A DNA stretch of 64,000 nt. It comes from Bordetella parapertussis. Its GTDB lineage: Bacteria > Bacteroidota > Bacteroidia > Chitinophagales > Chitinophagaceae. Positions 1 through 64,000 of this stretch are shown here, piece after piece; within the stretch, counting starts at the first letter, position 1; every line of letters starts with the position of its first letter. The position numbers and the translations under genes were made by a program. The stretch lies in assembly GCA_943331005.2 (NCBI GenBank), contig CALQJX020000019.1, forward strand, positions 1-64,000, written 5' to 3'. A model generated the notes under the pieces. It did not search any database, was not told the DNA's origin, and saw nothing but the letters and a program-made list of their open reading frames with translations.

Positions 1-142
1 CTGCCAGTAATGATGGTTTATCATCGAGGGCAAATTTTGCATACACTTTGCTGAACAGTTTTACCTCAGGGAAAAGATCTGAGTTCTGTGCGCTGCATAA
101 TGAAGAAATGAATAAAAGCATCACACAACAGATATATCTCAT
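1..142 (-). CDS. Exported protein, N-terminal fragment (partial)
   Basis: Only the first 47 codons lie in the window; the gene runs off the left edge. The minus strand opens with ATG at 142 and reads MRYICCVMLLFISSLCSAQN, a Sec signal peptide with a hydrophobic core and a likely signal peptidase I site after CSA. The remaining visible residues show no family signature. I cannot say what the mature protein does; it should be periplasmic, outer-membrane or secreted. The following 137 bp up to the J-domain gene hold no recognisable gene. Confidence 0.6.
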   Translation of the reverse strand, partial: MRYICCVMLLFISSLCSAQNSDLFPEVKLFSKVYAKFALDDKPSLLA

Positions 143-279
143 GTATTAATTGATTTGGAGTATGAAGATAATCTATTTTGTAAATAGCTTATGTAAGGTT
201 GTCTGATACCAGATTGCTATAAAACAAAAAGCAGCACACATATAAATATGTATACTGCTTTTAATAAATGTAATCAATA

Positions 280-729
280 TTATTCAGCTACTGCATCTTT
301 GCTGGCAACTCTGTATGGGAAAGCACCATAGATATGCCTGCGGGCAAACCTGCCTATAGCAGGTGCATTAATAAATTTGATGTAGAGTGCCTTAGGGACA
401 CCAAAATATTCATAGCTGCTGCCATCTACATAATTGATCTGCAGGGTCTCTGATTTGTATTCGAAATCTGTGATGCCCGAAGTGTTGATGGTGACATTGT
501 ATGCCTCCATATACTGCTCTCTAGTTTCGGGTGCAATGCTTACCAGAAAATGGTATGCTTCTATGATCTGTTTGCTTTTGATCTCAGCTTCTGCTTTCAG
601 CTCTTCGTTGTCGTGAAATTTGTCGGGGTGCCAGTTCTTCATCAAATTCCTGTATATGGTCTTCATATCAGCAAGTCCTGTCTTTTCAGCAACGCCTAAT
701 AATTTCCTGTAACCTATTATTTTCCTCAT
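280..729 (-). CDS. J-domain protein with C-terminal KTSC domain
   Basis: 149 residues. Residues ~7-66 form a J domain with the diagnostic HPD tripeptide in NWHPDKFHD, the motif that stimulates Hsp70/DnaK ATPase. Residues ~88-140 resemble the small KTSC domain (INYVDGSSYEYFGVPKALY ... NAPAIGRF ... GAFPYRV), often found alone or fused to enzymes of nucleic-acid or stress functions. No signal peptide or membrane segment, so cytoplasmic. A co-chaperone role is inferred; the KTSC domain has no settled biochemical function. Divergent from the phosphopantetheinyl transferase gene, with 176 bp between them. Confidence 0.8.
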   Translation of the reverse strand: MRKIIGYRKLLGVAEKTGLADMKTIYRNLMKNWHPDKFHDNEELKAEAEIKSKQIIEAYHFLVSIAPETREQYMEAYNVTINTSGITDFEYKSETLQINYVDGSSYEYFGVPKALYIKFINAPAIGRFARRHIYGAFPYRVASKDAVAE

Positions 730-887
730 ATAAGGCGGCGAAGTTACTACTATTTACACCGAGATACGCATTGTGTTAATGTTAATGTTTTGTAGCTATT
801 TTCTAAACTAATTTAAAGGGTCATGTTTTATAGGAATCAGGAGTTATTATATTTTCTATTTGTAGTAATAGCTCCCGAGGAAGTTGG

Positions 888-895
888 TAAATTTG
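888..895 (+). promoter_or_regulatory. -7 box TAAATTTG for the phosphopantetheinyl transferase gene
   Basis: Exact match to the Bacteroidota sigma-A -7 consensus TAnnTTTG. A TTTG at 859-862 could be the -33 element, though the 25-bp spacer is longer than usual. It lies 1 nt before the ATG at 897 and 10 nt before the ATG at 906. Confidence 0.6.
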
Positions 896-905
896 CATGT
901 ATATA

Positions 906-1565
906 ATGACCGAAGATCAAAATATCAGTATACCACAATTCTTTCCTGTGGGAGTAGCACAATATTTCACCAAGCAGCGCTTTGGTGTGGAAGATTTGCT
1001 ACCACAGGAGCGGTTGGTTGCTACTGATTATGGTGATAAGAGACTTGCTGATTTTTGTACCGGCAGGTATTGCATGCGTCAAAGCACTTCTACGTTGGGT
1101 TTTTCGGGCGAGATACTGATAGGGAATAAAGGCATGCCACTTTTGCCTGAACATATTACGGCATCGCTGAGCCATTCGCGCCACTTATGCGGCGCAGTTG
1201 CGGCACCCAAAGATCAGTATTTGTCGGTGGGCATGGATATTGAGACCAAGGGTAGGGTGCACAGAGATATGTGGCACTTGCTGTTCTCGGCCAAAGAGAT
1301 AGAATACCTGAATTTGCTTGATGCAGAAATGCAGTCGTTGACCACTACCATTTTCTTCTCGGCCAAAGAAGCTTTTTACAAAATGCAGTTCCCGCTTACC
1401 GATACCTATCTGGACTTTCATGATGTGGAAATGGATGTGCATGAAGGCAGGTTTAGCGCCCGTTTGCTGAAAGATTCAGGTGCGTTCAATTGCGGACATT
1501 CTTTTGATACAAATTTTTATAAATACGGAACGGAAATAATAACTTTTTGTGCCCAACCCGCCTGA
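906..1565 (+). CDS. 4'-phosphopantetheinyl transferase family protein (EntD/Sfp-like)
   Basis: 219 residues from ATG 906 (an in-frame ATG at 897 touches the promoter box, so 906 is preferred). The protein has the order of motifs of EntD/Sfp-type enzymes that load CoA-derived phosphopantetheine onto carrier proteins: a GRYCMRQ block, NKGMPLLPEHITASLSHS, the Mg2+-binding VGMDIE acidic motif and the FFSAKEAFYK signature. Cytoplasmic. No polyketide or peptide synthetase is nearby; the convergent neighbour is fabG, a fatty-acid gene, so its carrier-protein target is unknown. It could be the cell's holo-ACP synthase or a secondary enzyme. Confidence 0.85.
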   Translation: MTEDQNISIPQFFPVGVAQYFTKQRFGVEDLLPQERLVATDYGDKRLADFCTGRYCMRQSTSTLGFSGEILIGNKGMPLLPEHITASLSHSRHLCGAVAAPKDQYLSVGMDIETKGRVHRDMWHLLFSAKEIEYLNLLDAEMQSLTTTIFFSAKEAFYKMQFPLTDTYLDFHDVEMDVHEGRFSARLLKDSGAFNCGHSFDTNFYKYGTEIITFCAQPA

Positions 1566-1572
1566 AAATAAA

Positions 1573-1599
1573 TAAGGCCGCAGCAGAGCCACGGCCTTA
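1573..1599. terminator. Bidirectional hairpin between phosphopantetheinyl transferase and fabG
   Basis: TAAGGCCG (1573-1580) pairs perfectly with CGGCCTTA (1592-1599) across an 11-nt loop, between two convergent genes. No long T-run, but position and A/T flanks fit a shared terminator. Confidence 0.65.
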
Positions 1600-1622
1600 A
1601 AACCTATATTGAATCAGTCAAA

Positions 1623-2369
1623 TTACATATTCATGCCTCCGCATATGCTCAGTACCTGACCGGTAATGTAGCGGCTCATGTCTGAGGCAAGGAAAAGGGC
1701 AGCGTCTGCAATGTCTTCTGTTTTGCCAAAGCGACCCAGTGGAATTTTCTCAAACCATTTTTCAGCACCGCCGTCTTTCAGGTAGTGGGTCATGTCGGTT
1801 TCTACAAAGCCGGGAGCAATAACATTGCAACGGATGTTGCGGCTACCGATCTCTGCTGCAATACTTTTAGAGAAACCAATGATGCCGGCTTTACTGGCTG
1901 CATAGGCACTCTGACCAGCATTACCCTTCATGCCCACTATAGAGCTCATGTTGATGATACTGCCAGAGCGGCTTTTCATCATAGGGCGGATAACCTGCTT
2001 GGTGAGGTTATATATGCTTTTCAGATTTGCCTGCATTACTTCATCCCACTGTTCGGGGGTGAGGCGCAGCAGCAGGTTGTCGCGGCTGATGCCTGCATTG
2101 TTCACACAAATATCTATAGTGCCAAATTCCTTGGTCACATCGTTAGCCAGTTGTTCAGCAGCCTTAAAATCACCTGCATCACTTTTGTAACCTTTCGCTT
2201 TTACACCCAATGCTGTGAGCCTGTCTTCCAGTGCTTTGGCTTTATCCTCTGAAGAAAGATAAGTGAAGGCGATATTTGCACCGTTCTCGGCAAATTTCAC
2301 TGCTATTGCTTCACCTATTCCGCGGCTGGCACCTGTGATAAGGGCCACTTTATTTTCAAGTAGTTTCAT
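1623..2369 (-). CDS. fabG: 3-oxoacyl-[acyl-carrier-protein] reductase
   Basis: 248 residues, the usual FabG length. Classical short-chain dehydrogenase: N-terminal Rossmann TGASRGIGEAIA, NNAG motif, catalytic Ser in INMSSIVG, and YAASKAG carrying the Tyr and Lys. The C-terminus ends GQVLSICGGMNM, typical for FabG. It would reduce 3-oxoacyl-ACP with NADPH in fatty acid elongation, in the cytoplasm. Transcribed alone; upstream is a 183-bp gap to the divergent penicillin-binding protein gene. Other SDRs share this fold, but length and motif spacing favour FabG. Confidence 0.93.
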   Translation of the reverse strand: MKLLENKVALITGASRGIGEAIAVKFAENGANIAFTYLSSEDKAKALEDRLTALGVKAKGYKSDAGDFKAAEQLANDVTKEFGTIDICVNNAGISRDNLLLRLTPEQWDEVMQANLKSIYNLTKQVIRPMMKSRSGSIINMSSIVGMKGNAGQSAYAASKAGIIGFSKSIAAEIGSRNIRCNVIAPGFVETDMTHYLKDGGAEKWFEKIPLGRFGKTEDIADAALFLASDMSRYITGQVLSICGGMNM

Positions 2370-2538
2370 TCCTGGTAGTCTTTTACGGGGGCTAAAGTAA
2401 GAAAAGTTGCGAAAAGCGGTTAAATTTTAGTTGTGTCTATTAATATGTTGCGCATATGAAGAGGTAAGCAACGTACAATAAAAGCGTTAAAATAAGTAAG
2501 AGATGAGGCAGAGGTATACTCAAAAACGGTATTTACAT

Positions 2539-2546
2539 TACATTTG
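2539..2546 (+). promoter_or_regulatory. -7 box TACATTTG for the penicillin-binding protein gene
   Basis: Exact TAnnTTTG match. It ends 6 nt before the TTG at 2553 and overlaps the upstream TTG at 2544, which argues against 2544 as start. Confidence 0.65.
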
Positions 2547-2552
2547 CATACA

Positions 2553-4832
2553 TTGAAACCTGATACTAAAAATACCGCTTCGCCAGTCAGTAATACCCAT
2601 CGTAACATACGCAGGTTGTGGCTCGCTTTTATCTCCATGCTTGTAGCTTTTGTGCTGCTGATATTTGGTATTGAGAATGGTTTGGTTGGCTACATGCCAT
2701 CGCTGGCCGAGTTAGAGAATCCGCAAAGTGCAGTATCGTCGGAGGTCTTGGCTTCTGATGGAACAGTATTGGGCAGGTATTATGTGCAGGACAGGTCGAA
2801 CAGTAAGTTCAAAGACATTTCACCTAATATTGTGAATGCACTGCTGGCAACAGAAGATGCTCGTTTTTATGATCACGCAGGTATAGATCCGGTTGCTACT
2901 GTAGCCATACCAGTTTATGTATTACTGCATAAAAAACGTGGTTCTTCAACGATCACGCAGCAGTTGGCCAAAAACCTCTTCCCCAGAAAAAGTACCAGTA
3001 TATTCACCTTGCCTTTCATGAAACTGAAGGAATGGGTACTAGCAGTGAAGCTGGAACGTAACCTAACCAAGCAGGAGATCATTACCCTTTACCTCAATAC
3101 AGTACCATTTAGCGATAATGTATATGGTATCAAAAATGCTTCCCTCACTTTTTTCAATAAAACACCAGATAAGGTATCTATAGAAGAAGCAGCAGTGCTG
3201 GTGGGGATGCTGAAAGGTAATACTATATACAACCCACGTACACGTGGCAAAAGAGCATTAGAGCGCCGCAATGTGGTATTGGAGCAGATGCTGAAGTATA
3301 ATGCTATCAACGATACTCAGTTCGATACGCTGAAGTCAAAACCAATAGTACTTGATTATCATAAGATCGATTATCATGATGGGCTGGCTCCATACTTCAG
3401 GCAGGTAGTAGAGCAGTATGTAAAGGCTGCTATTAAGGATCTGAATAAACCGGATGGTACCCCGTATGACATATATAAGGACGGACTGAAAATATATACT
3501 ACCATAGATATGCGTATGCAGCACTATGCTGAGGACGCAGTACAGGAACACCTGACCTCCCTGCAAAAGCAGTTTCTGGATCAGCCGGGCTATGTGGATG
3601 GCAGTATATGGAAGCGTAAGGGTAATGTGCAGAATATACTTATGACCAGTATAAAGTCATCTGACAGGTATCAGATGTTGCGCAATCAGGATAAGACTGA
3701 AGCACAGGCCATAGAGGAAATGAACAAACCTATTAAAATGAAGGTGTTTGCCTGGAATAAAACCCGCAGCAAAGACACTGTCATGAGCCCTATAGATTCT
3801 ATCAAGTACATGAAGCTATTCCTGCAGGCAGGTTTCATGGCTATGGATCCTTTTACCGGCGAGGTAAAAGCCTGGGTGGGAGGTATAGATCATAAGTTCT
3901 TTATGTATGACCATGTCAACATTAACACTAAACGTCAGGTGGGTTCTACTATCAAGCCACTGCTTTATTCATTTGCAATAGACAATGGTTTTTCTCCATG
4001 TGGTATTGTATCTACTGCACCACAGGATTTCCCGACACTATCTGCCCCATATGATGCCGGCGGATCTGATGAGGGTGATATAATGATGATGACAGCACTT
4101 GCCAAGTCTATCAATAATGCTGCATTGTACATTCTGAAGCAGGTAGGTATAGAACCTTTTGTTGACTTTGCACATAAGTGTGGCATAACCAGCCGCATAG
4201 ATGCAGTGCCATCTGTTGCTCTCGGTGTTTCTGATATTTCGCTATATGAAATGCTGGGTGCATATAGTATGTTCCCAAATGGAGGTATGCACACTGAGCC
4301 TTTCTTTCTGGTGAAGATCGAAGACAAAAATGGTATGCCAGTGAAGAACTTTGCCGCTAAACAGAAAGAACTGATCAATCATAACACTGCCTTCAAGATG
4401 GTGAAGATGATGCGTGGTGTGATAAATGCAGGTACCGGTGGCAGGCTTAGGTATCGCTATGGCATCTTTAATGATGTAGCTGGTAAAACCGGTACTACCA
4501 ATAATCAGGCAGATGCCTGGTTCATAGGTTATACTCCACAGCTTTTGGCAGGTGCATGGGTAGGTTGCGACGACAGAGAGTTCCGTTTCCGCAGCGAAAG
4601 ACTGGGACAGGGTGCAGCTGCGGCTTTACCTATATGGGCATTTTTCATGAAACGTGTATTTGCTGATCCTAAAACAGGTATCAACCCGGCTAAGACATTT
4701 GAAGCTCCTGCAGGTTTTATAGATTGTGCAGCTGAAGACACAGTTACAGATCCAACACTCAATCCTGCAGATTTGAATGTAGAAGAAGTAGAGGAGAAAG
4801 TAAGTGTACCTCAGGACGACCCATACAGATAA
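2553..4832 (+). CDS. Class A penicillin-binding protein (transglycosylase/transpeptidase)
   Basis: 759 residues. A membrane anchor near residues 22-45 is followed by a GT51 glycosyltransferase domain with the catalytic EDARFYDHAGID motif, GSSTITQQLAKN and the LERNLTKQEIITLYLN block. The C-terminal transpeptidase has the three penicillin-binding motifs: STIK (SxxK), SIN (SxN) and KTGT. It polymerises and cross-links peptidoglycan outside the inner membrane. The start is unusual: there is no in-frame ATG or GTG between the upstream stop (2493-2495) and the membrane segment; TTG 2553 fits the spacing from the -7 box seen at other genes here, TTG 2544 lies inside the box. Slightly short C-terminal tail after the KTGT motif, acidic. 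Confidence 0.92.
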   Translation: MKPDTKNTASPVSNTHRNIRRLWLAFISMLVAFVLLIFGIENGLVGYMPSLAELENPQSAVSSEVLASDGTVLGRYYVQDRSNSKFKDISPNIVNALLATEDARFYDHAGIDPVATVAIPVYVLLHKKRGSSTITQQLAKNLFPRKSTSIFTLPFMKLKEWVLAVKLERNLTKQEIITLYLNTVPFSDNVYGIKNASLTFFNKTPDKVSIEEAAVLVGMLKGNTIYNPRTRGKRALERRNVVLEQMLKYNAINDTQFDTLKSKPIVLDYHKIDYHDGLAPYFRQVVEQYVKAAIKDLNKPDGTPYDIYKDGLKIYTTIDMRMQHYAEDAVQEHLTSLQKQFLDQPGYVDGSIWKRKGNVQNILMTSIKSSDRYQMLRNQDKTEAQAIEEMNKPIKMKVFAWNKTRSKDTVMSPIDSIKYMKLFLQAGFMAMDPFTGEVKAWVGGIDHKFFMYDHVNINTKRQVGSTIKPLLYSFAIDNGFSPCGIVSTAPQDFPTLSAPYDAGGSDEGDIMMMTALAKSINNAALYILKQVGIEPFVDFAHKCGITSRIDAVPSVALGVSDISLYEMLGAYSMFPNGGMHTEPFFLVKIEDKNGMPVKNFAAKQKELINHNTAFKMVKMMRGVINAGTGGRLRYRYGIFNDVAGKTGTTNNQADAWFIGYTPQLLAGAWVGCDDREFRFRSERLGQGAAAALPIWAFFMKRVFADPKTGINPAKTFEAPAGFIDCAAEDTVTDPTLNPADLNVEEVEEKVSVPQDDPYR

Positions 4833-4846
4833 TGTCAACTTATTTT

Positions 4847-4880
4847 ATGTAGTACTTTTAAGAACGTACTACATTTTTTA
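4847..4880 (+). terminator. Rho-independent terminator of the penicillin-binding protein gene
   Basis: ATGTAGTAC (4847-4855) pairs with GTACTACAT (4866-4874) over a 10-nt loop, followed directly by a T-run. Confidence 0.8.
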
Positions 4881-4929
4881 TTAATTAAATAGTCAGACCG
4901 TAAATTATAGTTTTAGAAATACCCTAAAC

Positions 4930-4961
4930 AAAAAAGGCAACCTGTAGAGGTTGCCTTTTTT
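4930..4961. terminator. Strong bidirectional terminator
   Basis: AAAAAAGGCAACC (4930-4942) and GGTTGCCTTTTTT (4949-4961) form a 13-bp stem with a 6-nt loop; A and T runs allow termination in both directions. It closes the long minus-strand operon that ends with the YHYH gene. Confidence 0.88.
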
Positions 4962-4984
4962 GTTTGTTGTTATAATGATAGTAC

Positions 4985-6346
4985 TTACTTCATTATAGTA
5001 ATCTTCCTGGTGGTAGCAGATTGGTTGTTGTATATTCTTACTAAGTAATCTCCTGCATAAAATGTACGTGCATCTATATAAGATATTGTACTACCCTGGT
5101 TGATCTTTGAAGACTGCATAAGTTTACCGGTCATGTCATATACGTCTACATTCAGACTTTCTGTAAGCAGATTGCCAACCTGAATGGCGATAAAATCATT
5201 ACCCGGATTAGGGAATGCAATAACATCAAGACTACCATCAGTCATAGTAGTGATACCGGTTGTTGGATTGTAAACAGTAACCGTTTCTGTAATAGATGGT
5301 ACTTTTACTGCAACTTTATTACCATAGAATGTAGGCCCAACAGCATAAGGATAGGCTGAGTTCCAGTTGGCATCTACGGTACAGAAGTAGGCATAGGTAC
5401 CAGCAGGGTATTCTGGCGTAACACAGAAACGACCATTATGCTTATCTAGATAATCCGGTGTAGCGGCAGAGGTAGCATTATACTGATAATCTTCTCTGAA
5501 CAGACCCAGCGGATAGGTGGTACTTACGGCAGGACCTGCTGTAACGGTAGAACCATCGGCATACGTGGTGCGGGTAGTGATGGCCCTGAGCGCATAACTT
5601 GATTTGATCCTCACGATGCCGCCGGAGCCATCTGCGTTTTTATATCCATATGCTCCGTAGATTGGGTAGCCATCGTAAGCGAAACCGATAAGAGGAGAGT
5701 GTACTGCACTATCAATTGCATAAAGTCCATCTGCATCATACAAATTACAAACAGTAGAAATTACATTCTTGTCGAGTTTGTATGCACTAGGGTTCTGGTG
5801 GTGATGGTAATTGCCCATTGCCGGGTGACCTTTTGAGCAATCGAAACCTATCCTTTCTGCAACTACTGCATCTCTGTTCCAGACGCCATCGCCGGGCCCA
5901 CCGGGTATTGGGCCACCAGCCATAGCACTGGTACTGTTTTTCCACGATACACCATCCCGGTAATCGAAAAGTGCTACACCATTAATAAATACACCAATAT
6001 TGCCACCGGTAGTTGCTGTAGGTGTGCCGGTATTTGGAGTAGGGTTGAGCGGAAATTTGAAAATAGCATTCTGATTGGTTGCCAGGGAAGGGTTGCCATC
6101 CTGAAAAGGGCCAGTTACATAACCAGGTATACCCTTTGTTCTGATATATGCTGATGTACCTGAGTAGAGTACTGTTTGCACATTTGCTGAATCTGCATCA
6201 TTTACGGGCGTAGAACTTCCTACAGTATAATGCCTGCCAAGAATACCTGTAGTATTTCGGAGCCAGGAGGTGATCACAGGGTTTGTCTGTGCATGTACTG
6301 CCAGATTGCTGCAAACAATGGCCGATAATAATATTGATCTTTTCAT
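4985..6346 (-). CDS. YHYH-domain protein with T9SS type-A sorting domain
   Basis: 453 residues. An N-terminal signal peptide (residues 1-19, ending VHAQ) is followed by a region with the YHYH signature: GNYHHHQNP, then HSPLIGFAYDGYPIYGAYGY, and later repeated aromatic/Gly-rich blocks. The last ~80 residues (FPNPGNDFIAIQVGN ... YDMTGKLM ... GDYLVRIYNN ... ITIMK) are a T9SS type-A C-terminal sorting domain, so the mature protein should cross the outer membrane and be released or anchored at the surface. YHYH-domain function is not established; the HHH cluster suggests metal binding (inference). Last gene of the sigma/MbnP/MbnH operon, 38 nt after the MbnH-like gene, which links it to that system. 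Confidence 0.85.
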   Translation of the reverse strand: MKRSILLSAIVCSNLAVHAQTNPVITSWLRNTTGILGRHYTVGSSTPVNDADSANVQTVLYSGTSAYIRTKGIPGYVTGPFQDGNPSLATNQNAIFKFPLNPTPNTGTPTATTGGNIGVFINGVALFDYRDGVSWKNSTSAMAGGPIPGGPGDGVWNRDAVVAERIGFDCSKGHPAMGNYHHHQNPSAYKLDKNVISTVCNLYDADGLYAIDSAVHSPLIGFAYDGYPIYGAYGYKNADGSGGIVRIKSSYALRAITTRTTYADGSTVTAGPAVSTTYPLGLFREDYQYNATSAATPDYLDKHNGRFCVTPEYPAGTYAYFCTVDANWNSAYPYAVGPTFYGNKVAVKVPSITETVTVYNPTTGITTMTDGSLDVIAFPNPGNDFIAIQVGNLLTESLNVDVYDMTGKLMQSSKINQGSTISYIDARTFYAGDYLVRIYNNQSATTRKITIMK

Positions 6347-6384
6347 GCTTTATTTTTTATGTCTTTTTAGACGAAGAAAATCAG

Positions 6385-7428
6385 TTAATCCTTCGTAGGA
6401 GATGAAAATATATATTTAGGATAAGAGAATGAAGTGTTATAAAGAAAATCCTTATCTGTAAGGGTTAGTAGAAAAGCAAGTAAGTCTACTTTTTCATTGG
6501 AGTTAAATGTAACATGTTTTGATAGTTCGGGAGACAGTGAAGTGTTGTGAACAATACCCGAGTTGTAGTGTTCTATAACTTCCTGTAATCTTTTGAAACG
6601 GCCATCGTGCATGTATGGATATGAATATTCTACATTCCTGAGTGAGGGTATTCTGAAATGCAAAGAATCGGTATTTGATCCTGTGATCTTCATTCTGCCA
6701 ATATCGTTCAGTGTGGTATCGACCGGCAAACCATTGCCAGCAAAGCCATATGTAGTAAATAATGGTTCTTTATGGCAAACCGCGCAATATGTCTGAAATA
6801 ATACATGTCCTTTCTCCTCTTTATCTGTAAATGCAATCCCCTTTTCCTTGCGCATCACTTTGTCGTATTTGGAATTGGAACTTATGAGCGTGAGCATAAA
6901 TTGTGACATGGCTTTCAACATTCTTTCTCCCGAAATAGAAGTATCGCCAAAAGCATTATTAAATAATGCAGGATATAATGCAGAGCTGCGTAATCTTATC
7001 AATACGCTGTCGATGCCAGATGCCATCTCAGCCGGATGTGCAATTGGCGCAAGGGGTTGCATATCGAGGTGATTGATAGCACCATCCCACATGAACAGAG
7101 GTGCCCATGCCAGATTGAATAATGCCGGTGAGTTTCTGGTACCAATCTTTCCATTTATACCATGACTGAGACTGTGGTCTACATGTGTGAAGGCAGTATA
7201 TTGTAAATGACAGCTGCTACATGATATGTTACTGTCGGCAGAAAGTATGGGGTCGTAAAATAAAGCCCTGCCCAACAGTATCTTTTCTTTTGATAAAGGA
7301 TTATTCTTTAACTCGTATACCGGTGTAGGCCATCCCTTAGGTATGGAAAGATGTACTTTCTTATCTTTCCTGAATGCCAGTAGTAGCATGCAGATAATAC
7401 ATGATATGACCGCCAGGTTCTTTTTCAT
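6385..7428 (-). CDS. Di-haem cytochrome c peroxidase / MauG family protein, MbnH-like
   Basis: 347 residues with an N-terminal membrane/signal segment (residues 4-20). Two c-type haem motifs are visible, CSSCH near residue 71 and CAVCH near residue 215, at the spacing of bacterial di-haem peroxidases and MauG. The region SLRNVEYSYPYMHDGRF around residues 264-280 is also typical. In characterised methanobactin systems MbnH of this family oxidises a tryptophan of its partner MbnP to kynurenine; the start codon here overlaps the stop of an MbnP-like gene by one nucleotide, so that pairing is likely. It should act in the periplasm. It could instead be a general H2O2-detoxifying peroxidase, but the partner gene favours the MbnH role. 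Confidence 0.87.
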   Translation of the reverse strand: MKKNLAVISCIICMLLLAFRKDKKVHLSIPKGWPTPVYELKNNPLSKEKILLGRALFYDPILSADSNISCSSCHLQYTAFTHVDHSLSHGINGKIGTRNSPALFNLAWAPLFMWDGAINHLDMQPLAPIAHPAEMASGIDSVLIRLRSSALYPALFNNAFGDTSISGERMLKAMSQFMLTLISSNSKYDKVMRKEKGIAFTDKEEKGHVLFQTYCAVCHKEPLFTTYGFAGNGLPVDTTLNDIGRMKITGSNTDSLHFRIPSLRNVEYSYPYMHDGRFKRLQEVIEHYNSGIVHNTSLSPELSKHVTFNSNEKVDLLAFLLTLTDKDFLYNTSFSYPKYIFSSPTKD

Positions 7429-8123
7429 TATCTGATACTGAAGATACCGGCTGCCAATTGGGATAGTTCTACAGCTTGCAGACCGGGTATCATGATGCTG
7501 TATTGTTTGGTAATATCTATACCATATAGAAAGCGGGCAATGTTAGTGTTTATGTATATGTTTTCTGCCGGCGGTGTTTTTAAAGTAATGTTTTGTAATG
7601 TAGAAAATGCAGATGCGTATCCACCCAGATGAAATTGAAATTCATTCTTCCTGTTTGGGCAACGTTTGCTGGTTCCCTCTAATTTGAAATTGATATAACC
7701 ACTTTGCCAGGTCCAGTACATCCCTTTTGACGGATCGAGGTCTCCACCTTTTACACCTGAAACATTAGTGAAACTATCTATGCCAAGATGAAATTGAATT
7801 TCGTTGCTTTTTATATTATATGGAATATCAAATTCCAATATGAGTGAAGCCGGCACTGAAGCATCAATGAGGTGAAAACTTGCAGGTTCTGTCCAAACTG
7901 ACTGGTTGTTATTACAGAATTTAATATCAGATATATAGAAACGAAATGTTTCGATGGTCAAAGAATCTCCAGATTGATAGAGAATGTTATTGTAGGTAGG
8001 TGTTAGTAAAATGCTATCTATAAGTGGAACAAATGATATGGTTATTTTTTTTGTTTTCAGGGCATAGGAACTGTAACCCGAAAAGAGGAGTATATATATT
8101 AGGTATGAACATAAAAAACGCAT
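7428..8123 (-). CDS. MbnP-like copper-binding family protein
   Basis: 231 residues, signal peptide near residues 1-21. The core matches the MbnP family: FYISDIKF, FHLGID (112), GGDLDPSKGMYWTWQSGY (127-143), then FKLEG and FQFHLGGY. Three FHL histidines (H84, H112, H165) and W137/W139 are candidate copper-site residues, comparable to the His ligands and modified Trp of the related MopE/CorA and MbnP proteins. Periplasmic or surface protein. It overlaps the upstream sensor gene and the downstream MbnH-like gene by one nucleotide each, so translation is probably coupled. Copper binding is inferred from the family, not shown. Confidence 0.85.
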   Translation of the reverse strand: MRFLCSYLIYILLFSGYSSYALKTKKITISFVPLIDSILLTPTYNNILYQSGDSLTIETFRFYISDIKFCNNNQSVWTEPASFHLIDASVPASLILEFDIPYNIKSNEIQFHLGIDSFTNVSGVKGGDLDPSKGMYWTWQSGYINFKLEGTSKRCPNRKNEFQFHLGGYASAFSTLQNITLKTPPAENIYINTNIARFLYGIDITKQYSIMIPGLQAVELSQLAAGIFSIR

Positions 8124-8602
8124 TATGGTTTACGTGGTTTTCTGTCGGGTGGGGCAAACAAAAAAGCTATTTCTTTTGTAAGCTCTTCAAAATATATCTT
8201 TTGATCTGGAGTGCAAAGGTTTTTAATATCCTCAAAGTGTTTGTAATGTGTTTGTTCAATCTTTTTCTGAACAGAGGCAATGATAACGAATAAAGAATCT
8301 TTTGAATTGGATGTCTGAGATGCGGATAGTCCTGTATATAATTGATTTTTCAATTCCATCAATAGATCATTTGCCTGATCTATTTCTGATCTGTGCCATT
8401 TGATCAACTTATCATATTCTGTAACCTGAGCATCATTGAAATGAAGTTTCTTTACAATTAGATCTCTTGGTCCGCGGTGCCGACCCTGATGTGGGCCATC
8501 GGGACCTAGTTGATTACGTGAGTTGATAATGTAGCCAACCAGTAATAGATTGGCAAACAGCAAACCAATAATGATGTATAAATAAAATCTTGATTTTTCC
8601 AT
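8123..8602 (-). CDS. Membrane-anchored Spy/CpxP-like (CnrX-like) periplasmic sensor
   Basis: 159 residues: N-terminal membrane anchor (residues ~6-27), then a Gly/His/Arg/Pro stretch (GPDGPHQGRHRGPRD) and a predicted all-helical domain to residue ~150. LHFNDAQVTEYDKLIKWHR is reminiscent of the LTxxQ-type helices of CpxP/Spy and of metal-resistance sensors such as CnrX. Scattered histidines could bind metal. It sits 2 nt after the small anti-sigma gene, the same arrangement as CnrY-CnrX-CnrH. I infer that it senses metal or misfolded protein in the periplasm and controls the anti-sigma factor; a chaperone role is the alternative. Confidence 0.65.
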   Translation of the reverse strand: MEKSRFYLYIIIGLLFANLLLVGYIINSRNQLGPDGPHQGRHRGPRDLIVKKLHFNDAQVTEYDKLIKWHRSEIDQANDLLMELKNQLYTGLSASQTSNSKDSLFVIIASVQKKIEQTHYKHFEDIKNLCTPDQKIYFEELTKEIAFLFAPPDRKPRKP

Positions 8603-8604
8603 TT

Positions 8605-8880
8605 TTATTCGTATAATGAATTGCCGGGATTTAGATTCATAGAATGAACCAGAGCATTGGCAGTTTCCGAATTGTTACTGTTACTTTTTGATATGATGAA
8701 CAAATTGAAAATGACTATCAGGCAAAGTGTAGCAGTAGTAGCCCAGATCGTTGTAGGTGAAACCTTTTCCTTGTAGTTTTCAATTTTCTGTCTGATACGT
8801 GTATACAGAAAAGGAGGTGCATCAACTCTGCTGATGTTATCCAGAATGTCTGTAGTTTCGTTATTGTTGTTGTTATGCAT
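8605..8880 (-). CDS. Small single-pass anti-sigma factor (putative)
   Basis: 91 residues. A ~38-residue cytoplasmic N-terminus (TTDILDNISRVDAPPFLYTR) contains the VDAPPFLYTRI block often seen at the start of Bacteroidota anti-sigma proteins, followed by one membrane helix (residues ~42-63, IWATTATLCLIVIFNLFII) and a short periplasmic tail. No zinc-binding HxxxCxxC motif. Size and topology resemble CnrY. It follows the ECF sigma gene by 31 nt and precedes the sensor gene by 2 nt. The assignment rests on topology and context. Confidence 0.65.
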   Translation of the reverse strand: MHNNNNNETTDILDNISRVDAPPFLYTRIRQKIENYKEKVSPTTIWATTATLCLIVIFNLFIISKSNSNNSETANALVHSMNLNPGNSLYE

Positions 8881-8911
8881 GTTTACCTTCTGTTTGACGA
8901 CAACTTTATTA

Positions 8912-9427
8912 TTACCCTTCGTTTTGTTTCATTTTTTTGGCTAGGGCAGTTTTGGCTCTTTGAATCAGAGATTCTGTGGCCTTAATACTTATTCCCATTA
9001 TTGCTGCAATTTCTGCTTGAGATCTCTGTTCAGTTTTGCTGAGTAGTAAAGCAGTTTTCTGATTTTCGGGTAATTCGTTTATGTAGCTGAATATTTTTTC
9101 AATTGCCTGTTTTTGTTCCAGTTTCACACCAGGATGATCGAAGTGTGGCACCTCTAATTCGGTACCGTTGTTACCAAAAAGTGAAGTAATAAAAGAGATC
9201 CTCTTTTTTCTTTTTTTGGCTTTTATCTTATCCAGACATCGGTTGATAGTGATCCGGTATATCCAGGTAGAGATATTAGCATCGTGTCTGAAAGAGTCAA
9301 TTGACCTATGTACAGAAACAAAGACATCCTGTGTGGTTTCCTCTGCATCCTCATGATTTTGTAAATAGTTGAGGGCAAGGTTGTACACCATGTTTTTGTA
9401 ACGTTCATATATATCTTCTAGCGTCAA
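8912..9427 (-). CDS. ECF-family RNA polymerase sigma factor
   Basis: 171 residues. Region 2 spans ~5-75 (YKNMVYNLALNYLQNHEDAE, DVFVSVHRSIDSF, STWIYRITINRCLDKIK); region 4 spans ~110-165 (ELPENQKTALLLSKTEQRSQ, AEIAAIMGISIKATESLIQR), the helix-turn-helix that reads the -35 element. Only 31 nt separate it from the upstream conserved gene, so it may be both co-transcribed with fdhD and expressed from its own promoter. Downstream lie its probable anti-sigma and sensor, then MbnP/MbnH/YHYH genes, the likely regulon. Confidence 0.92.
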   Translation of the reverse strand: MTLEDIYERYKNMVYNLALNYLQNHEDAEETTQDVFVSVHRSIDSFRHDANISTWIYRITINRCLDKIKAKKRKKRISFITSLFGNNGTELEVPHFDHPGVKLEQKQAIEKIFSYINELPENQKTALLLSKTEQRSQAEIAAIMGISIKATESLIQRAKTALAKKMKQNEG

Positions 9428-9458
9428 TATTATCCGGGGTTGATTTCAGCTGGGGATA

Positions 9459-9830
9459 TTAACAAGTCTGCATTGGGTTCTCGTAATTGTCAGACTGATC
9501 TTCATTGCCGGAAGCATCAATACATTTGAAATCTTTTTCTACCAATAGAGATAGCGTATTACCATCAGGCAACTCCATTTTATGGTCGTAACCAACTATG
9601 TTATTGTTATTCCAACCTTTTGCTATTTTTTCAGGCACATACACGATAATAGCATTATTGTTCAGCGCTGCATGTAAATGTTCTGTATCTGCTGTAGCTT
9701 TTAAGACATATTTAAAAGAGCCTGTTGGGAACATTGTAGCTTCCTCAACTATACCACTGACAGCAAGTGTATATACTTCTGTCTTAGAGAGTCTTATCCT
9801 TATTGAATTTCCTCTTATTCTTATCTTCAT
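9459..9830 (-). CDS. Small conserved protein (DUF7009-like) next to fdhD
   Basis: 123 residues, no signal peptide. It begins MKIRIRGNSIRIRLSKTEV and ends with a DQSDNYENPMQTC tail. From memory this pattern fits a small Bacteroidota family (DUF7009) that is often next to molybdenum-cofactor genes, but I could not verify that. Predicted mostly beta. It lies 34 nt downstream of fdhD and 31 nt upstream of the ECF sigma gene. Function unknown; the fdhD neighbourhood suggests a molybdoenzyme maturation link. Confidence 0.6.
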   Translation of the reverse strand: MKIRIRGNSIRIRLSKTEVYTLAVSGIVEEATMFPTGSFKYVLKATADTEHLHAALNNNAIIVYVPEKIAKGWNNNNIVGYDHKMELPDGNTLSLLVEKDFKCIDASGNEDQSDNYENPMQTC

Positions 9831-9864
9831 ATACTTAATATTATAATTATATATGCCTCATCAG

Positions 9865-10698
9865 TTACAATTTTACATTTATTCTCTGTGCACCTGTATA
9901 TATATTACATCGCTCATTGCGTAGAAAGCCAACCAATGTTATTCCCCATTCATCTGCCATCTGCACAGCCAGACTGGATGGCGCTCCTACTGAAGCAATG
10001 ATCTTTATACCTGCCATAACGGCTTTTTGTACCAGTTCGAAACTGGTTCTGCCACTCAACAATAAAATATGTTCATTTAATGGTAGCTTATCATTCAGTA
10101 ATGATGAACCTATTAGTTTGTCTAGTGCATTATGTCTGCCGGCATCTTCATGCAGTGCCAGAAGTTCACCCTCCAACGAGAAGATTGAACAAGCATGCAG
10201 TCCACCGGTACTTTCAAAAACAGACTGTTGACTACGAAGTTTGTCTGGTAATGAGTATAGAAGGGTAGGGGAAATAGTTATGTTATCTTTTGTATCCAGA
10301 ATATTGCAGGTAGTTTTTACAGCTTCAATGGATGATTTGCCACATACTCCGCAACTAGAAGTAGTATAAAAATTTCGTTCCAGTTTGCCGATATCGGGAT
10401 GGCAATGGGGTTGTAGTGAAACAATAATAACATTATTGTTTTTAGTATCAACAATTTCAGCTTCTATAATATCGGTAACAGTATTTATAATGCCTTCGGT
10501 ATACAAAAAACCTATGGCCAGCTCTTTGTCCTGTCCGGGTGTACGCATTGTTACGGAGATACTTTTCACAACAATCCCTGCAGGCGTGTGGTATTTTATT
10601 CTAATCTCCAGTGGTTCTTCGGTTGCAACCCAATCGTTTTCATTAAGGGCATTATCTCCGTTAAGTCTTACAATAGATATTTTGGTTGCAGGTTTCAT
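9865..10698 (-). CDS. fdhD: Formate dehydrogenase accessory sulfurtransferase
   Basis: 277 residues, full length for FdhD. The CxxC sulfurtransferase motif is in TTSSCGVCGKSSIEA (residues ~113-127); TGGLHACSIF, HEDAGRHNALDKLIG and LLSGRTSFELVQKA are typical FdhD blocks. FdhD passes sulfur from the cysteine desulfurase to bis-MGD cofactor of formate dehydrogenases. No formate dehydrogenase or cofactor biosynthesis gene is in the window, so its client enzyme lies elsewhere. First gene of the eight-gene minus-strand run; a -7 box lies 17 nt upstream. Confidence 0.94.
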   Translation of the reverse strand: MKPATKISIVRLNGDNALNENDWVATEEPLEIRIKYHTPAGIVVKSISVTMRTPGQDKELAIGFLYTEGIINTVTDIIEAEIVDTKNNNVIIVSLQPHCHPDIGKLERNFYTTSSCGVCGKSSIEAVKTTCNILDTKDNITISPTLLYSLPDKLRSQQSVFESTGGLHACSIFSLEGELLALHEDAGRHNALDKLIGSSLLNDKLPLNEHILLLSGRTSFELVQKAVMAGIKIIASVGAPSSLAVQMADEWGITLVGFLRNERCNIYTGAQRINVKL

Positions 10699-10715
10699 TT
10701 AGTAAAATATACAGA

Positions 10716-10723
10716 CAAATGTA
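10716..10723 (-). promoter_or_regulatory. -7 box TACATTTG (minus strand) for fdhD
   Basis: Plus-strand CAAATGTA is the reverse complement of a perfect TAnnTTTG box, 17 nt before the fdhD ATG and 14 bp from the divergent Nudix -7 box. Confidence 0.6.
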
Positions 10724-10737
10724 CAGGAATGATTGAG

Positions 10738-10745
10738 TAGTTTTG
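10738..10745 (+). promoter_or_regulatory. -7 box TAGTTTTG for the Nudix gene
   Basis: Exact TAnnTTTG match, 17 nt before ATG 10763. A TTG at 10733 that keeps the frame open lies upstream of this box and is therefore rejected as start. Confidence 0.6.
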
Positions 10746-10762
10746 TGAACTTAATTGCAAGT

Positions 10763-11344
10763 ATGTACCTGAAAGAAGAAATACTGAACCTGCTACAAAT
10801 ATATAATAACGTATTTCCTGAGGAGAAAGAAGGTGTTGCTTCTTTTACTGCATATCTGCAAAGGAATGAAGGTAATGCATTGTATACCAGGAAGAATTTT
10901 GACGGACATATTACTACCAGTGCCTTTGTAGTGGATGCTGCCAGTGCAGAAATTTTGCTACTGAAACATAAGTCGCTAAACAGGTGGTTGCAACCCGGAG
11001 GGCATACTGAAGGGGATGTGTCTTTTATGGCATCGGCACTGAGAGAGGCAATGGAAGAAACGGGGATGACTGAATCTGATCTTAGTCCTTATTATATAGA
11101 GGAGGGTAGTGATGTGCCATTTGATATAGATTCGCACCATATTCCAGCCAACCTTAAAAAAGAAGAAGACGCTCATTATCACCATGATCTCAGGTATCTA
11201 TTCCTGTATACTGGAGACCGCAACCATAGCTATAATGAAGAGGAGGCTACCGGTATGCAATGGGTCAGCTTCGACAGTTTGAAAACTGACGAAACCTTTG
11301 GGGCTGTGATCGCAAAGATCGAAGCGCATCTTGCAACAAGGTAA
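10763..11344 (+). CDS. Nudix hydrolase
   Basis: 193 residues from ATG 10763 (MYLKEEILNLL). The Nudix box reads GGHTEGDVSFMASALREAME followed by ETGM; REAMEETGM is canonical while the first Glu of GX5E is an Asp (GHTEGD). The fold would hydrolyse a nucleoside diphosphate linked to another moiety, using Mg2+. The substrate cannot be told from sequence; the N-terminal ~60 residues are an extension before the Nudix core. Convergent with ubiE, with a 7-nt gap and a weak GTAAAA/TTTTAC hairpin (11341-11355) over both stop codons. Confidence 0.88.
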   Translation: MYLKEEILNLLQIYNNVFPEEKEGVASFTAYLQRNEGNALYTRKNFDGHITTSAFVVDAASAEILLLKHKSLNRWLQPGGHTEGDVSFMASALREAMEETGMTESDLSPYYIEEGSDVPFDIDSHHIPANLKKEEDAHYHHDLRYLFLYTGDRNHSYNEEEATGMQWVSFDSLKTDETFGAVIAKIEAHLATR

Positions 11345-11351
11345 AAGCATT

Positions 11352-12104
11352 TTACTTAGTGGCAGTATAAAGCGTTGTTACACCCAGTGTGAGTGGACGT
11401 GCATGTGCATCTTTGAAACCACAATTAGTAAGAATGTCACAGAAGTTCTTGCCATCGGGGAATGCATTTACAGATTCAGGCAAGTAGGTATATGCAGTTT
11501 TGTGACGCGATAAAAGTCCACCAATAGCTGGTAAAATATTTCGAAAATAGAAGGTGTATAACTGTTTTATGGGGAATGAAGCCGGACGTGAGAATTCGAG
11601 TATTGCCAATTTACCACCAGGTCTCATTACTCTCTGCATTTCAGATAGCCCTACTTCCAGATTTTCAAAATTCCGTACACCGTAGGCACACATTACAGCA
11701 TCAAAACTATTGTTGGAGAAGGGCAAAGATTCGCTATCTGCCAATTGCATTTTGATCGTTTCAGTCAGATTTTGTGCAGCAATTTTTTTGCGACCCTCAT
11801 CCAACATCTGATCTGCAATGTCTACTCCGGTTATTTTAGCTTTATTTACTACTCTTGATGCAGTTATTGCCAGATCACCAGTACCTGTTGCAACATCCAA
11901 AATACTAAGAGGTGATACAGAGGCGATTTCTTTTATGGCTTTGTTGCGCCATGTTTTGTCTATTCCCAGAGACAAAAAATGATTCAAAAAATCATAGCGA
12001 CCAGCTATATTATTAAACATTTCTGCTACTTGTTGTTTCTTGCCCAATGAAGATGAAGAATCGGGTAGTACAGTAGATGCCGGATTGTTTTTAGTTGGTT
12101 GCAT
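11352..12104 (-). CDS. ubiE: Demethylmenaquinone/ubiquinone methyltransferase
   Basis: 250 residues from ATG 12104 (MQPTKNN); an in-frame GTG at 12110 overlaps the -7 box. Family signatures are plain: GRYDFLNHFLSLGIDKTWR, the SAM-binding ILDVATGTGDLAI, and the RVMRPGGKLAILEFSRP block. It methylates demethylmenaquinol at the last or nearly last step of menaquinone synthesis (MenG), the quinone expected in Bacteroidota. Cytoplasmic/membrane-associated. Apparently monocistronic, with a predicted leaderless transcript. Confidence 0.95.
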   Translation of the reverse strand: MQPTKNNPASTVLPDSSSSLGKKQQVAEMFNNIAGRYDFLNHFLSLGIDKTWRNKAIKEIASVSPLSILDVATGTGDLAITASRVVNKAKITGVDIADQMLDEGRKKIAAQNLTETIKMQLADSESLPFSNNSFDAVMCAYGVRNFENLEVGLSEMQRVMRPGGKLAILEFSRPASFPIKQLYTFYFRNILPAIGGLLSRHKTAYTYLPESVNAFPDGKNFCDILTNCGFKDAHARPLTLGVTTLYTATK

Positions 12105-12109
12105 TAGCA

Positions 12110-12117
12110 CAAAAGTA
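12110..12117 (-). promoter_or_regulatory. -7 box TACTTTTG (minus strand) for ubiE
   Basis: Plus-strand CAAAAGTA; exact consensus, ending 5 nt before the ATG at 12104. Confidence 0.6.
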
Positions 12118-12449
12118 TAATTTTTTAAGTAGACACTATACCAAAGATTCTTCCAATTGCATTGATTATCTCTATATTCTTATTAATATCTAAATCTATT
12201 TACTTTGATTTATGTATTGGATATTTGATACTATATAAATCTATTTATATAATAAATGTATTTTATAGTTATTTTTCTTTAATTTTTTGATTGTTTTTCA
12301 ATTTGGCAAAAAGTTAAAAATATGGATATAATGTAAATGATAATGAATAGTTAATGAAATATCATTTTACTGTCACAATTAAAAAGTTACTCACATTTAG
12401 GCGGTTTTTTTAACAATAAGGTCTCTATTTCATAATATTTACGGAATTT

Positions 12450-12457
12450 TACCTTTG
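12450..12457 (+). promoter_or_regulatory. -7 box TACCTTTG for the giant adhesin gene
   Basis: Exact TAnnTTTG match. If used, the transcript has an untranslated leader of roughly 120 nt, in contrast to the leaderless neighbours. Confidence 0.5.
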
Positions 12458-12489
12458 AGTTGCCACAACTTTTTACTTTATGGTGTTTT

Positions 12490-12503
12490 GATGTATATAC
12501 ATC
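12490..12503. promoter_or_regulatory. Perfect palindrome GATGTATATACATC, possible operator
   Basis: 14-bp perfect dyad inside the predicted 5' leader, ~33 nt downstream of the -7 box. It may bind a dimeric regulator just downstream of the transcription start, or form a small RNA hairpin. Function inferred from symmetry and place only. Confidence 0.4.
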
Positions 12504-12587
12504 CATTACTAAAGTTGTTTAACTCAGAGTAATTGCGAGTGACCTTATTAATTTGTAACAAGGATTAATTATTTTAAAAAAGAAGGT

Positions 12588-15500
12588 ATGAAGAAGATCT
12601 ACTTATTGCTGTTGTTATGTGCTATGAGTATACCTGGTTTTTCTCAGGTTGTTGCCATTAGCCCTACAGGAGACGGAGGATTTGAAAGTGGCACTACGCT
12701 TGCCGCAAACGGATGGACTGGTGTCAATACATCAGCATCGATTGGCTGGTATTTGGGAACTGTGCCAACAGGTTATTCAGGTGCGCGATGTTCTTATTTC
12801 TCAATCAGTTCGGGTACAGCAAATGACTATAACCCGAGTGCTGCGGCAACAAGTCACTTCTACAGGGATATTACGATACCTGTTGGTGCAACTTCTATAA
12901 ACCTTTCTTTCTTATTGAAAGGAAGTGGAGAGACTGGTTACGACCGGCTTTTAGTATACACAGCACCTACTACAGTTACACCAGCTGCTGGTGTTCCTGC
13001 ATCTAGCACTACTGCACTTGCCGGAGCTACTCTGGTATATACTCAGGCTGCTTTTTATGCAACATATACATCTCAATCTATAACACTGCCAAATACACTT
13101 GCAGGCACAACTGTAAGATTGATCTTTACCTGGCAGAATGACGGAGTAATTGGTACATTACCTGCAGCTGCTGTGGATAATATATCATTCACTTATATCC
13201 CTCCTCCTCCAACAATTACTGCTGCACCAACTACACTTAGTTTTGGTGGTGTAACCGTTGGTACGCCATCTCCTGCACAGGTTGCTAATATAGCAGGTAC
13301 TTTCCTTTCTCCTGCGGCAGGTACATATACTGTTACTGCTCCTGCAAACTATGAAGTATCCAGTGATGGTACTACATGGTTCAGCAGTTATACTACAGCC
13401 TACACAGGATCAGGTTTCACTTCAGTTCCTGTATATATCAGGTTGACACCAACAGCTGCAACTACCTATTGTGGTAACGTAACAATAGCTGGTGGTACTG
13501 CTACTACAAACATTGCTGTTTGTGGTACCGGTTCTACTGCATGTTCAGGAACGCCAACTCCGGGTACTGCCGCTATATCTCCGGCAAGTGGTCTTGCAAC
13601 TACACCTTTCACACTTAGTCTTACCGGCACAACGGTAGCTGGTGGACTTACTTATCAGTGGCAGTCTTCTACCTCTGCAACAGGTCCGTTTACAAACATA
13701 TCAGGTGCTACTACTACTACATTTGGCTTTACCGGTATTTCCAGCAATATGTATTATCAGGCGGTGGTTACCTGTCCTACATTTACTCCTGCACAGTCTA
13801 ACACTGTAATGGCTACATTCCTTCCGACACCTGCTTGTACTACTACAGCAGCATCATGGACTAGTGTAGGTAGCTTCACTTATGGTGTTGCAACGTTCAG
13901 TGTAACTGCAGCAACAGGTCCGAACCTGCTTGATAACACCATTATGGCTTCGTTGAATACTGCAACTGCTTATCTGAGCAGGACAGCTACGATAGCTCCT
14001 ATTACTCTTTATAAAGGCAACTTCTATCCAAGTTCTATTTCATACGGTACAGCTTCAACTTATCAGGAAGCACAGGTTTGGATAGACTTCAATAATGATG
14101 GTGTATTCTCTATATCAGAAGAAGTTACAGGCGTTATCGGATTAGGTTTGTTAACTACTACTATTAACCCGGTAAATTTCAATATCACTATTCCACTTTC
14201 AGCACCAACAGGTGTGCACCTGATGCGTGTGCGCGGCATATGGGAAAGTATTGCAACTACACTCGGTGTGTACCCCGCACGTTTGGATCCATGTCTGCTG
14301 AACTTTGCATCTTCAAACCCTAACTATTTTAGTGGTACCTGTGTTGATTATTATGTAGACATTCAGACGGCTCCACCATGTGTTGGTACACCAACGGCAG
14401 GTATTATCAATGCTACTGTAAGTAACGGTTGTACTCCATATACCAGTAACCTTACTCTGGTAGGTGCATCTTCTTCATCAGGTCTTTTATTCCAATGGTC
14501 TTCATCTGCTGATGACATCACTTATGCTCCTATCACCGGTGCTACAAGTAATACTTACGCAGCAAGTGTAACTGCTAATATTTACTACAAGTGTACCATT
14601 ACTTGTGTAGCAAGCGGACTTAGCGCAACAACTCCATCAAAGTATCTTACACTTCTTCCTGTATCCTATGCATCAATACCTTTCTTTGAAAGCTTTGAAC
14701 CATCATGGATAAATGCATGTGCTATAGCAGATGCACCAAACAACTTCTGGAGGAACACGACAACATCTGTTTCAGTAAACAACTTCTGGAGAAGGCAGGA
14801 TGATCCGCAAGCTGCCAACACAGGTGCGTGGGTTAACCCAACACTTGGTCAATTTGCACCAGTTTCCAGCGATGGTTCCTATTCTGCAAGGTGGCACTCA
14901 TATCAGGCTTCATCCGGAACTACCGGTGATCTGAATCTGTACATCAATCTTCCTGTAGGTACAAAGCAAATCAGCTATGATTACATTAACACTTCCGGTA
15001 CAGATGTGATTACATGTCGCATATCTATAGATGGTGGTGCAACATGGACAACTGTAGATGCACCTCCTGCTGTAGCAAGTATCTGGACTAACAGAACATT
15101 TACTACTACACTTGCTTCCCCTACAGCAATTGTAAGGTTTCAAACTACAGGCGACTTCGGTGTGACGGATATAGGTCTGGATAACGTAAATATCTATGAA
15201 CTGCTTCCATGTGTTACACCAACAAACCAGCCTACAGTACTGAACCTTACACCAGGTCTGTTCAATGTCAATGGTTCGTTTACTGCATCATCTCCTGCTG
15301 CAAATAAATACATGGTCATCATGACCACAACAAGTACTGCACCAACTGCGCCTACAGATGGCATCAACTATGCTGTTGGTTCTACTGTGCTTGGTGGTAC
15401 TGTTGTTGCAAATTCGAACTATACTACCTACAATGCTACCGGTCTTACACCAGGTACTCAGTATTGGTTCTGGGTGTATGCATATAATTCATTGTGTACA

Positions 15501-18500
15501 GGTGGACCACTTTATGCAACCGGTGCACCGCTTACAAATACTGTCTTAACTACATCTTGTAGTCTTACAGGTATCAAAACTGTAGGCCCTACAGGTGACT
15601 ATCCGACAATTACTGCAGCACTTACAGCCGTTAATACTTTTGGTCTTGCAGGTCCGTTGGCTATAGAGTTGCAAACTACTTATGACGGAACAGGAGAAAC
15701 TTATCCTATTGTGATATCTACACCTCCATGTGCCAGTGCAACAAATACACTTACTATCCGTCCTCAGGGCACACTTACTGTAACTTATGGTACTGCAGCT
15801 CAACCATTCTTCGATCTGAATGGTGCAAGGTATGTGATCATAGACGGCAGGGTGGGTTCTACTGGTACAACCAAAGCACTTACTATCATCAATACCAACA
15901 CCGGTGGTCAGGCAATAAGGTTTGTAAATGATGCATCAAACAACATCGTTCGATACTGTAACGTGAAGAGTGTAAACACTTCTACAGTACAGGGTACTAT
16001 ATTCTTCTTTACAACTACGGGTCTTACTGGTAATGATAACAACATCATAGATAATTGCGACATCTCTGATGGCGCAACTACTCCATATAATGCAATATAT
16101 TCTACAGGTACTACAGGTAAAGAAAATAGCGGTAACGTAATTTCGAACTGTAATATCTCTAACTTCTTTGCTGCTACCACAACTTCAAATGGTATCTTCC
16201 TGAGTACTGCAAATACAGACTGGACCATAACCGGTAACAGATTATTCCAGACTGCTGCGCGTACTTATACTACCGGTACAGCCCATCGTGGTATCATCAT
16301 ATCCAATACGGTTGGTAACAACTTCGTAGTTACAAACAATACAGTTGGTTATGCATCTGCTGCTGGTACCGGCACTTACACAATGAATGGTGCAGTTGCT
16401 ACCAGTTTCCAGGCAATCTACTTGTCTGTAGGTAATGCAATTCCTTCTTCTGTTCAGGGTAATATAGTGACCGGCTTCAATTTCACCACAACAAGTACTG
16501 CTTCTACGGTAGGTGGTGCATTTACAGGTATCAATATTATTTTTGGTTCTGTAAATGTTGGTAACATAACACCGAACATAATAGGCGCGACTTCAGGTAA
16601 TGGAGCTATTACTGCTACCATCAATACAAATACAGGTGGTACTGTTGTTGGTATCAATGCATCTGCATCAAACCCTGCAGCTATTAATATACAGAACAAC
16701 ATTATTGGCTCTATAACTGTAAACAATGGCACTACTACACTTGGTGGTGGTATACAGGGTATACAGATATCATCTACAGGTTCTTATTCTGTTACAGGTA
16801 ATACAATTGGTAGCACAACAACTGCAAACAGTTTCAGTATGCCAACAGTTACTACCGGTGCTCAGTTCATATACGGTATCAACTCTGCTACTACAACAGC
16901 CAACATTGTTCAGCCGATCATTTCTAACAATATTGTTGCAAACCACACAGCCCTTGGTAATGCAACAACAAGTGCATCGGCAGGTATCATTAATACCAGC
17001 AATGCATCTGCAACAATTACAGGTAATACTATCTACAACATCAGCAGTGCTACAACAAACACAGTAGCTACCGGACAGACAGGTGTGATGGGTATAGGAT
17101 ATTATGGTAACACATTGCCATTGGCAACAATTACCAACAATACTATCTACTCAATCATTAATACTAACACTACAGCTATCGGCACTACAGTATGTGGTAT
17201 CGGCACTACAAATGCTGTTGGTCCGATGATAGCAGGCAACAAGATCTATGATCTGCGCAACGCAAACACAGGTACTACTGCTACTGCTCCGCCAAGGGCT
17301 GTAGGTGTACTTGTTGGTACGCCTACAACAACAGGTGCAACAGTTGTCAACAACATGATATCACTCGGTAATGCACTCACAACCAATACATCATTCACAG
17401 GTATCATGAATGCTGCAACAGGTACATTGCCAATGAATGTGTACTTCAATACAGTCAATATAGAAGGTACTGCAACAACCGGTGCTAACCCATCGGCATG
17501 TATGATAAGGGGTAACTACTCTGCTACAGCGTTTACTACACCAATGGATGTACGTAACAACATCTTCAATAACGTACGTACTGGTGGTACCGGTAAACAT
17601 TATGCTATTGCCAATACAGTAGGTGGTACTGCAAGTGCAACAGGCTGGGGTTCAAACGCATCGAACTACAACATCCTTAATGGTAATGCAGCTACAATTG
17701 GTTTCTGGTCCGGTGATAAAACTTTTGCTACCTGGAAAACATCTTCTTTGAGTGATAACAACTCATATACTGCAAGTGCTGTAACATTTGTGAACGCTGC
17801 TGCAGGTGACCTCCACATAAACATGGGTGTTATTGCTAATAACGTAGAGTCTCATGGTATAGCAATTGCCGGTTACAATACGGACTTTGACAACCAGACA
17901 AGGCCTGGTCCTACTTCTGTAAATGGCGGAGGTTTCGCTCCTGATCTTGGTGCTGATGAGTTTGATGGTAACCCATTGTCAAATCTTCCTCCAACTATCA
18001 CTTACACTACGCTTACCAATGCATGTGGTACAGGCGACAGGACATTCACAGCAACAATTGCTGATGGTGATCTTATCCCGATCTCGGGCACTCTTCAGCC
18101 AAGGGTATACTTCAAGAAAGGTGCTGCCGGTACATGGTTCAGCACTCAGGGTACTCTTACTGCAGGTACTGCTGCAAACGGAACATGGAGTTTCACTATT
18201 TCAAGTTCACTCATGGGTGGTCTGGCTCTGAATGATCAGATTTTTTATTATGTAATTGCACAGGATGGTGCCACACAGATATCATCAAACCCATCTGCAG
18301 GTATGGTTGCTACAGATGTAAACACTGTAACTACACCTCCTACAACACCAAACAGCTATAACGTGCTGCTTTCATTGAGCGGTACTATACCTGTAGGTGC
18401 TGCAAGTGCTGCACCGTTCAATACTATCACAAGTGCAGTGAACGCATACAATACTGGCTGTATCTCTGGTCCGGTAGTATTCTCTCTTACAGATGCTACT

Positions 18501-21500
18501 TATCCTACTGAAACATTCCCGATAACAGTTCAGCTGAATCCGTTTGCAAGTGTTACCAATACGCTTACTATTCAGCCAGCTCCGGGTGTTGCCGTAAACA
18601 TAAATGGTCTTGCAGCATCTCCTGCGATTTTCAAATTCCTCAATGCTAAATATGTAACATTGGATGGTTTGAATACAGGTGGTTCAAGTCTTTCATTGAA
18701 TAACAACAATACCGGTACTTCTGCAACAGTTTGGTTTGCAAGTACCAACCTAGTTGGTCCTGGTAACAAATTTGTTACTGTTAGGAATACCAACATTGTA
18801 GGTGGTACTAATATTTCAGGTGCTACATCAAGCTGGGGTTTCCTGTCTGCTATAGATGGCGCAACACCAACTACTACTTCAGGTATGGATAACGATAATA
18901 TCACTATCCAGAATAATAATGTGACCAGAGTAGCATATGGTATCTATGCCTTTGGTACTGCTTATTCTTCTACTGGAGGTTTGGACAACTGGTTGATAAC
19001 CGGTAATAAATTCGGTCCGGATGTAAATGATGTAACAACGAACATTTCTTACAATGGTATGTATATGGGTAGTATGATGAACCCTGTTGTTACCAACAAT
19101 ACTGTACAGAATGTGGGTCTGCCTACATTAGCTTCTCAGGTAGTAGGTATCTTCTTTACCGGCCTTGTAAATGGTGCCGTTGTAAGTCAGAACACGATAA
19201 ATGGTCTGGTTTCTAATCAATGCTCCAGCTCCACAGGTGCCAACTTTGGTATAGGCTTTGGTTCTGTAAATACAATTCAGAACTGTACTATTACCAGAAA
19301 CGTGATATACAACATTAGTAACATATACAATGCAGCAAGTTGCGGACGTAGTGTAGGTATCATGATCAATACCTCTAATGGTGCAAGTAATACATTGATC
19401 GCAAACAACATGATCTCTGACATAAGATGTATGTCTGGAGCATCTGTTATCTATATGCCTGCAGGTATTGATATCGTAGGTACATCCGGTGGTGTTAAGG
19501 TTTATTACAATACCATTAATATGAATAGCGCGGTTGCAGGTAATAATGCTGCTACATTCTCTTCTTGTATCTACATCAGTAATGGTACCGGTTCAGGACT
19601 TGATATCAGGAATAACATATTCAGGAACAGTTACGATAACACTACCGTATCAAGTGATCTGAACTATTCTATCTATTCTGCAGTAGGTTCATCTAATTAC
19701 TCTAATATTAATTACAATAACTATTCAGTTGCCGGTACAAATCCATTGGCATTCATATTCTCTAACCAGTTCACATTGGCAAATATTCAGTCTGGATTAG
19801 GTGGTGATGCTAACTCTATGGTTTTGGCACCACAATTTATAAGCGGTACAAATTTGCGTCTGCTTGCATTTGCAGGTAACCTTCCGCTTATAGCAGGTAC
19901 TCCTGCAGTAAACGCAACTGTTGGTAATGACATAGATGGCACTACAAGGAGTGGTACAAACCCTGTAATTGGTGCTCATGAGGTAGTAATTGTTAACTGT
20001 ACCGGTTCTGTAGCAGGTACTGCTGCTCCGGCAATACCAGTATTCTGCGGATCTGGTGTAACAACTATCAATACAGCGGGTACTACTCAGGGACTGGGTG
20101 TATCTTACCAGTGGCAGTCTTCAACCGATAGTGCTGCATGGACAAACATAAGTGGTGCAACTAGCCTTAGCTATACAATACCTACAGCTATTTCAAATAC
20201 TACTTGGTACAGGATGAAGGTAGGTTGTAGCTTCAGTGCTACATCTGATTCCGTAACTACAAAGGTTGTTATCAATCCATTCCCTGCTCCAATTACAGGT
20301 CCTAACAAACTGTGTATCAACTCTACTTATACACTTGCCTCTGCTACACCATCAGGTATATGGAGCAGTAGTAACCCTGTTGTAGGCACTATTAGCCCTA
20401 CCGGTGTTGTTACAACAGGTGCCGGTGGAGGCAATACGATCATCAGCTATACATTGAGTACAGGTTGCCGTGTTACATCAAACGTAACAGTAAACAGTGT
20501 ACTTCCTGTAGTTTCAATAAATCCAACTCCCGGTACGGTTTGCGAAGGCGGTACTTCTCTGTTGAGCAGTACTTCTACAAATCCTGGTGCAACAGTATAT
20601 ACAATTGATAACATTACTTTTGCTCCGGTAACATTTACAGCAACCGGAACTTTCTCATCAGCTACTACGCCAACAACAGGTAGTAATGATGATGGTAACT
20701 ATTCTGTTCCTCTGCCATTTGCGTTTGAATTCTACGGAACTACTTATGCGGCAGGTACAAGTATGTTTATTGGCACAAATGGTTATGTTTCATTTGTCTC
20801 AGGTATGACAACTACAAGTATCGGAACAATGCCTAACGTTTCATTCCCGGCTACAATGTCGATCTTCGGCAGGGATATGAACCTGAATACAGGCGGTAAC
20901 ATTACATATGGTACAACAGGTACTGCACCTAACAGGAAGTTTGTAGTAAGCTATAACAGTGTTCCTGACTTTAGTACAGGTTTGATCGAAAATGGTCAGA
21001 TAGTACTTTCTGAGGCGACAGGTAATATTGAATATCATATTACTGCTGCAGCGGCTTCAACTCACTCTATAGGTATACAGGCTGCTGCAGGCTCTGCTTC
21101 AGCTATAGTGCCAGGTCAGAACTTTTCAACAACTCCACTTACAAACACAGCATACAGATTTGTTAAACCAAGTCCTGTTTATACATGGGTTGCTGATACT
21201 TCTCTTAGCGCTACCAATATTTTGTCACCAACTGCATCACCTGTAAATGCGACTACAACATATACGCTTACAGTTACAGCATCGAACGGTTGTGTGGCAA
21301 GTGCTAATGCTACTGTGACCACAAACCCTGTACCTGCTTCAATAGGTGGTACACTTCAGGTTTGTGCAGGTCTTACAACAACACTTTCTAACACAGCAAC
21401 AGGTGGTACGTGGCAGAGCAGTAACACTGCTATTGCTACTGTAGGTTCTACAACAGGTGTTGTAACAGGTGTAACTGCCGGTACTGTAACAATGACCTAT

Positions 21501-24500
21501 GCATTTACTGCAGGTCTGGGTTGTTATCGTACAGCTGTAGTTACAGTAAATCCTTTGCCAACTGCAATTGCAGGTACAAACGAAGTTTGTATTGCTTCTA
21601 CTACAACTCTTACAGATGTTGATGGCGGTGGTACATGGCAGAGTGCTAATACTTCTATTGCCACTATCGGTTCTGCCGATGGTATAGTGACAGGTGTTGT
21701 TGCAGGTACTACAAAAGTTACCTACACACTGCCTACCGGTTGTATCATAGACAGGGTGGTTACAGTTTATCCTGTGCCTTCTATAACAGTAACACCAACT
21801 ACGCCTACTACTTTCTGTATAGGTGACAGCACAAACGCATATAGCATTGCTGCTACTATGCCGGTTGCTACATTGCTTTCTCAGAACTTCAACGGTACAC
21901 TTGCCGGCTGGACAATAGAAACACCAGTTGGTTCTTCAGTAGGTGCATGGCAGATAGTTGCTTCTGGATTTGATGGTTCTTCAGGTGATGGCACTCCAAT
22001 GTTACAGGCATCTGCAATGATGGAAGGCAATCAGGTAATATCAAGAGTTGTATCTCCATCCTTTGCTACAATTGGTTACGATTCTGCGAAAATCTCTTTC
22101 AACCAGTATTTCCTGTCTGATGCATCAGATCAGGTACTTGCTGTTGAATATTCTGTAAACAACGGACCATGGGATACTGTTTACAGCTTCCTGGGTATGG
22201 CTACAGACGGTGGCAGCACATGGGCTGCAGATACACCACAGGTTATTCTCAGCCTGCCTTCAGATGCGATCAACCAGCCAAACGTAAGGTTGAGGTGGCA
22301 TTATAACGGTGCATTGTATGGTTGGTTCTTAGACAACATCAAAGTAAAAGGAACACTTCCTCCTGCTACTTATACATGGACCGGTGGTAGTGATCTTTCC
22401 TGTACTACATGTACTACTCCAATGATCACTCCGGCGGCAAGTGGCACTAACATCTATACTGTTTCTGCTGTGAGTGCTGTTGGTTGTACAACAAGCGGAA
22501 ACGTGACAGTGAACGTTAATCCATTGCCTTCGGTAATAGGTGGTTCACTGGAAGTTTGTGAAGCTGCGTCGACTACACTTACAAATGCTGATGCAGCTGG
22601 AACATGGACCAGCAGCAACACATCGGTTGCTGTTATCGGTTCTTCAACAGGCTTACTTGGTGGCATTGTTGCAGGTACTTCTATTATTACCTACACATTA
22701 CCTACAGGTTGTATTCGTTCTACAGTGATCACAGTTAATCCACTTCCTGCAGTTATAACAGGTACAATGGATGTGTGTGAAGGTCTTACAACAACTCTTG
22801 CTGATGTAACAGCAGCAGGTACATGGAGCAGCAGCAATACTGCAATAGCAGATGTGAACGCATCCGGAGTTGTTACAGGTATAGCTGCAGGTAATGCTAC
22901 AGTATCTTATACTATATCGGCTACAGGTTGTTACCGTACTGCAAACATGACAGTGAATCCGTTGCCGGCAACAATAGCAGGTACACCTGTTGTTTGTGAA
23001 GGTCTTACCACATCACTTTCAAATACAAGTACAGGTGGTACATGGATGAGTGGTAATATTTCTATCGCAACTATTGGCTCTTCTACCGGTATTCTTACGG
23101 GTGTACTTGCAGGAAATGCAATGATCACTTATACACTGCCAACAGGTTGTATCATAACTACTGAGGCAACAGTTAACGCCCTGCCGGCTGATATCACTGG
23201 TACTATGGATGTGTGCGAAGGACTGACAACAGCAATGGGTGAAACAACAACCGGTGGTACATGGACAAGCAGCAACACAGCAGTTGCTGATGTTGATGCA
23301 GCTGGCATAGTAACAGGTATTGCTGCAGGTAATGCAACAGTAACTTACACTATCACAGCTACAGGTTGTATCAAAACAACAGTAATTACTGTTAACCCGC
23401 TTCCTGCTACTATAACAGGTATACACGAAGTATGTGAAGGTCTTACTACTACACTGGCTAATACAAGTACCGGTGGTACCTGGATGAGCGATAACACATC
23501 TGTAGCAACTATCGGTTCTGCATCAGGTGTTGTTACCGGTGTTGTTGCAGGTACTGCAAATATCACTTACACACTACCAACTGGTTGTATCATGCCTACA
23601 CAGGTTACTGTTAATGCGCTTCCTGATGTAATTACAGGTACAATGGCAGTATGTGAAGGTCTGAACACAACGCTCAGCGAAACAACGACCGGTGGCACAT
23701 GGACCAGCAGCAATACAACAGTTGCTACTGTTGATGCTTTTGGTGTGGTAAGTGCGCTCGTTGCAGGAAACACAACTATTACTTATACAATTACTGCTAC
23801 AGGTTGTATCCGTACTGCTGATGTAACAGTAAATCCGCTACCAGCTGTAATAGGTGGTACACAGGCTGTATGTGAGGGTCTTACTACTACACTGACCAAC
23901 GCTACTTCAGGTGGTACATGGACAAGCACTGACAACTCTATTGCGACAATAGGTGCTACTTCTGGTATAGCTTCTGGTGTAAGTGCAGGTAATACAAACA
24001 TTACATTCACGATCACTTCTACAGGGTGTATCCGCACTACGGAACTTACAGTAAATGCAACTCCGGCTGCTATCTCTGGTACACCGGTAGTATGTGAAAG
24101 CCTTACTACAACATTGTCTGATGCTACACCATCGGGTACTTGGAGCAGCAGCAACACAACAATGGCTACGGTTGATGCTTCGGGCATAGTTTCCGGTCTT
24201 GCTGCAGGCAACCCGATCATCACTTACATGCTGCCTACTGGCTGTATCTCTACAGTAGTAGCAACAGTAAATCCATTGCCTGCTATTATAACAGGTACAA
24301 TGAACGTATGTGAAGGTCTTACCACTACACTTGCTGATGCTACACCACTTGGTATCTGGATCAGCGATAACACATCTGTGGCTACAGTAACTGCTTCTTC
24401 TGGTCTTGTTACAGGTATTGCTGCAGGTTCTGCAAACATTACCTATGCACTGAGCACTGGTTGTTTGCGCACTACTAATATGATCGTGAATCCGCTTCCT

Positions 24501-26063
24501 GCTACAATAGGTGGTGCTTCTGAAGTATGTGCTACATCTTCAATAACTCTAACTAACGGTACTGCAGGTGGTACATGGAGCAGCAGTAACCCAACAGTTG
24601 CTACAATAGGTGCTTCTTCAGGTATACTGAATGGTGTGGTTGCAGGTTCTGCTATCATTACTTATCAATTGGCTACAGGTTGTATCAAAACACATGCAAT
24701 GACAGTGAATGCGCTTCCGATAGTATATAATGTTACCGGTGGTGGCAGCTATTGCTTCAGCGGCGCAGGTGTAAACGTTGGAATGGCAAACTCTGAACTG
24801 ACCAACACATACAGGTTGTATAACGGTAGTACCCTTATGGCTACTGCAGCAGGTACAGGATCAACAGTATCCTTTGGTTCTATGACAGTTGCAGGTGTAT
24901 ACACAGTAGTAGCAACAACAACTCCTGGCTGTAACAGCAACATGAGCGGCAGTGCTACAGTAGTGATCATACCACTGGTAACTCCGGTTGTAACACTGGG
25001 CAGCACTCCTGATGATACAGTTTGCGCAGGCACATCAGTTACCTTCTCTGCAACTCCTATAAACGGTGGTACTACTCCGGCTTATGAATGGAAAGTGAAT
25101 GGCACTACTGTTTCTACTATAACAGCAGCTCATACATATGTGCCGGTAAATGGTGATGTTATAACAGTTACTATGACCAGCAGCGAAGCATGTCCTTCTC
25201 CTGCAACTGCTACAGCAGCTCAGACCATGATCGTAGTTTCTAACGAAACACCGGTTGTTACTGTGAATGTTGGTCCTAACGATACACTGTGTCAGGGTAG
25301 TACAGCAGTTTACACTGCTACATCACTCTTCGGCGGTAATGCTCCTATCTATACATGGTACAAGAACAGTGTTGCTACAGGTGCTACCGGTAGTATCTAC
25401 AGCTATGTACCTGTAAATGGTGATGTGATCATGGCAAGGCTGAACAGCAACTACCTTTGTCCGATAGTGAACAATGTTGCGAGCAACAATGTGAACATGA
25501 AGATCGATAGTGTGTTTGTGCCAGTAGTTGATATCTCTGCTAATCCTGGTCTGTATATTACATATGGTACTCCTGTTACGTTCACTTCTTCTGTTACCGA
25601 GGGTGGTCCTAAACCAACTTATCAGTGGTATGTAAATTCTGTAGCCGTAAACGGTGCAACATCAAATGTTTATACAAACAGCACACTGAACAATAATGAC
25701 TCTGTAGCTTGTCTGGTATGGGGTACAGGAATGTGCTCTTACTTCACATTCAACGCGGTGAAGATGGTTGTAAGTTCAGGTGTAGATGTTGTGATCGGTC
25801 AGTCTGATATCAGAATGATGCCAAACCCGACAGAAGGTGAGTTCGTTGTGAACGGTACACTTGCTACCCGCAACAATGCTGAAGTAAACCTTGAAGTAAT
25901 AGACATGCTTGGTCAGGTTGTATTCAAAGGAACTACAATTGCCAAAGCTGGTCAGCTGAATGAACGTGTGAAACTGAGCAATTCTCTTGCAAATGGTATG
26001 TACATGCTGAATGTACGTTCCGGCGGTGAACTGAAAGTATTCCACTTCGTGTTGAAACAATAA
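12588..26063 (+). CDS. Giant T9SS-secreted repeat protein (4491 aa), beta-helix and bacterial-Ig-like domains
   Basis: Signal peptide residues 1-19. Approximate domains: jellyroll-like 20-205; choice-of-anchor-like 209-315; Ig-like 320-410; GEVED (QVWIDFNNDGVFSISEEV) 421-594; Ig-like 600-690; jellyroll 698-870; FN3-like 878-985; parallel beta-helix 990-1790; spacer 1800-1920; second beta-helix 1926-2465; Ig-like 2470-2560; BIg2-like 2565-2640; lectin/nidogen-like 2670-2860; two BIg2 2917-3060; jellyroll 3094-3255; ten tandem BIg2 repeats 3315-4044; Ig/PKD-like domains to ~4400; T9SS type-A sorting domain 4407-4491 (MMPNPTEGEF, VIDMLGQVVF, GMYMLNVRSGGE). Thr/Ala/Gly/Ser-rich, few charges, paired cysteines in repeats. 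It should be exported by Sec, then T9SS, to the cell surface. A role in adhesion, gliding or polysaccharide contact is inferred; no catalytic motif was recognised. Uninterrupted frame of 13.5 kb; followed by a strong terminator. Confidence 0.93.
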   Translation: MKKIYLLLLLCAMSIPGFSQVVAISPTGDGGFESGTTLAANGWTGVNTSASIGWYLGTVPTGYSGARCSYFSISSGTANDYNPSAAATSHFYRDITIPVGATSINLSFLLKGSGETGYDRLLVYTAPTTVTPAAGVPASSTTALAGATLVYTQAAFYATYTSQSITLPNTLAGTTVRLIFTWQNDGVIGTLPAAAVDNISFTYIPPPPTITAAPTTLSFGGVTVGTPSPAQVANIAGTFLSPAAGTYTVTAPANYEVSSDGTTWFSSYTTAYTGSGFTSVPVYIRLTPTAATTYCGNVTIAGGTATTNIAVCGTGSTACSGTPTPGTAAISPASGLATTPFTLSLTGTTVAGGLTYQWQSSTSATGPFTNISGATTTTFGFTGISSNMYYQAVVTCPTFTPAQSNTVMATFLPTPACTTTAASWTSVGSFTYGVATFSVTAATGPNLLDNTIMASLNTATAYLSRTATIAPITLYKGNFYPSSISYGTASTYQEAQVWIDFNNDGVFSISEEVTGVIGLGLLTTTINPVNFNITIPLSAPTGVHLMRVRGIWESIATTLGVYPARLDPCLLNFASSNPNYFSGTCVDYYVDIQTAPPCVGTPTAGIINATVSNGCTPYTSNLTLVGASSSSGLLFQWSSSADDITYAPITGATSNTYAASVTANIYYKCTITCVASGLSATTPSKYLTLLPVSYASIPFFESFEPSWINACAIADAPNNFWRNTTTSVSVNNFWRRQDDPQAANTGAWVNPTLGQFAPVSSDGSYSARWHSYQASSGTTGDLNLYINLPVGTKQISYDYINTSGTDVITCRISIDGGATWTTVDAPPAVASIWTNRTFTTTLASPTAIVRFQTTGDFGVTDIGLDNVNIYELLPCVTPTNQPTVLNLTPGLFNVNGSFTASSPAANKYMVIMTTTSTAPTAPTDGINYAVGSTVLGGTVVANSNYTTYNATGLTPGTQYWFWVYAYNSLCTGGPLYATGAPLTNTVLTTSCSLTGIKTVGPTGDYPTITAALTAVNTFGLAGPLAIELQTTYDGTGETYPIVISTPPCASATNTLTIRPQGTLTVTYGTAAQPFFDLNGARYVIIDGRVGSTGTTKALTIINTNTGGQAIRFVNDASNNIVRYCNVKSVNTSTVQGTIFFFTTTGLTGNDNNIIDNCDISDGATTPYNAIYSTGTTGKENSGNVISNCNISNFFAATTTSNGIFLSTANTDWTITGNRLFQTAARTYTTGTAHRGIIISNTVGNNFVVTNNTVGYASAAGTGTYTMNGAVATSFQAIYLSVGNAIPSSVQGNIVTGFNFTTTSTASTVGGAFTGINIIFGSVNVGNITPNIIGATSGNGAITATINTNTGGTVVGINASASNPAAINIQNNIIGSITVNNGTTTLGGGIQGIQISSTGSYSVTGNTIGSTTTANSFSMPTVTTGAQFIYGINSATTTANIVQPIISNNIVANHTALGNATTSASAGIINTSNASATITGNTIYNISSATTNTVATGQTGVMGIGYYGNTLPLATITNNTIYSIINTNTTAIGTTVCGIGTTNAVGPMIAGNKIYDLRNANTGTTATAPPRAVGVLVGTPTTTGATVVNNMISLGNALTTNTSFTGIMNAATGTLPMNVYFNTVNIEGTATTGANPSACMIRGNYSATAFTTPMDVRNNIFNNVRTGGTGKHYAIANTVGGTASATGWGSNASNYNILNGNAATIGFWSGDKTFATWKTSSLSDNNSYTASAVTFVNAAAGDLHINMGVIANNVESHGIAIAGYNTDFDNQTRPGPTSVNGGGFAPDLGADEFDGNPLSNLPPTITYTTLTNACGTGDRTFTATIADGDLIPISGTLQPRVYFKKGAAGTWFSTQGTLTAGTAANGTWSFTISSSLMGGLALNDQIFYYVIAQDGATQISSNPSAGMVATDVNTVTTPPTTPNSYNVLLSLSGTIPVGAASAAPFNTITSAVNAYNTGCISGPVVFSLTDATYPTETFPITVQLNPFASVTNTLTIQPAPGVAVNINGLAASPAIFKFLNAKYVTLDGLNTGGSSLSLNNNNTGTSATVWFASTNLVGPGNKFVTVRNTNIVGGTNISGATSSWGFLSAIDGATPTTTSGMDNDNITIQNNNVTRVAYGIYAFGTAYSSTGGLDNWLITGNKFGPDVNDVTTNISYNGMYMGSMMNPVVTNNTVQNVGLPTLASQVVGIFFTGLVNGAVVSQNTINGLVSNQCSSSTGANFGIGFGSVNTIQNCTITRNVIYNISNIYNAASCGRSVGIMINTSNGASNTLIANNMISDIRCMSGASVIYMPAGIDIVGTSGGVKVYYNTINMNSAVAGNNAATFSSCIYISNGTGSGLDIRNNIFRNSYDNTTVSSDLNYSIYSAVGSSNYSNINYNNYSVAGTNPLAFIFSNQFTLANIQSGLGGDANSMVLAPQFISGTNLRLLAFAGNLPLIAGTPAVNATVGNDIDGTTRSGTNPVIGAHEVVIVNCTGSVAGTAAPAIPVFCGSGVTTINTAGTTQGLGVSYQWQSSTDSAAWTNISGATSLSYTIPTAISNTTWYRMKVGCSFSATSDSVTTKVVINPFPAPITGPNKLCINSTYTLASATPSGIWSSSNPVVGTISPTGVVTTGAGGGNTIISYTLSTGCRVTSNVTVNSVLPVVSINPTPGTVCEGGTSLLSSTSTNPGATVYTIDNITFAPVTFTATGTFSSATTPTTGSNDDGNYSVPLPFAFEFYGTTYAAGTSMFIGTNGYVSFVSGMTTTSIGTMPNVSFPATMSIFGRDMNLNTGGNITYGTTGTAPNRKFVVSYNSVPDFSTGLIENGQIVLSEATGNIEYHITAAAASTHSIGIQAAAGSASAIVPGQNFSTTPLTNTAYRFVKPSPVYTWVADTSLSATNILSPTASPVNATTTYTLTVTASNGCVASANATVTTNPVPASIGGTLQVCAGLTTTLSNTATGGTWQSSNTAIATVGSTTGVVTGVTAGTVTMTYAFTAGLGCYRTAVVTVNPLPTAIAGTNEVCIASTTTLTDVDGGGTWQSANTSIATIGSADGIVTGVVAGTTKVTYTLPTGCIIDRVVTVYPVPSITVTPTTPTTFCIGDSTNAYSIAATMPVATLLSQNFNGTLAGWTIETPVGSSVGAWQIVASGFDGSSGDGTPMLQASAMMEGNQVISRVVSPSFATIGYDSAKISFNQYFLSDASDQVLAVEYSVNNGPWDTVYSFLGMATDGGSTWAADTPQVILSLPSDAINQPNVRLRWHYNGALYGWFLDNIKVKGTLPPATYTWTGGSDLSCTTCTTPMITPAASGTNIYTVSAVSAVGCTTSGNVTVNVNPLPSVIGGSLEVCEAASTTLTNADAAGTWTSSNTSVAVIGSSTGLLGGIVAGTSIITYTLPTGCIRSTVITVNPLPAVITGTMDVCEGLTTTLADVTAAGTWSSSNTAIADVNASGVVTGIAAGNATVSYTISATGCYRTANMTVNPLPATIAGTPVVCEGLTTSLSNTSTGGTWMSGNISIATIGSSTGILTGVLAGNAMITYTLPTGCIITTEATVNALPADITGTMDVCEGLTTAMGETTTGGTWTSSNTAVADVDAAGIVTGIAAGNATVTYTITATGCIKTTVITVNPLPATITGIHEVCEGLTTTLANTSTGGTWMSDNTSVATIGSASGVVTGVVAGTANITYTLPTGCIMPTQVTVNALPDVITGTMAVCEGLNTTLSETTTGGTWTSSNTTVATVDAFGVVSALVAGNTTITYTITATGCIRTADVTVNPLPAVIGGTQAVCEGLTTTLTNATSGGTWTSTDNSIATIGATSGIASGVSAGNTNITFTITSTGCIRTTELTVNATPAAISGTPVVCESLTTTLSDATPSGTWSSSNTTMATVDASGIVSGLAAGNPIITYMLPTGCISTVVATVNPLPAIITGTMNVCEGLTTTLADATPLGIWISDNTSVATVTASSGLVTGIAAGSANITYALSTGCLRTTNMIVNPLPATIGGASEVCATSSITLTNGTAGGTWSSSNPTVATIGASSGILNGVVAGSAIITYQLATGCIKTHAMTVNALPIVYNVTGGGSYCFSGAGVNVGMANSELTNTYRLYNGSTLMATAAGTGSTVSFGSMTVAGVYTVVATTTPGCNSNMSGSATVVIIPLVTPVVTLGSTPDDTVCAGTSVTFSATPINGGTTPAYEWKVNGTTVSTITAAHTYVPVNGDVITVTMTSSEACPSPATATAAQTMIVVSNETPVVTVNVGPNDTLCQGSTAVYTATSLFGGNAPIYTWYKNSVATGATGSIYSYVPVNGDVIMARLNSNYLCPIVNNVASNNVNMKIDSVFVPVVDISANPGLYITYGTPVTFTSSVTEGGPKPTYQWYVNSVAVNGATSNVYTNSTLNNNDSVACLVWGTGMCSYFTFNAVKMVVSSGVDVVIGQSDIRMMPNPTEGEFVVNGTLATRNNAEVNLEVIDMLGQVVFKGTTIAKAGQLNERVKLSNSLANGMYMLNVRSGGELKVFHFVLKQ
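22530..24719 (+). repeat. Ten tandem ~219-bp repeats (73-residue BIg2-like units)
   Basis: 2190 bp, exactly 10 x 219 on average (residues 3315-4044). Each unit runs from IxGTxxVCEGL through GGTWxSSNTxxATI and GVVAGxxxITYxLPTGC to VNPLP. Each has two conserved Cys (in VCEG and TGC). Units 4, 6, 8 resemble each other more than units 5 and 7, which also resemble each other, showing a 438-bp higher-order period. Two further units lie upstream at about 21336-21770 and one near 20280-20510. Confidence 0.9.
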
Positions 26064-26084
26064 CCGACACTCAGTCATATTATA

Positions 26085-26116
26085 AACAGTCCCGCAATTG
26101 CGGGACTGTTTTTTTA
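26085..26116. terminator. Strong terminator after the giant adhesin gene
   Basis: AACAGTCCCGCAA (26085-26097) is followed without loop by its reverse complement TTGCGGGACTGTT (to 26110) and a run of T; a 26-nt perfect palindrome. Confidence 0.93.
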
Positions 26117-26154
26117 TAGGGCATGTTTGATTTTTTGCCGTTCTTTGCAATGGT

Positions 26155-27279
26155 ATGGAGCAACGGAATGCGCTTTATTATATTTTCTCTGTAGTGAGGT
26201 TATTGTTGTATCCCATAGCATTGTTGTATGGTGCAATAGTGTGGTGGAGAAACAGGATGTACGATACAGGTCTGTCTTCATCGGTAAGATTTAGTGTGCC
26301 GGTGATTGCTATTGGCAACCTGTCTACAGGAGGTACCGGTAAAACACCACATGTGGAATATCTGGTACGATTACTGCAATACAGGTATCAGGTGGCTACA
26401 ATGAGCAGAGGCTACAAAAGGCGTACTCAGGGTTTCATATTAGCGGGAGAAGACAGTAACGCATTGCGTATAGGTGATGAGCCTATGCAGTATCAACTGA
26501 AGTTTCCGGAACTTGCTGTAAGTGTTGCTGAAGAGCGTATGACCGGTATACCTGCACTACTACAGCGCAGACCAGATGTAGATGTGATATTACTGGATGA
26601 TGCCTACCAGCACCGATCTGTAAAAGCCGGTTTGAATATTTTGATCACCGATCATTCACGTCCGTTCTATAAAGATCATATTCTACCATTTGGTAGCCTG
26701 AGGGAGGGCAGAGGTGCCAGCAAGAGAGCGAATGTGATCATCGTTTCGAAATGCCCGCTCAATATTACTGCAACTGAAGCACAGAAAATAAAAGCAAACA
26801 TAGCTCCGCACAATGACCAGCAGGTATTCTTTACCGGCCTGCAATACATGACTCCTTATAATTTCATTACAGGTGAGCCTGTTTCTCTGGAGCGTAAGAA
26901 TGCTTTATTGGTTTGTGGCATTGCCCGTCCCGAACCGTTACTAGCCTTCATATCTCAGCAAGCTACAGGAGTGCATACGCTTTCCTATAGCGATCATCAT
27001 TACTTTGTTTCTGCAGATCTGGAAGAGATAAAGTCTGCATACGTAAAATGGGATGTTGCTGAAAAGGTGATAGTAACTACCGAAAAAGATGCAGCCCGGC
27101 TGATGCTTCACTACGATAAGCTGGCAGAGTGGGGTATTACCATTGCAGTATTACCAGTAGCGGTAGTAGTATTGCTGGGAGGTGGTGAAGAACTGGATTC
27201 TATTGTTTTGAGCTATGTAGAGAAAACGATTGCAGACAATATGGAAGACCAGTTTGCAGAGCAACCGGTATTATTTTGA
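26155..27279 (+). CDS. lpxK: Tetraacyldisaccharide 4'-kinase
   Basis: 374 residues. N-terminal membrane-associated helix, then PVIAIGNLSTGGTGKTP with the Walker A loop (around residues 51-65), VATMSRGYKRRT, and DVILLDDAYQHRSV, all typical of LpxK. It phosphorylates the 4' position of the lipid A disaccharide precursor at the inner membrane's cytoplasmic face. A near-consensus box GTTCTTTG ends 7 nt before the ATG. The 3' end overlaps the convergent LysE gene by 9 bp. Confidence 0.94.
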   Translation: MEQRNALYYIFSVVRLLLYPIALLYGAIVWWRNRMYDTGLSSSVRFSVPVIAIGNLSTGGTGKTPHVEYLVRLLQYRYQVATMSRGYKRRTQGFILAGEDSNALRIGDEPMQYQLKFPELAVSVAEERMTGIPALLQRRPDVDVILLDDAYQHRSVKAGLNILITDHSRPFYKDHILPFGSLREGRGASKRANVIIVSKCPLNITATEAQKIKANIAPHNDQQVFFTGLQYMTPYNFITGEPVSLERKNALLVCGIARPEPLLAFISQQATGVHTLSYSDHHYFVSADLEEIKSAYVKWDVAEKVIVTTEKDAARLMLHYDKLAEWGITIAVLPVAVVVLLGGGEELDSIVLSYVEKTIADNMEDQFAEQPVLF

Positions 27280-27951
27280 CAGGATATTGTTTATCTCTGA
27301 ATTGCCACCCTTAGTTTCTTTGTTCTGTATTTTGAACAAGGTGCCTAGAAAAAGTGCAAGACCAATAAGTAAGATACATGCTGCAGAAAAGCGCTGCACA
27401 TAAATGACCTTGCGCACAGTAAGTAACCTTTTGATACGATCTGCCAGAAACACTTTTGAGAAGTCTATACCAAGTATTATTACCAAAGCAGTACCGAAAA
27501 GTATGAACCTGTAAATGCCGGATGTATTTGCAGTAATAGTAACAGCTCCCAGCCAGGTAATAAGTACACCGGGATTGAGTGTGTTTACCAGAAAACCGCT
27601 CAGCCATATTTTCATTATATCTCCACTTGAAATAGTAAGTTGTGGTGCTGAAGGACGTTTGGGTTTTAACTTCTTTAGCAGCCCTACAAGACCTATGGAC
27701 ATGAGTGCCACAGCACCTCCAAATGCTATATGCCTTTCATAAGGTTCCAGATACCTGAGCCAATTGGCGGCAATATTTGCAATTATAACATATATCGCAT
27801 CGCTTACAGATACACCCAAAACAAAAGCAAGTCCGGCTTTATAACTAAAATTGAGACTATATCTAATTATAGCAAAGAGTGTAGGCCCTACAGAAATGGC
27901 CATGAACAACCCCACCAATACCCCCTTTACTATGGCATCTATTACATGCAT
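27271..27951 (-). CDS. LysE/RhtB-family amino-acid exporter
   Basis: 226 residues with about six hydrophobic segments. The N-terminus GLFMAISVGPTLFAIIRYSL carries the family's G-x-x-x-x-x-x-P-GP-like motif, and NTLNPGVLITWLGAV the mid-protein NPK/NPG region. Inner-membrane efflux of amino acids or related metabolites; substrate unknown. Convergent with lpxK (9-bp overlap) and divergent from purC. Confidence 0.85.
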   Translation of the reverse strand: MHVIDAIVKGVLVGLFMAISVGPTLFAIIRYSLNFSYKAGLAFVLGVSVSDAIYVIIANIAANWLRYLEPYERHIAFGGAVALMSIGLVGLLKKLKPKRPSAPQLTISSGDIMKIWLSGFLVNTLNPGVLITWLGAVTITANTSGIYRFILFGTALVIILGIDFSKVFLADRIKRLLTVRKVIYVQRFSAACILLIGLALFLGTLFKIQNKETKGGNSEINNILSK

Positions 27952-28013
27952 AATCTATGGCAAGATAAGAAAAATTGACCCAAGAGCTTTAGGTTATTGG
28001 GTGATTTATCAAT

Positions 28014-28021
28014 TATCTTTG
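28014..28021 (+). promoter_or_regulatory. -7 box TATCTTTG for purC
   Basis: Exact TAnnTTTG match 40 nt before the purC ATG, leaving a short leader. Confidence 0.6.
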
Positions 28022-28061
28022 TCAACCTTTAATTAAGAAATTATTAAAACAATCTCATACA

Positions 28062-28982
28062 ATGATGCAATTACCAGGTCAAACAAATTTTTATAAAGGA
28101 AAAGTTCGTGATGTATATACAATCAATGATAAGTATATGGTAATGATGGTAAGTGACCGTATCTCAGCTTTCGATGTTGTATTACCAAAACCTATTCCTT
28201 ACAAAGGTCAGGTGCTGAACCAGATCGCAGCTCAGTTTCTTGAAGCAACAAGAGATATTGTACCTAACTGGATGATAAATACCCCGTTGCCTAATGCTAC
28301 TATAGGTTACAAATGTGAAACCTATCCTGTGGAAATGGTGGTGCGTGGTAATCTTACCGGCCATGCATGGCGCACCTACAAAAGTGGCGCTAGGGTGCTT
28401 TGTGGTGTTCCGCTTCCGGAAGGTCTGAAAGAAAATGACTTCTTTGAAAAGCCGATCATTACTCCTACTACAAAGGCACATGAAGGTCATGATGAAGATA
28501 TCACCCGAGATGAGATCATCAGCAGTGGACTGGTTTCTAAAGAAGAATACGAAATGCTGGAGAAATATACTTTAGCTCTGTTTGAAAGGGGTAAAGAAAT
28601 AGCAAAAAGCAGAGGGCTGATACTGGTTGATACTAAGTATGAGTTTGGTAAAATAGGCGATACTATTTACCTGATCGATGAGATCCATACACCAGATTCT
28701 TCTCGTTATTTCTATATAGAAGGTTATGAAGAGCGCCAGAAAAAGGGCGAAGCTCAGAAACAACTTTCCAAAGAGTTTGTACGTGAGTGGTTGATGGAAA
28801 ATGGCTTCCAGGGTAAAGAGGGGCAGCAGATACCTGAGATGACTGAAGATGTTGTGGGGCGTATCTCTGAAAGATACATAGAGCTATATGAAGTAGTTAC
28901 CGGTAAAACATTCCAGAAGCATGATGTGAACTATAATGATCAGGAGCGTAAACTGGAAGAAGCGCTGGAAAAACTAAAATAA
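28062..28982 (+). CDS. purC: Phosphoribosylaminoimidazole-succinocarboxamide synthase
   Basis: 306 residues, the length of the longer bacterial/fungal-type SAICAR synthases. Begins [20 protein letters not shown], with [31 protein letters not shown] and [15 protein letters not shown] as family motifs. Catalyses ATP-dependent ligation of aspartate to CAIR in purine synthesis. Two adjacent ATGs (28062 and 28065) are both possible. Monocistronic, with its own promoter box and a perfect palindromic terminator. Confidence 0.96.
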
Positions 28983-29008
28983 GTAGTTTAATAATTGATT
29001 ATAAATAA

Positions 29009-29034
29009 CAAAGAGTTGCATATGCAACTCTTTG
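29009..29034. terminator. Bidirectional terminator between purC and the DUF4199 gene
   Basis: CAAAGAGTTGCAT followed directly by its reverse complement ATGCAACTCTTTG; 26-nt perfect palindrome between convergent genes. Confidence 0.85.
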
Positions 29035-29051
29035 TCTGTTTAAGTAATAGC

Positions 29052-29588
29052 TTATATTTCTTTACCTGATTCCGGCGCATTTTTCTTTAAGATCATTGCA
29101 CAAATAAGTGCTATAATAATACCTCCCGGCAATATTTCCATATAGGTGAGCAAAGAGAAGTAAACCGGATTTTTATACATTACTCTGTAAGAGTCCATTT
29201 CTTTGATCTGTGCATCTATCTTCATCTGGCTGGCACCTTTCGCTTTTAGTTGGTCTATAACACCTGCAGCATATTTCTCTATAAAGTCGGGGAAAAGAAA
29301 ATTGTATTCGAAAGCCCAGGTAATAACATACATGCTGGATGCTATAAGTGCTATATAGAGACCGATAAGGAATCCTCTGCCAAATGTAACTGAACCTCCA
29401 TTTACCTCATTTCTATACTTTCTGATACCGAAGTAAATAAGAGAGAAAGCCAGTAGCATAGATGCGAATCCTATTGTCTGACTGTATTTAAAATCGGGGT
29501 TAGACTGATACATGGCCGCACCTATGGCCATAACGGTACAGACAATTGCACCTGAAATTAATCCATTAATAAGTACAATCCTTTTCAT
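29052..29588 (-). CDS. DUF4199-family membrane protein
   Basis: 178 residues with four predicted membrane helices (about 5-27, 38-56, 70-93 and 142-164). Pattern (FGIRKYRNEVNGGSVTFGRG, central IDQLKAKG helix before the last membrane span) fits the Bacteroidota DUF4199 family. Function unknown. Stands alone between the purC terminator and the hpd operon terminator. Confidence 0.8.
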   Translation of the reverse strand: MKRIVLINGLISGAIVCTVMAIGAAMYQSNPDFKYSQTIGFASMLLAFSLIYFGIRKYRNEVNGGSVTFGRGFLIGLYIALIASSMYVITWAFEYNFLFPDFIEKYAAGVIDQLKAKGASQMKIDAQIKEMDSYRVMYKNPVYFSLLTYMEILPGGIIIALICAMILKKNAPESGKEI

Positions 29589-29692
29589 ATTAGCGGTAGA
29601 ATATTGACAATGATAATAAGGTAGTATATGGAAAAAATGATAGCTACTAAACCGTGATTAAATTATGATGTTCACAATATATGCTATAAATA

Positions 29693-29725
29693 ATACAGGA
29701 GCTTTGGTTATCAAAGCTCCTGTAT
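29693..29725 (-). terminator. Terminator of the hmgA-hpd operon
   Basis: ATACAGGAGCTTTG (29693-29706) and CAAAGCTCCTGTAT (29712-29725), 14-bp perfect stem with 5-nt loop, 24 nt beyond the hpd stop codon. Confidence 0.85.
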
Positions 29726-29749
29726 GTAAAATGATAGATAGTAACCTAA

Positions 29750-30880
29750 TTAAAGGTTGCCACGTTTTGCCTGTTCTCTTTCTATAGATTCGAACAATGC
29801 CTTGAAATTACCTGCACCAAAGCTCTGTGCACCCTTGCGCTGAATGATCTCGAAGAATAGGGTAGGACGGTCTTCAACCGGCTTGGTAAACAGTTGCAGC
29901 AAATAGCCTTCCTCATCGCAGTCTACCAGTATACCCAGTTCCTGAAGTGGCGCTATATCTTCGTCAATCTTACCTACGCGGTTAGGAAGATCTTCGTAAT
30001 AGGCAGATGGTGGTGCATCGAGGAATTCTACACCCCTCGATTTAAGATCACGTACAGTTGCCACAATATCATTGGTTGCAATAGCAACGTGCTGCACACC
30101 TTCTCCTTCATAGTAATCCAGATATTCCTCGATCTGTGATTTCTTTTTGCCTTCTGCCGGTTCGTTTATCGGGAACTTCACAAAACCATTGCCATTGCTC
30201 ATAACCTTACTCATAAGGGCAGAGTATTCGGTATTGATCTGTTTGTCATCGAAAGAAAGAATGTTCACAAAACCCATTACATCTTCATACCATTTGATGG
30301 TTGGGTTCATGCGGTTCCAACCTACATTACCTACACAATGATCCACATGTAGCAGGCCAGTACTCGTTGGCTGATATGCGCTTTTCCATTCTTTATAGCC
30401 TGGCATAAATATACCGTTGTAGTTCTTGCGTTCTACAAAAAGGTGCACAGTTTCGCCATAGGTATAGATACCACTCATACGCACCTCGCCATTTTCGTCG
30501 GTAAGTGTTGCAGGCTCCATATATGATCTGCCACCACGGCTCATCGTTTCTTCATAGGCTTTGTAAGCATCATCTACCCAAAGGGCCAGGATTTTCACAC
30601 CATCGCCATGTTTTTTAACATGCTCAGAAACCGGATGGTCTGACTTTAGTGCACTAGTAAGTACTAATCTGATCTTGCCCTGCTGCAGTACATAAGATGC
30701 TCTGTCGCGCACTCCTGTTTCCGGACCAGCATATGCCAGCGATTGGAAACCGAAAGCGGTTTTGTAGTAGTGTGCTGCCTGCTTGGCATTACCTACATAA
30801 AACTCTATGTGATCTGTGCCGTTGATAGGTAAGAAATCTTGTGCCAGTTTCATTTTCTGGCTGGTTGTCATTGTATCCAT
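29750..30880 (-). CDS. hpd: 4-hydroxyphenylpyruvate dioxygenase
   Basis: 376 residues. Two vicinal-oxygen-chelate halves; the iron-binding pattern is recognisable in LLHVDHCVGNV (first His), GEGVQHVAIATNDI (second His) and FFEIIQRKG (Glu). Converts 4-hydroxyphenylpyruvate to homogentisate in tyrosine breakdown; cytoplasmic, Fe(II)-dependent. Lies 58 nt downstream of hmgA on the same strand, so substrate production and use are co-transcribed. The next pathway genes (maleylacetoacetate isomerase, fumarylacetoacetase) are not in the window. Confidence 0.96.
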   Translation of the reverse strand: MDTMTTSQKMKLAQDFLPINGTDHIEFYVGNAKQAAHYYKTAFGFQSLAYAGPETGVRDRASYVLQQGKIRLVLTSALKSDHPVSEHVKKHGDGVKILALWVDDAYKAYEETMSRGGRSYMEPATLTDENGEVRMSGIYTYGETVHLFVERKNYNGIFMPGYKEWKSAYQPTSTGLLHVDHCVGNVGWNRMNPTIKWYEDVMGFVNILSFDDKQINTEYSALMSKVMSNGNGFVKFPINEPAEGKKKSQIEEYLDYYEGEGVQHVAIATNDIVATVRDLKSRGVEFLDAPPSAYYEDLPNRVGKIDEDIAPLQELGILVDCDEEGYLLQLFTKPVEDRPTLFFEIIQRKGAQSFGAGNFKALFESIEREQAKRGNL

Positions 30881-30938
30881 ATAAATAATAAATTAAATTA
30901 TTTTGTATTTTGTTAGTGTAAGTGAAACAAAGCAGCCA

Positions 30939-32099
30939 TTATTCTGACCAGCTGTAAACATATCGATCATCTTCTATTCCCAGTGCTTCCTGAGTGAGAA
31001 TAAGCGGGTGGAAAGAGTCTACCATAACGGCCAGTTCCTTCGTTTCTTTAGCGCCAATGCTTTTCTCTACAGTACCCGGGTGCGGACCATGTGGTATGCC
31101 TGCCGGATGCAGTGTTATCATGCCACGTTCCACATGTTTGCGGCTCATAAAGTCGCCATCCACATAATAGAGCACTTCGTCACTGTCTATGTTGCTGTGG
31201 TTATATGGAGCAGGTATAGATTGCGGGTGATAATCGAAAAGACGGGGCACAAAAGAACAGATAACGAAGTTATGTGCGTCGAACATCTGGTGTACCGGCG
31301 GTGGCTGATGTACGCGGCCGGTAATAGGTTCGAAATCGTGAATACTAATAGCATATGGATATTCACAGCCATCCCAGCCAACTACATCGAACGGATGATT
31401 GCCATACCAGATAGGATACAGGAATCCTTTTTTCTTTACCTGAATCAGGAATTCGCCCTTTACATCAAAGGTTTCCAGATCTTGTGGTTGCCTGATATCG
31501 CGCTCACAGAATGGTGCATGTTCCAGCAACTGACCGTATTTGCTCAGATAACGTTTTGGGAAAGTGATAGGACTGAAAGACTCAATAATAAATAATCGGT
31601 TGTTTTCATCCTCGAACTGTACCTGATATATAGTGCCACGTGGCACTACCACATAGTCGCCATAACCAAATGGGATCTGGCCATATTGTGTTTTTAAAAC
31701 GCCTCTTCCCTCATGTATGAACAGCACCTCATCTGTATCGGCATTTTTGTAAAAAACATTATGTGCAAGCCCTTTTTTAGGTGCAGCAAGTGTCAGCTGC
31801 ACATCATTATTGAAAAGAAGTGTTTTGCGACTTTTTATATAATCATCTTCCGGATTTACCTTAAATCCTTTAAAGCTGCGATGCTTCAGTATGTTGGATG
31901 TAGCAGCAACCGGAGCTACATTTACTGGTTCTTCTGCCCTGACAATAATGGTAGGCGGATGAATGTGGTATAGTAGCGATGAGTTTGATGAGAACCCTTC
32001 TGTACTGAACAATTGTTCTGAATATAGGCCACCATCAGGTTTGCGGAACTGAATGTGCCGCTTCTGAGGGATCTGACCCAGTTTATAATAATGAGGCAT
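30939..32099 (-). CDS. hmgA: Homogentisate 1,2-dioxygenase
   Basis: 386 residues, somewhat shorter than the ~430-450-residue classic enzyme but with its cupin core: ADTDEVLFIHEGRGVLKTQY, YVVVPRGTIYQV, IDSDEVLYYVDGDF and HPAGIPHGPHPGTVEKS, which carry the His/Glu iron ligands. Opens the ring of homogentisate to maleylacetoacetate. First gene of the hmgA-hpd operon, preceded by a -7 box 16 nt upstream of the ATG. Confidence 0.94.
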   Translation of the reverse strand: MPHYYKLGQIPQKRHIQFRKPDGGLYSEQLFSTEGFSSNSSLLYHIHPPTIIVRAEEPVNVAPVAATSNILKHRSFKGFKVNPEDDYIKSRKTLLFNNDVQLTLAAPKKGLAHNVFYKNADTDEVLFIHEGRGVLKTQYGQIPFGYGDYVVVPRGTIYQVQFEDENNRLFIIESFSPITFPKRYLSKYGQLLEHAPFCERDIRQPQDLETFDVKGEFLIQVKKKGFLYPIWYGNHPFDVVGWDGCEYPYAISIHDFEPITGRVHQPPPVHQMFDAHNFVICSFVPRLFDYHPQSIPAPYNHSNIDSDEVLYYVDGDFMSRKHVERGMITLHPAGIPHGPHPGTVEKSIGAKETKELAVMVDSFHPLILTQEALGIEDDRYVYSWSE

Positions 32100-32115
32100 T
32101 GTGGGATGTTTGCAG

Positions 32116-32123
32116 CAAATTTA
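32116..32123 (-). promoter_or_regulatory. -7 box TAAATTTG (minus strand) for hmgA-hpd
   Basis: Plus-strand CAAATTTA; exact consensus, 16 nt before the hmgA start codon. Confidence 0.6.
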
Positions 32124-32315
32124 AACATTTCCACGGGTTTAAAACCTTTTGTTGGATTGCCTGAATGTTGAAAGAACTATTAAAAAACAGATTAATTTTT
32201 AAGGTATTTACTCTTTTTTAATACTTTGAATGTTTGATGTATAATTTAGGTAGCGAATCTTGTTTTACAGCTTCAGGATGTATTTCTGTAACTTTACTCA
32301 ATAACTACCACAACA

Positions 32316-32792
32316 ATGAGACCCATATTACTACTTCTACTTTCGTTACTTCTGGTTTCTTCATCCTGCAATAAGCCGGAAGATGATAAATATGTAGCAG
32401 ATGCGCTTGTTTTTGGTACATACCATGGTATGTGCGCCAGCAATTGTGTAGATATGTATGAGATCAGATACTCTACGATGGCAAAGGATGATAGTGTAAA
32501 ATATACTGATCTCACCTGGAATTACACCTTCAAAACATACAGGCTGATTGCAAAGACCAAGCAGCAAATAGCTGTGCAGTTGCTCAGCGAAGTACCCAAA
32601 GAACTGTTTGCGAATGGCGCTACAACTTATGGTAGCCCCGATAGTCATGATCAGGGAGGTGTATATCTGGAAGTGAAGAGTATACCCGGCAACTATAAAT
32701 TCAAGCTGGATATGGATGATACCCCCGATCAGTCTGATGAAGTAAAGGCATTCAAACAGAAAGTACTTACCGTTCTCAGGCAAATTCAGTAA
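32316..32792 (+). CDS. Putative lipoprotein, paralogue of the next gene
   Basis: 158 residues. Signal sequence MRPILLLLLSLLLVSSSCN with a probable lipidated Cys18. The mature part shows FGTYHGMCASNC (Cys-x3-Cys), KDDSVKYTDLTW, KELF, a PDSHDQGGVYLE block and DDTPDQSDEVKAFKQKVL, all repeated in the adjacent gene. I do not recognise the family. Probably lipid-anchored in the periplasm or outer membrane. The two genes are 35 nt apart and likely co-transcribed. Confidence 0.75.
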   Translation: MRPILLLLLSLLLVSSSCNKPEDDKYVADALVFGTYHGMCASNCVDMYEIRYSTMAKDDSVKYTDLTWNYTFKTYRLIAKTKQQIAVQLLSEVPKELFANGATTYGSPDSHDQGGVYLEVKSIPGNYKFKLDMDDTPDQSDEVKAFKQKVLTVLRQIQ

Positions 32793-32827
32793 GGAAGAAC
32801 TAATATTGCATCATTAAATCCATTTAT

Positions 32828-33295
32828 CTGAAATATCGTCTGCTTTTTACCGTATTGCTGTGCTCTTGCCTTTCTGTTTTCGGGCAGGCACCAATAGAAG
32901 TTGATAAACTGATATTTGGTACCTACCATGCAGCATGTACCACCAACTGTATGAGAATATACAGGGTAGATAACACCATGCTATGTAAAGACGATAGCGC
33001 ACATTATTCTTCTTTGAACTGGTTTTATGATTTTACCAATACCAGAACACTTGGTGCAGATAAGTATATACTGGCAAAGGATCTGTTAAAACAAATTCCT
33101 ATTGAGCTGTTTTCCAAAAACCGAATTGTGATCGGTTGCCCCGATTGTAACGATCAGGGAGGGATATTTATGGAAATCATGAGTGGTCCGGCAATTGTGC
33201 GACTAAAACTGGATATAAATGATACACCCGATCAAACAAAAGATATAATAGCCTTCAAACAGAAAATGCTGGCTATTGTAAATAAACTACAGTAG
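32828..33295 (+). CDS. Small exported protein, tandem paralogue, likely CTG start
   Basis: 155 residues if translation begins at CTG 32828, giving MKYRLLFTVLLCSCLSVFGQ, a complete signal peptide; the frame is open only from 32819 (stop TAA 32816-32818) and holds no ATG or GTG before it. The alternative TTG at 32855 would cut the signal peptide in half. Mature region parallels the upstream gene: FGTYHAACTTNC, CKDDSAHYSSLNWFYDF, IPIELF, CPDCNDQGGIFME, DTPDQTKDIIAFKQKML. It has two additional cysteines (CPDC). Signal peptidase I site expected after FGQ rather than a lipobox. Family and function unknown. Confidence 0.65.
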   Translation: MKYRLLFTVLLCSCLSVFGQAPIEVDKLIFGTYHAACTTNCMRIYRVDNTMLCKDDSAHYSSLNWFYDFTNTRTLGADKYILAKDLLKQIPIELFSKNRIVIGCPDCNDQGGIFMEIMSGPAIVRLKLDINDTPDQTKDIIAFKQKMLAIVNKLQ

Positions 33296-33365
33296 TTCCT
33301 GATTTTTACTGCCTAATAATTATTGACAGTTTTATTCTATTTTCATTGGCTCATTGGTCAATATC

Positions 33366-34784
33366 ATGGATAGAAGAAAATTCATAGTTCGCTCAACACT
33401 TGCAGGTTCTGCTTTATTGCTGTCTCGTTATACCCGTGTATTGGGAATGAGTACAGGTGGTTTCCCTACGGTGAGGGTGCCTGAATCCAAAAGGAAATTT
33501 ACCAGCAAGGCTGTGGAACGTGTAATTGCGGAAGTGAAAAGTAAAATAGGTAATAAGGAACTGGGCTGGATGTTTGAGAACTGTTTCCCTAATACACTAG
33601 ACACTACTGTAGACTTCAGTGTAACAGACGGACGACCAGATACCTATGTGATAACCGGAGATATTGATGCCATGTGGCTCAGAGACTCATCGGCGCAGGT
33701 GTGGCCTTACCTGCCATTGTGCATGGAAGATGAACCATTGAAACAACTCATAGCCGGGGTTATCAACAGGCAAACAAAGTGCATATTAAAGGATCCTTAC
33801 GCCAATGCTTTCTATAAAGATGAACACAAAATAAGTGAATGGAAGGACGATAATACCAAAATGCAGCCGGGTATTCACGAACGTAAATGGGAAATAGACA
33901 GTTTGTGTTATCCCATAAGACTTGCATATGGCTACTGGAAACAAACCGGCGATACTTCGCCATTCGATAAACAATGGATCGCTGCAATGCAATTGGTGCT
34001 GCAGACATTCACAGAACAGCAAAGAAAGCACGACAAAGGTCCGTATACTTTTATGCGCCGGACAGAATATGCTACCGATAGCTTGCCACTTGGTGGCTAT
34101 GGATATCCGGTAAAGCCTAATGGCATGATCTGCTCTATGTTCAGGCCCAGCGATGATGCTACTGTTTACCCCTATCTGATTCCATCGAATTTGTTTGCAT
34201 TGGAGAGCCTGCGACAAATGAAGCAGCTTTTTAAAGCTATAGGTTATAGTAATACTAACGCACCTGATGTGTTGATAAAGGATATTACAGCAGGATTGAT
34301 GGGCAATGCCACCGTCATTAATTCTGAATTTGGTGAGGTATATTCTTATGAGGTAAATGGTTATGGCAGCATGAACCTGATGGATGATGCCAATGTGCCT
34401 TCGTTGCTTTCTATGGCATACCTGATACCTGACATGGAAGCAAACCCGATATACAGGAACACCAGAAACTTTGTGCTTTCAAAACGTAATCCGTTCTTCT
34501 TTCAAGGAAAAGCGGCAGAGGGTATAGGAGGACCACATGTGGGTATGGATTACATTTGGCCGCTAAGTATAACAATGCGGGGACTGACCAGCAAAGATGA
34601 GCAGGAGATAAAAGCCTGCCTGAAAACACTTCAGAATACTCATGCCGATACTGGTTTTATGCACGAGGCATTTCATAAGGACAATGCCACCAAATTCACC
34701 CGACCATGGTTTGCATGGGCAAATACACTGTTCGGGGAATTTGTATGGAAAGTTTATAAAGAAAACCCCCAACTGCTGAGTTAG
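33366..34784 (+). CDS. Glycoside hydrolase family 125 (exo-alpha-1,6-mannosidase-like)
   Basis: 472 residues from ATG 33366; an in-frame TTG at 33354 is less likely. N-terminus MDRRKFIVRSTLAGSALLLS is a twin-arginine-like signal. Family signatures: TGDIDAMWLRDSSAQVWPYL near residue 95, FMRRTEYATDSLPLGGYG, PVKPNGMICSMFRPSDDA, and GIGGPHVGMDYIWPLSI. Members release alpha-1,6-linked mannose by an inverting mechanism with an active-site Asp and Glu. Probably periplasmic. No other glycan-degradation genes (SusCD, other GHs) sit beside it, so it is not in a typical polysaccharide utilisation locus. Confidence 0.9.
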   Translation: MDRRKFIVRSTLAGSALLLSRYTRVLGMSTGGFPTVRVPESKRKFTSKAVERVIAEVKSKIGNKELGWMFENCFPNTLDTTVDFSVTDGRPDTYVITGDIDAMWLRDSSAQVWPYLPLCMEDEPLKQLIAGVINRQTKCILKDPYANAFYKDEHKISEWKDDNTKMQPGIHERKWEIDSLCYPIRLAYGYWKQTGDTSPFDKQWIAAMQLVLQTFTEQQRKHDKGPYTFMRRTEYATDSLPLGGYGYPVKPNGMICSMFRPSDDATVYPYLIPSNLFALESLRQMKQLFKAIGYSNTNAPDVLIKDITAGLMGNATVINSEFGEVYSYEVNGYGSMNLMDDANVPSLLSMAYLIPDMEANPIYRNTRNFVLSKRNPFFFQGKAAEGIGGPHVGMDYIWPLSITMRGLTSKDEQEIKACLKTLQNTHADTGFMHEAFHKDNATKFTRPWFAWANTLFGEFVWKVYKENPQLLS

Positions 34785-34791
34785 GGGTTTT
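34762..34791. terminator. Hairpin terminator enclosing the GH125 stop codon
   Basis: AAAACCCC-C-AAC (34762-34773) pairs with GTT-A-GGGGTTTT (34780-34791); the TAG stop at 34782-34784 is inside the stem. Serves convergent GH125 and pyk genes, which are only 10 nt apart. Confidence 0.8.
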
Positions 34792-34794
34792 GAT

Positions 34795-36219
34795 CTAAGA
34801 TACTTTAGTAACCTTCACCATGTTGGTAGGCAGATGTGCTTCGACCGGCATACTGCCGGTATTGACCACTACATCTCCCGATTTTAGCAGCCCTTTCTCC
34901 ATAAGTATGCGGTGCTGGTCTGCAATTACAGCGTCTATGCTCTCTTCTTTGTCGTAGTAGAATGCCTGTACACCCCAACTGAGACTAAGCTGATTGATAA
35001 GCGTCTGTGTTTTGGTAAACACAAACAACTGAGCCTGCGGCCTGTAGCTTGACAACATGAATCCTGTATAGCCCGACTGTGTCATGCCAATAAGCGCATT
35101 TGCCTTAATGTCGCTGGATATCTGGCAGGCATTGTAGCAAAGTGCATCGCTGAGGAATGATGGAGAGTGTGGCTGTGGTGTGAGGTTGCGATTGTAGACA
35201 GTTTCTTCTTTTTCTACCTCGTTGATGATGCTTACCATGGTACGCACCACCTGTTCAGGGTACTGCCCCATAGCTGTTTCACCACTTAGCATTACGGCAT
35301 CAGCACCTTCCATTACGGCATTGGCTACATCGGTTATTTCGCTTCTGTTGGGGCGTGGCCTGTCTATCATGCTCTCCATCATCTGGGTTGCTATGATCAC
35401 AGGCTTGGCACGGTGAATGCACTTGCGCACAATGTTCTTCTGAATCATAGGAATCTGCTCCAATGGCAGTTCCACACCCAGGTCGCCACGAGCCACCATA
35501 ACGGCATCAGATGCCAGTATGATCTCGCGGAGATGTATGAGCGCTTCGGGTTTCTCTATCTTAGATATGATCTTGGCGTTGCTGTTCTTATTTTTGATGC
35601 GCTCTCTAAGTTCAGTAACATCCTGTGGCGTACGAACAAATGAAAGAGCTACCCAGTCTATATCCTGACTGATAATGAAATCGAGGTCATTAAGGTCTTT
35701 TTCAGAGAGAGAAGGCAGTGAAATTTTGGTATCTGGCAGGTTGATGCCTTTGTTTGAAGACAGTATACCTGGTGTAACCACCTCTACCATCACTCGTTTT
35801 GCATCGTGGTCTATATCTTTTACCATTACTTCAATCTTACCATCATCGAGCAGGATCTTCTCATTCACCTTCACATCGTTGTGGAAGTTGGGGTAGGAGA
35901 GATATACCTGTTCTGCTGTGCCAATACATTTATCGTTGGTGAAATAGAACGTATCTCCTTGTTTCAGGTCGAGTGCATTGTCTTGAATGATGCCTACACG
36001 GAGTTTTGGTCCCTGAAGGTCGGCAAGTATAGCAATGTTGAACGGGAATGTGTTGTTGATGGCACGAATACGGTCTATTACCTCTTTGTGCTGCTGATGT
36101 GTGCCATGAGAAAAGTTGAGGCGGAACACATTGACGCCTGCATGAACGAGGGCCAGTAATTTTTCGGGTGAGTTGCAGGCTGGGCCTACTGTAGCTATGA
36201 TCTTGGTCTTATGAAGCAT
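34795..36219 (-). CDS. pyk: Pyruvate kinase
   Basis: 474 residues, normal length. Typical blocks: TKIIATVGPACNSPEKL, VFRLNFSHGTHQ, LADLQGPKLRVG, ISKIEKPEAL, VMVARGDLGVELPLEQIP (the family signature), and RPNRSEITDVANAVMEGADAV with substrate Thr/Glu region. Converts phosphoenolpyruvate and ADP to pyruvate and ATP, the last glycolytic step. Single transcription unit, convergent with GH125 and divergent from rluF. Confidence 0.97.
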   Translation of the reverse strand: MLHKTKIIATVGPACNSPEKLLALVHAGVNVFRLNFSHGTHQQHKEVIDRIRAINNTFPFNIAILADLQGPKLRVGIIQDNALDLKQGDTFYFTNDKCIGTAEQVYLSYPNFHNDVKVNEKILLDDGKIEVMVKDIDHDAKRVMVEVVTPGILSSNKGINLPDTKISLPSLSEKDLNDLDFIISQDIDWVALSFVRTPQDVTELRERIKNKNSNAKIISKIEKPEALIHLREIILASDAVMVARGDLGVELPLEQIPMIQKNIVRKCIHRAKPVIIATQMMESMIDRPRPNRSEITDVANAVMEGADAVMLSGETAMGQYPEQVVRTMVSIINEVEKEETVYNRNLTPQPHSPSFLSDALCYNACQISSDIKANALIGMTQSGYTGFMLSSYRPQAQLFVFTKTQTLINQLSLSWGVQAFYYDKEESIDAVIADQHRILMEKGLLKSGDVVVNTGSMPVEAHLPTNMVKVTKVS

Positions 36220-36384
36220 TATTCAGTGTTTTCTTGTGCAAATATTCCTTTTTTCTGCAAAAAACGAATGGAAATGTGTTTATGTTTTTGCTAAGAATAT
36301 GATGACTATGTGAGTAACAAAGGTAGCGAATATAGCCCAGCTATGTATGTGCAGGGCAGATGACCAGTTATGGTGCTTTTTGAA

Positions 36385-36392
36385 TACTTTTG
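36385..36392 (+). promoter_or_regulatory. -7 box TACTTTTG for rluF
   Basis: Exact match ending 5 nt before the ATG at 36398; supports this start over an in-frame ATG at 36347. Confidence 0.62.
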
Positions 36393-36397
36393 CCACA

Positions 36398-37165
36398 ATG
36401 GCCAATGAACAGATAAGTCTGAATAAGTATATCAGCTCCTCGGGATTTTGTTCCCGCAGAGAGGCCGATAAACTGATAGAGCAGGCACGTGTAACGATAA
36501 ATGGAGAACTGGTATTGCCTGGAGCAAGGGTATCTGTTGGCGACAAGGTAGAGGTAGATGGCGAGCCTATCAAATCGGCATCGGCAGCTAAGAGACCTAT
36601 CTATATTGCCTTCAATAAACCGGTGGGAGTAACTTCTACTACAGACCTGAAGGACAAGACCAATATTATCTCTTTCATCAATCACCCCAAGCGTATCTTT
36701 CCAATAGGCAGGCTGGATAAGGATTCTGACGGACTTATTTTCCTGACCAATGATGGCGATATAGTGAATAAGATATTGCGAGCTGCCAACCACCACGAGA
36801 AAGAATATATAGTGAATGTGGACAGGGCAGTGACACCCGAATTCATAAAACAGATGAGTGCCGGCATACCTATGCTTGGTACTATGACCAAGAAATGTTT
36901 TGTTCGTCAGGAAGGGAGCAGGCGCTTCAGGATAATACTGACACAGGGTTTGAACAGACAGATAAGGCGTATGTGTGAATACCTGGACTACAAAGTAGTG
37001 ACCCTTACAAGGGTGCGCATTATGAATGTGCAGCTGGGCAAACTACCGGTGGGCAAGTGGCGTTACTTTACCCCGGAAGAAGTAGACACCATGAACGAAA
37101 TGATGGCCGACTCTGTAAACGCCCCTGAAGCTGGTGAAACGCGAAAACCGAAGAAAAGGAAATAA
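36398..37165 (+). CDS. rluF: 23S rRNA pseudouridine synthase, RluF/RsuA family
   Basis: 255 residues from ATG 36398 (MANEQISLNKYISSSGFCSR). Residues ~5-60 are an S4 RNA-binding domain; the catalytic domain has FNKPVGVTST, IGRLDKDSDGLIFLTNDGD with the catalytic Asp, KEYIV, and GLNRQIRRMCEYLDYKV. These spacing features match RluF, which modifies U2604 of 23S rRNA, though RluB/RsuA relatives cannot be fully excluded. A basic tail (RKPKKRK) ends the protein. Bidirectional terminator follows. Confidence 0.88.
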   Translation: MANEQISLNKYISSSGFCSRREADKLIEQARVTINGELVLPGARVSVGDKVEVDGEPIKSASAAKRPIYIAFNKPVGVTSTTDLKDKTNIISFINHPKRIFPIGRLDKDSDGLIFLTNDGDIVNKILRAANHHEKEYIVNVDRAVTPEFIKQMSAGIPMLGTMTKKCFVRQEGSRRFRIILTQGLNRQIRRMCEYLDYKVVTLTRVRIMNVQLGKLPVGKWRYFTPEEVDTMNEMMADSVNAPEAGETRKPKKRK

Positions 37166-37183
37166 GTCATAAAACAGAAAACA

Positions 37184-37214
37184 GAAAGGAGCCCATGATA
37201 CATGGGCTCCTTTC
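37184..37214. terminator. Bidirectional terminator between rluF and the DUF1573 gene
   Basis: GAAAGGAGCCCATG (37184-37197) and CATGGGCTCCTTTC (37201-37214), 14-bp perfect stem with a 3-nt loop between convergent genes. Confidence 0.88.
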
Positions 37215-37238
37215 GTATATAAAGTAATTTTTGTCAGC

Positions 37239-37697
37239 TTATTTAGCTGCCGGAGCTGGAGCTTCAGCTGGTTTTGGTTTCACATTACCCTTGATGTGCA
37301 GTACCATTGGCTGCTGCTGTGCATTAGAGTTGATAGTGATGTCTTTGCTGATAGGACCCGGACGGTGTTCTGTATTGTACACAACATGGATCTTAGCTTT
37401 TTTGCCTGGCAGAATTGGCTCTGTAGGCCACTGTGGTACAGTGCAGCCGCATGAACCATGTGCTTCGCTGATAACGATTGGTTTCTTGCCTACGTTCTTG
37501 AATTCGAAATCACATTCTGCTTTTGGTCCTTCCGGAACTTCACCATAATCATGAGTTTCTTCTTTGAACTTGAACTTGCCTGCATCTTCATCAACTGTTT
37601 TCTGTGCAGGTGGTGGAGGTGGTGCAGTCGGAGTCTGTGCATTTACTGCCAGTGAGCATACTGTAGCGCAGAGCAGGCTGAAGATTACTTTTTTCAT
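37239..37697 (-). CDS. DUF1573-family exported protein
   Basis: 152 residues. Signal peptide MKKVIFSLLCATVCSLAVNA, a proline-rich linker (PPPPPA) and an Ig-like domain with FKEETHDYGEVPEGPKAECD, FKNVGKKPIVISEAHGSCGC and PILPGKKAKIHVVYN, characteristic of DUF1573 proteins, abundant in Bacteroidota envelopes. The SCGC cysteines are conserved. Ends in an Ala/Pro-rich tail. Function unknown. It is 70 nt downstream of the anti-sigma-like gene on the same strand and could belong to that transcript. Confidence 0.87.
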   Translation of the reverse strand: MKKVIFSLLCATVCSLAVNAQTPTAPPPPPAQKTVDEDAGKFKFKEETHDYGEVPEGPKAECDFEFKNVGKKPIVISEAHGSCGCTVPQWPTEPILPGKKAKIHVVYNTEHRPGPISKDITINSNAQQQPMVLHIKGNVKPKPAEAPAPAAK

Positions 37698-37767
37698 TGT
37701 TTTTCTGATTTTGCTTGTAAAATAATAATTGTTTTGAAATTGAGGTATATATGTACTGTTATAGTTA

Positions 37768-38571
37768 TTATTCCATTATAAGATTACCGTAATCTTTGTC
37801 CACTTTCAGGCTATGTTCTTTGTGCTGATTGTTGCAGTCGGTTTCGAATATACCTGCCAATAACTGACACTTATCATCGCCGGTTATACAGTTGAACAGG
37901 TCTTGAGCTGTTGCCGGTTTAGACTGGGCGTTGAGTACTATTGTTTCTCCTGTGTTGATACGGCGGATACGTATCTCATCTACAGTTACTTTGCATTGAG
38001 TACCCACACCTTCAGGGGTCTTATAATGCAGCTGTTTGGCCTGATCCGGTTCCAGGATCTTGCAGGTAGCTATGGCCGATGTTTTGCGATCCTGACAATG
38101 TATGGTCTGAATGATACATATCTCCAGCGGGCAGGCAGTGGCATTGCAAACAAATTCTTTGGTAAGGTCGTAGCCACCTGCCGATGCCAGTCTTTTGCTT
38201 TCTGAAGCTGCAGGTGCTGCGGTTACCAATATAGATTGATCGTTGGTAGTACCTATAATTGTATCAACGGTTATGGCAGCAGTTGCTGCATTGGCAGAAG
38301 ATGGTACAGCAGGAATGCTTGCAGTAACCTCTGCAGCCCAGTTGCTGGAGTGTGCAGAAGGTGCATTTTTGCTGTCGGAAAGAAAGCGCATGGCCACAGT
38401 GCTACCCAGCAACAACAAAACAGCTGCAGCCAGCAAGCCAACTACAGGGCTCTTTTTCTTTTTGCCATGCAGGTTTGCCGACAAGCGACGCCATTCGGCA
38501 TCCTTATCGAACCCGGGCATTAACTCCTCCGGCGAAGCTTCTTCCATTTTATCTCTCAGCGACGTACTCAT
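37768..38571 (-). CDS. Single-pass membrane protein, putative anti-sigma factor with Cys-rich periplasmic domain
   Basis: 267 residues: cytoplasmic N-terminus of ~40 residues (EELMPGFDKDAEWRRLSANL), one membrane helix at about 43-62, then a ~200-residue periplasmic part. That part has at least nine cysteines (CNATACPLEICIIQTIHC, later CKV, CITGDDKCQ, TDCNN). It follows the ECF sigma gene by 24 nt, which suggests it holds that sigma factor. No zinc-binding anti-sigma motif is visible. The periplasmic domain family is unknown to me; disulfide state could be what is sensed (speculation). Confidence 0.65.
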   Translation of the reverse strand: MSTSLRDKMEEASPEELMPGFDKDAEWRRLSANLHGKKKKSPVVGLLAAAVLLLLGSTVAMRFLSDSKNAPSAHSSNWAAEVTASIPAVPSSANAATAAITVDTIIGTTNDQSILVTAAPAASESKRLASAGGYDLTKEFVCNATACPLEICIIQTIHCQDRKTSAIATCKILEPDQAKQLHYKTPEGVGTQCKVTVDEIRIRRINTGETIVLNAQSKPATAQDLFNCITGDDKCQLLAGIFETDCNNQHKEHSLKVDKDYGNLIME

Positions 38572-38595
38572 ACCTATGGTTTTTGCTCTACTTTA

Positions 38596-39189
38596 TCAGT
38601 AATTTCTGTTTTCCTGTCCTTGCATCTTTGTACCGTATACAACTGTTACTATCTCCTTCATCATGGCTCTTGCTCTGTGTAACTGCGATTTAGAGGTGCT
38701 CTCGGTGATATTGAGCAAAGCAGCGATCTCTTTGTGCCCCATATCTTCGAATACATACAAGTTGAAAATCGTACGATACCCATCCGGCAATTGTTGCAAC
38801 AGTAGCAATATCTCCTTGCCTGTGAGATGCCCGAGTATGTCGTCATCTGTTTCTTTATCGTCATACCTGTCACCATCTTCCAGCTGCACCAGTACGGGCT
38901 TACTTTTGCGCAGAAACATAAGACATTGATTGATGATGATCTTTTTCAACCATGCTTTCACACTGCCTTCGCCCAGATACTGAAACCCAGCCATGTTGCG
39001 GAAGAAACTGAGGAAACCATCCATCAGTACCTCTTTTGCATCTTCGGGCTGCAGAATGTAGCGCAGGCACAACACCATCATATCATCTACATACTTGTTG
39101 TAGAGTATATGCTGGGCAGCGGGCTCGTTGTTCTTACAACATTTCACCAGGTGCGCCTCATCTGTAGTATGTGACAGATCGATTCTCAA
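38596..39189 (-). CDS. ECF-family RNA polymerase sigma factor
   Basis: 197 residues. Region 2 about residues 25-95 (YNKYVDDMMVLCLRYILQPE, DAKEVLMDGFLSFFRNMAGF, VKAWLKKIIINQCLMFLRK); region 4 about 125-185 (LLQQLPDGYRTIFNLYVFED, HKEIAALLNITESTSKSQLH). Member of the Bacteroidota-type ECF sigma factors. Partner: the downstream membrane protein. Divergent from the LytS-type histidine kinase gene across 213 bp. Confidence 0.92.
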   Translation of the reverse strand: MRIDLSHTTDEAHLVKCCKNNEPAAQHILYNKYVDDMMVLCLRYILQPEDAKEVLMDGFLSFFRNMAGFQYLGEGSVKAWLKKIIINQCLMFLRKSKPVLVQLEDGDRYDDKETDDDILGHLTGKEILLLLQQLPDGYRTIFNLYVFEDMGHKEIAALLNITESTSKSQLHRARAMMKEIVTVVYGTKMQGQENRNY

Positions 39190-39387
39190 TTGTCTTTTAT
39201 GGCAGTTGCTTTTATGCCGTAGTTGCTAAAAGTACTGCTTCAGCATCATTGTGGCGCGGTAAAAAGGTATTACCTGCTTAACTAAATGCCATTTGGTAAT
39301 GAAAGGTTGCATGGGATTCCAACAATTTTCTGAAATAATGGATGATTGCATTATTGCTGTTTACCGATATGTATAGACAAATTCTGC

Positions 39388-39395
39388 TAAATTTG
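39388..39395 (+). promoter_or_regulatory. -7 box TAAATTTG for the lytS-like/lytTR pair
   Basis: Exact consensus ending 7 nt before the TTG start at 39403, the same spacing as at WYL and TolB-like genes. Confidence 0.58.
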
Positions 39396-39402
39396 ACATT
39401 CA

Positions 39403-40458
39403 TTGCGCTCTATAAGAAAAAATATACACTGGATCATAGTACTACTCATGTTGGTAGTATTGGGCATTCATGTGTTCATTTTGCACAAGGTATTCGGTTA
39501 TGGCTGGGAGATAGGCCTTACAGATGGTATTATAAGCACTGCTATCTTGTCAGCTTCAATATGGGGAATAGTGTTGCTCATAAGGGCATATCCTACCACT
39601 GCTGCTGTGACCCTATATGCACTTTTCATAGCTCTGTTCATGAGTGCTATAACTGCAGTTGCCGACTATGAGGCCATAAAATGGTGGATAGATGCCCCTG
39701 CTGTGCGTGTATATACCGATTGGCTGCTGCAATCGTTGCCCATTCGTTTTCTGGTAGTGTGGATTTTCAGCACCTGGGTGGCTACCATAAGTGCATTCAG
39801 AAAAAATATGGCTGCGCTGGATAGTCGTTTTCAGCAACAGACCGATGCTGCTGCCCTGCTGCGCGATGCGGAACTCTTCAAACTGAGGCAACAACTGCAA
39901 CCACATTTTCTCTACAATAGTCTCAATTCCATCAGCGCACTTATTATGATAGCTCCCGAAAAAGCACAGGATATGGTGGGTAAGCTATCAGATTTCCTCA
40001 GGAGTTCTGTGAAGCGGGAATCGGACGATACAATACAGATTGCAGAAGAACTGAAATATATTGAGTCTTATCTGGCCATAGAATCGGTGCGCTTTGGCGA
40101 CAGGTTGTGTGTGCACTTCAGGCACGACTATACAGACGATGCTACTTTGCCGCCCTTCCTGATGCAACCTATTCTTGAGAACGCCATCAAATTCGGGCTA
40201 TATGGCAATACCGGAAAGGTGGATATATATATACACATATACCTGCAGGATGGTATGCTGATACTTAACGTAACAAACCCCTACGACCCTGACATGCAAC
40301 CACCCAGAGGTACCGGCTTCGGGCTAACGGGTATTCAGCGCAGGCTTTACTTGGTATATGCTCGCGCAGACCTGTTGGAAACACATAAGGAAGGCAACCA
40401 ATACACTACTATTCTGAAAATACCACAAAACCATGTACAAAGTAATACTGATAGATGA
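39403..40458 (+). CDS. LytS-type sensor histidine kinase
   Basis: 351 residues from TTG 39403; the first in-frame ATG lies inside the first membrane helix, and the promoter spacing supports TTG. Four predicted membrane helices occupy residues 8-135. The His_kinase domain begins at LFKLRQQLQPHFLYNSLNSI (phospho-acceptor His in QPHFLYN), followed by a HATPase region with FLMQPILENAIKFGLYG and GTGFGLTGIQRRL. Autophosphorylates and passes phosphate to the LytTR regulator, whose gene overlaps its 3' end by 26 bp. Confidence 0.9.
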   Translation: MRSIRKNIHWIIVLLMLVVLGIHVFILHKVFGYGWEIGLTDGIISTAILSASIWGIVLLIRAYPTTAAVTLYALFIALFMSAITAVADYEAIKWWIDAPAVRVYTDWLLQSLPIRFLVVWIFSTWVATISAFRKNMAALDSRFQQQTDAAALLRDAELFKLRQQLQPHFLYNSLNSISALIMIAPEKAQDMVGKLSDFLRSSVKRESDDTIQIAEELKYIESYLAIESVRFGDRLCVHFRHDYTDDATLPPFLMQPILENAIKFGLYGNTGKVDIYIHIYLQDGMLILNVTNPYDPDMQPPRGTGFGLTGIQRRLYLVYARADLLETHKEGNQYTTILKIPQNHVQSNTDR

Positions 40459-41170
40459 CGAACCGCTGGCAAGACAGCTGATAAGATCTTACCTGGCACC
40501 ACATGCAGATATGCAGGTAGTAGCCGAATGCGGCGATGGGTTTGAGGGTTTTAAGGCCATACAGGAACACAATCCTGATCTGGTGTTTCTGGATATACAG
40601 ATGCCCCGTCTGAACGGATTTGAGATGCTGGAATTGCTCGATAAACGGCCGTCGGTCATATTCACAACTGCATTTGATGAGTATGCGCTGAAAGCATTTG
40701 AAGCACATGCTATTGACTATCTACTGAAGCCGGTTGTAAAAGAACGCTTTGAAAAAGCACTGGAAAAGTGGAAGAATACTGCTGCAGCACGCCCTGCACC
40801 AGAAATGGCTCCGCTACTGGAGAATAATGTATATGAGGGCTACCAGCACAGAGTAGTTGTAAAAGATAACGGACTGATACGTATTATTCCAGCGCAGGAC
40901 ATACACTATATAGAAGCTGATGACGATTATGTGCGCATAGTGACCAAGGCAGGCAGCTACCTGAAGAAAAGTACCTTATCGCACCTGGAACAGACTCTAG
41001 ACCCGCAGCAGTTTGTACGGGTGCACCGTTCATACCTGATACCTGTATCTCAGCTGATGCGGATAGAACCATACGAAAAGGAAAGCCACATAGCCCTGCT
41101 GCAATGCGGTGCCAAAGTAACGGTGAGTAAAACAGGCATGGCAAAACTCAAGACATTGCTTGGCTGGTGA
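40433..41170 (+). CDS. LytTR-family response regulator
   Basis: 245 residues. Receiver domain residues 1-115 with acidic IDDEP, phospho-acceptor Asp in LVFLDIQMPRLNG (residue ~53) and the LKPV Lys. LytTR DNA-binding domain ~140-240 (IHYIEADDDYVRIVTKAGSY, QQFVRVHRSYLIPVSQL). Cytoplasmic transcription factor paired with the kinase upstream (26-bp gene overlap). Target genes unknown. Confidence 0.94.
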   Translation: MYKVILIDDEPLARQLIRSYLAPHADMQVVAECGDGFEGFKAIQEHNPDLVFLDIQMPRLNGFEMLELLDKRPSVIFTTAFDEYALKAFEAHAIDYLLKPVVKERFEKALEKWKNTAAARPAPEMAPLLENNVYEGYQHRVVVKDNGLIRIIPAQDIHYIEADDDYVRIVTKAGSYLKKSTLSHLEQTLDPQQFVRVHRSYLIPVSQLMRIEPYEKESHIALLQCGAKVTVSKTGMAKLKTLLGW

Positions 41171-41190
41171 TCTGTAACTCCTGTTACAGA
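41171..41190 (+). terminator. Hairpin after the LytTR gene
   Basis: TCTGTAAC (41171-41178) pairs with GTTACAGA (41183-41190) around TCCT, directly after the stop codon. No strong T-run, and it lies just upstream of the next gene's -7 box, so it could instead be an operator. Confidence 0.45.
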
Positions 41191-41198
41191 TTGTCATT

Positions 41199-41206
41199 TA
41201 TCTTTG
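41199..41206 (+). promoter_or_regulatory. -7 box TATCTTTG for the WYL regulator gene
   Basis: Exact consensus ending 7 nt before the ATG at 41214. Confidence 0.6.
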
Positions 41207-41213
41207 CGCTACC

Positions 41214-41903
41214 ATGAACCGAATTGACCGGCTATTCGGCATACTGACCCTGCTGCAAGCCAAAAAATATATAACGGCCGAGAAGATCGCCGATAATTTT
41301 GACATAAGTGTACGCACCGTTTACAGAGATGTAAAGGCACTTACAGAACAGGGAATTCCGGTAGGCTTCGAACCCCACAAGGGCTATTATGTAATGCAGG
41401 GTTACTTTTTGCCTCCTGTATCTTTTACTACGGAAGAGGCAAATGCACTGTTACTTACTCAAAGCATTGTATACGCATTTACAGACCAGTCTATCCGTAA
41501 TCATTATGCCAATGCGCTTAACAAGGTTAAGGCCGTAATGGACAGTTCCGACCGCGATAAGCTGGAATTGTTGAATGAACGGATAAAGATGCAGGTGCCA
41601 GCCTGTATCAACTATAGTTTCGAGTATCTGTCTGTGCTGCAGCAATCAATCTCTGCCGGTACTATTATAGAAATCGAATATAAGAACAACAAGGAAGAGA
41701 TAAGTAAACGCAGTATAGAGCCTATAGGGCTGCTTTTCTATGCATTGAACTGGCACTTGATAGGGTGGTGTCACCTGCGTGGCGACTATCGCGATTTCAG
41801 AGTGTCTCGTTTTACACGACTGTGCAATACCGGTAAAAAGTTCACAAGAACAGACCATACCGATCTGGATACCTATATGCGTACACTGCAGGTGAATTAT
41901 TAG
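41214..41903 (+). CDS. HTH-WYL-domain transcriptional regulator (YafY-like)
   Basis: 229 residues. N-terminal winged HTH of HTH_11 type (MNRIDRLFGILTLLQAKKYI, AEKIADNFDISVRTVYRDVK), then a linker and a WYL domain (IEIEYKNNKEEISKRSIEPI, GLLFYALNWHLIGWCHLRGD, YRDFRVSRFTRL). WYL domains bind nucleic acids or nucleotides; family members repress or activate stress and DNA-damage genes. The co-directional DinB-fold gene 90 bp downstream is a plausible target. Confidence 0.9.
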   Translation: MNRIDRLFGILTLLQAKKYITAEKIADNFDISVRTVYRDVKALTEQGIPVGFEPHKGYYVMQGYFLPPVSFTTEEANALLLTQSIVYAFTDQSIRNHYANALNKVKAVMDSSDRDKLELLNERIKMQVPACINYSFEYLSVLQQSISAGTIIEIEYKNNKEEISKRSIEPIGLLFYALNWHLIGWCHLRGDYRDFRVSRFTRLCNTGKKFTRTDHTDLDTYMRTLQVNY

Positions 41904-41993
41904 AATAAATATCTGTTTACCTCAAAAGTACACTGCCATAGGGTTGTCAGTGGGTGGTTCTTTCTTTGTGTAACAAAACAAAAAAGACAAACT

Positions 41994-42491
41994 ATGCAAC
42001 TCATCCCGATGCTGCTCAAAGAAATGGAGCAGGAAGCAAAGACAACCCGCAAAATGCTGGCAGCCGTTCCCACAGATAAATTCGACTGGCAAGCGCACCC
42101 CAAAAGTATGACCGTAAGAGCTCTCGCAACCCACATTGCCGAGCTGCCGGGTTGGGTAACATTGATCCTCAACACTACCGAACTGGACTTTGCCACAACA
42201 CCATACCAACCTGTTGTAGTAAACAATACTGAAGGTTTGCTGAACTATTTTGAAACCACACTAGCAGATGGTCTGGCAAATCTGGCAAAGGCTGAAGAAG
42301 CACAGCTGGAAGATCTGTGGATACTGAGAAATGGTGATATCATTCTCAGTGAATCTACCAAGGCCGAGATAATACGAAGCACTTATTGCCAGATAGTGCA
42401 CCATAGGGCACAGCTGGGCGTTAACCTGCGTTTGCTCAATGTGCCAATTCCGGGCAGTTATGGCCCAAGTGCAGATGAAATGAATGCCTGA
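41994..42491 (+). CDS. DinB-fold protein
   Basis: 165 residues, four-helix-bundle DinB/YfiT superfamily: MLLKEMEQEAKTTRKMLAAV, TVRALATHIAELPGW with the first metal His, and IVHHRAQLGVNLR with the remaining His ligands. Such proteins act as metal-dependent thiol transferases or have unknown roles. Located after the WYL regulator. A TTCTTTG sequence upstream resembles the -7 box but is imperfect. Terminator follows. Confidence 0.85.
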   Translation: MQLIPMLLKEMEQEAKTTRKMLAAVPTDKFDWQAHPKSMTVRALATHIAELPGWVTLILNTTELDFATTPYQPVVVNNTEGLLNYFETTLADGLANLAKAEEAQLEDLWILRNGDIILSESTKAEIIRSTYCQIVHHRAQLGVNLRLLNVPIPGSYGPSADEMNA

Positions 42492-42517
42492 TTATTTGAA
42501 CTCCCACTATGTAAACC

Positions 42518-42551
42518 AACCCCTTGTGTGCCAACCGGTAAACAAGGGGTT
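42518..42551 (+). terminator. Terminator after the DinB-fold gene
   Basis: AACCCCTTGT (42518-42527) and ACAAGGGGTT (42542-42551), 10-bp perfect stem, 14-nt loop. Confidence 0.75.
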
Positions 42552-42578
42552 CTTTGTATGCAAAGGAGTATAATAGCA

Positions 42579-42607
42579 AACGCCCCGAACCATGGGTGCG
42601 GGGCGTT
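42579..42607 (-). terminator. GC-rich hairpin after the small membrane protein gene
   Basis: AACGCCCCG (42579-42587) and CGGGGCGTT (42599-42607), 9-bp perfect stem with one further bulged extension, 28 nt beyond the stop of the minus-strand gene. Weak T-run. Confidence 0.6.
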
Positions 42608-42635
42608 GCTGTTATTTTTGCAGAGTGCAGATATA

Positions 42636-43016
42636 TTATCTGTTCTCTCCCAATTTATCCATCCAGTGGATCTCTGGTGTTTTTTTGTTTGGTTTCCTGT
42701 CCAGTATATAGCGTACCAGCAGGTAACCGCCTATACCAAACAACTCTATAGTGAGCACGTGCAGCGGATTGGCGTTGAGTACCTCAACCAGCTGTTGAGT
42801 AACCCTGGCTCTTACCTGTACATTGGTAGAGGAAAGGTCATTCACATTTACAGAGTCTGCACAGAAATTGAAAACAACTATGAGGCAACCTATACAGAGT
42901 GCCGAAAGGAAAGAGACCACCGTCACTGCGCCCCACACCCAGCCGTTGAGCCCCTTTACACGGGCCCTAACGCTATTTCTGAAAGAAAGGTATGCAAGTA
43001 ATATGATCTCGAACAT
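42636..43016 (-). CDS. Small membrane protein downstream of the aminotransferase-fold gene
   Basis: 126 residues from ATG 43016 (MFEIILLAYLSFRNSVRARV), 2 nt after the stop of the upstream gene. Two membrane helices (about 31-55 and 90-112) with a short loop and a basic/acidic C-terminal tail (DRKPNKKTPEIHWMDKLGE). No family recognised. Tight coupling to the DegT-fold gene suggests the two act in the same process. Confidence 0.7.
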   Translation of the reverse strand: MFEIILLAYLSFRNSVRARVKGLNGWVWGAVTVVSFLSALCIGCLIVVFNFCADSVNVNDLSSTNVQVRARVTQQLVEVLNANPLHVLTIELFGIGGYLLVRYILDRKPNKKTPEIHWMDKLGENR

Positions 43017-43018
43017 TC

Positions 43019-44224
43019 TTAGATGTTTTTCATGAATTCGGTGACACTTTCCATAACGTGTGCTATCTGTGGTTCTGTAAGACCATGGTGACATGCCAGC
43101 AGCATACCGCCACGCATCACCCTGTCAGACTGCAGATAACCATCTTTAGATGCTTTGTGTGCTACATTTTTGAAGCCCGGCTGACGCAGGATGTTTCCTG
43201 TAAATACGGTACGGGTCTGGATGTTTCGTTTTTCGAGGAATATCTGCAGATCGCGACGGATGAATGGCGCAGTCTCACGGATAGTCGAAGAGTATGCCAG
43301 CCAGCCTGTGCGTGAGTCTGGCAGCTGTTTTGGCAGTATAAAGAACTCTTCGTACTGGCTGAAGAATTCCCTCATGCGATTGTAGTTGACAGTGCGTACA
43401 TCCAGGTTGTGCGCCAGTTTGTTCAGCTGAACGATACCGAAAGCAGCACCCATTTCAGATGGTTCGATGTTGTAGCCAGGCTCTTCGAATACGAATTTCG
43501 CATCATAAGGTATGCCATCTACTTCTACATTGAAGCGGTTTTCTATTTTCTCAGACTCTACGAAAAGCGAAGAGCTGCGGCCCCAGCTGCGCAGCAGACG
43601 ACCACGGTCGAAGTGTGCATCAGAGTTTACGCAAAGCATACCACCGTTGCCACCACAGTTGATGATGTGCGAACCGTAGAAGCTGGTAGTACTCATATCT
43701 GTGAACCTGCCTGAAGAAAGACCGCCAATTTCGGCACCCAGTGTATCGGCAGAATCTTCCAGAACAAAAAGGTTGTGTTTATCTGCTATTTCGCGCAGTT
43801 TCTGCCAGTCGGGCAGGTTACCCATCAGGTTCGGAATGACCATAGCCTTAGTTTTAGGCGTAATCATTTCTTCTACCTTGTTGGCGTCGATGTTGTAAGT
43901 ACCTTCTTCTACGTCAACGAAAGCCGGTATCCAGCCTTTCTTAACGAGTGGTGCTACTGTAGTGCTGAATGTAAGCGCTGGGGTAATGATCTCACTACCC
44001 GGCTCATAGTCCATAAGATCTGCAGCCAGGTACAGGGCAGAAGAGCCACTGTTCACCATTATGCCGTATTTCTTGTTGTAGAGCTCCGCAACGCGGCTTT
44101 CCATTTCACGTACATTCTTACCCATCTGGGTACTGGTACGCAATACTTTCACTACTGCTTCAATTTCTTCCTCTCCATGAACTGTTGAGCCATAAGGCAC
44201 ATAGATGTAGTTTGTCTGTTGCAT
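43019..44224 (-). CDS. DegT/DnrJ/EryC1/StrS-fold PLP protein with His in place of catalytic Lys (ColD/RfbH-like)
   Basis: 401 residues. Sugar aminotransferase fold: NSGSSALYLAADLM, ITPALTFSTTVAPLV, LEDSADTLGAE, and GYNIEPSEMGAAFGIVQL. At the Schiff-base position the sequence reads SFYGSHIINCGGNGG, with His186 where aminotransferases have Lys. The same substitution is known in ColD and in the E1 (RfbH) 3-dehydratases, which remove a 3-hydroxyl from 4-keto-6-deoxy sugars. The iron-sulfur cysteine cluster of E1 is not seen, so a ColD-like deoxygenase is the closer analogy. Probably makes a deoxysugar for surface polysaccharide; no other sugar genes are adjacent. Confidence 0.85.
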   Translation of the reverse strand: MQQTNYIYVPYGSTVHGEEEIEAVVKVLRTSTQMGKNVREMESRVAELYNKKYGIMVNSGSSALYLAADLMDYEPGSEIITPALTFSTTVAPLVKKGWIPAFVDVEEGTYNIDANKVEEMITPKTKAMVIPNLMGNLPDWQKLREIADKHNLFVLEDSADTLGAEIGGLSSGRFTDMSTTSFYGSHIINCGGNGGMLCVNSDAHFDRGRLLRSWGRSSSLFVESEKIENRFNVEVDGIPYDAKFVFEEPGYNIEPSEMGAAFGIVQLNKLAHNLDVRTVNYNRMREFFSQYEEFFILPKQLPDSRTGWLAYSSTIRETAPFIRRDLQIFLEKRNIQTRTVFTGNILRQPGFKNVAHKASKDGYLQSDRVMRGGMLLACHHGLTEPQIAHVMESVTEFMKNI

Positions 44225-44347
44225 TGTTGCTTAGAAGATTAGATTGCGAATGTAAAACATCGCAGGGAATTAATAAAGTTAAAGTAAGCCTGTTTTCTTT
44301 TAAAATTGCCTGTTTTAGCCCGTTACACAAGCCTCACAGTCATTGTT

Positions 44348-45109
44348 TTATTGCTTTGTTTTGCTACCTGCAGCATCAGATTCTGTGTTCTTTTTCACAT
44401 AATCCGGTTTGAACATGTCTTCACTTACCGGTTTATTAATCTCTACCGTTTTGTAGATCACATCTCCGCCCATCATAGGGTCTGTGCGTTTCATAGGGAT
44501 AACAACACCCTCCGGCAGTTTCTGAAAATCGTTGAAGGTCACAGATACTTCCTGCTCTTCATCTTTGTTTTGCACTTTCAGTTCTGTACGAATCAGATAG
44601 TAGGTAGCTTCCTCAAAGTAGGCAACCTGCTCAAATCCGGCTTTGTCGGTCACTGTTACCTTCAGGCAGGGTATGTTGTTTATGGTATCACGTCCATTCA
44701 GTACAGCCTTTGCTATCATAGACTTTTCGGCAAGCCACATATTCTTTATATTCAGCTTGCTTTGTGCCTGTTTCAGCTGGTCGGCAGGCATTGGGGTCAC
44801 TTTGTCCATGCCAGGTTGTACAGGTATATACATCCAACCATCTTTCTGGTTCATGACCACATAACAATCCATACCCATTACAGAGAAATCCATACGCAGC
44901 CCCTTGTTATTAAGCATGGTTTGTGAGGTAGGGAATTCCATACCCTGAGCATTGATGGCACCGGTGAATTTCAGCGAGTTGATCTTATTCAGATTCTGTT
45001 CGCCACCCATTGCTTCTATGTGCTTGTTTATGATCTCATCTCCTGTCTGTGCAAACGATGTAATACCCAATAAAGCACATGCTGTAAAAGACAATAGTAT
45101 ACGTTTCAT
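44348..45109 (-). CDS. LolA-like/outer-membrane lipoprotein-sorting family exported protein
   Basis: 253 residues from ATG 45109 (MKRILLSFTACALLGITSFAQ, a signal peptide). Mature part starts GDEIINKHIEAMGGEQNLNK, the pattern found at the start of many Bacteroidota periplasmic proteins of the LolA/LolB-like fold, and continues with antiparallel beta-type sequence. C-terminus is Lys/Ser-rich. Function unknown; may handle hydrophobic ligands. A -7 box lies 30 nt upstream. Confidence 0.75.
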   Translation of the reverse strand: MKRILLSFTACALLGITSFAQTGDEIINKHIEAMGGEQNLNKINSLKFTGAINAQGMEFPTSQTMLNNKGLRMDFSVMGMDCYVVMNQKDGWMYIPVQPGMDKVTPMPADQLKQAQSKLNIKNMWLAEKSMIAKAVLNGRDTINNIPCLKVTVTDKAGFEQVAYFEEATYYLIRTELKVQNKDEEQEVSVTFNDFQKLPEGVVIPMKRTDPMMGGDVIYKTVEINKPVSEDMFKPDYVKKNTESDAAGSKTKQ

Positions 45110-45139
45110 CTGATTCCGATATTTATAGGGTAAAGGTAA

Positions 45140-45147
45140 CAAATATA
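45140..45147 (-). promoter_or_regulatory. -7 box TATATTTG (minus strand) for the LolA-like gene
   Basis: Plus-strand CAAATATA, reverse complement of TAnnTTTG, 30 nt before the ATG at 45109. Confidence 0.5.
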
Positions 45148-45302
45148 CTATGGTAAGATAGTCAGGTAATTGGCTATGAGAATGGTTCTTGTAATGACTG
45201 TATAGAAGTTATTTATTCTGTGAAACTACTTTAAGTATTCATTTTTACAATTTACTGACAATTAAAGAATCAATATCAATAGATGCTGTAATTGTCATGA
45301 AG

Positions 45303-45310
45303 TAGATTTG
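45303..45310 (+). promoter_or_regulatory. -7 box TAGATTTG for the TolB-like gene
   Basis: Exact consensus ending 7 nt before the ATG at 45318. Confidence 0.6.
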
Positions 45311-45317
45311 CCGGAAT

Positions 45318-46421
45318 ATGAAGATTCATAAGGTACTAACCATTGGTTTATCGATAGTTTGTTGCAATTCAGCTATGGCACAGCCGGCAACTTCCCCCGC
45401 TACCGGGTCTGAAAAAGATACTAAACTGGAATATAAAGACGAGAAGCATTTCAAAAATATGCGCCAGCTCACTTTCGGTGGCGATAATGCCGAAGCTTAT
45501 TTCGGTTTCGATAATGAGCATGTTACCTTTCAGCGCACCAATAATAAGGAAGGCGTGGAATGCGACCAGATATTTTATGGAAGTATACCAAAGTCAGGCA
45601 AAGGAAAATTCAACTATAAGCTGGTAAGTACCGGCAAGGGTAGAACAACCTGTGCCTACCTCATGCCCGACAAAAAGCATTTCCTTTATGCATCTACCCA
45701 CCTCGTAGCAGATACATGTCCACCGGTGCCGGATAGGAACAAGATCAAGAAATATGTATGGCCGATCTATGAAGGTTACGACATATTCGTAGCAGATTTC
45801 AAAGGAAAGATCACCAAGCAGCTTACCAATTCTCCGGGTTATGATGCTGAAGGTACTATTTCACCCGATGGAAAGAAGATCATATTCACCAGCATGCGCA
45901 ATGGCGATATGGATCTCTACACTATGAACATAGATGGTACAGATGTAAAACAGATCACCAGCACTCTGGGTTATGATGGTGGTGCCTGCTTTTCGCCAGA
46001 TGGTAAGATGATCACGTGGCGAGCATCTCGCCCAAAAACTGAAGAAGAAGCCAAAGAATACAAAGACCTGCTGGCGCAGGGATTGGTTATGCCTACCCGA
46101 ATGGAGCTTTTTGTAGCCAATGCCGATGGCAGTAACGCCCGTCAGGTTACCAACCTGGGCAGAGCCAACTGGGCCCCTGCCTTTATGCCAGACAGTAAAA
46201 GGCTCATTTTTGCTTCCAATCACGAGCATGAGCGTGGCTACCCGTTCAACCTCTATATGGTTAATCTGGATGGTACTGGTCTCGAACGTCTTTCAAACGA
46301 TAATAGTTTCGATGCCTTCCCGATGTTCAGCCCTGATGGAAAGAAACTAATCTTCAGTTCTAACCGCAACAACCATGGCAACAGAGATACAAATGTGTTC
46401 ATCTGCGATTGGGTAGACTAG
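45318..46421 (+). CDS. TolB-like beta-propeller (PD40) exported protein
   Basis: 367 residues with a signal peptide (residues 1-21, MAQ end). Several WD40-like PD40 repeats are visible: AEGTISPDGKKIIFTSMRNG, GGACFSPDGKMITWRASRP, FMPDSKRLIFASNHEHERGY, and FPMFSPDGKKLIFSSNRN. This is the family of TolB N-terminal-like periplasmic propellers. Likely periplasmic; may interact with proteins or carbohydrates. No Tol-Pal genes nearby, so it is not TolB itself. Ends with its own terminator. Confidence 0.88.
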   Translation: MKIHKVLTIGLSIVCCNSAMAQPATSPATGSEKDTKLEYKDEKHFKNMRQLTFGGDNAEAYFGFDNEHVTFQRTNNKEGVECDQIFYGSIPKSGKGKFNYKLVSTGKGRTTCAYLMPDKKHFLYASTHLVADTCPPVPDRNKIKKYVWPIYEGYDIFVADFKGKITKQLTNSPGYDAEGTISPDGKKIIFTSMRNGDMDLYTMNIDGTDVKQITSTLGYDGGACFSPDGKMITWRASRPKTEEEAKEYKDLLAQGLVMPTRMELFVANADGSNARQVTNLGRANWAPAFMPDSKRLIFASNHEHERGYPFNLYMVNLDGTGLERLSNDNSFDAFPMFSPDGKKLIFSSNRNNHGNRDTNVFICDWVD

Positions 46422-46448
46422 TGAAACAATTAATGCAAAGAATTTGTG

Positions 46449-46480
46449 ACTGTCTGTTGGGAAACTAACAGACAGTTTTT
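46449..46480. terminator. Terminator after the TolB-like gene
   Basis: ACTGTCTGTT (46449-46458) pairs with AACAGACAGT (46467-46476), 8-nt loop, followed by T residues; convergent genes on both sides. Confidence 0.85.
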
Positions 46481-46500
46481 ATTTGTAGAATACACTGACC

Positions 46501-47424
46501 TTATTTTTTAGACTTACCCGGCACCAAAACACGCAACATCTGCAGCACAACCGATAATAATATCAGGCTCATACCGGCAAGAAAACCACTGTTCAGCTTT
46601 GTTGTGCCATCCAGAAATATGATATCTCTGTTCTCGTTGTAAAACAGAAAAGCAAGTAATATACCATATACAGGCTCCAGGTTCACAGACAGTGTTGCTG
46701 TAAAAGATGTTAGCTTTTTCAGTGCATTAAGCGATAATGACTGTGCCCATACAGTGCAGCAAAGACTCAGAACTACCAACCATATCCAGTCATTATGTAT
46801 CCAGCTACCTGAGATGTTTGGTATGAAATTGGTGTCTGGTTTGTAGTAAAATACCAATGGCAGAAGCAGGGTTATAAAAATCCAACCGGTGGTCATTTCA
46901 TAAAATACCATGGTACGGGCAGGGTATTTTGCTGCTATCTGCTTGTTGAATACTGTAAATACCGAACTGAGCAAAGCAGCTACTATACCCGATAATATTC
47001 CCCAGCCATAGAACTGCTGGAAACGGTATATAAGATATACGCCCAGTATGGCCAACGATCCCAACAGCAGTTCCTTAAAGTCGTGTTTGCCCTTATTTAT
47101 AATAGGATCTACAAGTGGGGTGAAAATACTTGCGGTAGAAAGGCAAACGAGTGCAATAGATACATTGGCCAGTTTTATAGAGCCGTAAAAAGCAACCCAG
47201 TGCAGCCCCATAAGCACACCAATAAGTGCCATCAGCAGCATATGTTTTCTGGGGATGGCTACCCATTGTTTTCTATAAAAAAGGATCACTGCCATGAATA
47301 CAGCAGTAAGTAACATACGGTACCAGACCAGTACAGGTGCGTCCAGAGATATGGCTCTGCCTAGTACACCGGTAAAACCCCACAGCAATACCGCCGCATG
47401 CATTTGTATCAATGCTTTTTTCAT
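46501..47424 (-). CDS. EamA/DMT-superfamily transporter
   Basis: 307 residues, about ten hydrophobic segments arranged as two EamA halves (MHAAVLLWGFTGVLGRAISL near the start; SVNLEPVYGILLAFLFYNE near residue 255). Inner-membrane metabolite or drug exporter; substrate unknown. Its ATG overlaps by 4 nt the stop codon of the frameshifted kinase gene upstream; without that frameshift the gap would be about 54 nt. Confidence 0.88.
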   Translation of the reverse strand: MKKALIQMHAAVLLWGFTGVLGRAISLDAPVLVWYRMLLTAVFMAVILFYRKQWVAIPRKHMLLMALIGVLMGLHWVAFYGSIKLANVSIALVCLSTASIFTPLVDPIINKGKHDFKELLLGSLAILGVYLIYRFQQFYGWGILSGIVAALLSSVFTVFNKQIAAKYPARTMVFYEMTTGWIFITLLLPLVFYYKPDTNFIPNISGSWIHNDWIWLVVLSLCCTVWAQSLSLNALKKLTSFTATLSVNLEPVYGILLAFLFYNENRDIIFLDGTTKLNSGFLAGMSLILLSVVLQMLRVLVPGKSKK

Positions 47425-48788
47425 GACGGGGGCAAATGTAGGCAGTTATTCGGGGAAAACATTACAGGCAGCAACAGGTCATGCAAGAGGTAAAGAGAAA
47501 TAGAAGGTACTGCTTTGCCTGGTATACTTTCGAACCAGATGCGGCCATGCTGCGCCTCAATAAATTCCTTGCACATCAGCAAGCCAAGCCCTATTCCTTT
47601 TTCGTTATTTGTGCCAAATGTAGATTGTGTTTTAAGGGTAAAAAGCTCTTTCTTCTTTTCTTCGGTCATACCTATACCATTATCCCTGATACTTAAAACC
47701 GCTTCTTTTCCCTGTATTTGTCCTTTTATAAAGATCTTGCCACCGTTTGGTGTGAATTTTATAGCATTGTTGAAAAGGTTTCGTACTATAATTTTCAGCA
47801 TATCCTCATCGCATACCACAAAAATATCTTTATCTACTTCTATACTGATTATAATTTCTTTCCTGTCGGCGATAAGTGATTTACGTTCAGATACGTTTTC
47901 AAGAAAAGTATACAGATCAAGGTTTACAGGATTTATCTGTATGCCCTGTATCTGTGATTTCGACCATGCAAGCAGATTACCCAACAGATCTGATGTGTAT
48001 TTTGTCTGTTCCAACATATGCCCCTGTATCTCTTTCTTATCTTCTTCAGACAGGTCAAACTCAGAAAGCATGGTAAGATACTCCCTTATAGATTCCAGTG
48101 GTGCTTTCAGGTCGTGAGAAACTATTGAGAAGATCTTATTTTTTTCATTGTTTACCCTTTCCAGTTCTTTATTCTTTTGAGAAATTGCCAAGGCTCTTTC
48201 ATCGGCAAGAATGCGCTTTTGATCGTAATAGTTGCGCATATAATTTGTTACGGCATATATGAATACCAAAGACATTATGGCAGTAGTGGCCATGTCCATA
48301 AAACGAGCGGCCTTGCTGGGGTATGCGTTGGGGATAGAATTTGGGAAGTAGTATTCGAATGTAAGTAAGGAAACAACTAAAGCCAGATGTATGAAAATGA
48401 AAACAAGATGGTACGGTGGCTTGGTGAGCAGCGCTATAAACATAAGCGTAATGCTGAAAAGACATAGGGTTGGGCCGTTTATGCCTTCATTATAAAAGTA
48501 ATTCAGCGCCAGAGCTACATAACAACAAACAATAAATATTAATACAGAAATTTTATACTTTCTTTCGAATCTGGAGAAATAGTACATAACTCCGAGAATT
48601 GCCATGATTACAGATATAACTACAGACATAAAAGACTGCACTATATACAAATCGAAAACAAGACTGAAGATCAGTAGTGAGAATGCTATAAAACAGACAT
48701 AATTGAATGCCCTGTGTTCCATTGTAAACTCTTCAGGGTCGCCGACGAGTTTATTCCAGAAAGATTTTTTAAGGGCTATAATATTCAT
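47421..48788 (-). CDS. Sensor histidine kinase, likely frameshifted at its 3' end
   Basis: 455 residues as read. Six hydrophobic segments between residues ~28 and 185, coiled linker (LAISQKNKELERVNNEKNKI), HisKA with phospho-acceptor His in FSIVSHDLKAPLESI (~220), and HATPase with NAIKFTPNGG, DNGIGMT and GIGLGLLMCKEFIEAQHGRI. After IWFESIPGK the reading frame departs from the family: the neighbouring frame continues SSTFYFSLPLA and stops at TGA 47481-47479, exactly the ending expected. A single missing base near 47511-47516 (GGC read as GC) explains this. The present frame instead adds about 25 unrelated residues to 47421. The catalytic core is intact, so the protein may still work. No partner regulator gene adjoins. 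Confidence 0.85.
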   Translation of the reverse strand: MNIIALKKSFWNKLVGDPEEFTMEHRAFNYVCFIAFSLLIFSLVFDLYIVQSFMSVVISVIMAILGVMYYFSRFERKYKISVLIFIVCCYVALALNYFYNEGINGPTLCLFSITLMFIALLTKPPYHLVFIFIHLALVVSLLTFEYYFPNSIPNAYPSKAARFMDMATTAIMSLVFIYAVTNYMRNYYDQKRILADERALAISQKNKELERVNNEKNKIFSIVSHDLKAPLESIREYLTMLSEFDLSEEDKKEIQGHMLEQTKYTSDLLGNLLAWSKSQIQGIQINPVNLDLYTFLENVSERKSLIADRKEIIISIEVDKDIFVVCDEDMLKIIVRNLFNNAIKFTPNGGKIFIKGQIQGKEAVLSIRDNGIGMTEEKKKELFTLKTQSTFGTNNEKGIGLGLLMCKEFIEAQHGRIWFESIPGKAVPSISLYLLHDLLLPVMFSPNNCLHLPPS

Positions 48789-48993
48789 GTGTTGTTTTTA
48801 GCATATGCTGACCAGGCAAGCTAGGGTAAAAAACAAAACTCGATTACAGGCGTAAATAATTTATGTAAAGTTAATGTATTGAAAACAGACATACAAATGC
48901 TATTAAAATTAACGTTTTGTTATTTGTCAAAACTCATCAATACAGATAATTTATAGGTTACTGATTTGTACTGAAATAACGAGTGCAATCAAC

Positions 48994-49001
48994 TATTTTT
49001 G
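48994..49001 (+). promoter_or_regulatory. -7 box TATTTTTG for anmK
   Basis: Exact consensus ending 4 nt before the ATG; a TTTG at 48965-48968 may be the -33 element (25-bp spacer). Confidence 0.58.
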
Positions 49002-49005
49002 TGGT

Positions 49006-50091
49006 ATGGTTTATAAGGTGATCGGCTTGATGTCGGGTAGCTCTCTCGATGGATTAGATATTGCTCATGTGCAACTGGAAGAGGTTAGGGGGCAATGGAG
49101 TTTTAGTATTTTACATGCAGACTGCATAGCATATAACGAACAACTCACCAATCAACTCAAGAATGCTGCCAACATGAGTGTGGCAGACTTTTTGAAGTTA
49201 GATACATCATATGGTCATTATCTTGGCACACAGGTAAAAGCATTTATAGATAATTTCGACCTCGAACATCAGGTACATTTTATAGTTTCTCATGGTCATA
49301 CCGTTTTTCATGACCCGCAAAGCCATACCACCTACCAGATAGGAAAGGGCGCTAATATTGCAGCAGTTACTGAATTACCTGTTATCAACGATCTCAGAGC
49401 TATTGATGTGGCTCTTGGAGGTCAGGGAGCACCTATAGTCCCTATAGGTGATAAGTTGCTTTTTGGTGAATATGATTTTTTATTAAATATAGGTGGCATT
49501 GCTAACATTACCTTCCAGAATACCGCCACCGGTTCTTTGGCATTTGATGTTTGTCCTGCAAATCAGGTACTGAATTCATTGGCATTAAGAGCTGGTAAAA
49601 ATATGGACGAGGGTGGAGCAATGGCTGCCGCAGGTTCTGTAATACCAGCATTATTACAGTTGCAGAATGACAATGTTTACTACAGTCAGCAAGCACCAAA
49701 ATCGCTGAGCAATGAGGCTGCAATGCATATAGCAACAGCCCTTATTAATAGTAATGATCATTCTACCAATGATCTGTTACATACCGCTTGTGTTCATATT
49801 GCTACTATGGTGGCCAATGCAGTGAAGCAATATGGTGCTGATAAAGAAAACATGACCATGCTGGTTACCGGTGGAGGTGCCTTTAATACTTTCCTTGTGC
49901 ACATGTTGCAGCAACAGCTCAATTCAATGCAAGTCAATGTTGTGGTGCCGGATGCGGATGTTGTTCATTACAAAGAAGCGGTTATAATGGCGCTTATTGG
50001 TGTACTGAGATGGAGGGAAGATGTAAATGTGCTGAGTAGTGTAACCGATGCCAGTAAGGATAGTGTAGGTGGTTGTTTGTGGTTTTCATAA
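49006..50091 (+). CDS. anmK: Anhydro-N-acetylmuramic acid kinase
   Basis: 361 residues. Starts VYKVIGLMSGSSLDGLDIAH, the AnmK N-terminal signature with the ATP phosphate loop; further motifs ELPVINDLRAIDVALGGQGA, PIVPIGDKLLF, LLNIGGIANITF and LVTGGGAFNTFL. It cleaves and phosphorylates 1,6-anhydro-MurNAc to MurNAc-6-phosphate in peptidoglycan recycling. Cytoplasmic. The gene is monocistronic or runs into the small membrane protein gene 34 nt downstream. Confidence 0.95.
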   Translation: MVYKVIGLMSGSSLDGLDIAHVQLEEVRGQWSFSILHADCIAYNEQLTNQLKNAANMSVADFLKLDTSYGHYLGTQVKAFIDNFDLEHQVHFIVSHGHTVFHDPQSHTTYQIGKGANIAAVTELPVINDLRAIDVALGGQGAPIVPIGDKLLFGEYDFLLNIGGIANITFQNTATGSLAFDVCPANQVLNSLALRAGKNMDEGGAMAAAGSVIPALLQLQNDNVYYSQQAPKSLSNEAAMHIATALINSNDHSTNDLLHTACVHIATMVANAVKQYGADKENMTMLVTGGGAFNTFLVHMLQQQLNSMQVNVVVPDADVVHYKEAVIMALIGVLRWREDVNVLSSVTDASKDSVGGCLWFS

Positions 50092-50125
50092 CAGGATACT
50101 GTATATTTGATAGGTATCATACAAT

Positions 50126-50524
50126 ATGAAACAACTTATAATTTTACTAATTATCAATTTGTTGTTCGCGCCACAGCCTGCACATGCAGGTTTTATCATG
50201 AAGCACAATGCGGTAGTTATCAACAATACTGTCTCTGCATTGGAAACCAGGAGCATAGTGCCTGAGCAAAAAAACAGCACTGAGCACTTTCCTGCAAAAA
50301 ACTATAGTTGTTTCAACAGAGTAAGCTGGGTAGGGTATGCGGCACTAATATCGGCAGTAGTTGGTCTGTTTGTGCCTGCGTTCAGTATCATCACCATACT
50401 ATTCGGCATATTGGGTATGACCCGTGGCTGCAGGGCCGACAGGTTGGCTACATTGGCTATGATAGTGGGAATAGGGGAACTGGTGCTGTTCTTACTTACC
50501 AATTCTGCTGTACTGGTTCTCTGA
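50126..50524 (+). CDS. Small membrane protein with DUF4190-like tail
   Basis: 132 residues. N-terminal signal/anchor (residues 1-20, AHAGF end), a ~50-residue polar region, then two membrane helices (about 68-93 and 108-130) separated by GMTRGCRADRLATLAMIVGI, a pattern similar to DUF4190-type proteins, where a short basic loop joins two helices. Function unknown. 34 nt after anmK, 12 nt from the convergent gene. Confidence 0.65.
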   Translation: MKQLIILLIINLLFAPQPAHAGFIMKHNAVVINNTVSALETRSIVPEQKNSTEHFPAKNYSCFNRVSWVGYAALISAVVGLFVPAFSIITILFGILGMTRGCRADRLATLAMIVGIGELVLFLLTNSAVLVL

Positions 50525-50536
50525 TCAATTCAGGGT

Positions 50537-51436
50537 TCAGACTTTCTCTTTGTATCTGTAGCGAACAATTTTGCTGTTTTTTGAGGTAGCTATAGAAATA
50601 GCACAGTTTACATTATTTGTAAAGGTGTATTCATAATCCTTACACTCTGCATCATTCAGCTTTAGTATGTTACGTTGAATGACTCTTTTTATATATGTAT
50701 TTCTTGTAGCCGGATTTACCTTCTCCACTGTCCCAACCGGCATAATAGCAAAACACTTCAGCGGCACATTACCTGCCGGTTCCGGAAACTTCTTGGTCAC
50801 CTTGAATTCAGGAAAGTACACAGATCGTTCTTTTACTTTGCCATTATCGCCATAAGTAAATGTTTCTACATGAATGATGTCCTTGTTGTTATCATTCATT
50901 CGCACCTCTTTATACATTACGTTCTTACTGTCATAATACATTTTAGTGAAGAACTCTATCTTGTTATTGTAAAAGGAGCTTTCTGTTACTACTGTTTCTC
51001 CTGTTTTCTTATCTATAGCATAGTCATATTGTTTGCGATAATTGCTGCCATTAACCCGATTGTCCCGGTAATGCATGGTCTTGCGGTTCTTATCATCGTA
51101 TCGCCATTCATTCACTTCCTGCAATGCTTCGTGTTTATACTCTTCTGTTTTAACCAATTGTTTCTTGGGACTAAAGTAGTTGACAGATTTATAGAAAGCA
51201 TTCTCCCTGTGTCTGAAAGTCTCAGTCATTGTAACCATACTATCGGTGGTTACAAAGGTCTTGGCGCTATCTATCGGATTGATTCGGGCACTGTCTGTAT
51301 GAGTATAATTATAGCTATATTCATGAATGATCATGACTGTATTATACGTCTTGAAACCTGCTTTGAAGGTATTTTGAGCCAATGCTCCTGAAGCTATTGA
51401 AGTAGCAAATATTAATAACAGTGATCTGATCTTCAT
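50537..51436 (-). CDS. Exported protein of unknown function
   Basis: 299 residues with signal peptide MKIRSLLLIFATSIASGALA. Rich in Lys, Asn, Tyr and Thr; several YD/YDDKNRKT, YDYAIDKKTGE, YYDSKNVMYKEV-type beta-hairpin segments suggest a repeat-like beta structure similar to tyrosine-aspartate repeats, without clear periodicity. No family recognised. Likely periplasmic or outer-membrane associated. Monocistronic. Confidence 0.65.
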   Translation of the reverse strand: MKIRSLLLIFATSIASGALAQNTFKAGFKTYNTVMIIHEYSYNYTHTDSARINPIDSAKTFVTTDSMVTMTETFRHRENAFYKSVNYFSPKKQLVKTEEYKHEALQEVNEWRYDDKNRKTMHYRDNRVNGSNYRKQYDYAIDKKTGETVVTESSFYNNKIEFFTKMYYDSKNVMYKEVRMNDNNKDIIHVETFTYGDNGKVKERSVYFPEFKVTKKFPEPAGNVPLKCFAIMPVGTVEKVNPATRNTYIKRVIQRNILKLNDAECKDYEYTFTNNVNCAISIATSKNSKIVRYRYKEKV

Positions 51437-51628
51437 TTACGGTATTGATCGGCTTTACAAAATATGTTACAAGGTAAATATGCCTTTCAGATAATTACTG
51501 ATTTTTTAATAACATGATGTGGATATAGTGCAGTAGATTTCTAAGTAATTGATAACCAACTACAGCCATGTTTATTATTGGCATATTGCACTGTTGCTGT
51601 AATTTGCAGGTTCAGCAACAATAGACCC

Positions 51629-52168
51629 ATGAATCTGAATGAAAGAAAAGTAGTGTTGTATATAGCACAGAGCGCAGACGGATATATTGCAAGAGAAGAT
51701 GGCAGCCTCGATTGGCTGAATGTAGTTGAGAAAGCTGGTGAAGATTATGGCTATGCTGACTTTGTGGAAACAGTAGATACTGTGATGATGGGCAGAAAGA
51801 CCTATGATAAGGTTTTGAGTTTTGGTATCGATTTTCCGCACAAAGGGCGTAAATGTTATGTGTGGTCTGCAAGTAGAACCGGTAGCGACGAAAACGTAAC
51901 TTACTTCAATAGCGACCTGAAAGAACTAATATTGAAATTGAAGAATGAACCCGGGAAGGACATTTTTATAGATGGAGGTGCCGCTCTGATAACCGAATTA
52001 ATGAAACTAGATCTGATAGATCGCTATATTCTTTCTGTAATTCCTGTCTTCATTGGTAGTGGTATCCGGTTATTCAAGGATTCAGGAAATGAGTTAGGAT
52101 TAGAACTGGCAAGGTGTAGCAGTTTCCCATCCGGACTGGTGCAGTTGTGGTACAACAGAAAAAGGTGA
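51629..52168 (+). CDS. Dihydrofolate reductase family protein (RibD C-terminal-like)
   Basis: 179 residues from ATG 51629 (MNLNERKVVLYIAQSADGYI); the frame is open further upstream but without a good start. Motifs: LYIAQSADGYIAREDGSLDW, VDTVMMGRKTYDKVL, DIFIDGGAALITELMKLDLI, IPVFIGSGIRLF. These match YyaP/YwjB-type NADPH-dependent reductases related to RibD and DHFR. Exact substrate unknown. Confidence 0.88.
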   Translation: MNLNERKVVLYIAQSADGYIAREDGSLDWLNVVEKAGEDYGYADFVETVDTVMMGRKTYDKVLSFGIDFPHKGRKCYVWSASRTGSDENVTYFNSDLKELILKLKNEPGKDIFIDGGAALITELMKLDLIDRYILSVIPVFIGSGIRLFKDSGNELGLELARCSSFPSGLVQLWYNRKR

Positions 52169-52179
52169 CCGATACTATT

Positions 52180-52187
52180 TATCTTTG
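52180..52187 (+). promoter_or_regulatory. -7 box TATCTTTG for the 52191 gene pair
   Basis: Exact consensus, ending 3 nt before ATG 52191. A TTG at 52185 that extends the frame lies inside the box and is rejected. Confidence 0.58.
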
Positions 52188-52190
52188 AGC

Positions 52191-52577
52191 ATGAAAAGTT
52201 GGGTATTACTGGCTATGGTTGCGGCAGCTATACTGACTGCTGCCTTACGCTATATAGACAAACCTGCACAGGAAGCTAACAATATAGAAATAGAAGCATT
52301 ACAGCACAGCCTATCGCCGCTTACTACAATTTTACCGGTAGGTACCAACATTGGTTGCGATCTGATAGGTGTAAAAACAGAGGTATTTCTATGGACCCGA
52401 TATATACTTGCACCAAGATATATACCATATAAGCCCAATGTACAACCTGATACCTGCATCGCAATATGTTCCTTTAATACAGCTGACAGCTTGCTACAAC
52501 AGAAAATGGCAGGTAGAACCATTATCTGGTCCGCAAAAGACAATTCCTATCACTATTATCTCACCTGCAGCAAATAA
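52191..52577 (+). CDS. Small exported/membrane-anchored protein of unknown function
   Basis: 128 residues from ATG 52191. Membrane anchor or signal at residues 3-20 (WVLLAMVAAAILTAALRYI), then a polar domain with three Cys (NIGCDLIG, DTCIAICSF) and repeated Tyr/Pro (RYIPYKPNVQP). No family recognised. Five nt upstream of the GT-C-like gene, so the pair probably forms an operon; a periplasmic helper to that membrane protein is a guess. Confidence 0.62.
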   Translation: MKSWVLLAMVAAAILTAALRYIDKPAQEANNIEIEALQHSLSPLTTILPVGTNIGCDLIGVKTEVFLWTRYILAPRYIPYKPNVQPDTCIAICSFNTADSLLQQKMAGRTIIWSAKDNSYHYYLTCSK

Positions 52578-52582
52578 GAGTC

Positions 52583-53800
52583 ATGCAAAAAGGTAGTTTT
52601 CATATCATTACAGCAGGTCTGACGGCAGGTTTCATTAGTACACTCTATTTTCTGATGCTAATGGCAGGAGTTCCATTCTTGGTAATTGTACCTGTTATCT
52701 TCAGTACACTATCTCTGGCAATCTGGTATTTGCTGAAATCAGAAAAAGATAAGGAAGATATTTTGCCTTTATTCCGCTTCAAACATCTGTTACTGGGTGT
52801 CGGCCTCATATACATAGTGTTGCACGTTTATCCTTTAGCAGAGAAGTATGGTTCGTGGGATGCATGGTCCATATGGAACTACCATGCCCGTTTTCTGGCC
52901 CATCCCGAATACTGGCAGAAACTAACCTGGTACAGGATCTGTCATCCCGACTATCCTATGCTGATGCCGGGGTTTGCTGGCTTCTTTGCTAAACTTACAT
53001 CTATCGCTAACATTGAATTGTTCTCATTTATTTTCAGTTTCGCCTTTACTTTATTCATACCAGTACTTATCTATCTGGAACTGGCACCTAAGAGTTTATT
53101 GGTAGGTGGTGCAGCATTCGTTATGTTGGCCGGCAATCATTCTTTTCTTTCCGAAGGTGTTTCTCAATATGCCGATACGCCACTGGCTTTCTTTTTCCTT
53201 TCATCCATGATCTCAGTAAAATATGTTTCAGCGCATTATAAATATGTGCTGCTTACGGCATGTAGTCTTGGCTGTTGTTTATGGACCAAGAATGAGGGAG
53301 TGATCCTGGTGCCTATATTTGTTTTCTTTTATTACAGGGAGCTGTTTTTTAATGGTAACTGGAAATACTTCTTAGCTGGTATCAGTATTCCTTTGGCTGC
53401 ATTGGTTTGGTACAAGACAGGTTATGCTCCTCCCAATGGTATGATAGCTGAACAATCAGGAAAGACCATTGCTCAATTATCAGAAACCATCAGATATGAG
53501 ATGATCCTGGACTCATTTTTGAAGAATATTAAAGAACATTTTAGCTATATAAAGGTAATTGGCGCATTTTACCTGTTCTCCATTCTGTTTGTAAAAAAAG
53601 ACGCCGACAAGCAATTCTTAATGTTGCTATGCTGCTTCGTGGCTTATTTTATGGTCTATGTAGTTTCTGTTGAAGACCTTAAATGGCATCTGTTTACCTC
53701 TCAAAACAGACTGATGCACCAGTTGATGCCTGCACTTTTGTATGTGATGTGCTGCAGAATTGTAGCTGTTTCGCCACGTCAGTCTGTTTATACCTTCTAA
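52583..53800 (+). CDS. Multi-pass membrane protein, GT-C glycosyltransferase-like
   Basis: 405 residues with about ten hydrophobic segments. After the second helix, a periplasmic loop reads YGSWDAWSIWNYHARFLAHP and then YPMLMPGFAGF, similar in style to the first loop of GT-C (PMT/ArnT-like) transferases, where acidic residues bind the lipid-linked sugar donor. The family is uncertain. It could instead be a general polymer-export or DUF protein. Operon with the small upstream gene. Confidence 0.62.
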   Translation: MQKGSFHIITAGLTAGFISTLYFLMLMAGVPFLVIVPVIFSTLSLAIWYLLKSEKDKEDILPLFRFKHLLLGVGLIYIVLHVYPLAEKYGSWDAWSIWNYHARFLAHPEYWQKLTWYRICHPDYPMLMPGFAGFFAKLTSIANIELFSFIFSFAFTLFIPVLIYLELAPKSLLVGGAAFVMLAGNHSFLSEGVSQYADTPLAFFFLSSMISVKYVSAHYKYVLLTACSLGCCLWTKNEGVILVPIFVFFYYRELFFNGNWKYFLAGISIPLAALVWYKTGYAPPNGMIAEQSGKTIAQLSETIRYEMILDSFLKNIKEHFSYIKVIGAFYLFSILFVKKDADKQFLMLLCCFVAYFMVYVVSVEDLKWHLFTSQNRLMHQLMPALLYVMCCRIVAVSPRQSVYTF

Positions 53801-53806
53801 ACGCTG

Positions 53807-53814
53807 TACATTTG
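53807..53814 (+). promoter_or_regulatory. -7 box TACATTTG for thiL
   Basis: Exact consensus, 38 nt before the ATG at 53853, just after the stop of the preceding gene. Confidence 0.58.
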
Positions 53815-53852
53815 CACAGCATAAAACAATGATTTTAATTCAATATATATAA

Positions 53853-54875
53853 ATGAGGACAGAAATTGCCTCCCTCGGGGAGTTCGGGCTGATAGATCAT
53901 CTGACAAGGAACAATGAGACACGTAATGCCGGCACCATAATAGGTGTTGGAGATGATGCTGCTGTTATAGACCAGTTTGGCAGACAGTCTGTTATTACTA
54001 CCGATCTGCTGGTAGAAGGTATTCATTTCGATTTTATGTACACCCCACTCAAACACCTTGGTTACAAGGCTGTAGTAGTGAACTTGTCTGATATATATGC
54101 CATGATGGCTACGCCAACTCATATCACCCTGAGTCTGGCAATATCCAACAAGGTTTCTGTAGAGGCGCTGGAAGAATTTTATGAAGGTGTTTATGCAGCT
54201 TGTGAGAAATATAATGTAGATCTGATAGGAGGAGATACTTCCAGCTCAAAAGCTGGTTTTATCATTAGTGTTACTGCTATTGGTGAAGTGGCACCCGATA
54301 AATATGTTACAAGAACCGGTGCCCGTACCGGCGATCTTGTTTGTGTATCCGGCGATCTTGGAGCAGCATACCTGGGACTGCAGTTGCTGGAACGCGAAAA
54401 GAAGATATTCCTCGAAAATCCGGGTGTTCAACCAGATCTGCAGCAACAATCATATCTCATAGGTCGTATTTTGAAGCCCGAAGCCCAGATGGAACTTGTA
54501 GAATGGCTGCAGGAAAACAATATAGTGCCTACATCCATGATAGATATAAGCGATGGTCTGAGCTCTGAATTACTGCACATTTGCAGGAATAGCGAGGTGG
54601 GTTGTGTACTCTATGAAGATAAGATCCCGGTTCATGACGATTCCAAGAACATAGCTATGCAGTTTGGCGTATCAGTAACTACCTGCGCACTTAGTGGCGG
54701 AGAAGATTACGAACTGCTCTTTACTGTGAAACAAGAGGATTATGAAAAAGTGGCCAAAAACAGCCAGGTAAGTGTAATAGGCTATATTACCGGTAAGGAA
54801 GAAGGTGCTCATCTCATGACCAGAGGTGGCAACAAACATGAACTTACCGCGCAGGGCTGGAATGCCTTTGCATAA
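53853..54875 (+). CDS. thiL: Thiamine-monophosphate kinase
   Basis: 340 residues. N-terminal GEFGLIDHLTR, the Mg-ATP binding GVGDDAAVIDQFGRQSVITT, LVEGIHFDF, and LSDIYAMMATPTH, then GGDTSSSKAGFIISVTAIGE and DISDGLSSELLHI, all in ThiL order. Phosphorylates thiamine monophosphate to the pyrophosphate cofactor. Cytoplasmic. Other thiamine genes are not adjacent. Confidence 0.95.
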   Translation: MRTEIASLGEFGLIDHLTRNNETRNAGTIIGVGDDAAVIDQFGRQSVITTDLLVEGIHFDFMYTPLKHLGYKAVVVNLSDIYAMMATPTHITLSLAISNKVSVEALEEFYEGVYAACEKYNVDLIGGDTSSSKAGFIISVTAIGEVAPDKYVTRTGARTGDLVCVSGDLGAAYLGLQLLEREKKIFLENPGVQPDLQQQSYLIGRILKPEAQMELVEWLQENNIVPTSMIDISDGLSSELLHICRNSEVGCVLYEDKIPVHDDSKNIAMQFGVSVTTCALSGGEDYELLFTVKQEDYEKVAKNSQVSVIGYITGKEEGAHLMTRGGNKHELTAQGWNAFA

Positions 54876-54935
54876 AATTGAGCAGTTTTTTGCTGCAACT
54901 ATATTTTTTTGTATCTTGGTCACAAATATTTACTC

Positions 54936-55478
54936 ATGAAGTTTGGGAAACAAATTTTATTGACAGTAACCATGTTTGCTGCAATTGCTGGTACTGCTGT
55001 TTTTACATCATGCGAAAAAAACGCATGCGATGGCATTACCTGCTTCAATGGCGGTGCTTGTGGCTATGGTAAATGCAACTGCCCTACAGGTTATGAAGAT
55101 GCACAGTGCGGCACTAAGTCTATAACAAGGTATCTGGGTACTTATGCAGGTTATACAGTTTGCGATAATGGCGCACAAACAATTGATACAGTTATAGTTA
55201 CACCAGCCAACAGAGGCATACTTTCTGTAGATGTTTATTATAAAGGTATTTATCCTAAAGTGCTTCAGGGTTATGTGAGGAGCAATGAAAGTACTTACTC
55301 TATTGTTGTTACCAACAATGATAGTACTAAAGCAGGTTCACTCGAATATCTCAGGGTATTTGATATCACCCTTCAGTCTGATAAAAGCCTGAAACTTCAC
55401 AAGTACGAACGTGACTATACTGTAGCAATAGATACTTTTCAGTACAGCTGCCAGTTTGTAGGTACTAAGCTCAAGTAA
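54936..55478 (+). CDS. Lipoprotein with EGF-like domain
   Basis: 180 residues from ATG 54936 (MKFGKQILLTVTMFAAIAGT). Lipobox-like VFTSCEK, so Cys27 is probably lipidated. Directly after it a compact EGF-like module with six Cys (CDGITCFNGGACGYGKCNCP to DAQC). The remaining ~125 residues form a predicted beta domain (YLGTYAGYTVCDNGAQTID...). Such short EGF-like lipoproteins occur in Bacteroidota; function unknown. A TTG at 54909 extends the frame but lacks a signal sequence. A small hairpin (55510-55530) follows. Confidence 0.78.
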   Translation: MKFGKQILLTVTMFAAIAGTAVFTSCEKNACDGITCFNGGACGYGKCNCPTGYEDAQCGTKSITRYLGTYAGYTVCDNGAQTIDTVIVTPANRGILSVDVYYKGIYPKVLQGYVRSNESTYSIVVTNNDSTKAGSLEYLRVFDITLQSDKSLKLHKYERDYTVAIDTFQYSCQFVGTKLK

Positions 55479-55551
55479 TTGAAATTTATAAGGGAATTGT
55501 TATAAACAGCAAATGGCTACGGCCATTTTGCTTGTTCCTGTAATTGTGTCC

Positions 55552-55559
55552 TATCTTCG
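55552..55559 (+). promoter_or_regulatory. Near-consensus -7 box TATCTTCG for gldA, with TTTG -33 element
   Basis: One mismatch to TAnnTTTG. A TTTG at 55527-55530 is 21 bp upstream, a good -33 spacing. ATG 55578 is 18 nt downstream. Confidence 0.45.
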
Positions 55560-55577
55560 TTGTCTCTATTTTACAAC

Positions 55578-56489
55578 ATGTCTATAAAAGTAGCAGGTCT
55601 TACCAAACTTTACGATACACAGAAAGCTGTGGATGGTATCTCTTTTGAGATCAAGAAAGGCGAAATAGCAGGTTTCCTGGGGCCTAACGGTGCCGGCAAA
55701 TCTACTACTATGAAAATGATTACCGGCTACCTTCCTCCCACTTCGGGCACTGCAGCAGTATGCGGTTTTGATGTTACTCAAAAACCAATGGAGGTGCGCA
55801 AGAGAGTAGGTTATCTGCCCGAGGCCAATCCACTTTACTTTGAAATGTATGTGAGGGAATATCTTGAATTCAGTGCTGGTATTCATAAACTGGGCGGCGA
55901 TAAAGGGAAGAGAATAGAAGACATGATCTCTATGACCGGCCTGGGAAAAGAAGCACACAAAAAAATAGGGGCACTTTCAAAAGGGTATAAGCAAAGGGTA
56001 GGGCTGGCACAGGCTATGCTCCACGACCCTGAAGTGCTGATACTTGATGAACCTACCTCTGGTCTGGACCCTAACCAGATAGTAGAAATAAGAGACCTCA
56101 TAAAAAGTATTGGTGCCGACAAAACGGTTTTACTGTCTACCCACATTATGCAGGAGGTACAGGCAATGTGCAGCAGGGTAATCATCATCAACAACGGAAA
56201 GATTGTTGCAGATGATTCTATCGAGCACCTGCAGCATGTAAACACCAAGCAGGACGTATTGGTACTTACTACAGAACAACCTGTAGACAGCGCTTTGTTC
56301 AACAAACTGAAATACGTTAAGAAATCGGAACAAATAAGTGCAAACAAATGGAAGTTGGTAACTGCCGAACCCGATAGTCTGCGCAGAGAAGTGATGCAGT
56401 GGGCTCTTGATAACAATATCAATATCAGTTCTATGCAGGCCCAGACTGAAACACTGGAAGATGTATTCAGAACATTAACCAGAAAATAA
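55578..56489 (+). CDS. gldA: GldA-type ABC transporter ATP-binding protein
   Basis: 303 residues from ATG 55578 (MSIKVAGLTKLYDTQKAVDG). Walker A GPNGAGKST (~residue 38), Q-loop region, signature LSKGYKQRVGLAQAML, Walker B VLILDEP, D-loop SGLDPNQI and H-loop STHIMQEV. Sequence wording (GFLGPNGAGKSTTMKMITGY, LSTHIMQEVQAMCSRVIII) closely follows GldA, the ATPase of the GldAFG transporter needed for gliding in Flavobacterium. The permease genes gldF/gldG are not in the window, as is common. A general ABC-2 exporter ATPase is the alternative. Confidence 0.85.
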   Translation: MSIKVAGLTKLYDTQKAVDGISFEIKKGEIAGFLGPNGAGKSTTMKMITGYLPPTSGTAAVCGFDVTQKPMEVRKRVGYLPEANPLYFEMYVREYLEFSAGIHKLGGDKGKRIEDMISMTGLGKEAHKKIGALSKGYKQRVGLAQAMLHDPEVLILDEPTSGLDPNQIVEIRDLIKSIGADKTVLLSTHIMQEVQAMCSRVIIINNGKIVADDSIEHLQHVNTKQDVLVLTTEQPVDSALFNKLKYVKKSEQISANKWKLVTAEPDSLRREVMQWALDNNINISSMQAQTETLEDVFRTLTRK

Positions 56490-56559
56490 TTATTGGTTAT
56501 TTCTTCATGATTCCTGTCTGTGAATCGATACGATGTTTAGAAAATTAGCCGCTACTTGT

Positions 56560-56567
56560 TACATTTG
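56560..56567 (+). promoter_or_regulatory. -7 box TACATTTG for the methyltransferase gene
   Basis: Exact consensus, 45 nt before the ATG at 56613. Confidence 0.5.
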
Positions 56568-56612
56568 GCAGATTATTTGCTTTACTTCTACCACAACAAC
56601 TGATTTTTATAA

Positions 56613-57446
56613 ATGATGTCTCCCGAGCAGTTCTTTGAACTGATGATGAAAGAATTGGAGGTGCATACCGAAATGCAGCCTTACTACAAATTTCTGGGAG
56701 ACCAGTCTTCATGGCATTTCAGAAGGAATTACTTCCTGGAAAGACTCAGATACATTCACAAGTACATTGTAGAAGGAACTGTAAATGATCTCTGTCCTGC
56801 AATATGGGATTGCGGCTGTGGTTATGGAACTACCTGCCTCTATTTGGCTATGAATGGTATAGCTACACACGGCACTACGCTGGAATTTTACTACGATACC
56901 ATACAGAAACGCAAAGAATACTGGAGCCAGTATGGCGACACATCTTTATTTACCTGTACTTACGAAAACCTTTTCGATAATAAACCTGCACCAGCCAGTT
57001 ACGATTGGATCATTGTTCAGGATACACTCCATCATCTGGAACCGATCAATGTTGCCTTACAAATATTTAAAGATAGTCTGAGGAAGGGAGGAAGGGTATT
57101 GTCTATAGAAGAGAATGGAAATAACATCATTCAACGGATCAAACTGTATAAATACAGGGGAAATAAGCGCATTATCACCATATGGGACGATAAACTGCAA
57201 AAAGAAATACTGATAGGAAACGAGAACATTCGCAGCCTTAGCAACTGGCAGCAGCTATTTGAAAAGAACGACTTCTCTATACATCAGGAAAGCGTACAAT
57301 ATGTACGTTATTACCTACCTATGCAGTACAAAAATGCCGATCCTGAAACACTACTTCAAAAAGAAAGGCACATACAATCTACTCCCGGTTTCAAACGGGA
57401 ATACTTCTTCTTCGGGCTGAACTTTGTGGCACAGAAAAAGGGCTGA
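56613..57446 (+). CDS. Class I SAM-dependent methyltransferase
   Basis: 277 residues. SAM-binding motif I reads IWDCGCGYGTTCLYLAMNGI (~residue 67), motif II region YDWIIVQDTLHHLEPINVAL, and LRKGGRVLSIEENG for motif III. N-terminal MMSPEQFFELMMKELEVHTE helix precedes. Substrate unknown; no biosynthetic neighbours indicate one. The C-terminal ~100 residues are not obviously part of a known subfamily. Confidence 0.82.
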   Translation: MMSPEQFFELMMKELEVHTEMQPYYKFLGDQSSWHFRRNYFLERLRYIHKYIVEGTVNDLCPAIWDCGCGYGTTCLYLAMNGIATHGTTLEFYYDTIQKRKEYWSQYGDTSLFTCTYENLFDNKPAPASYDWIIVQDTLHHLEPINVALQIFKDSLRKGGRVLSIEENGNNIIQRIKLYKYRGNKRIITIWDDKLQKEILIGNENIRSLSNWQQLFEKNDFSIHQESVQYVRYYLPMQYKNADPETLLQKERHIQSTPGFKREYFFFGLNFVAQKKG

Positions 57447-57460
57447 TAATTTTATCAGCC
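57441..57460. terminator. Hairpin over both stop codons of convergent genes
   Basis: GGCTGATAA (57441-57449) pairs with TTATCAGCC (57452-57460). The methyltransferase TGA (57444-57446) and the adenine deaminase TGA (57457-57455) both lie inside the stem; genes are 8 nt apart. Confidence 0.7.
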
Positions 57461-59089
57461 TAACTGCAACGGTGTGAAGCAGAAACTGCTACCATCAAAC
57501 AAACCTTTATCACTCAGTTTTAGTGAAGGTATTACCAGCAGTGCCATGAAAGATAATGTCATGAAAGGTGCATGCAGTGGCGTACCCAGTTCTTTGGCTT
57601 TCTTATCAATGAGTGTATAAGCTGCCGCTACTTCATACCCATCTTTGTCCGACATTAAACCCGCTACAGGCAGGGGCATATGCGCTACATTTCCATCATT
57701 GGCAGCAACAGCTATACCTCCCTTGCAATCTATGAGTGCATTTACTGCGGCGCATAACGATGCGTCATCTACACCAACGGCAATGATATTATGACAGTCG
57801 TGGCCCACTGTGGTAGCCAGTGCACCATGCTTCAAACCTATGTTTTTTATGAATGCAGTAGCAATCGGCAAGTCTGGCTGATACCTGTTGACTACTGCCA
57901 TTTTCAGCACATCAGTTTGGGTATTGCTCACCAGATAGCCATTTTCTACTGTTGCCGGCAAAATCAGTTCATTAGTTATCAGCTGACCCTCAATAGCTTC
58001 AATGACCCTGATGCTGCCATTTTCCTTTAGCGCCTTTACTGCAAAATCGGCTACAGTTCGTATGTTGGTATTGAAATTGTTGATCACAGCAGGAATAGTA
58101 GCAGGCAGAAGGCTTTTGCCGTTTTGGGCTACCAAGTTACCGCCTATATATGTCTCTAAGATATTGAACCTCGTCAGGCTGTCTGCAACTATCAGGTCGG
58201 CAGCATCGCCTATCTGCAATTGACCAACCGGCAGTTTGTAGTGTTTCACTGGGTTGCAGCACGCAGCATTCAAGACATCATACAGATCATATCCCCTGGC
58301 CAGTGAGCGTTTTACCAATGCATTTATGTGATTGACTACAAGTTCATCGGGATGTTTGTCATCGCTGCAGAACATTACTTTCTCCGGATGAGTGCGAAGC
58401 AGATCGCTCAGTGCCTCATAGTTCTTAGCAGCACTACCTTCCCTGATTAAAATGTGCATACCCAGCGCTATTTTCTCCAGTGCCTCTTCCAGTGTGTAAC
58501 ATTCATGATCGGTACTGATACCGGCGGAGGTATATTTTTTTGCAGCATCCCCTCTCAGCCCGGGTGCATGTCCATCAACCGGTTTACCTGCTTTATGAGC
58601 AGCAGCAATTTTGGTCATAACTTCCGGGTCGTTATACAATACCCCCGGATAGTTCATCATTTCAGACAGGTACCAGATGTCATTATCTGCAAGCAATGCT
58701 TCAATTGCTGTTGCATCGAGCGTGGCACCTGCAGTTTCGAAACCGGTTGCAGGTACACATGATGGTGCCCCGAAGAAGAACCTGAAAGGAGAAAGTTTAC
58801 TATTGTCGATCATATACCTCACACCTTCTGTGCCACACACATTTGCTATCTCATGCGGATCAGAAACGGTTGCTACAGTACCGTGCAGCACAGCCAGACG
58901 GGCAAATGCGGTAGGTACCAGCATGGAGCTTTCTATATGTATATGTGCATCCACAAAACCGGGCATTATATATCTGTCAGGAGCAGTTGCTACTTCTGTT
59001 ATAGAAACAATAATGCCTTCATTTATAGTAATGTCTGCAGGGAAAATGCGCCTGTTTGCTATGTCTACCAGTTGGCCGGATATGATCAT
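57455..59089 (-). CDS. ade: Adenine deaminase
   Basis: 544 residues. Amidohydrolase motif MPGFVDAHIHIESSMLVPTA (metal His pair), TVATVSDPHEIANVCG, CFCSDDKHPDEL-like segment (MFCSDDKHPDELVV), NAACCNPVKHY, and a C-terminal domain with TVGHDCHNIIAVGVDDASLC. These are typical of the Ade family (hypoxanthine from adenine, metal-dependent). Shares an operon with the truncated haemoglobin gene 5 nt upstream. Confidence 0.94.
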   Translation of the reverse strand: MIISGQLVDIANRRIFPADITINEGIIVSITEVATAPDRYIMPGFVDAHIHIESSMLVPTAFARLAVLHGTVATVSDPHEIANVCGTEGVRYMIDNSKLSPFRFFFGAPSCVPATGFETAGATLDATAIEALLADNDIWYLSEMMNYPGVLYNDPEVMTKIAAAHKAGKPVDGHAPGLRGDAAKKYTSAGISTDHECYTLEEALEKIALGMHILIREGSAAKNYEALSDLLRTHPEKVMFCSDDKHPDELVVNHINALVKRSLARGYDLYDVLNAACCNPVKHYKLPVGQLQIGDAADLIVADSLTRFNILETYIGGNLVAQNGKSLLPATIPAVINNFNTNIRTVADFAVKALKENGSIRVIEAIEGQLITNELILPATVENGYLVSNTQTDVLKMAVVNRYQPDLPIATAFIKNIGLKHGALATTVGHDCHNIIAVGVDDASLCAAVNALIDCKGGIAVAANDGNVAHMPLPVAGLMSDKDGYEVAAAYTLIDKKAKELGTPLHAPFMTLSFMALLVIPSLKLSDKGLFDGSSFCFTPLQLG

Positions 59090-59094
59090 GGATC

Positions 59095-59490
59095 TTAATT
59101 TAGGGTATTGAAACCGTTTCTGCTCATTTCTACTTTGATTTGTATCATATTGGCCATGAGCGTAGCCTTGTTCTTTGCGATCTCTGCAAATGCTCCTGCA
59201 AAAAGTTCATCCACCGTTGCAGCCCACAATTCCAGCCAACGGTCAAAATGTTCTTTATTCATGGCCTCCTTCTTGTCTGCATCTACATGTGCCTTCACAG
59301 GAGATCCGGCATATCCGGGTGCAGCAAAAATGACCATATCCCAAAAAGCGGTGATCCTTATGAGGTGATCGCTCCAGTCATCGCCTATGATGTTGTTGAA
59401 GATATGCCCCAGCATTTCGTCTTTTCTTGCCTTATCATAGAATGCGGCTACAAGTACATCAATATCCTGCTTACTGGTTATGTCTTTCAT
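59095..59490 (-). CDS. Group 3 truncated haemoglobin-like protein
   Basis: 131 residues from ATG 59490, which has AAAAAGGTG as a good ribosome-binding sequence; an in-frame TTG at 59511 overlaps the -7 box. Short 2-on-2 globin: VLVAAFYDKARKDEMLGHIF, DWSDHLIRITAFWDMVIFAA, then FDRWLELWAATVDELFAG, where a His (KEHFDRWLELW) is the likely proximal haem ligand. Group 3 globins are found in many bacteria; role in NO or O2 handling is suspected. Overlaps functionally nothing with ade, but is co-transcribed (5-nt gap). Confidence 0.86.
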   Translation of the reverse strand: MKDITSKQDIDVLVAAFYDKARKDEMLGHIFNNIIGDDWSDHLIRITAFWDMVIFAAPGYAGSPVKAHVDADKKEAMNKEHFDRWLELWAATVDELFAGAFAEIAKNKATLMANMIQIKVEMSRNGFNTLN

Positions 59491-59508
59491 TTGCACCTTT
59501 TTAGAACT

Positions 59509-59516
59509 CAAAAGTA
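59509..59516 (-). promoter_or_regulatory. -7 box TACTTTTG (minus strand) for the globin-ade operon
   Basis: Plus-strand CAAAAGTA; exact consensus, 18 nt before ATG 59490. Confidence 0.58.
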
Positions 59517-59572
59517 TAAAGTATTAGTTGATTCGGGCTGATTTTCGACAGCAGTATATGGACTTAATAATT

Positions 59573-59580
59573 TAGTTTTG
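59573..59580 (+). promoter_or_regulatory. -7 box TAGTTTTG for xerD
   Basis: Exact consensus, ending 9 nt before ATG 59590; overlaps a TTG at 59578 that would otherwise extend the frame. Confidence 0.58.
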
Positions 59581-59589
59581 AATGAAGAT

Positions 59590-60489
59590 ATGTGGGAGGC
59601 TTATATAAAGGGTTTTAAATCTTATCTGCAGCTGGAGCGGTCTATGTCCGACAATACAGTAGATGCCTATCTGCATGATATTAATATGCTACGCAACCAC
59701 ATTGCTACAGAGTTTCCGGGACTTGCTGTAGAAAAAGTAGAGATACAACACCTGCAATCGTTGCTGCATGCAATAAATGATCTGGAACTGGCTGTCACAT
59801 CGCAGGGACGTATCCTCAGCGGCATCAAATCATTTTTCGGTTATCTGCTGCTTGAAGAAGTGATAAAAAAAGACCCTACCGAATTGCTGGAAGCTCCAAA
59901 ACTGCGTCGAAAGCTGCCGCATGTGCTGAGTGTAGCTGAGATAAACACATTATTCGCATCAATAGATCATAGTACACCGGAAGGACAAAGGAACAGGGCA
60001 ATGCTGGAAGTAATGTATAGCTGCGGCCTGCGCGTAAGTGAACTGATAACGCTAAAACTATCGGGTTTGTTTCTGGATATTGGTTTCATTAAGGTAGTGG
60101 GCAAGGGCAATAAAGAGCGGCTGGTGCCAATTGGCGATGAAGCAGCTAAACAGTTATTGATCTATATCAGTCACATCAGGGTCCATCAGCCGGTGAAAAT
60201 AGGACAGGAAGATTTTGTGTTCCTGAACAGGAGGGGCGCTGGTATGACCCGAGTGATGGTCTTCATTTTCCTTAAAGACCTTGCTGCAAAAGCAGGTATA
60301 AAAGCTAATATTCACCCGCATATACTCCGTCACTCATTTGCTACCCATCTGGTAGAGGGTGGAGCAGACTTACGTGCAGTGCAGGAAATGATGGGGCATA
60401 AGAGCATTACTACTACAGAGATCTATACACATCTGGACAGAGCATACCTGCGCTCCACATTGGAAAAGTACCACCCCAGATATAAGTAA
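59590..60489 (+). CDS. xerD: Tyrosine recombinase XerC/XerD family
   Basis: 299 residues from ATG 59590, the usual length of XerC/D. N-terminal SAM-like core-binding domain (residues ~1-90, SMSDNTVDAYLHDINMLRNH). Catalytic residues: Arg in YSCGLRVSEL, Lys in VVGKGNKERLVP, HILRHSFATHLVEGGADLR (H-x-x-R), GHKSITTTEIYTHL with His, and Tyr in EIYTH. It resolves chromosome dimers at dif with its partner; a dif site was not identified here. No neighbouring integrase-type cargo, so a housekeeping recombinase rather than an island integrase. XerC versus XerD cannot be separated with certainty. Confidence 0.92.
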   Translation: MWEAYIKGFKSYLQLERSMSDNTVDAYLHDINMLRNHIATEFPGLAVEKVEIQHLQSLLHAINDLELAVTSQGRILSGIKSFFGYLLLEEVIKKDPTELLEAPKLRRKLPHVLSVAEINTLFASIDHSTPEGQRNRAMLEVMYSCGLRVSELITLKLSGLFLDIGFIKVVGKGNKERLVPIGDEAAKQLLIYISHIRVHQPVKIGQEDFVFLNRRGAGMTRVMVFIFLKDLAAKAGIKANIHPHILRHSFATHLVEGGADLRAVQEMMGHKSITTTEIYTHLDRAYLRSTLEKYHPRYK

Positions 60490-60975
60490 TTACAATTGTT
60501 TCAGCATCCAGAGGTCGCAACCAAAATGCCCTGAATTGCCCAAGGGCTCTTTGAGATACTCAAAACCACAGCTTTCATAAAGTCCCACCGCCATCTTCAG
60601 TTCAGGCAGTGTTTCCAGATAAACCTGTTTTTGCCCGAAACGGCGTGCAATATCAAAACATGCATTGATCAGCAATTTGCCATAGCCTTTACCCCTTACT
60701 TCTGGCAAAATATAAAGTTTCACCAGCTCGCAGCAACCATCAGGCAATCCCTCTGTAGGGTATATGCCAGATCCGCCAACCAGTTTACCATCTACTTCCA
60801 GCACCCGATACTCGGAGCCTGGTGCAGTGAACAATGAATAAAGATCGTCGGTTGTAGGGTCGTAAAAAACTGTGCCCGGCTTGTTGGCCTTAAATTCAGT
60901 AAGCACAGCTCTTATGATTGCCGCTATTGCTGCATTATCTGCTTTTTCTATCAGCCTTGTTCTTACTGTACTCAT
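60490..60975 (-). CDS. GNAT-family N-acetyltransferase
   Basis: 161 residues. GNAT core with KLYILPEVRGKGYGKLLINA (acetyl-CoA binding Q/RxxGxG/A pattern RGKGYG), DIARRFGQKQVYLET and LYESCGFEYLKEP. Substrate unknown. ATG overlaps by one base the TAA of the upstream SDR gene; stop codon directly abuts the xerD stop (no gap). Confidence 0.88.
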   Translation of the reverse strand: MSTVRTRLIEKADNAAIAAIIRAVLTEFKANKPGTVFYDPTTDDLYSLFTAPGSEYRVLEVDGKLVGGSGIYPTEGLPDGCCELVKLYILPEVRGKGYGKLLINACFDIARRFGQKQVYLETLPELKMAVGLYESCGFEYLKEPLGNSGHFGCDLWMLKQL

Positions 60976-61757
60976 TAGCTTTTCGGTTTCACCCTGTCTG
61001 CTTCTTTAATGTTGTAAACACTGTTTACCTGTGTGAGGCAGGTTACAGTAAGATCATTGATACATACATGTGGCGGCAATGTTGCGCAATACCATGCTAT
61101 ATCTGCAATATCTTCGGCCTGCAAAGCATTTACACCTGCATACATATTACTTGCCCGCTCTTCGTCTCCTTTGAAGCGTACCAGAGAGAATTCTGTTTCT
61201 GCCATACCCGGATTTATGGCGGTTACCTTAATGCCATAGGGTAGCATATCTATGCGTGTAGCCTGCGTTAGTGCATCTACCGCATACTTGGTAGCACAGT
61301 ACACATTACCGTTCTTATAAACTCCCTTACCTGCAGTAGAACCAATATTGATGATATGGCCACTTGCCTGCTCACGCATCATCGGAGCAACCTGCCTGGT
61401 CATATAGAGCAGTCCTTTTATGTTGGTATCTATCATGATTTCCCAATCGTCCAGGCTACCTTCATCAATTGTAGACAGGCCTGCTGCCAGACCGGCATTA
61501 TTTACCAGTATATCTATTCTGTCAGTCTGTGTTTTCAGGTCGGCCATTGCAGTCTCTACCTGCTTATTGTCACGCACATCAAAATGGAGGGTGATCACCT
61601 TTACGCCATATTTCGTCTCCAGTTCTTCTTTCACGGCTGCCAGTCTTTCAGCCCTGCGGCCGGTAATACATACTGTATAGCCTCCCTGTGCAAATTTCTC
61701 TGCAATTGCCTTTCCAAAACCTGATGTTGCTCCTGTAATGAGAATAGTTTTACTCAT
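60975..61757 (-). CDS. Short-chain dehydrogenase/reductase (YdfG-like)
   Basis: 260 residues from ATG 61757 (MSKTILITGATSGFGKAIAE). Rossmann TGATSGFG, NNAGLAAG, catalytic Ser in INIGSTAGKG, YCATKYA with Tyr and Lys, and NPGMAETEFSLVRFKGDE, typical for YdfG-like 3-hydroxy acid (serine/malonic semialdehyde) dehydrogenases. NAD(P)-dependent, cytoplasmic. Starts an operon with the GNAT gene. Confidence 0.9.
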   Translation of the reverse strand: MSKTILITGATSGFGKAIAEKFAQGGYTVCITGRRAERLAAVKEELETKYGVKVITLHFDVRDNKQVETAMADLKTQTDRIDILVNNAGLAAGLSTIDEGSLDDWEIMIDTNIKGLLYMTRQVAPMMREQASGHIINIGSTAGKGVYKNGNVYCATKYAVDALTQATRIDMLPYGIKVTAINPGMAETEFSLVRFKGDEERASNMYAGVNALQAEDIADIAWYCATLPPHVCINDLTVTCLTQVNSVYNIKEADRVKPKS

Positions 61758-61797
61758 AAATGCTGTTTTTAGCGGCATAAAGATAGCCTTACTTTTT

Positions 61798-63747
61798 TCA
61801 ATTAAAACCTAATCTGCGGGAGGGTGCATATTTGCGGAAAGCTGCTATGTCCAGTTCTGCCTGACGAACTTTTATTGCCAGATTTTTCACCTGCACTTCT
61901 ATCAGTTCTGACCGGTTTGTGATGTTTACTTTCAGAAAGTTGAGCGACTGGTATTCCCTGCGAATATTCGATTCCAGCTGTAGACGGATCTTTGCCACCT
62001 CCTCGCTTACTTTTTGCATCCCTTCATTGATCCTATAGGTGTCTGGTATATAAACAAAACCTGCAGACATCTGTCTGCGCCACGACATAAGTACCTGTTC
62101 AAACGCAGGCCCTATACCCGGCACCTTGGTTGTTGCCAGTCTGGATAGGTGTGCCGCATGCCTGATGCCACTGTTATACAAAGCACTTTTCTTGGCTGGC
62201 CCTATAGACGGTATGGTATGCTCTTCAATATCGAATGCTCGCAGATAGTCATCCAGCTGTTCGTTATAAAGAACCTCTTCCATGGCCTTCTTTCGTCTTT
62301 CCAGCTCATCAGGCAATCGCCTGAAATCATGTATCAACCGCTGCAGATTATCCATCCCTTTGTTGTAGGCAGGCAGGTCTTGGGGAGATTCATTCTCGCG
62401 TATCATACGCTGCATATTGGTGCGCAGTGCTACAAGAGCATTTGTTCTTGTTTTCATTTCCTCCTGCAGTAGTTTCACCCATCCCGACCATCGGGACACA
62501 TAAACTGCAGCAAATACAAAAACTGCTGAAATAGCAGGGTAAAAAGGGAAGAAACAAATGGCAATTATTACAAGCAACAGAAATACCCAGCTTCTTTTCT
62601 TTGCAGCGCCTGTTATACTTGCAGGTACTGGATTGGGTGTAATACCGGCAGCAATATTTTCGATATTAAGCTTTTTAAATACTAAAGGCTCCGGTCTGAA
62701 GCCATTGATGAACTGTTCAATATTGCCCAATACTGTATTGGCCTGAAAGTAACTATCATCCAGAAAATACATGATACCCTTATTCTTTCTGAACCAGCAC
62801 CACGGACATTCCTGCATGCCGGCAGGGTAGGTATGCAGTGTAGATACCGAACAGGTAACCATGTTCTTCAGCAATCCATCAAGTTCCATTATCCATTCCG
62901 ATGGTGTTGGGCGTTCATCGTGCTCAAAGGCTCTGTGGAATAAACCAACAAGACCTTGCGGAAGGTCTGATATGTTGAAACTATCGGGTGGAGGTTGTAA
63001 TTTCTTCTTTGTATTCTCCAGCGAATAGGCAAACTGCCGCTGCCTTATAGCTGTTTCCTCATCTATATCTGCAGCACCTTTGTGCCTGCCTGCAAAAGGA
63101 TGCCTGCCTAGAAATAATAATTGAAAAATGAGTACGGCCAATGAGAAATCATCTGTATTTACAGTTCTGATTACGTTCTCAAAAGTGCTTTTCTTCAACA
63201 ACTCGGGTGGGGTATACCGGGGTACACCCACCTCACAGAAATAGTAATCATCATTATGCCTTACCTGAAACGAGTCGCAATCTATAAAAGCTGCCAGACC
63301 AGATGCGGAGATGAGAATATTCCCTTCATTAACATCTCCCACCACCAAACTTGCTTCATGTAGTTTATGAAAAGCGGTAGCAATGTTTCGGGCTACATGC
63401 ACGAGAAAGTTATAGCCTTTATCATGAAACATCTTCTTTCGATCCATGGGGCTAAAGACATGGTGCAGAGGTACATAGCCCTGCAATTTCTTCATCACAA
63501 AACCAGCAGTTTCACCTTTGTCGTCTTTCACCACATCTATTGGCCAGGCTGCGTAGGCCTCTATAGTAGGGCTATGCATGGCTACCATGTGCAGCAGCTT
63601 TTTTTGTTTGGCCGGTGTTAGTGGTTCATTATATTGCTTTAGTACCAGGTCTCTCTGGCGCTGCAATTCATACACGCTTCCTTCGCCGCCCTTGCCCAGT
63701 TCGCGCCCGGTAGTATATGTTTCATTATTTAGACCTGTGAAAATCAT
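61798..63747 (-). CDS. Serine/threonine-type kinase with transmembrane and helix-hairpin-helix domains (YegI-like)
   Basis: 649 residues. Kinase-like domain ~1-275: glycine loop GKGGEGSVYEL, Lys in LVLKQYN, catalytic loop VVGDVNEGNILI (Asp, Asn) and metal Asp in AAFIDCDSFQV, then TPPELLK. A short zinc-ribbon-like segment follows (ATCS...MQECPWCWF, ~300-320), two close hydrophobic segments ~385-425, a helical region with coiled-coil character and a helix-hairpin-helix region (IPSIGPAKKSALYNSGIRHA; VPGIGPAFEQVLMSW) ~515-565. This layout matches the kinases of YegIKL/TerY-phosphorylation triads. It overlaps the PP2C-like gene by 4 nt (ATGA). Target protein unknown. Confidence 0.85.
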   Translation of the reverse strand: MIFTGLNNETYTTGRELGKGGEGSVYELQRQRDLVLKQYNEPLTPAKQKKLLHMVAMHSPTIEAYAAWPIDVVKDDKGETAGFVMKKLQGYVPLHHVFSPMDRKKMFHDKGYNFLVHVARNIATAFHKLHEASLVVGDVNEGNILISASGLAAFIDCDSFQVRHNDDYYFCEVGVPRYTPPELLKKSTFENVIRTVNTDDFSLAVLIFQLLFLGRHPFAGRHKGAADIDEETAIRQRQFAYSLENTKKKLQPPPDSFNISDLPQGLVGLFHRAFEHDERPTPSEWIMELDGLLKNMVTCSVSTLHTYPAGMQECPWCWFRKNKGIMYFLDDSYFQANTVLGNIEQFINGFRPEPLVFKKLNIENIAAGITPNPVPASITGAAKKRSWVFLLLVIIAICFFPFYPAISAVFVFAAVYVSRWSGWVKLLQEEMKTRTNALVALRTNMQRMIRENESPQDLPAYNKGMDNLQRLIHDFRRLPDELERRKKAMEEVLYNEQLDDYLRAFDIEEHTIPSIGPAKKSALYNSGIRHAAHLSRLATTKVPGIGPAFEQVLMSWRRQMSAGFVYIPDTYRINEGMQKVSEEVAKIRLQLESNIRREYQSLNFLKVNITNRSELIEVQVKNLAIKVRQAELDIAAFRKYAPSRRLGFN

Positions 63748-64000
63748 CCTTTAAGTCTGGTAGCCAGGAAAAGGGTTTTATCATCATCCGTACGTTCATT
63801 GATCTGAGTGCTGTCCAGGTATTCAGCCAGTCTTTTGTTCAGCAGTTCTGTTTTATCAGCACTATCGGCCATCCGCAGCAACCTGAAAAGGCTGGTAAAA
63901 AAAGGAGCATGAACACTTTGGCTTTCCATATTCAGGGTCAGCATTTGCAGCCCGTCAGTAAAAATTGCCAGTTCATCAATGCCTTCGTCCAGTATCACCA
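63744..64000 (-). CDS. PP2C-type protein phosphatase, C-terminal part (cut by window end)
   Basis: The final ~85 codons are in the window; the gene continues past position 64000. The visible end (LAIFTDGLQMLTLNMESQSV to RTDDDKTLFLATRLKG) has the IFTDG and DDDKT motifs of PP2C phosphatases, where the Asp residues bind catalytic metals. Its stop overlaps the kinase ATG, so phosphatase and kinase are translationally coupled, as in YegK/YegI or TerY-P triads. A vWA (TerY/YegL) gene would be expected just upstream but is outside the window. Confidence 0.75.
   Translation of the reverse strand, partial: VILDEGIDELAIFTDGLQMLTLNMESQSVHAPFFTSLFRLLRMADSADKTELLNKRLAEYLDSTQINERTDDDKTLFLATRLKG

Follow-up and report, generated by a model that had tools for sequence, protein, structure and literature searches.

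The window, by which is meant the whole 64,000-nucleotide stretch of DNA analysed here, carries on its minus strand, between positions 9427 and 4985, six open reading frames in the order ECF sigma factor, putative anti-sigma factor, sensor, MbnP, MbnH and YHYH protein (Table 1). An earlier note on this DNA had described six co-directional genes with gaps of 31, 2, -1, -1 and 38 nt, which was confirmed, and the identities that it gave them are supported, by topology, fold, homologues and context for the sensor and the anti-sigma factor and by Pfam and NCBIfam matches for the rest. With T-rich sequence on one flank and A-rich sequence on the opposite flank, the hairpin behind the last gene is possibly bidirectional; terminator-like sites around the cluster are no more frequent than in shuffled sequences. 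A scan of the region for sigma-70-type promoters stayed at chance, and Rfam returned nothing at gathering scores over 4500-10800. The six genes found no match in plasmids by blastn, nor did the sensor and MbnP by tblastn. In viral contigs, 11 stretches fitted a pattern and none was confirmed as a relative of MbnP.

Table 1. Genes and features of the cluster, in the direction of the minus strand
Feature	Position	Strand	Basis or remark
ECF sigma factor, 171 aa	8912..9427	-	TTG start, the earliest possible start in frame
Putative anti-sigma factor, 91 aa	8605..8880	-	position and layout
Membrane-anchored CnrX-fold sensor, 159 aa	8123..8602	-	
MbnP-family copper-binding protein, 231 aa	7428..8123	-	PF20243
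MbnH-like di-haem enzyme, MauG/CCP family, 347 aa	6385..7428	-	PF03150
YHYH protein, 453 aa, with C-terminal T9SS sorting domain	4985..6346	-	PF14240 and PF18962
Terminator-like hairpin 3' of the last gene (YHYH)	4925..4966	.	consensus scan

The sigma factor is recognized by Pfam (PF04542, 67 bits; PF08281, 52 bits) and, over the cut-off, by NCBIfam (TIGR02937, 93 bits). It sits in a clade of 23 members that is linked to MbnP only. Among 20 of these 23 (L019 and L021 were dropped as near copies, and L136 was left out), no promoter motif was accepted upstream of the sigma genes; the best two-block candidate was rejected, as it stood at most about 1.1 bits above three simple shuffles and its position was inconsistent. 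The 91-aa protein has no meaningful match in Pfam or NCBIfam, and its position and layout point to an anti-sigma factor. One hydrophobic helix begins at residue 45 in a helix scan, preceded by a cytoplasmic VDAPPFLxTRI motif and followed by a periplasmic tail ending in N-x-LY, and both motifs recur in alignment A5.

Among solved structures, the sensor, which the earlier note called Spy-like, is closest in fold to CnrX, whose entries outrank those of Spy and CpxP. Its own Pfam match is sub-threshold (PF13801, Metal_resist, E 0.06), but an alignment of 35 trio sensors (those encoded next to the sigma and anti-sigma factors) is a profile homologue of CnrX in hhalign (probability 88.6, E 2.6e-6); a narrower sensor alignment alone gave a probability of 14 and an E value of 0.0019. 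Metal_resist matches 24 of these 35 sensors and LTXXQ 16. Membrane anchoring is predicted from a helix at residues 3-30 together with a hydrophobic peak. Conserved residues are N18 (inside the anchor), Q59, H70, H122, C130 and Q134. The metal ligands of CnrX are H42, H46, E63, H119 and M123; only H119 has an equivalent in the sensor, H122, which is kept in 65 of 71 sequences, while the other four are not kept and M123 aligns with I126. An additional histidine of the sensor, H119, occurs in 19/23 members of the main clade, 0/14 of the other MbnP-linked sensors and 1/34 of the unlinked ones; as a marker of MbnP linkage it was rejected, since it tracks the sigma lineage instead.

These three genes resemble the CnrY-CnrX-CnrH system of Cupriavidus metallidurans pMOL28, which also consists of an ECF sigma factor, a tiny one-helix anti-sigma factor and an N-anchored periplasmic sensor. 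Sensor fold, predicted anchoring and detectable CnrX profile homology, with one metal-ligand histidine at the equivalent place, all agree with the CnrH/CnrY/CnrX-like logic suggested earlier. CnrY, a class II anti-sigma factor, has 95 aa and its helix at 46, a length and helix position like those of the 91-aa protein. However, the Cnr gene order is Y-X-H and its cargo is an RND efflux pump, neither of which applies here. With Spy, CpxP and ZraP the sensor shares the helical-hairpin fold and LTxxQ-type glutamines, but it is predicted to retain its N-terminal anchor and it follows sigma and anti-sigma genes.

MbnP matches PF20243 (138 bits vs a cut-off of 27) but misses the equivalog cut-off of TIGR04052 (36 bits vs 140). 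Its W137-x-W139, H165 and M211 are invariant in the 27 sequences of alignment A1, and across 80 MbnP loci H165 is kept in 80 and M211 in 77. The MbnP copper site of Manesis et al. 2021 reportedly consists of a WxW motif with His and Met ligands; aligned by sequence, W137, W139, H165 and M211 are the residues expected for such a kynurenine-copper site. Searches with a profile, with a single sequence and with a paralogue gave no solved relative of MbnP. MbnH matches PF03150 (169 bits) and TIGR04039 (209 bits, under its cut-off of 363). Its two haem motifs (CxxCH), at C70 and C215, are kept in all 75 aligned relatives, and its best solved relative is the di-haem enzyme 6e1c (E 3.5e-38). The YHYH protein carries PF14240 (188 bits vs a cut-off of 25), and the T9SS tail attributed to it earlier is present (PF18962, 46 bits), the two domains occurring together in 36/36 members of alignment A3. 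H174, H183, H216, D169, D225 and E164 are invariant. With the whole protein as query, nearly all matches of its model to solved structures lay in the T9SS tail.

A survey of 80 MbnP loci, 69 of them with enough downstream and 63 with enough upstream DNA, showed that the cluster recurs in related bacteria. MbnH is present in 67/69, in keeping with the proposed MbnP/MbnH pairing, and YHYH in 51/69, while the complete trio of sigma factor, anti-sigma factor and sensor was found in 27/63. Since 33 of the 63 have no trio, MbnP-MbnH-YHYH does not need it. All six genes are tightly contiguous in 14/80 loci, and of the 36 loci having both sensor and MbnP, 33 show the two genes overlapping or at most 60 nt apart. 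The gene order is conserved, contrary to the outcome that the earlier note named as counting against its reading. In 395 sampled Bacteroidota genomes, pairs at most 5 kb apart occur at 5 places for MbnP and sensor (0.05 expected under uniform placement) and at 8 for MbnP and YHYH (0.10 expected), in a sample centred on the genome chosen for having the cluster, which contributes one place of each pair. With the order repeated in many genomes and this excess of pairs, the arrangement is more than chance. Distance correlations are 0.78-0.82 and 0.45-0.62 within modules and lower, 0.27-0.55, across them; the cluster is composed of two co-inherited modules, a regulatory trio and the cargo MbnP-MbnH-YHYH. 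That YHYH accompanies the trio is unsupported, as it occurs in 19/25 loci with a sensor and 22/29 without. In some loci a T9SS-tailed multicopper oxidase lies inside the cluster, and redoxin genes are close to some clusters.

Sensors of the trio type occur in about one third of the 395 genomes, and every anchored one that was checked has an ECF gene upstream. Elsewhere the trio precedes other cargo, including YHYH+SCO1, MscS, a phosphoesterase and an arylsulfotransferase, the last three with no evident metal link. Because it is a general Bacteroidota module with varied cargos, the trio alone is no evidence for a metal signal, and the idea that it proves metal sensing by itself was rejected.

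We tentatively prefer, at close to an even chance, a two-module operon in which the trio controls MbnP-MbnH-YHYH, with the copper status of the periplasm, or redox stress going with copper, as the likeliest signal. The one-helix anti-sigma factor would hold the sigma factor at the inner membrane and the anchored sensor would read its periplasmic tail, until a periplasmic signal, perhaps copper in excess or scarcity, freed the sigma factor to transcribe the operon, its own gene included. MbnH, of MauG type, may then oxidise W137, the first tryptophan of the WxW motif, to kynurenine, which with H165 and M211 would form a Cu(I) site in MbnP, while YHYH, probably a metal-binding protein or metal-dependent hydrolase, would be carried to the surface of the cell by the type IX secretion system. 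This explanation is favoured because the order is conserved with overlapping genes, the sensor is close to CnrX and the anti-sigma layout is CnrY-like; because trio and cargo are each co-inherited and the 23-member clade is linked to MbnP only; because the MbnP and MbnH residues are kept; and, for copper, because a multicopper oxidase joins the cluster at some loci and YHYH+SCO1 follows other trios. Precedents also favour it, namely the Cu(I)-kynurenine site of CorA/CorB (PMC3912023) and copper-regulated operons with MbnPH-like genes (PMC9426467). It is weakened because the trio also heads cargo with no evident metal link, four CnrX ligands are missing, 33/63 MbnP loci are trio-free, no promoter motif was found upstream of the sigma genes and the extra H119 tracks sigma lineage.

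The switch could instead answer envelope stress, the sensor working like Spy/CpxP and detecting proteins that are misfolded or bound to the surface, with MbnP-MbnH-YHYH as one of many envelope and T9SS outputs. This is rather unlikely given that Metal_resist reaches more sensors than LTXXQ, that CnrX leads the fold search, and that H122, the counterpart of a metal ligand in CnrX, is widely kept. A switch for a non-copper metal or an oxidant (zinc, nickel, iron or peroxide), placing MbnP-MbnH in redox defence, seems quite improbable. In its favour, CnrX answers Ni and Co, MbnH has cytochrome c peroxidases among its relatives, and some clusters have redoxin genes nearby. YHYH has also been predicted to bind Zn (PMC7824862). 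Against these stand the four conserved MbnP residues, which fit the copper site reported for MbnP, and the multicopper oxidase and SCO1 that recur as neighbours. Least credible, with a very slim chance, is adjacency without regulation, the trio governing genes elsewhere and merely sitting before MbnP. Trio-free MbnP loci and the weaker correlation across modules agree with it, but the sensor/MbnP overlaps and the trios that joined MbnP separately from the 23-member sigma clade argue against it.

The preferred two-module operon can be set beside known systems. MbnP/MbnH and the analogous CorA/CorB and MopE/SACCP share the WxW motif, the conserved His and Met and an adjoining di-haem enzyme with two haem motifs, but here the NCBIfam equivalog cut-offs are missed and the pair has its own sigma switch and YHYH partner. 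No methanobactin genes were seen among the scanned window proteins, with profiles for families other than MbnA, MbnB/MbnC and MbnT. The earlier note was not right in placing known pairs beside methanobactin or related genes: PMC3621798 describes the pair as conserved far beyond methanobactin producers, and CruR-headed, copper-regulated operons of Bordetella and others also contain MbnPH-like genes (PMC9426467). Its reading of a candidate metal-responsive system is partly supported, keeping the gene identities, logic and order but losing this premise. CruR operons would share envelope copper control, but there it works through a leader ORF that senses copper and through Rho termination, and here it would work through a sigma-factor trio. 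In the Methylosinus methanobactin operons, MbnI/MbnR likewise place an ECF sigma factor and membrane partner near MbnP/MbnH, but are of FecI/FecR type answering a TonB receptor (PMC3621798); here the type is CnrX, with no receptor among the six genes.

In Bacteroidetes, a class I anti-sigma factor lies near just 6% of the ECF sigma factors, and other classes are suspected (PMC7406223). The trio, with its one-helix anti-sigma factor, supplies a concrete candidate for such a class, one that is conserved and can be tested. It is conceivable, if doubtful, that the trio is a phylum-wide transmembrane signalling class filling this shortage, and that one of its lineages, recognizable by H119 a single turn ahead of H122, now serves as the dedicated copper switch for an operon that matures a kynurenine-copper site and also exports YHYH to the surface. 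Because the operon brings together a regulator, the enzyme expected to oxidise tryptophan, the protein on which it probably acts and a partner at the surface, formation of the kynurenine site could be studied with its natural control. The unexplained YHYH family also gains a testable context. Phage YHYH domain proteins (PMC7824862) are of one domain family with the protein described here and share conserved His and Asp, whereas this one is T9SS-tailed and lies beside copper-protein genes; a BFVD search with it gave YHYH proteins from phages and giant viruses.

The six genes lie on the minus strand, and re-measurement in the window returned the spacing claimed for them in an earlier note (31, 2, -1, -1 and 38 nt). 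Pfam and NCBIfam profiles assign the ORFs to an ECF sigma factor, MbnP, a MauG/CCP di-haem enzyme (MbnH) and a YHYH protein with a T9SS tail; the 91-aa ORF has no meaningful family match among these profiles, and the 159-aa ORF gives a sub-threshold match to Metal_resist (Pfam). Because a DUF7009 gene and fdhD adjoin the sigma gene upstream, the cluster transcript may start farther upstream, beyond the sigma gene. DUF7009 just upstream of the sigma gene, preceded by fdhD, was found in the window and in 3 of 80 compared loci (L012, L015, L019). Mechanical assignment of the earliest in-frame start in 32 trio loci (sigma, anti-sigma and sensor) gives the sigma ORF a TTG codon in 22, ATG in 6, GTG in 3 and CTG in 1; TTG is possibly a conserved weak start.

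Positions of the cluster and of other features in the window
Feature	Position	Remark
Six-gene cluster, minus strand	9427-4985	six ORFs
Sensor gene	8123-8602	
Terminator-like hairpin	4925-4966	3' of last cluster gene
DUF7009 gene and FdhD gene	9459-9830 and 9865-10698	directly upstream of sigma gene
4491-aa ORF	12588-26063	
Internal repeats of the 4491-aa ORF	near 22754-23922	438-nt period
Second sigma-like gene	38596-39189	159 bits against sigma profile
Region of second sigma-like gene	37768-39189	includes 267-aa protein

The operon pointed out earlier is real and conserved. A genome scan with the MbnP alignment (A1) confirmed 397 relatives, and because only the best 80 of 397 were retained, these loci lean towards near relatives of the window MbnP; the scan pattern also contained the WxW motif. 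Within this set, all six genes are present in 17 of the 54 loci with enough DNA on both sides, and 14 of the 80 have all six with every gap below 150 nt. Where at least 2.5 kb of upstream DNA was available (63 loci), the full trio was found in 27, a partial trio in 3 and none in 33; where at least 2.6 kb was available downstream (69 loci), MbnH was counted in 67 and YHYH in 51 (same strand, within 6 kb). When loci short of flanking DNA are included, the trio occurs in 32 of 80 and all six genes in 22. T9SS-tailed multicopper oxidases forming one protein cluster were seen in 11 of the 80 loci (Pfam run on 3 of the 11), and the oxidase gene lies between MbnH and YHYH in L018, L021 and L074.

New relative to the first reading are the relation of the sensor to CnrX, the presence of two modules, a sigma clade linked to MbnP alone and the broad distribution of the trio. 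Across 24 loci with all six genes, including the window and L078, where YHYH precedes MbnP, Spearman correlations of pairwise distances are 0.78-0.82 within the trio, 0.45-0.62 within the MbnP-MbnH-YHYH cargo and 0.27-0.55 across modules. A quick tree of 71 sigma rows places 23 MbnP-linked sigma factors, that of the window among them, on a single starred branch (SH-aLRT 99). On this tree the MbnP label requires 7 changes, of which starred branches force at least 5, and the shuffle mean is 23.9; there is therefore a dedicated MbnP sigma lineage, and other trio lineages have become joined to MbnP on separate occasions. In a 395-genome sample of the phylum to which G001 belongs (G001 was selected for having the cluster), matches were found in at least 66 genomes for the narrow sensor profile A2 (E 1e-3), 39 for the MbnP profile A1 (E 1e-20) and 38 for YHYH (E 1e-8), lower bounds since scoring stopped after 7 to 9 candidates in most genomes. 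Places within 5 kb numbered 5 for sensor and MbnP, 8 for MbnP and YHYH and 7 for sensor and YHYH, against 0.05, 0.10 and 0.07 expected under uniform placement, with G001 contributing one place to each count. Five MbnP places score above 200 bits; a sensor lies nearby at four of these and a YHYH gene at four. Given so few co-located places, the full cluster is a minority trait within the phylum. Ten genomes reached through loci (G001-G010) carry 2 to 5 MbnP-family matches each, several with an MbnH-like neighbour.

The trio itself is widely used. The broad sensor profile A6 has matches in at least 217 of 395 genomes (E 1e-5; up to 9 candidates scored per genome), and 134 genomes among the matches listed reach E 8.4e-19 or better. 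In 20 additional strong matches, hand-picked over the score range, an ECF gene lies 286-1241 nt upstream in all 20 and a small ORF with a hydrophobic stretch intervenes in 19; five (L172, L177, L179, L180, L186) also have a soluble Spy-like gene, placed after the anti-sigma-like ORF and before the anchored sensor. Among eight weaker or partial matches, one is anchored, with an ECF gene upstream (L199); the other seven lack an upstream ECF gene and either seem soluble or start unclearly. One of these seven, L197, adjoins another trio. In 38 of 40 neighbourhoods of sensor matches, an ECF sigma gene lies no more than 900 nt upstream, and the two exceptions (L168, L169) are weak matches whose starts resemble cleavable signal peptides. 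Downstream families, assigned by Pfam on ten representatives of the 40, include MbnP-MbnH (L136, L156, L157), an MbnH-like gene without MbnP (L158, L159), and YHYH with SCO1/SenC genes without MbnP or MbnH (L132, L163, L164), another copper-flavoured cargo. An MscS-type channel gene follows the trio in seven (L134, L137, L139, L145, L146, L147, L152; Pfam assignment for L145 alone), and further neighbourhoods hold T9SS-tailed proteins (phosphoesterase, arylsulfotransferase or Lcl_C) or no evident cargo.

The suggestion of CnrH/CnrY/CnrX-like control logic was a good guess, with the sensor related to CnrX and the anti-sigma near CnrY in size and layout. Compared by length and helix position alone, the putative anti-sigma (91 aa, single hydrophobic helix from residue 45) resembles CnrY (95 aa, helix at 46). 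Many of the 30 sequences in alignment A5 share the VDAPPFLxTRI motif and the N-x-LY tail of this protein, and the tail would offer a natural contact for the sensor. Sensor residue N18 sits within the membrane anchor, is the same in 71/71 trio sensors and may contact the anti-sigma helix. Class I anti-sigma domains accompany only 6% of Bacteroidetes ECFs and other classes may dominate, according to PMC7406223; the trio is a candidate for these other classes. No earlier description of it was found among open-licence PMC papers, and the ECF reclassification literature could contain one. PMC2633007 reports that an ECF gene and the genes on either side of it are up when Prevotella intermedia is on solid medium; it reports an LTXXQ protein separately, with no link made to this gene group.

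In the cargo, MbnP residues W137, W139, H165 and M211 are kept in 27/27 A1 sequences, and H165 and M211 in 80/80 and 77/80, respectively, of the best 80 of 397 loci. Manesis et al. reportedly described, in 2021, conversion of the first Trp of the MbnP WxW to kynurenine, the copper being held also by His and Met; PMC9426467 cites that study. CorA, with two His and kynurenine, is a structural precedent (PMC3912023). Both haem motifs of MbnH are present in 75/75 aligned relatives. For YHYH, PMC7824862 predicts Zn coordination by three His and one Asp, and a hydrolase function. Residues H174, H183, H216, D169, D225 and E164 occur in 36/36 relatives and H181 in 35/36; several fall within residues 141-210, where the predicted model has a pLDDT of 60-69, and no site geometry is therefore claimed. 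No paper containing both MbnP and YHYH was found in the open-licence PMC literature. On pMOL28 (L171), a 40-aa protein annotated as 'YHYH domain-containing' (27905-28027) adjoins cnrYXH and may or may not belong with PF14240.

Elsewhere in the window, the 267-aa protein after the second sigma-like gene has no Pfam match at 1e-5 and is perhaps its anti-sigma. The 4491-aa ORF has a signal-like start, and its end looks T9SS-like by eye.
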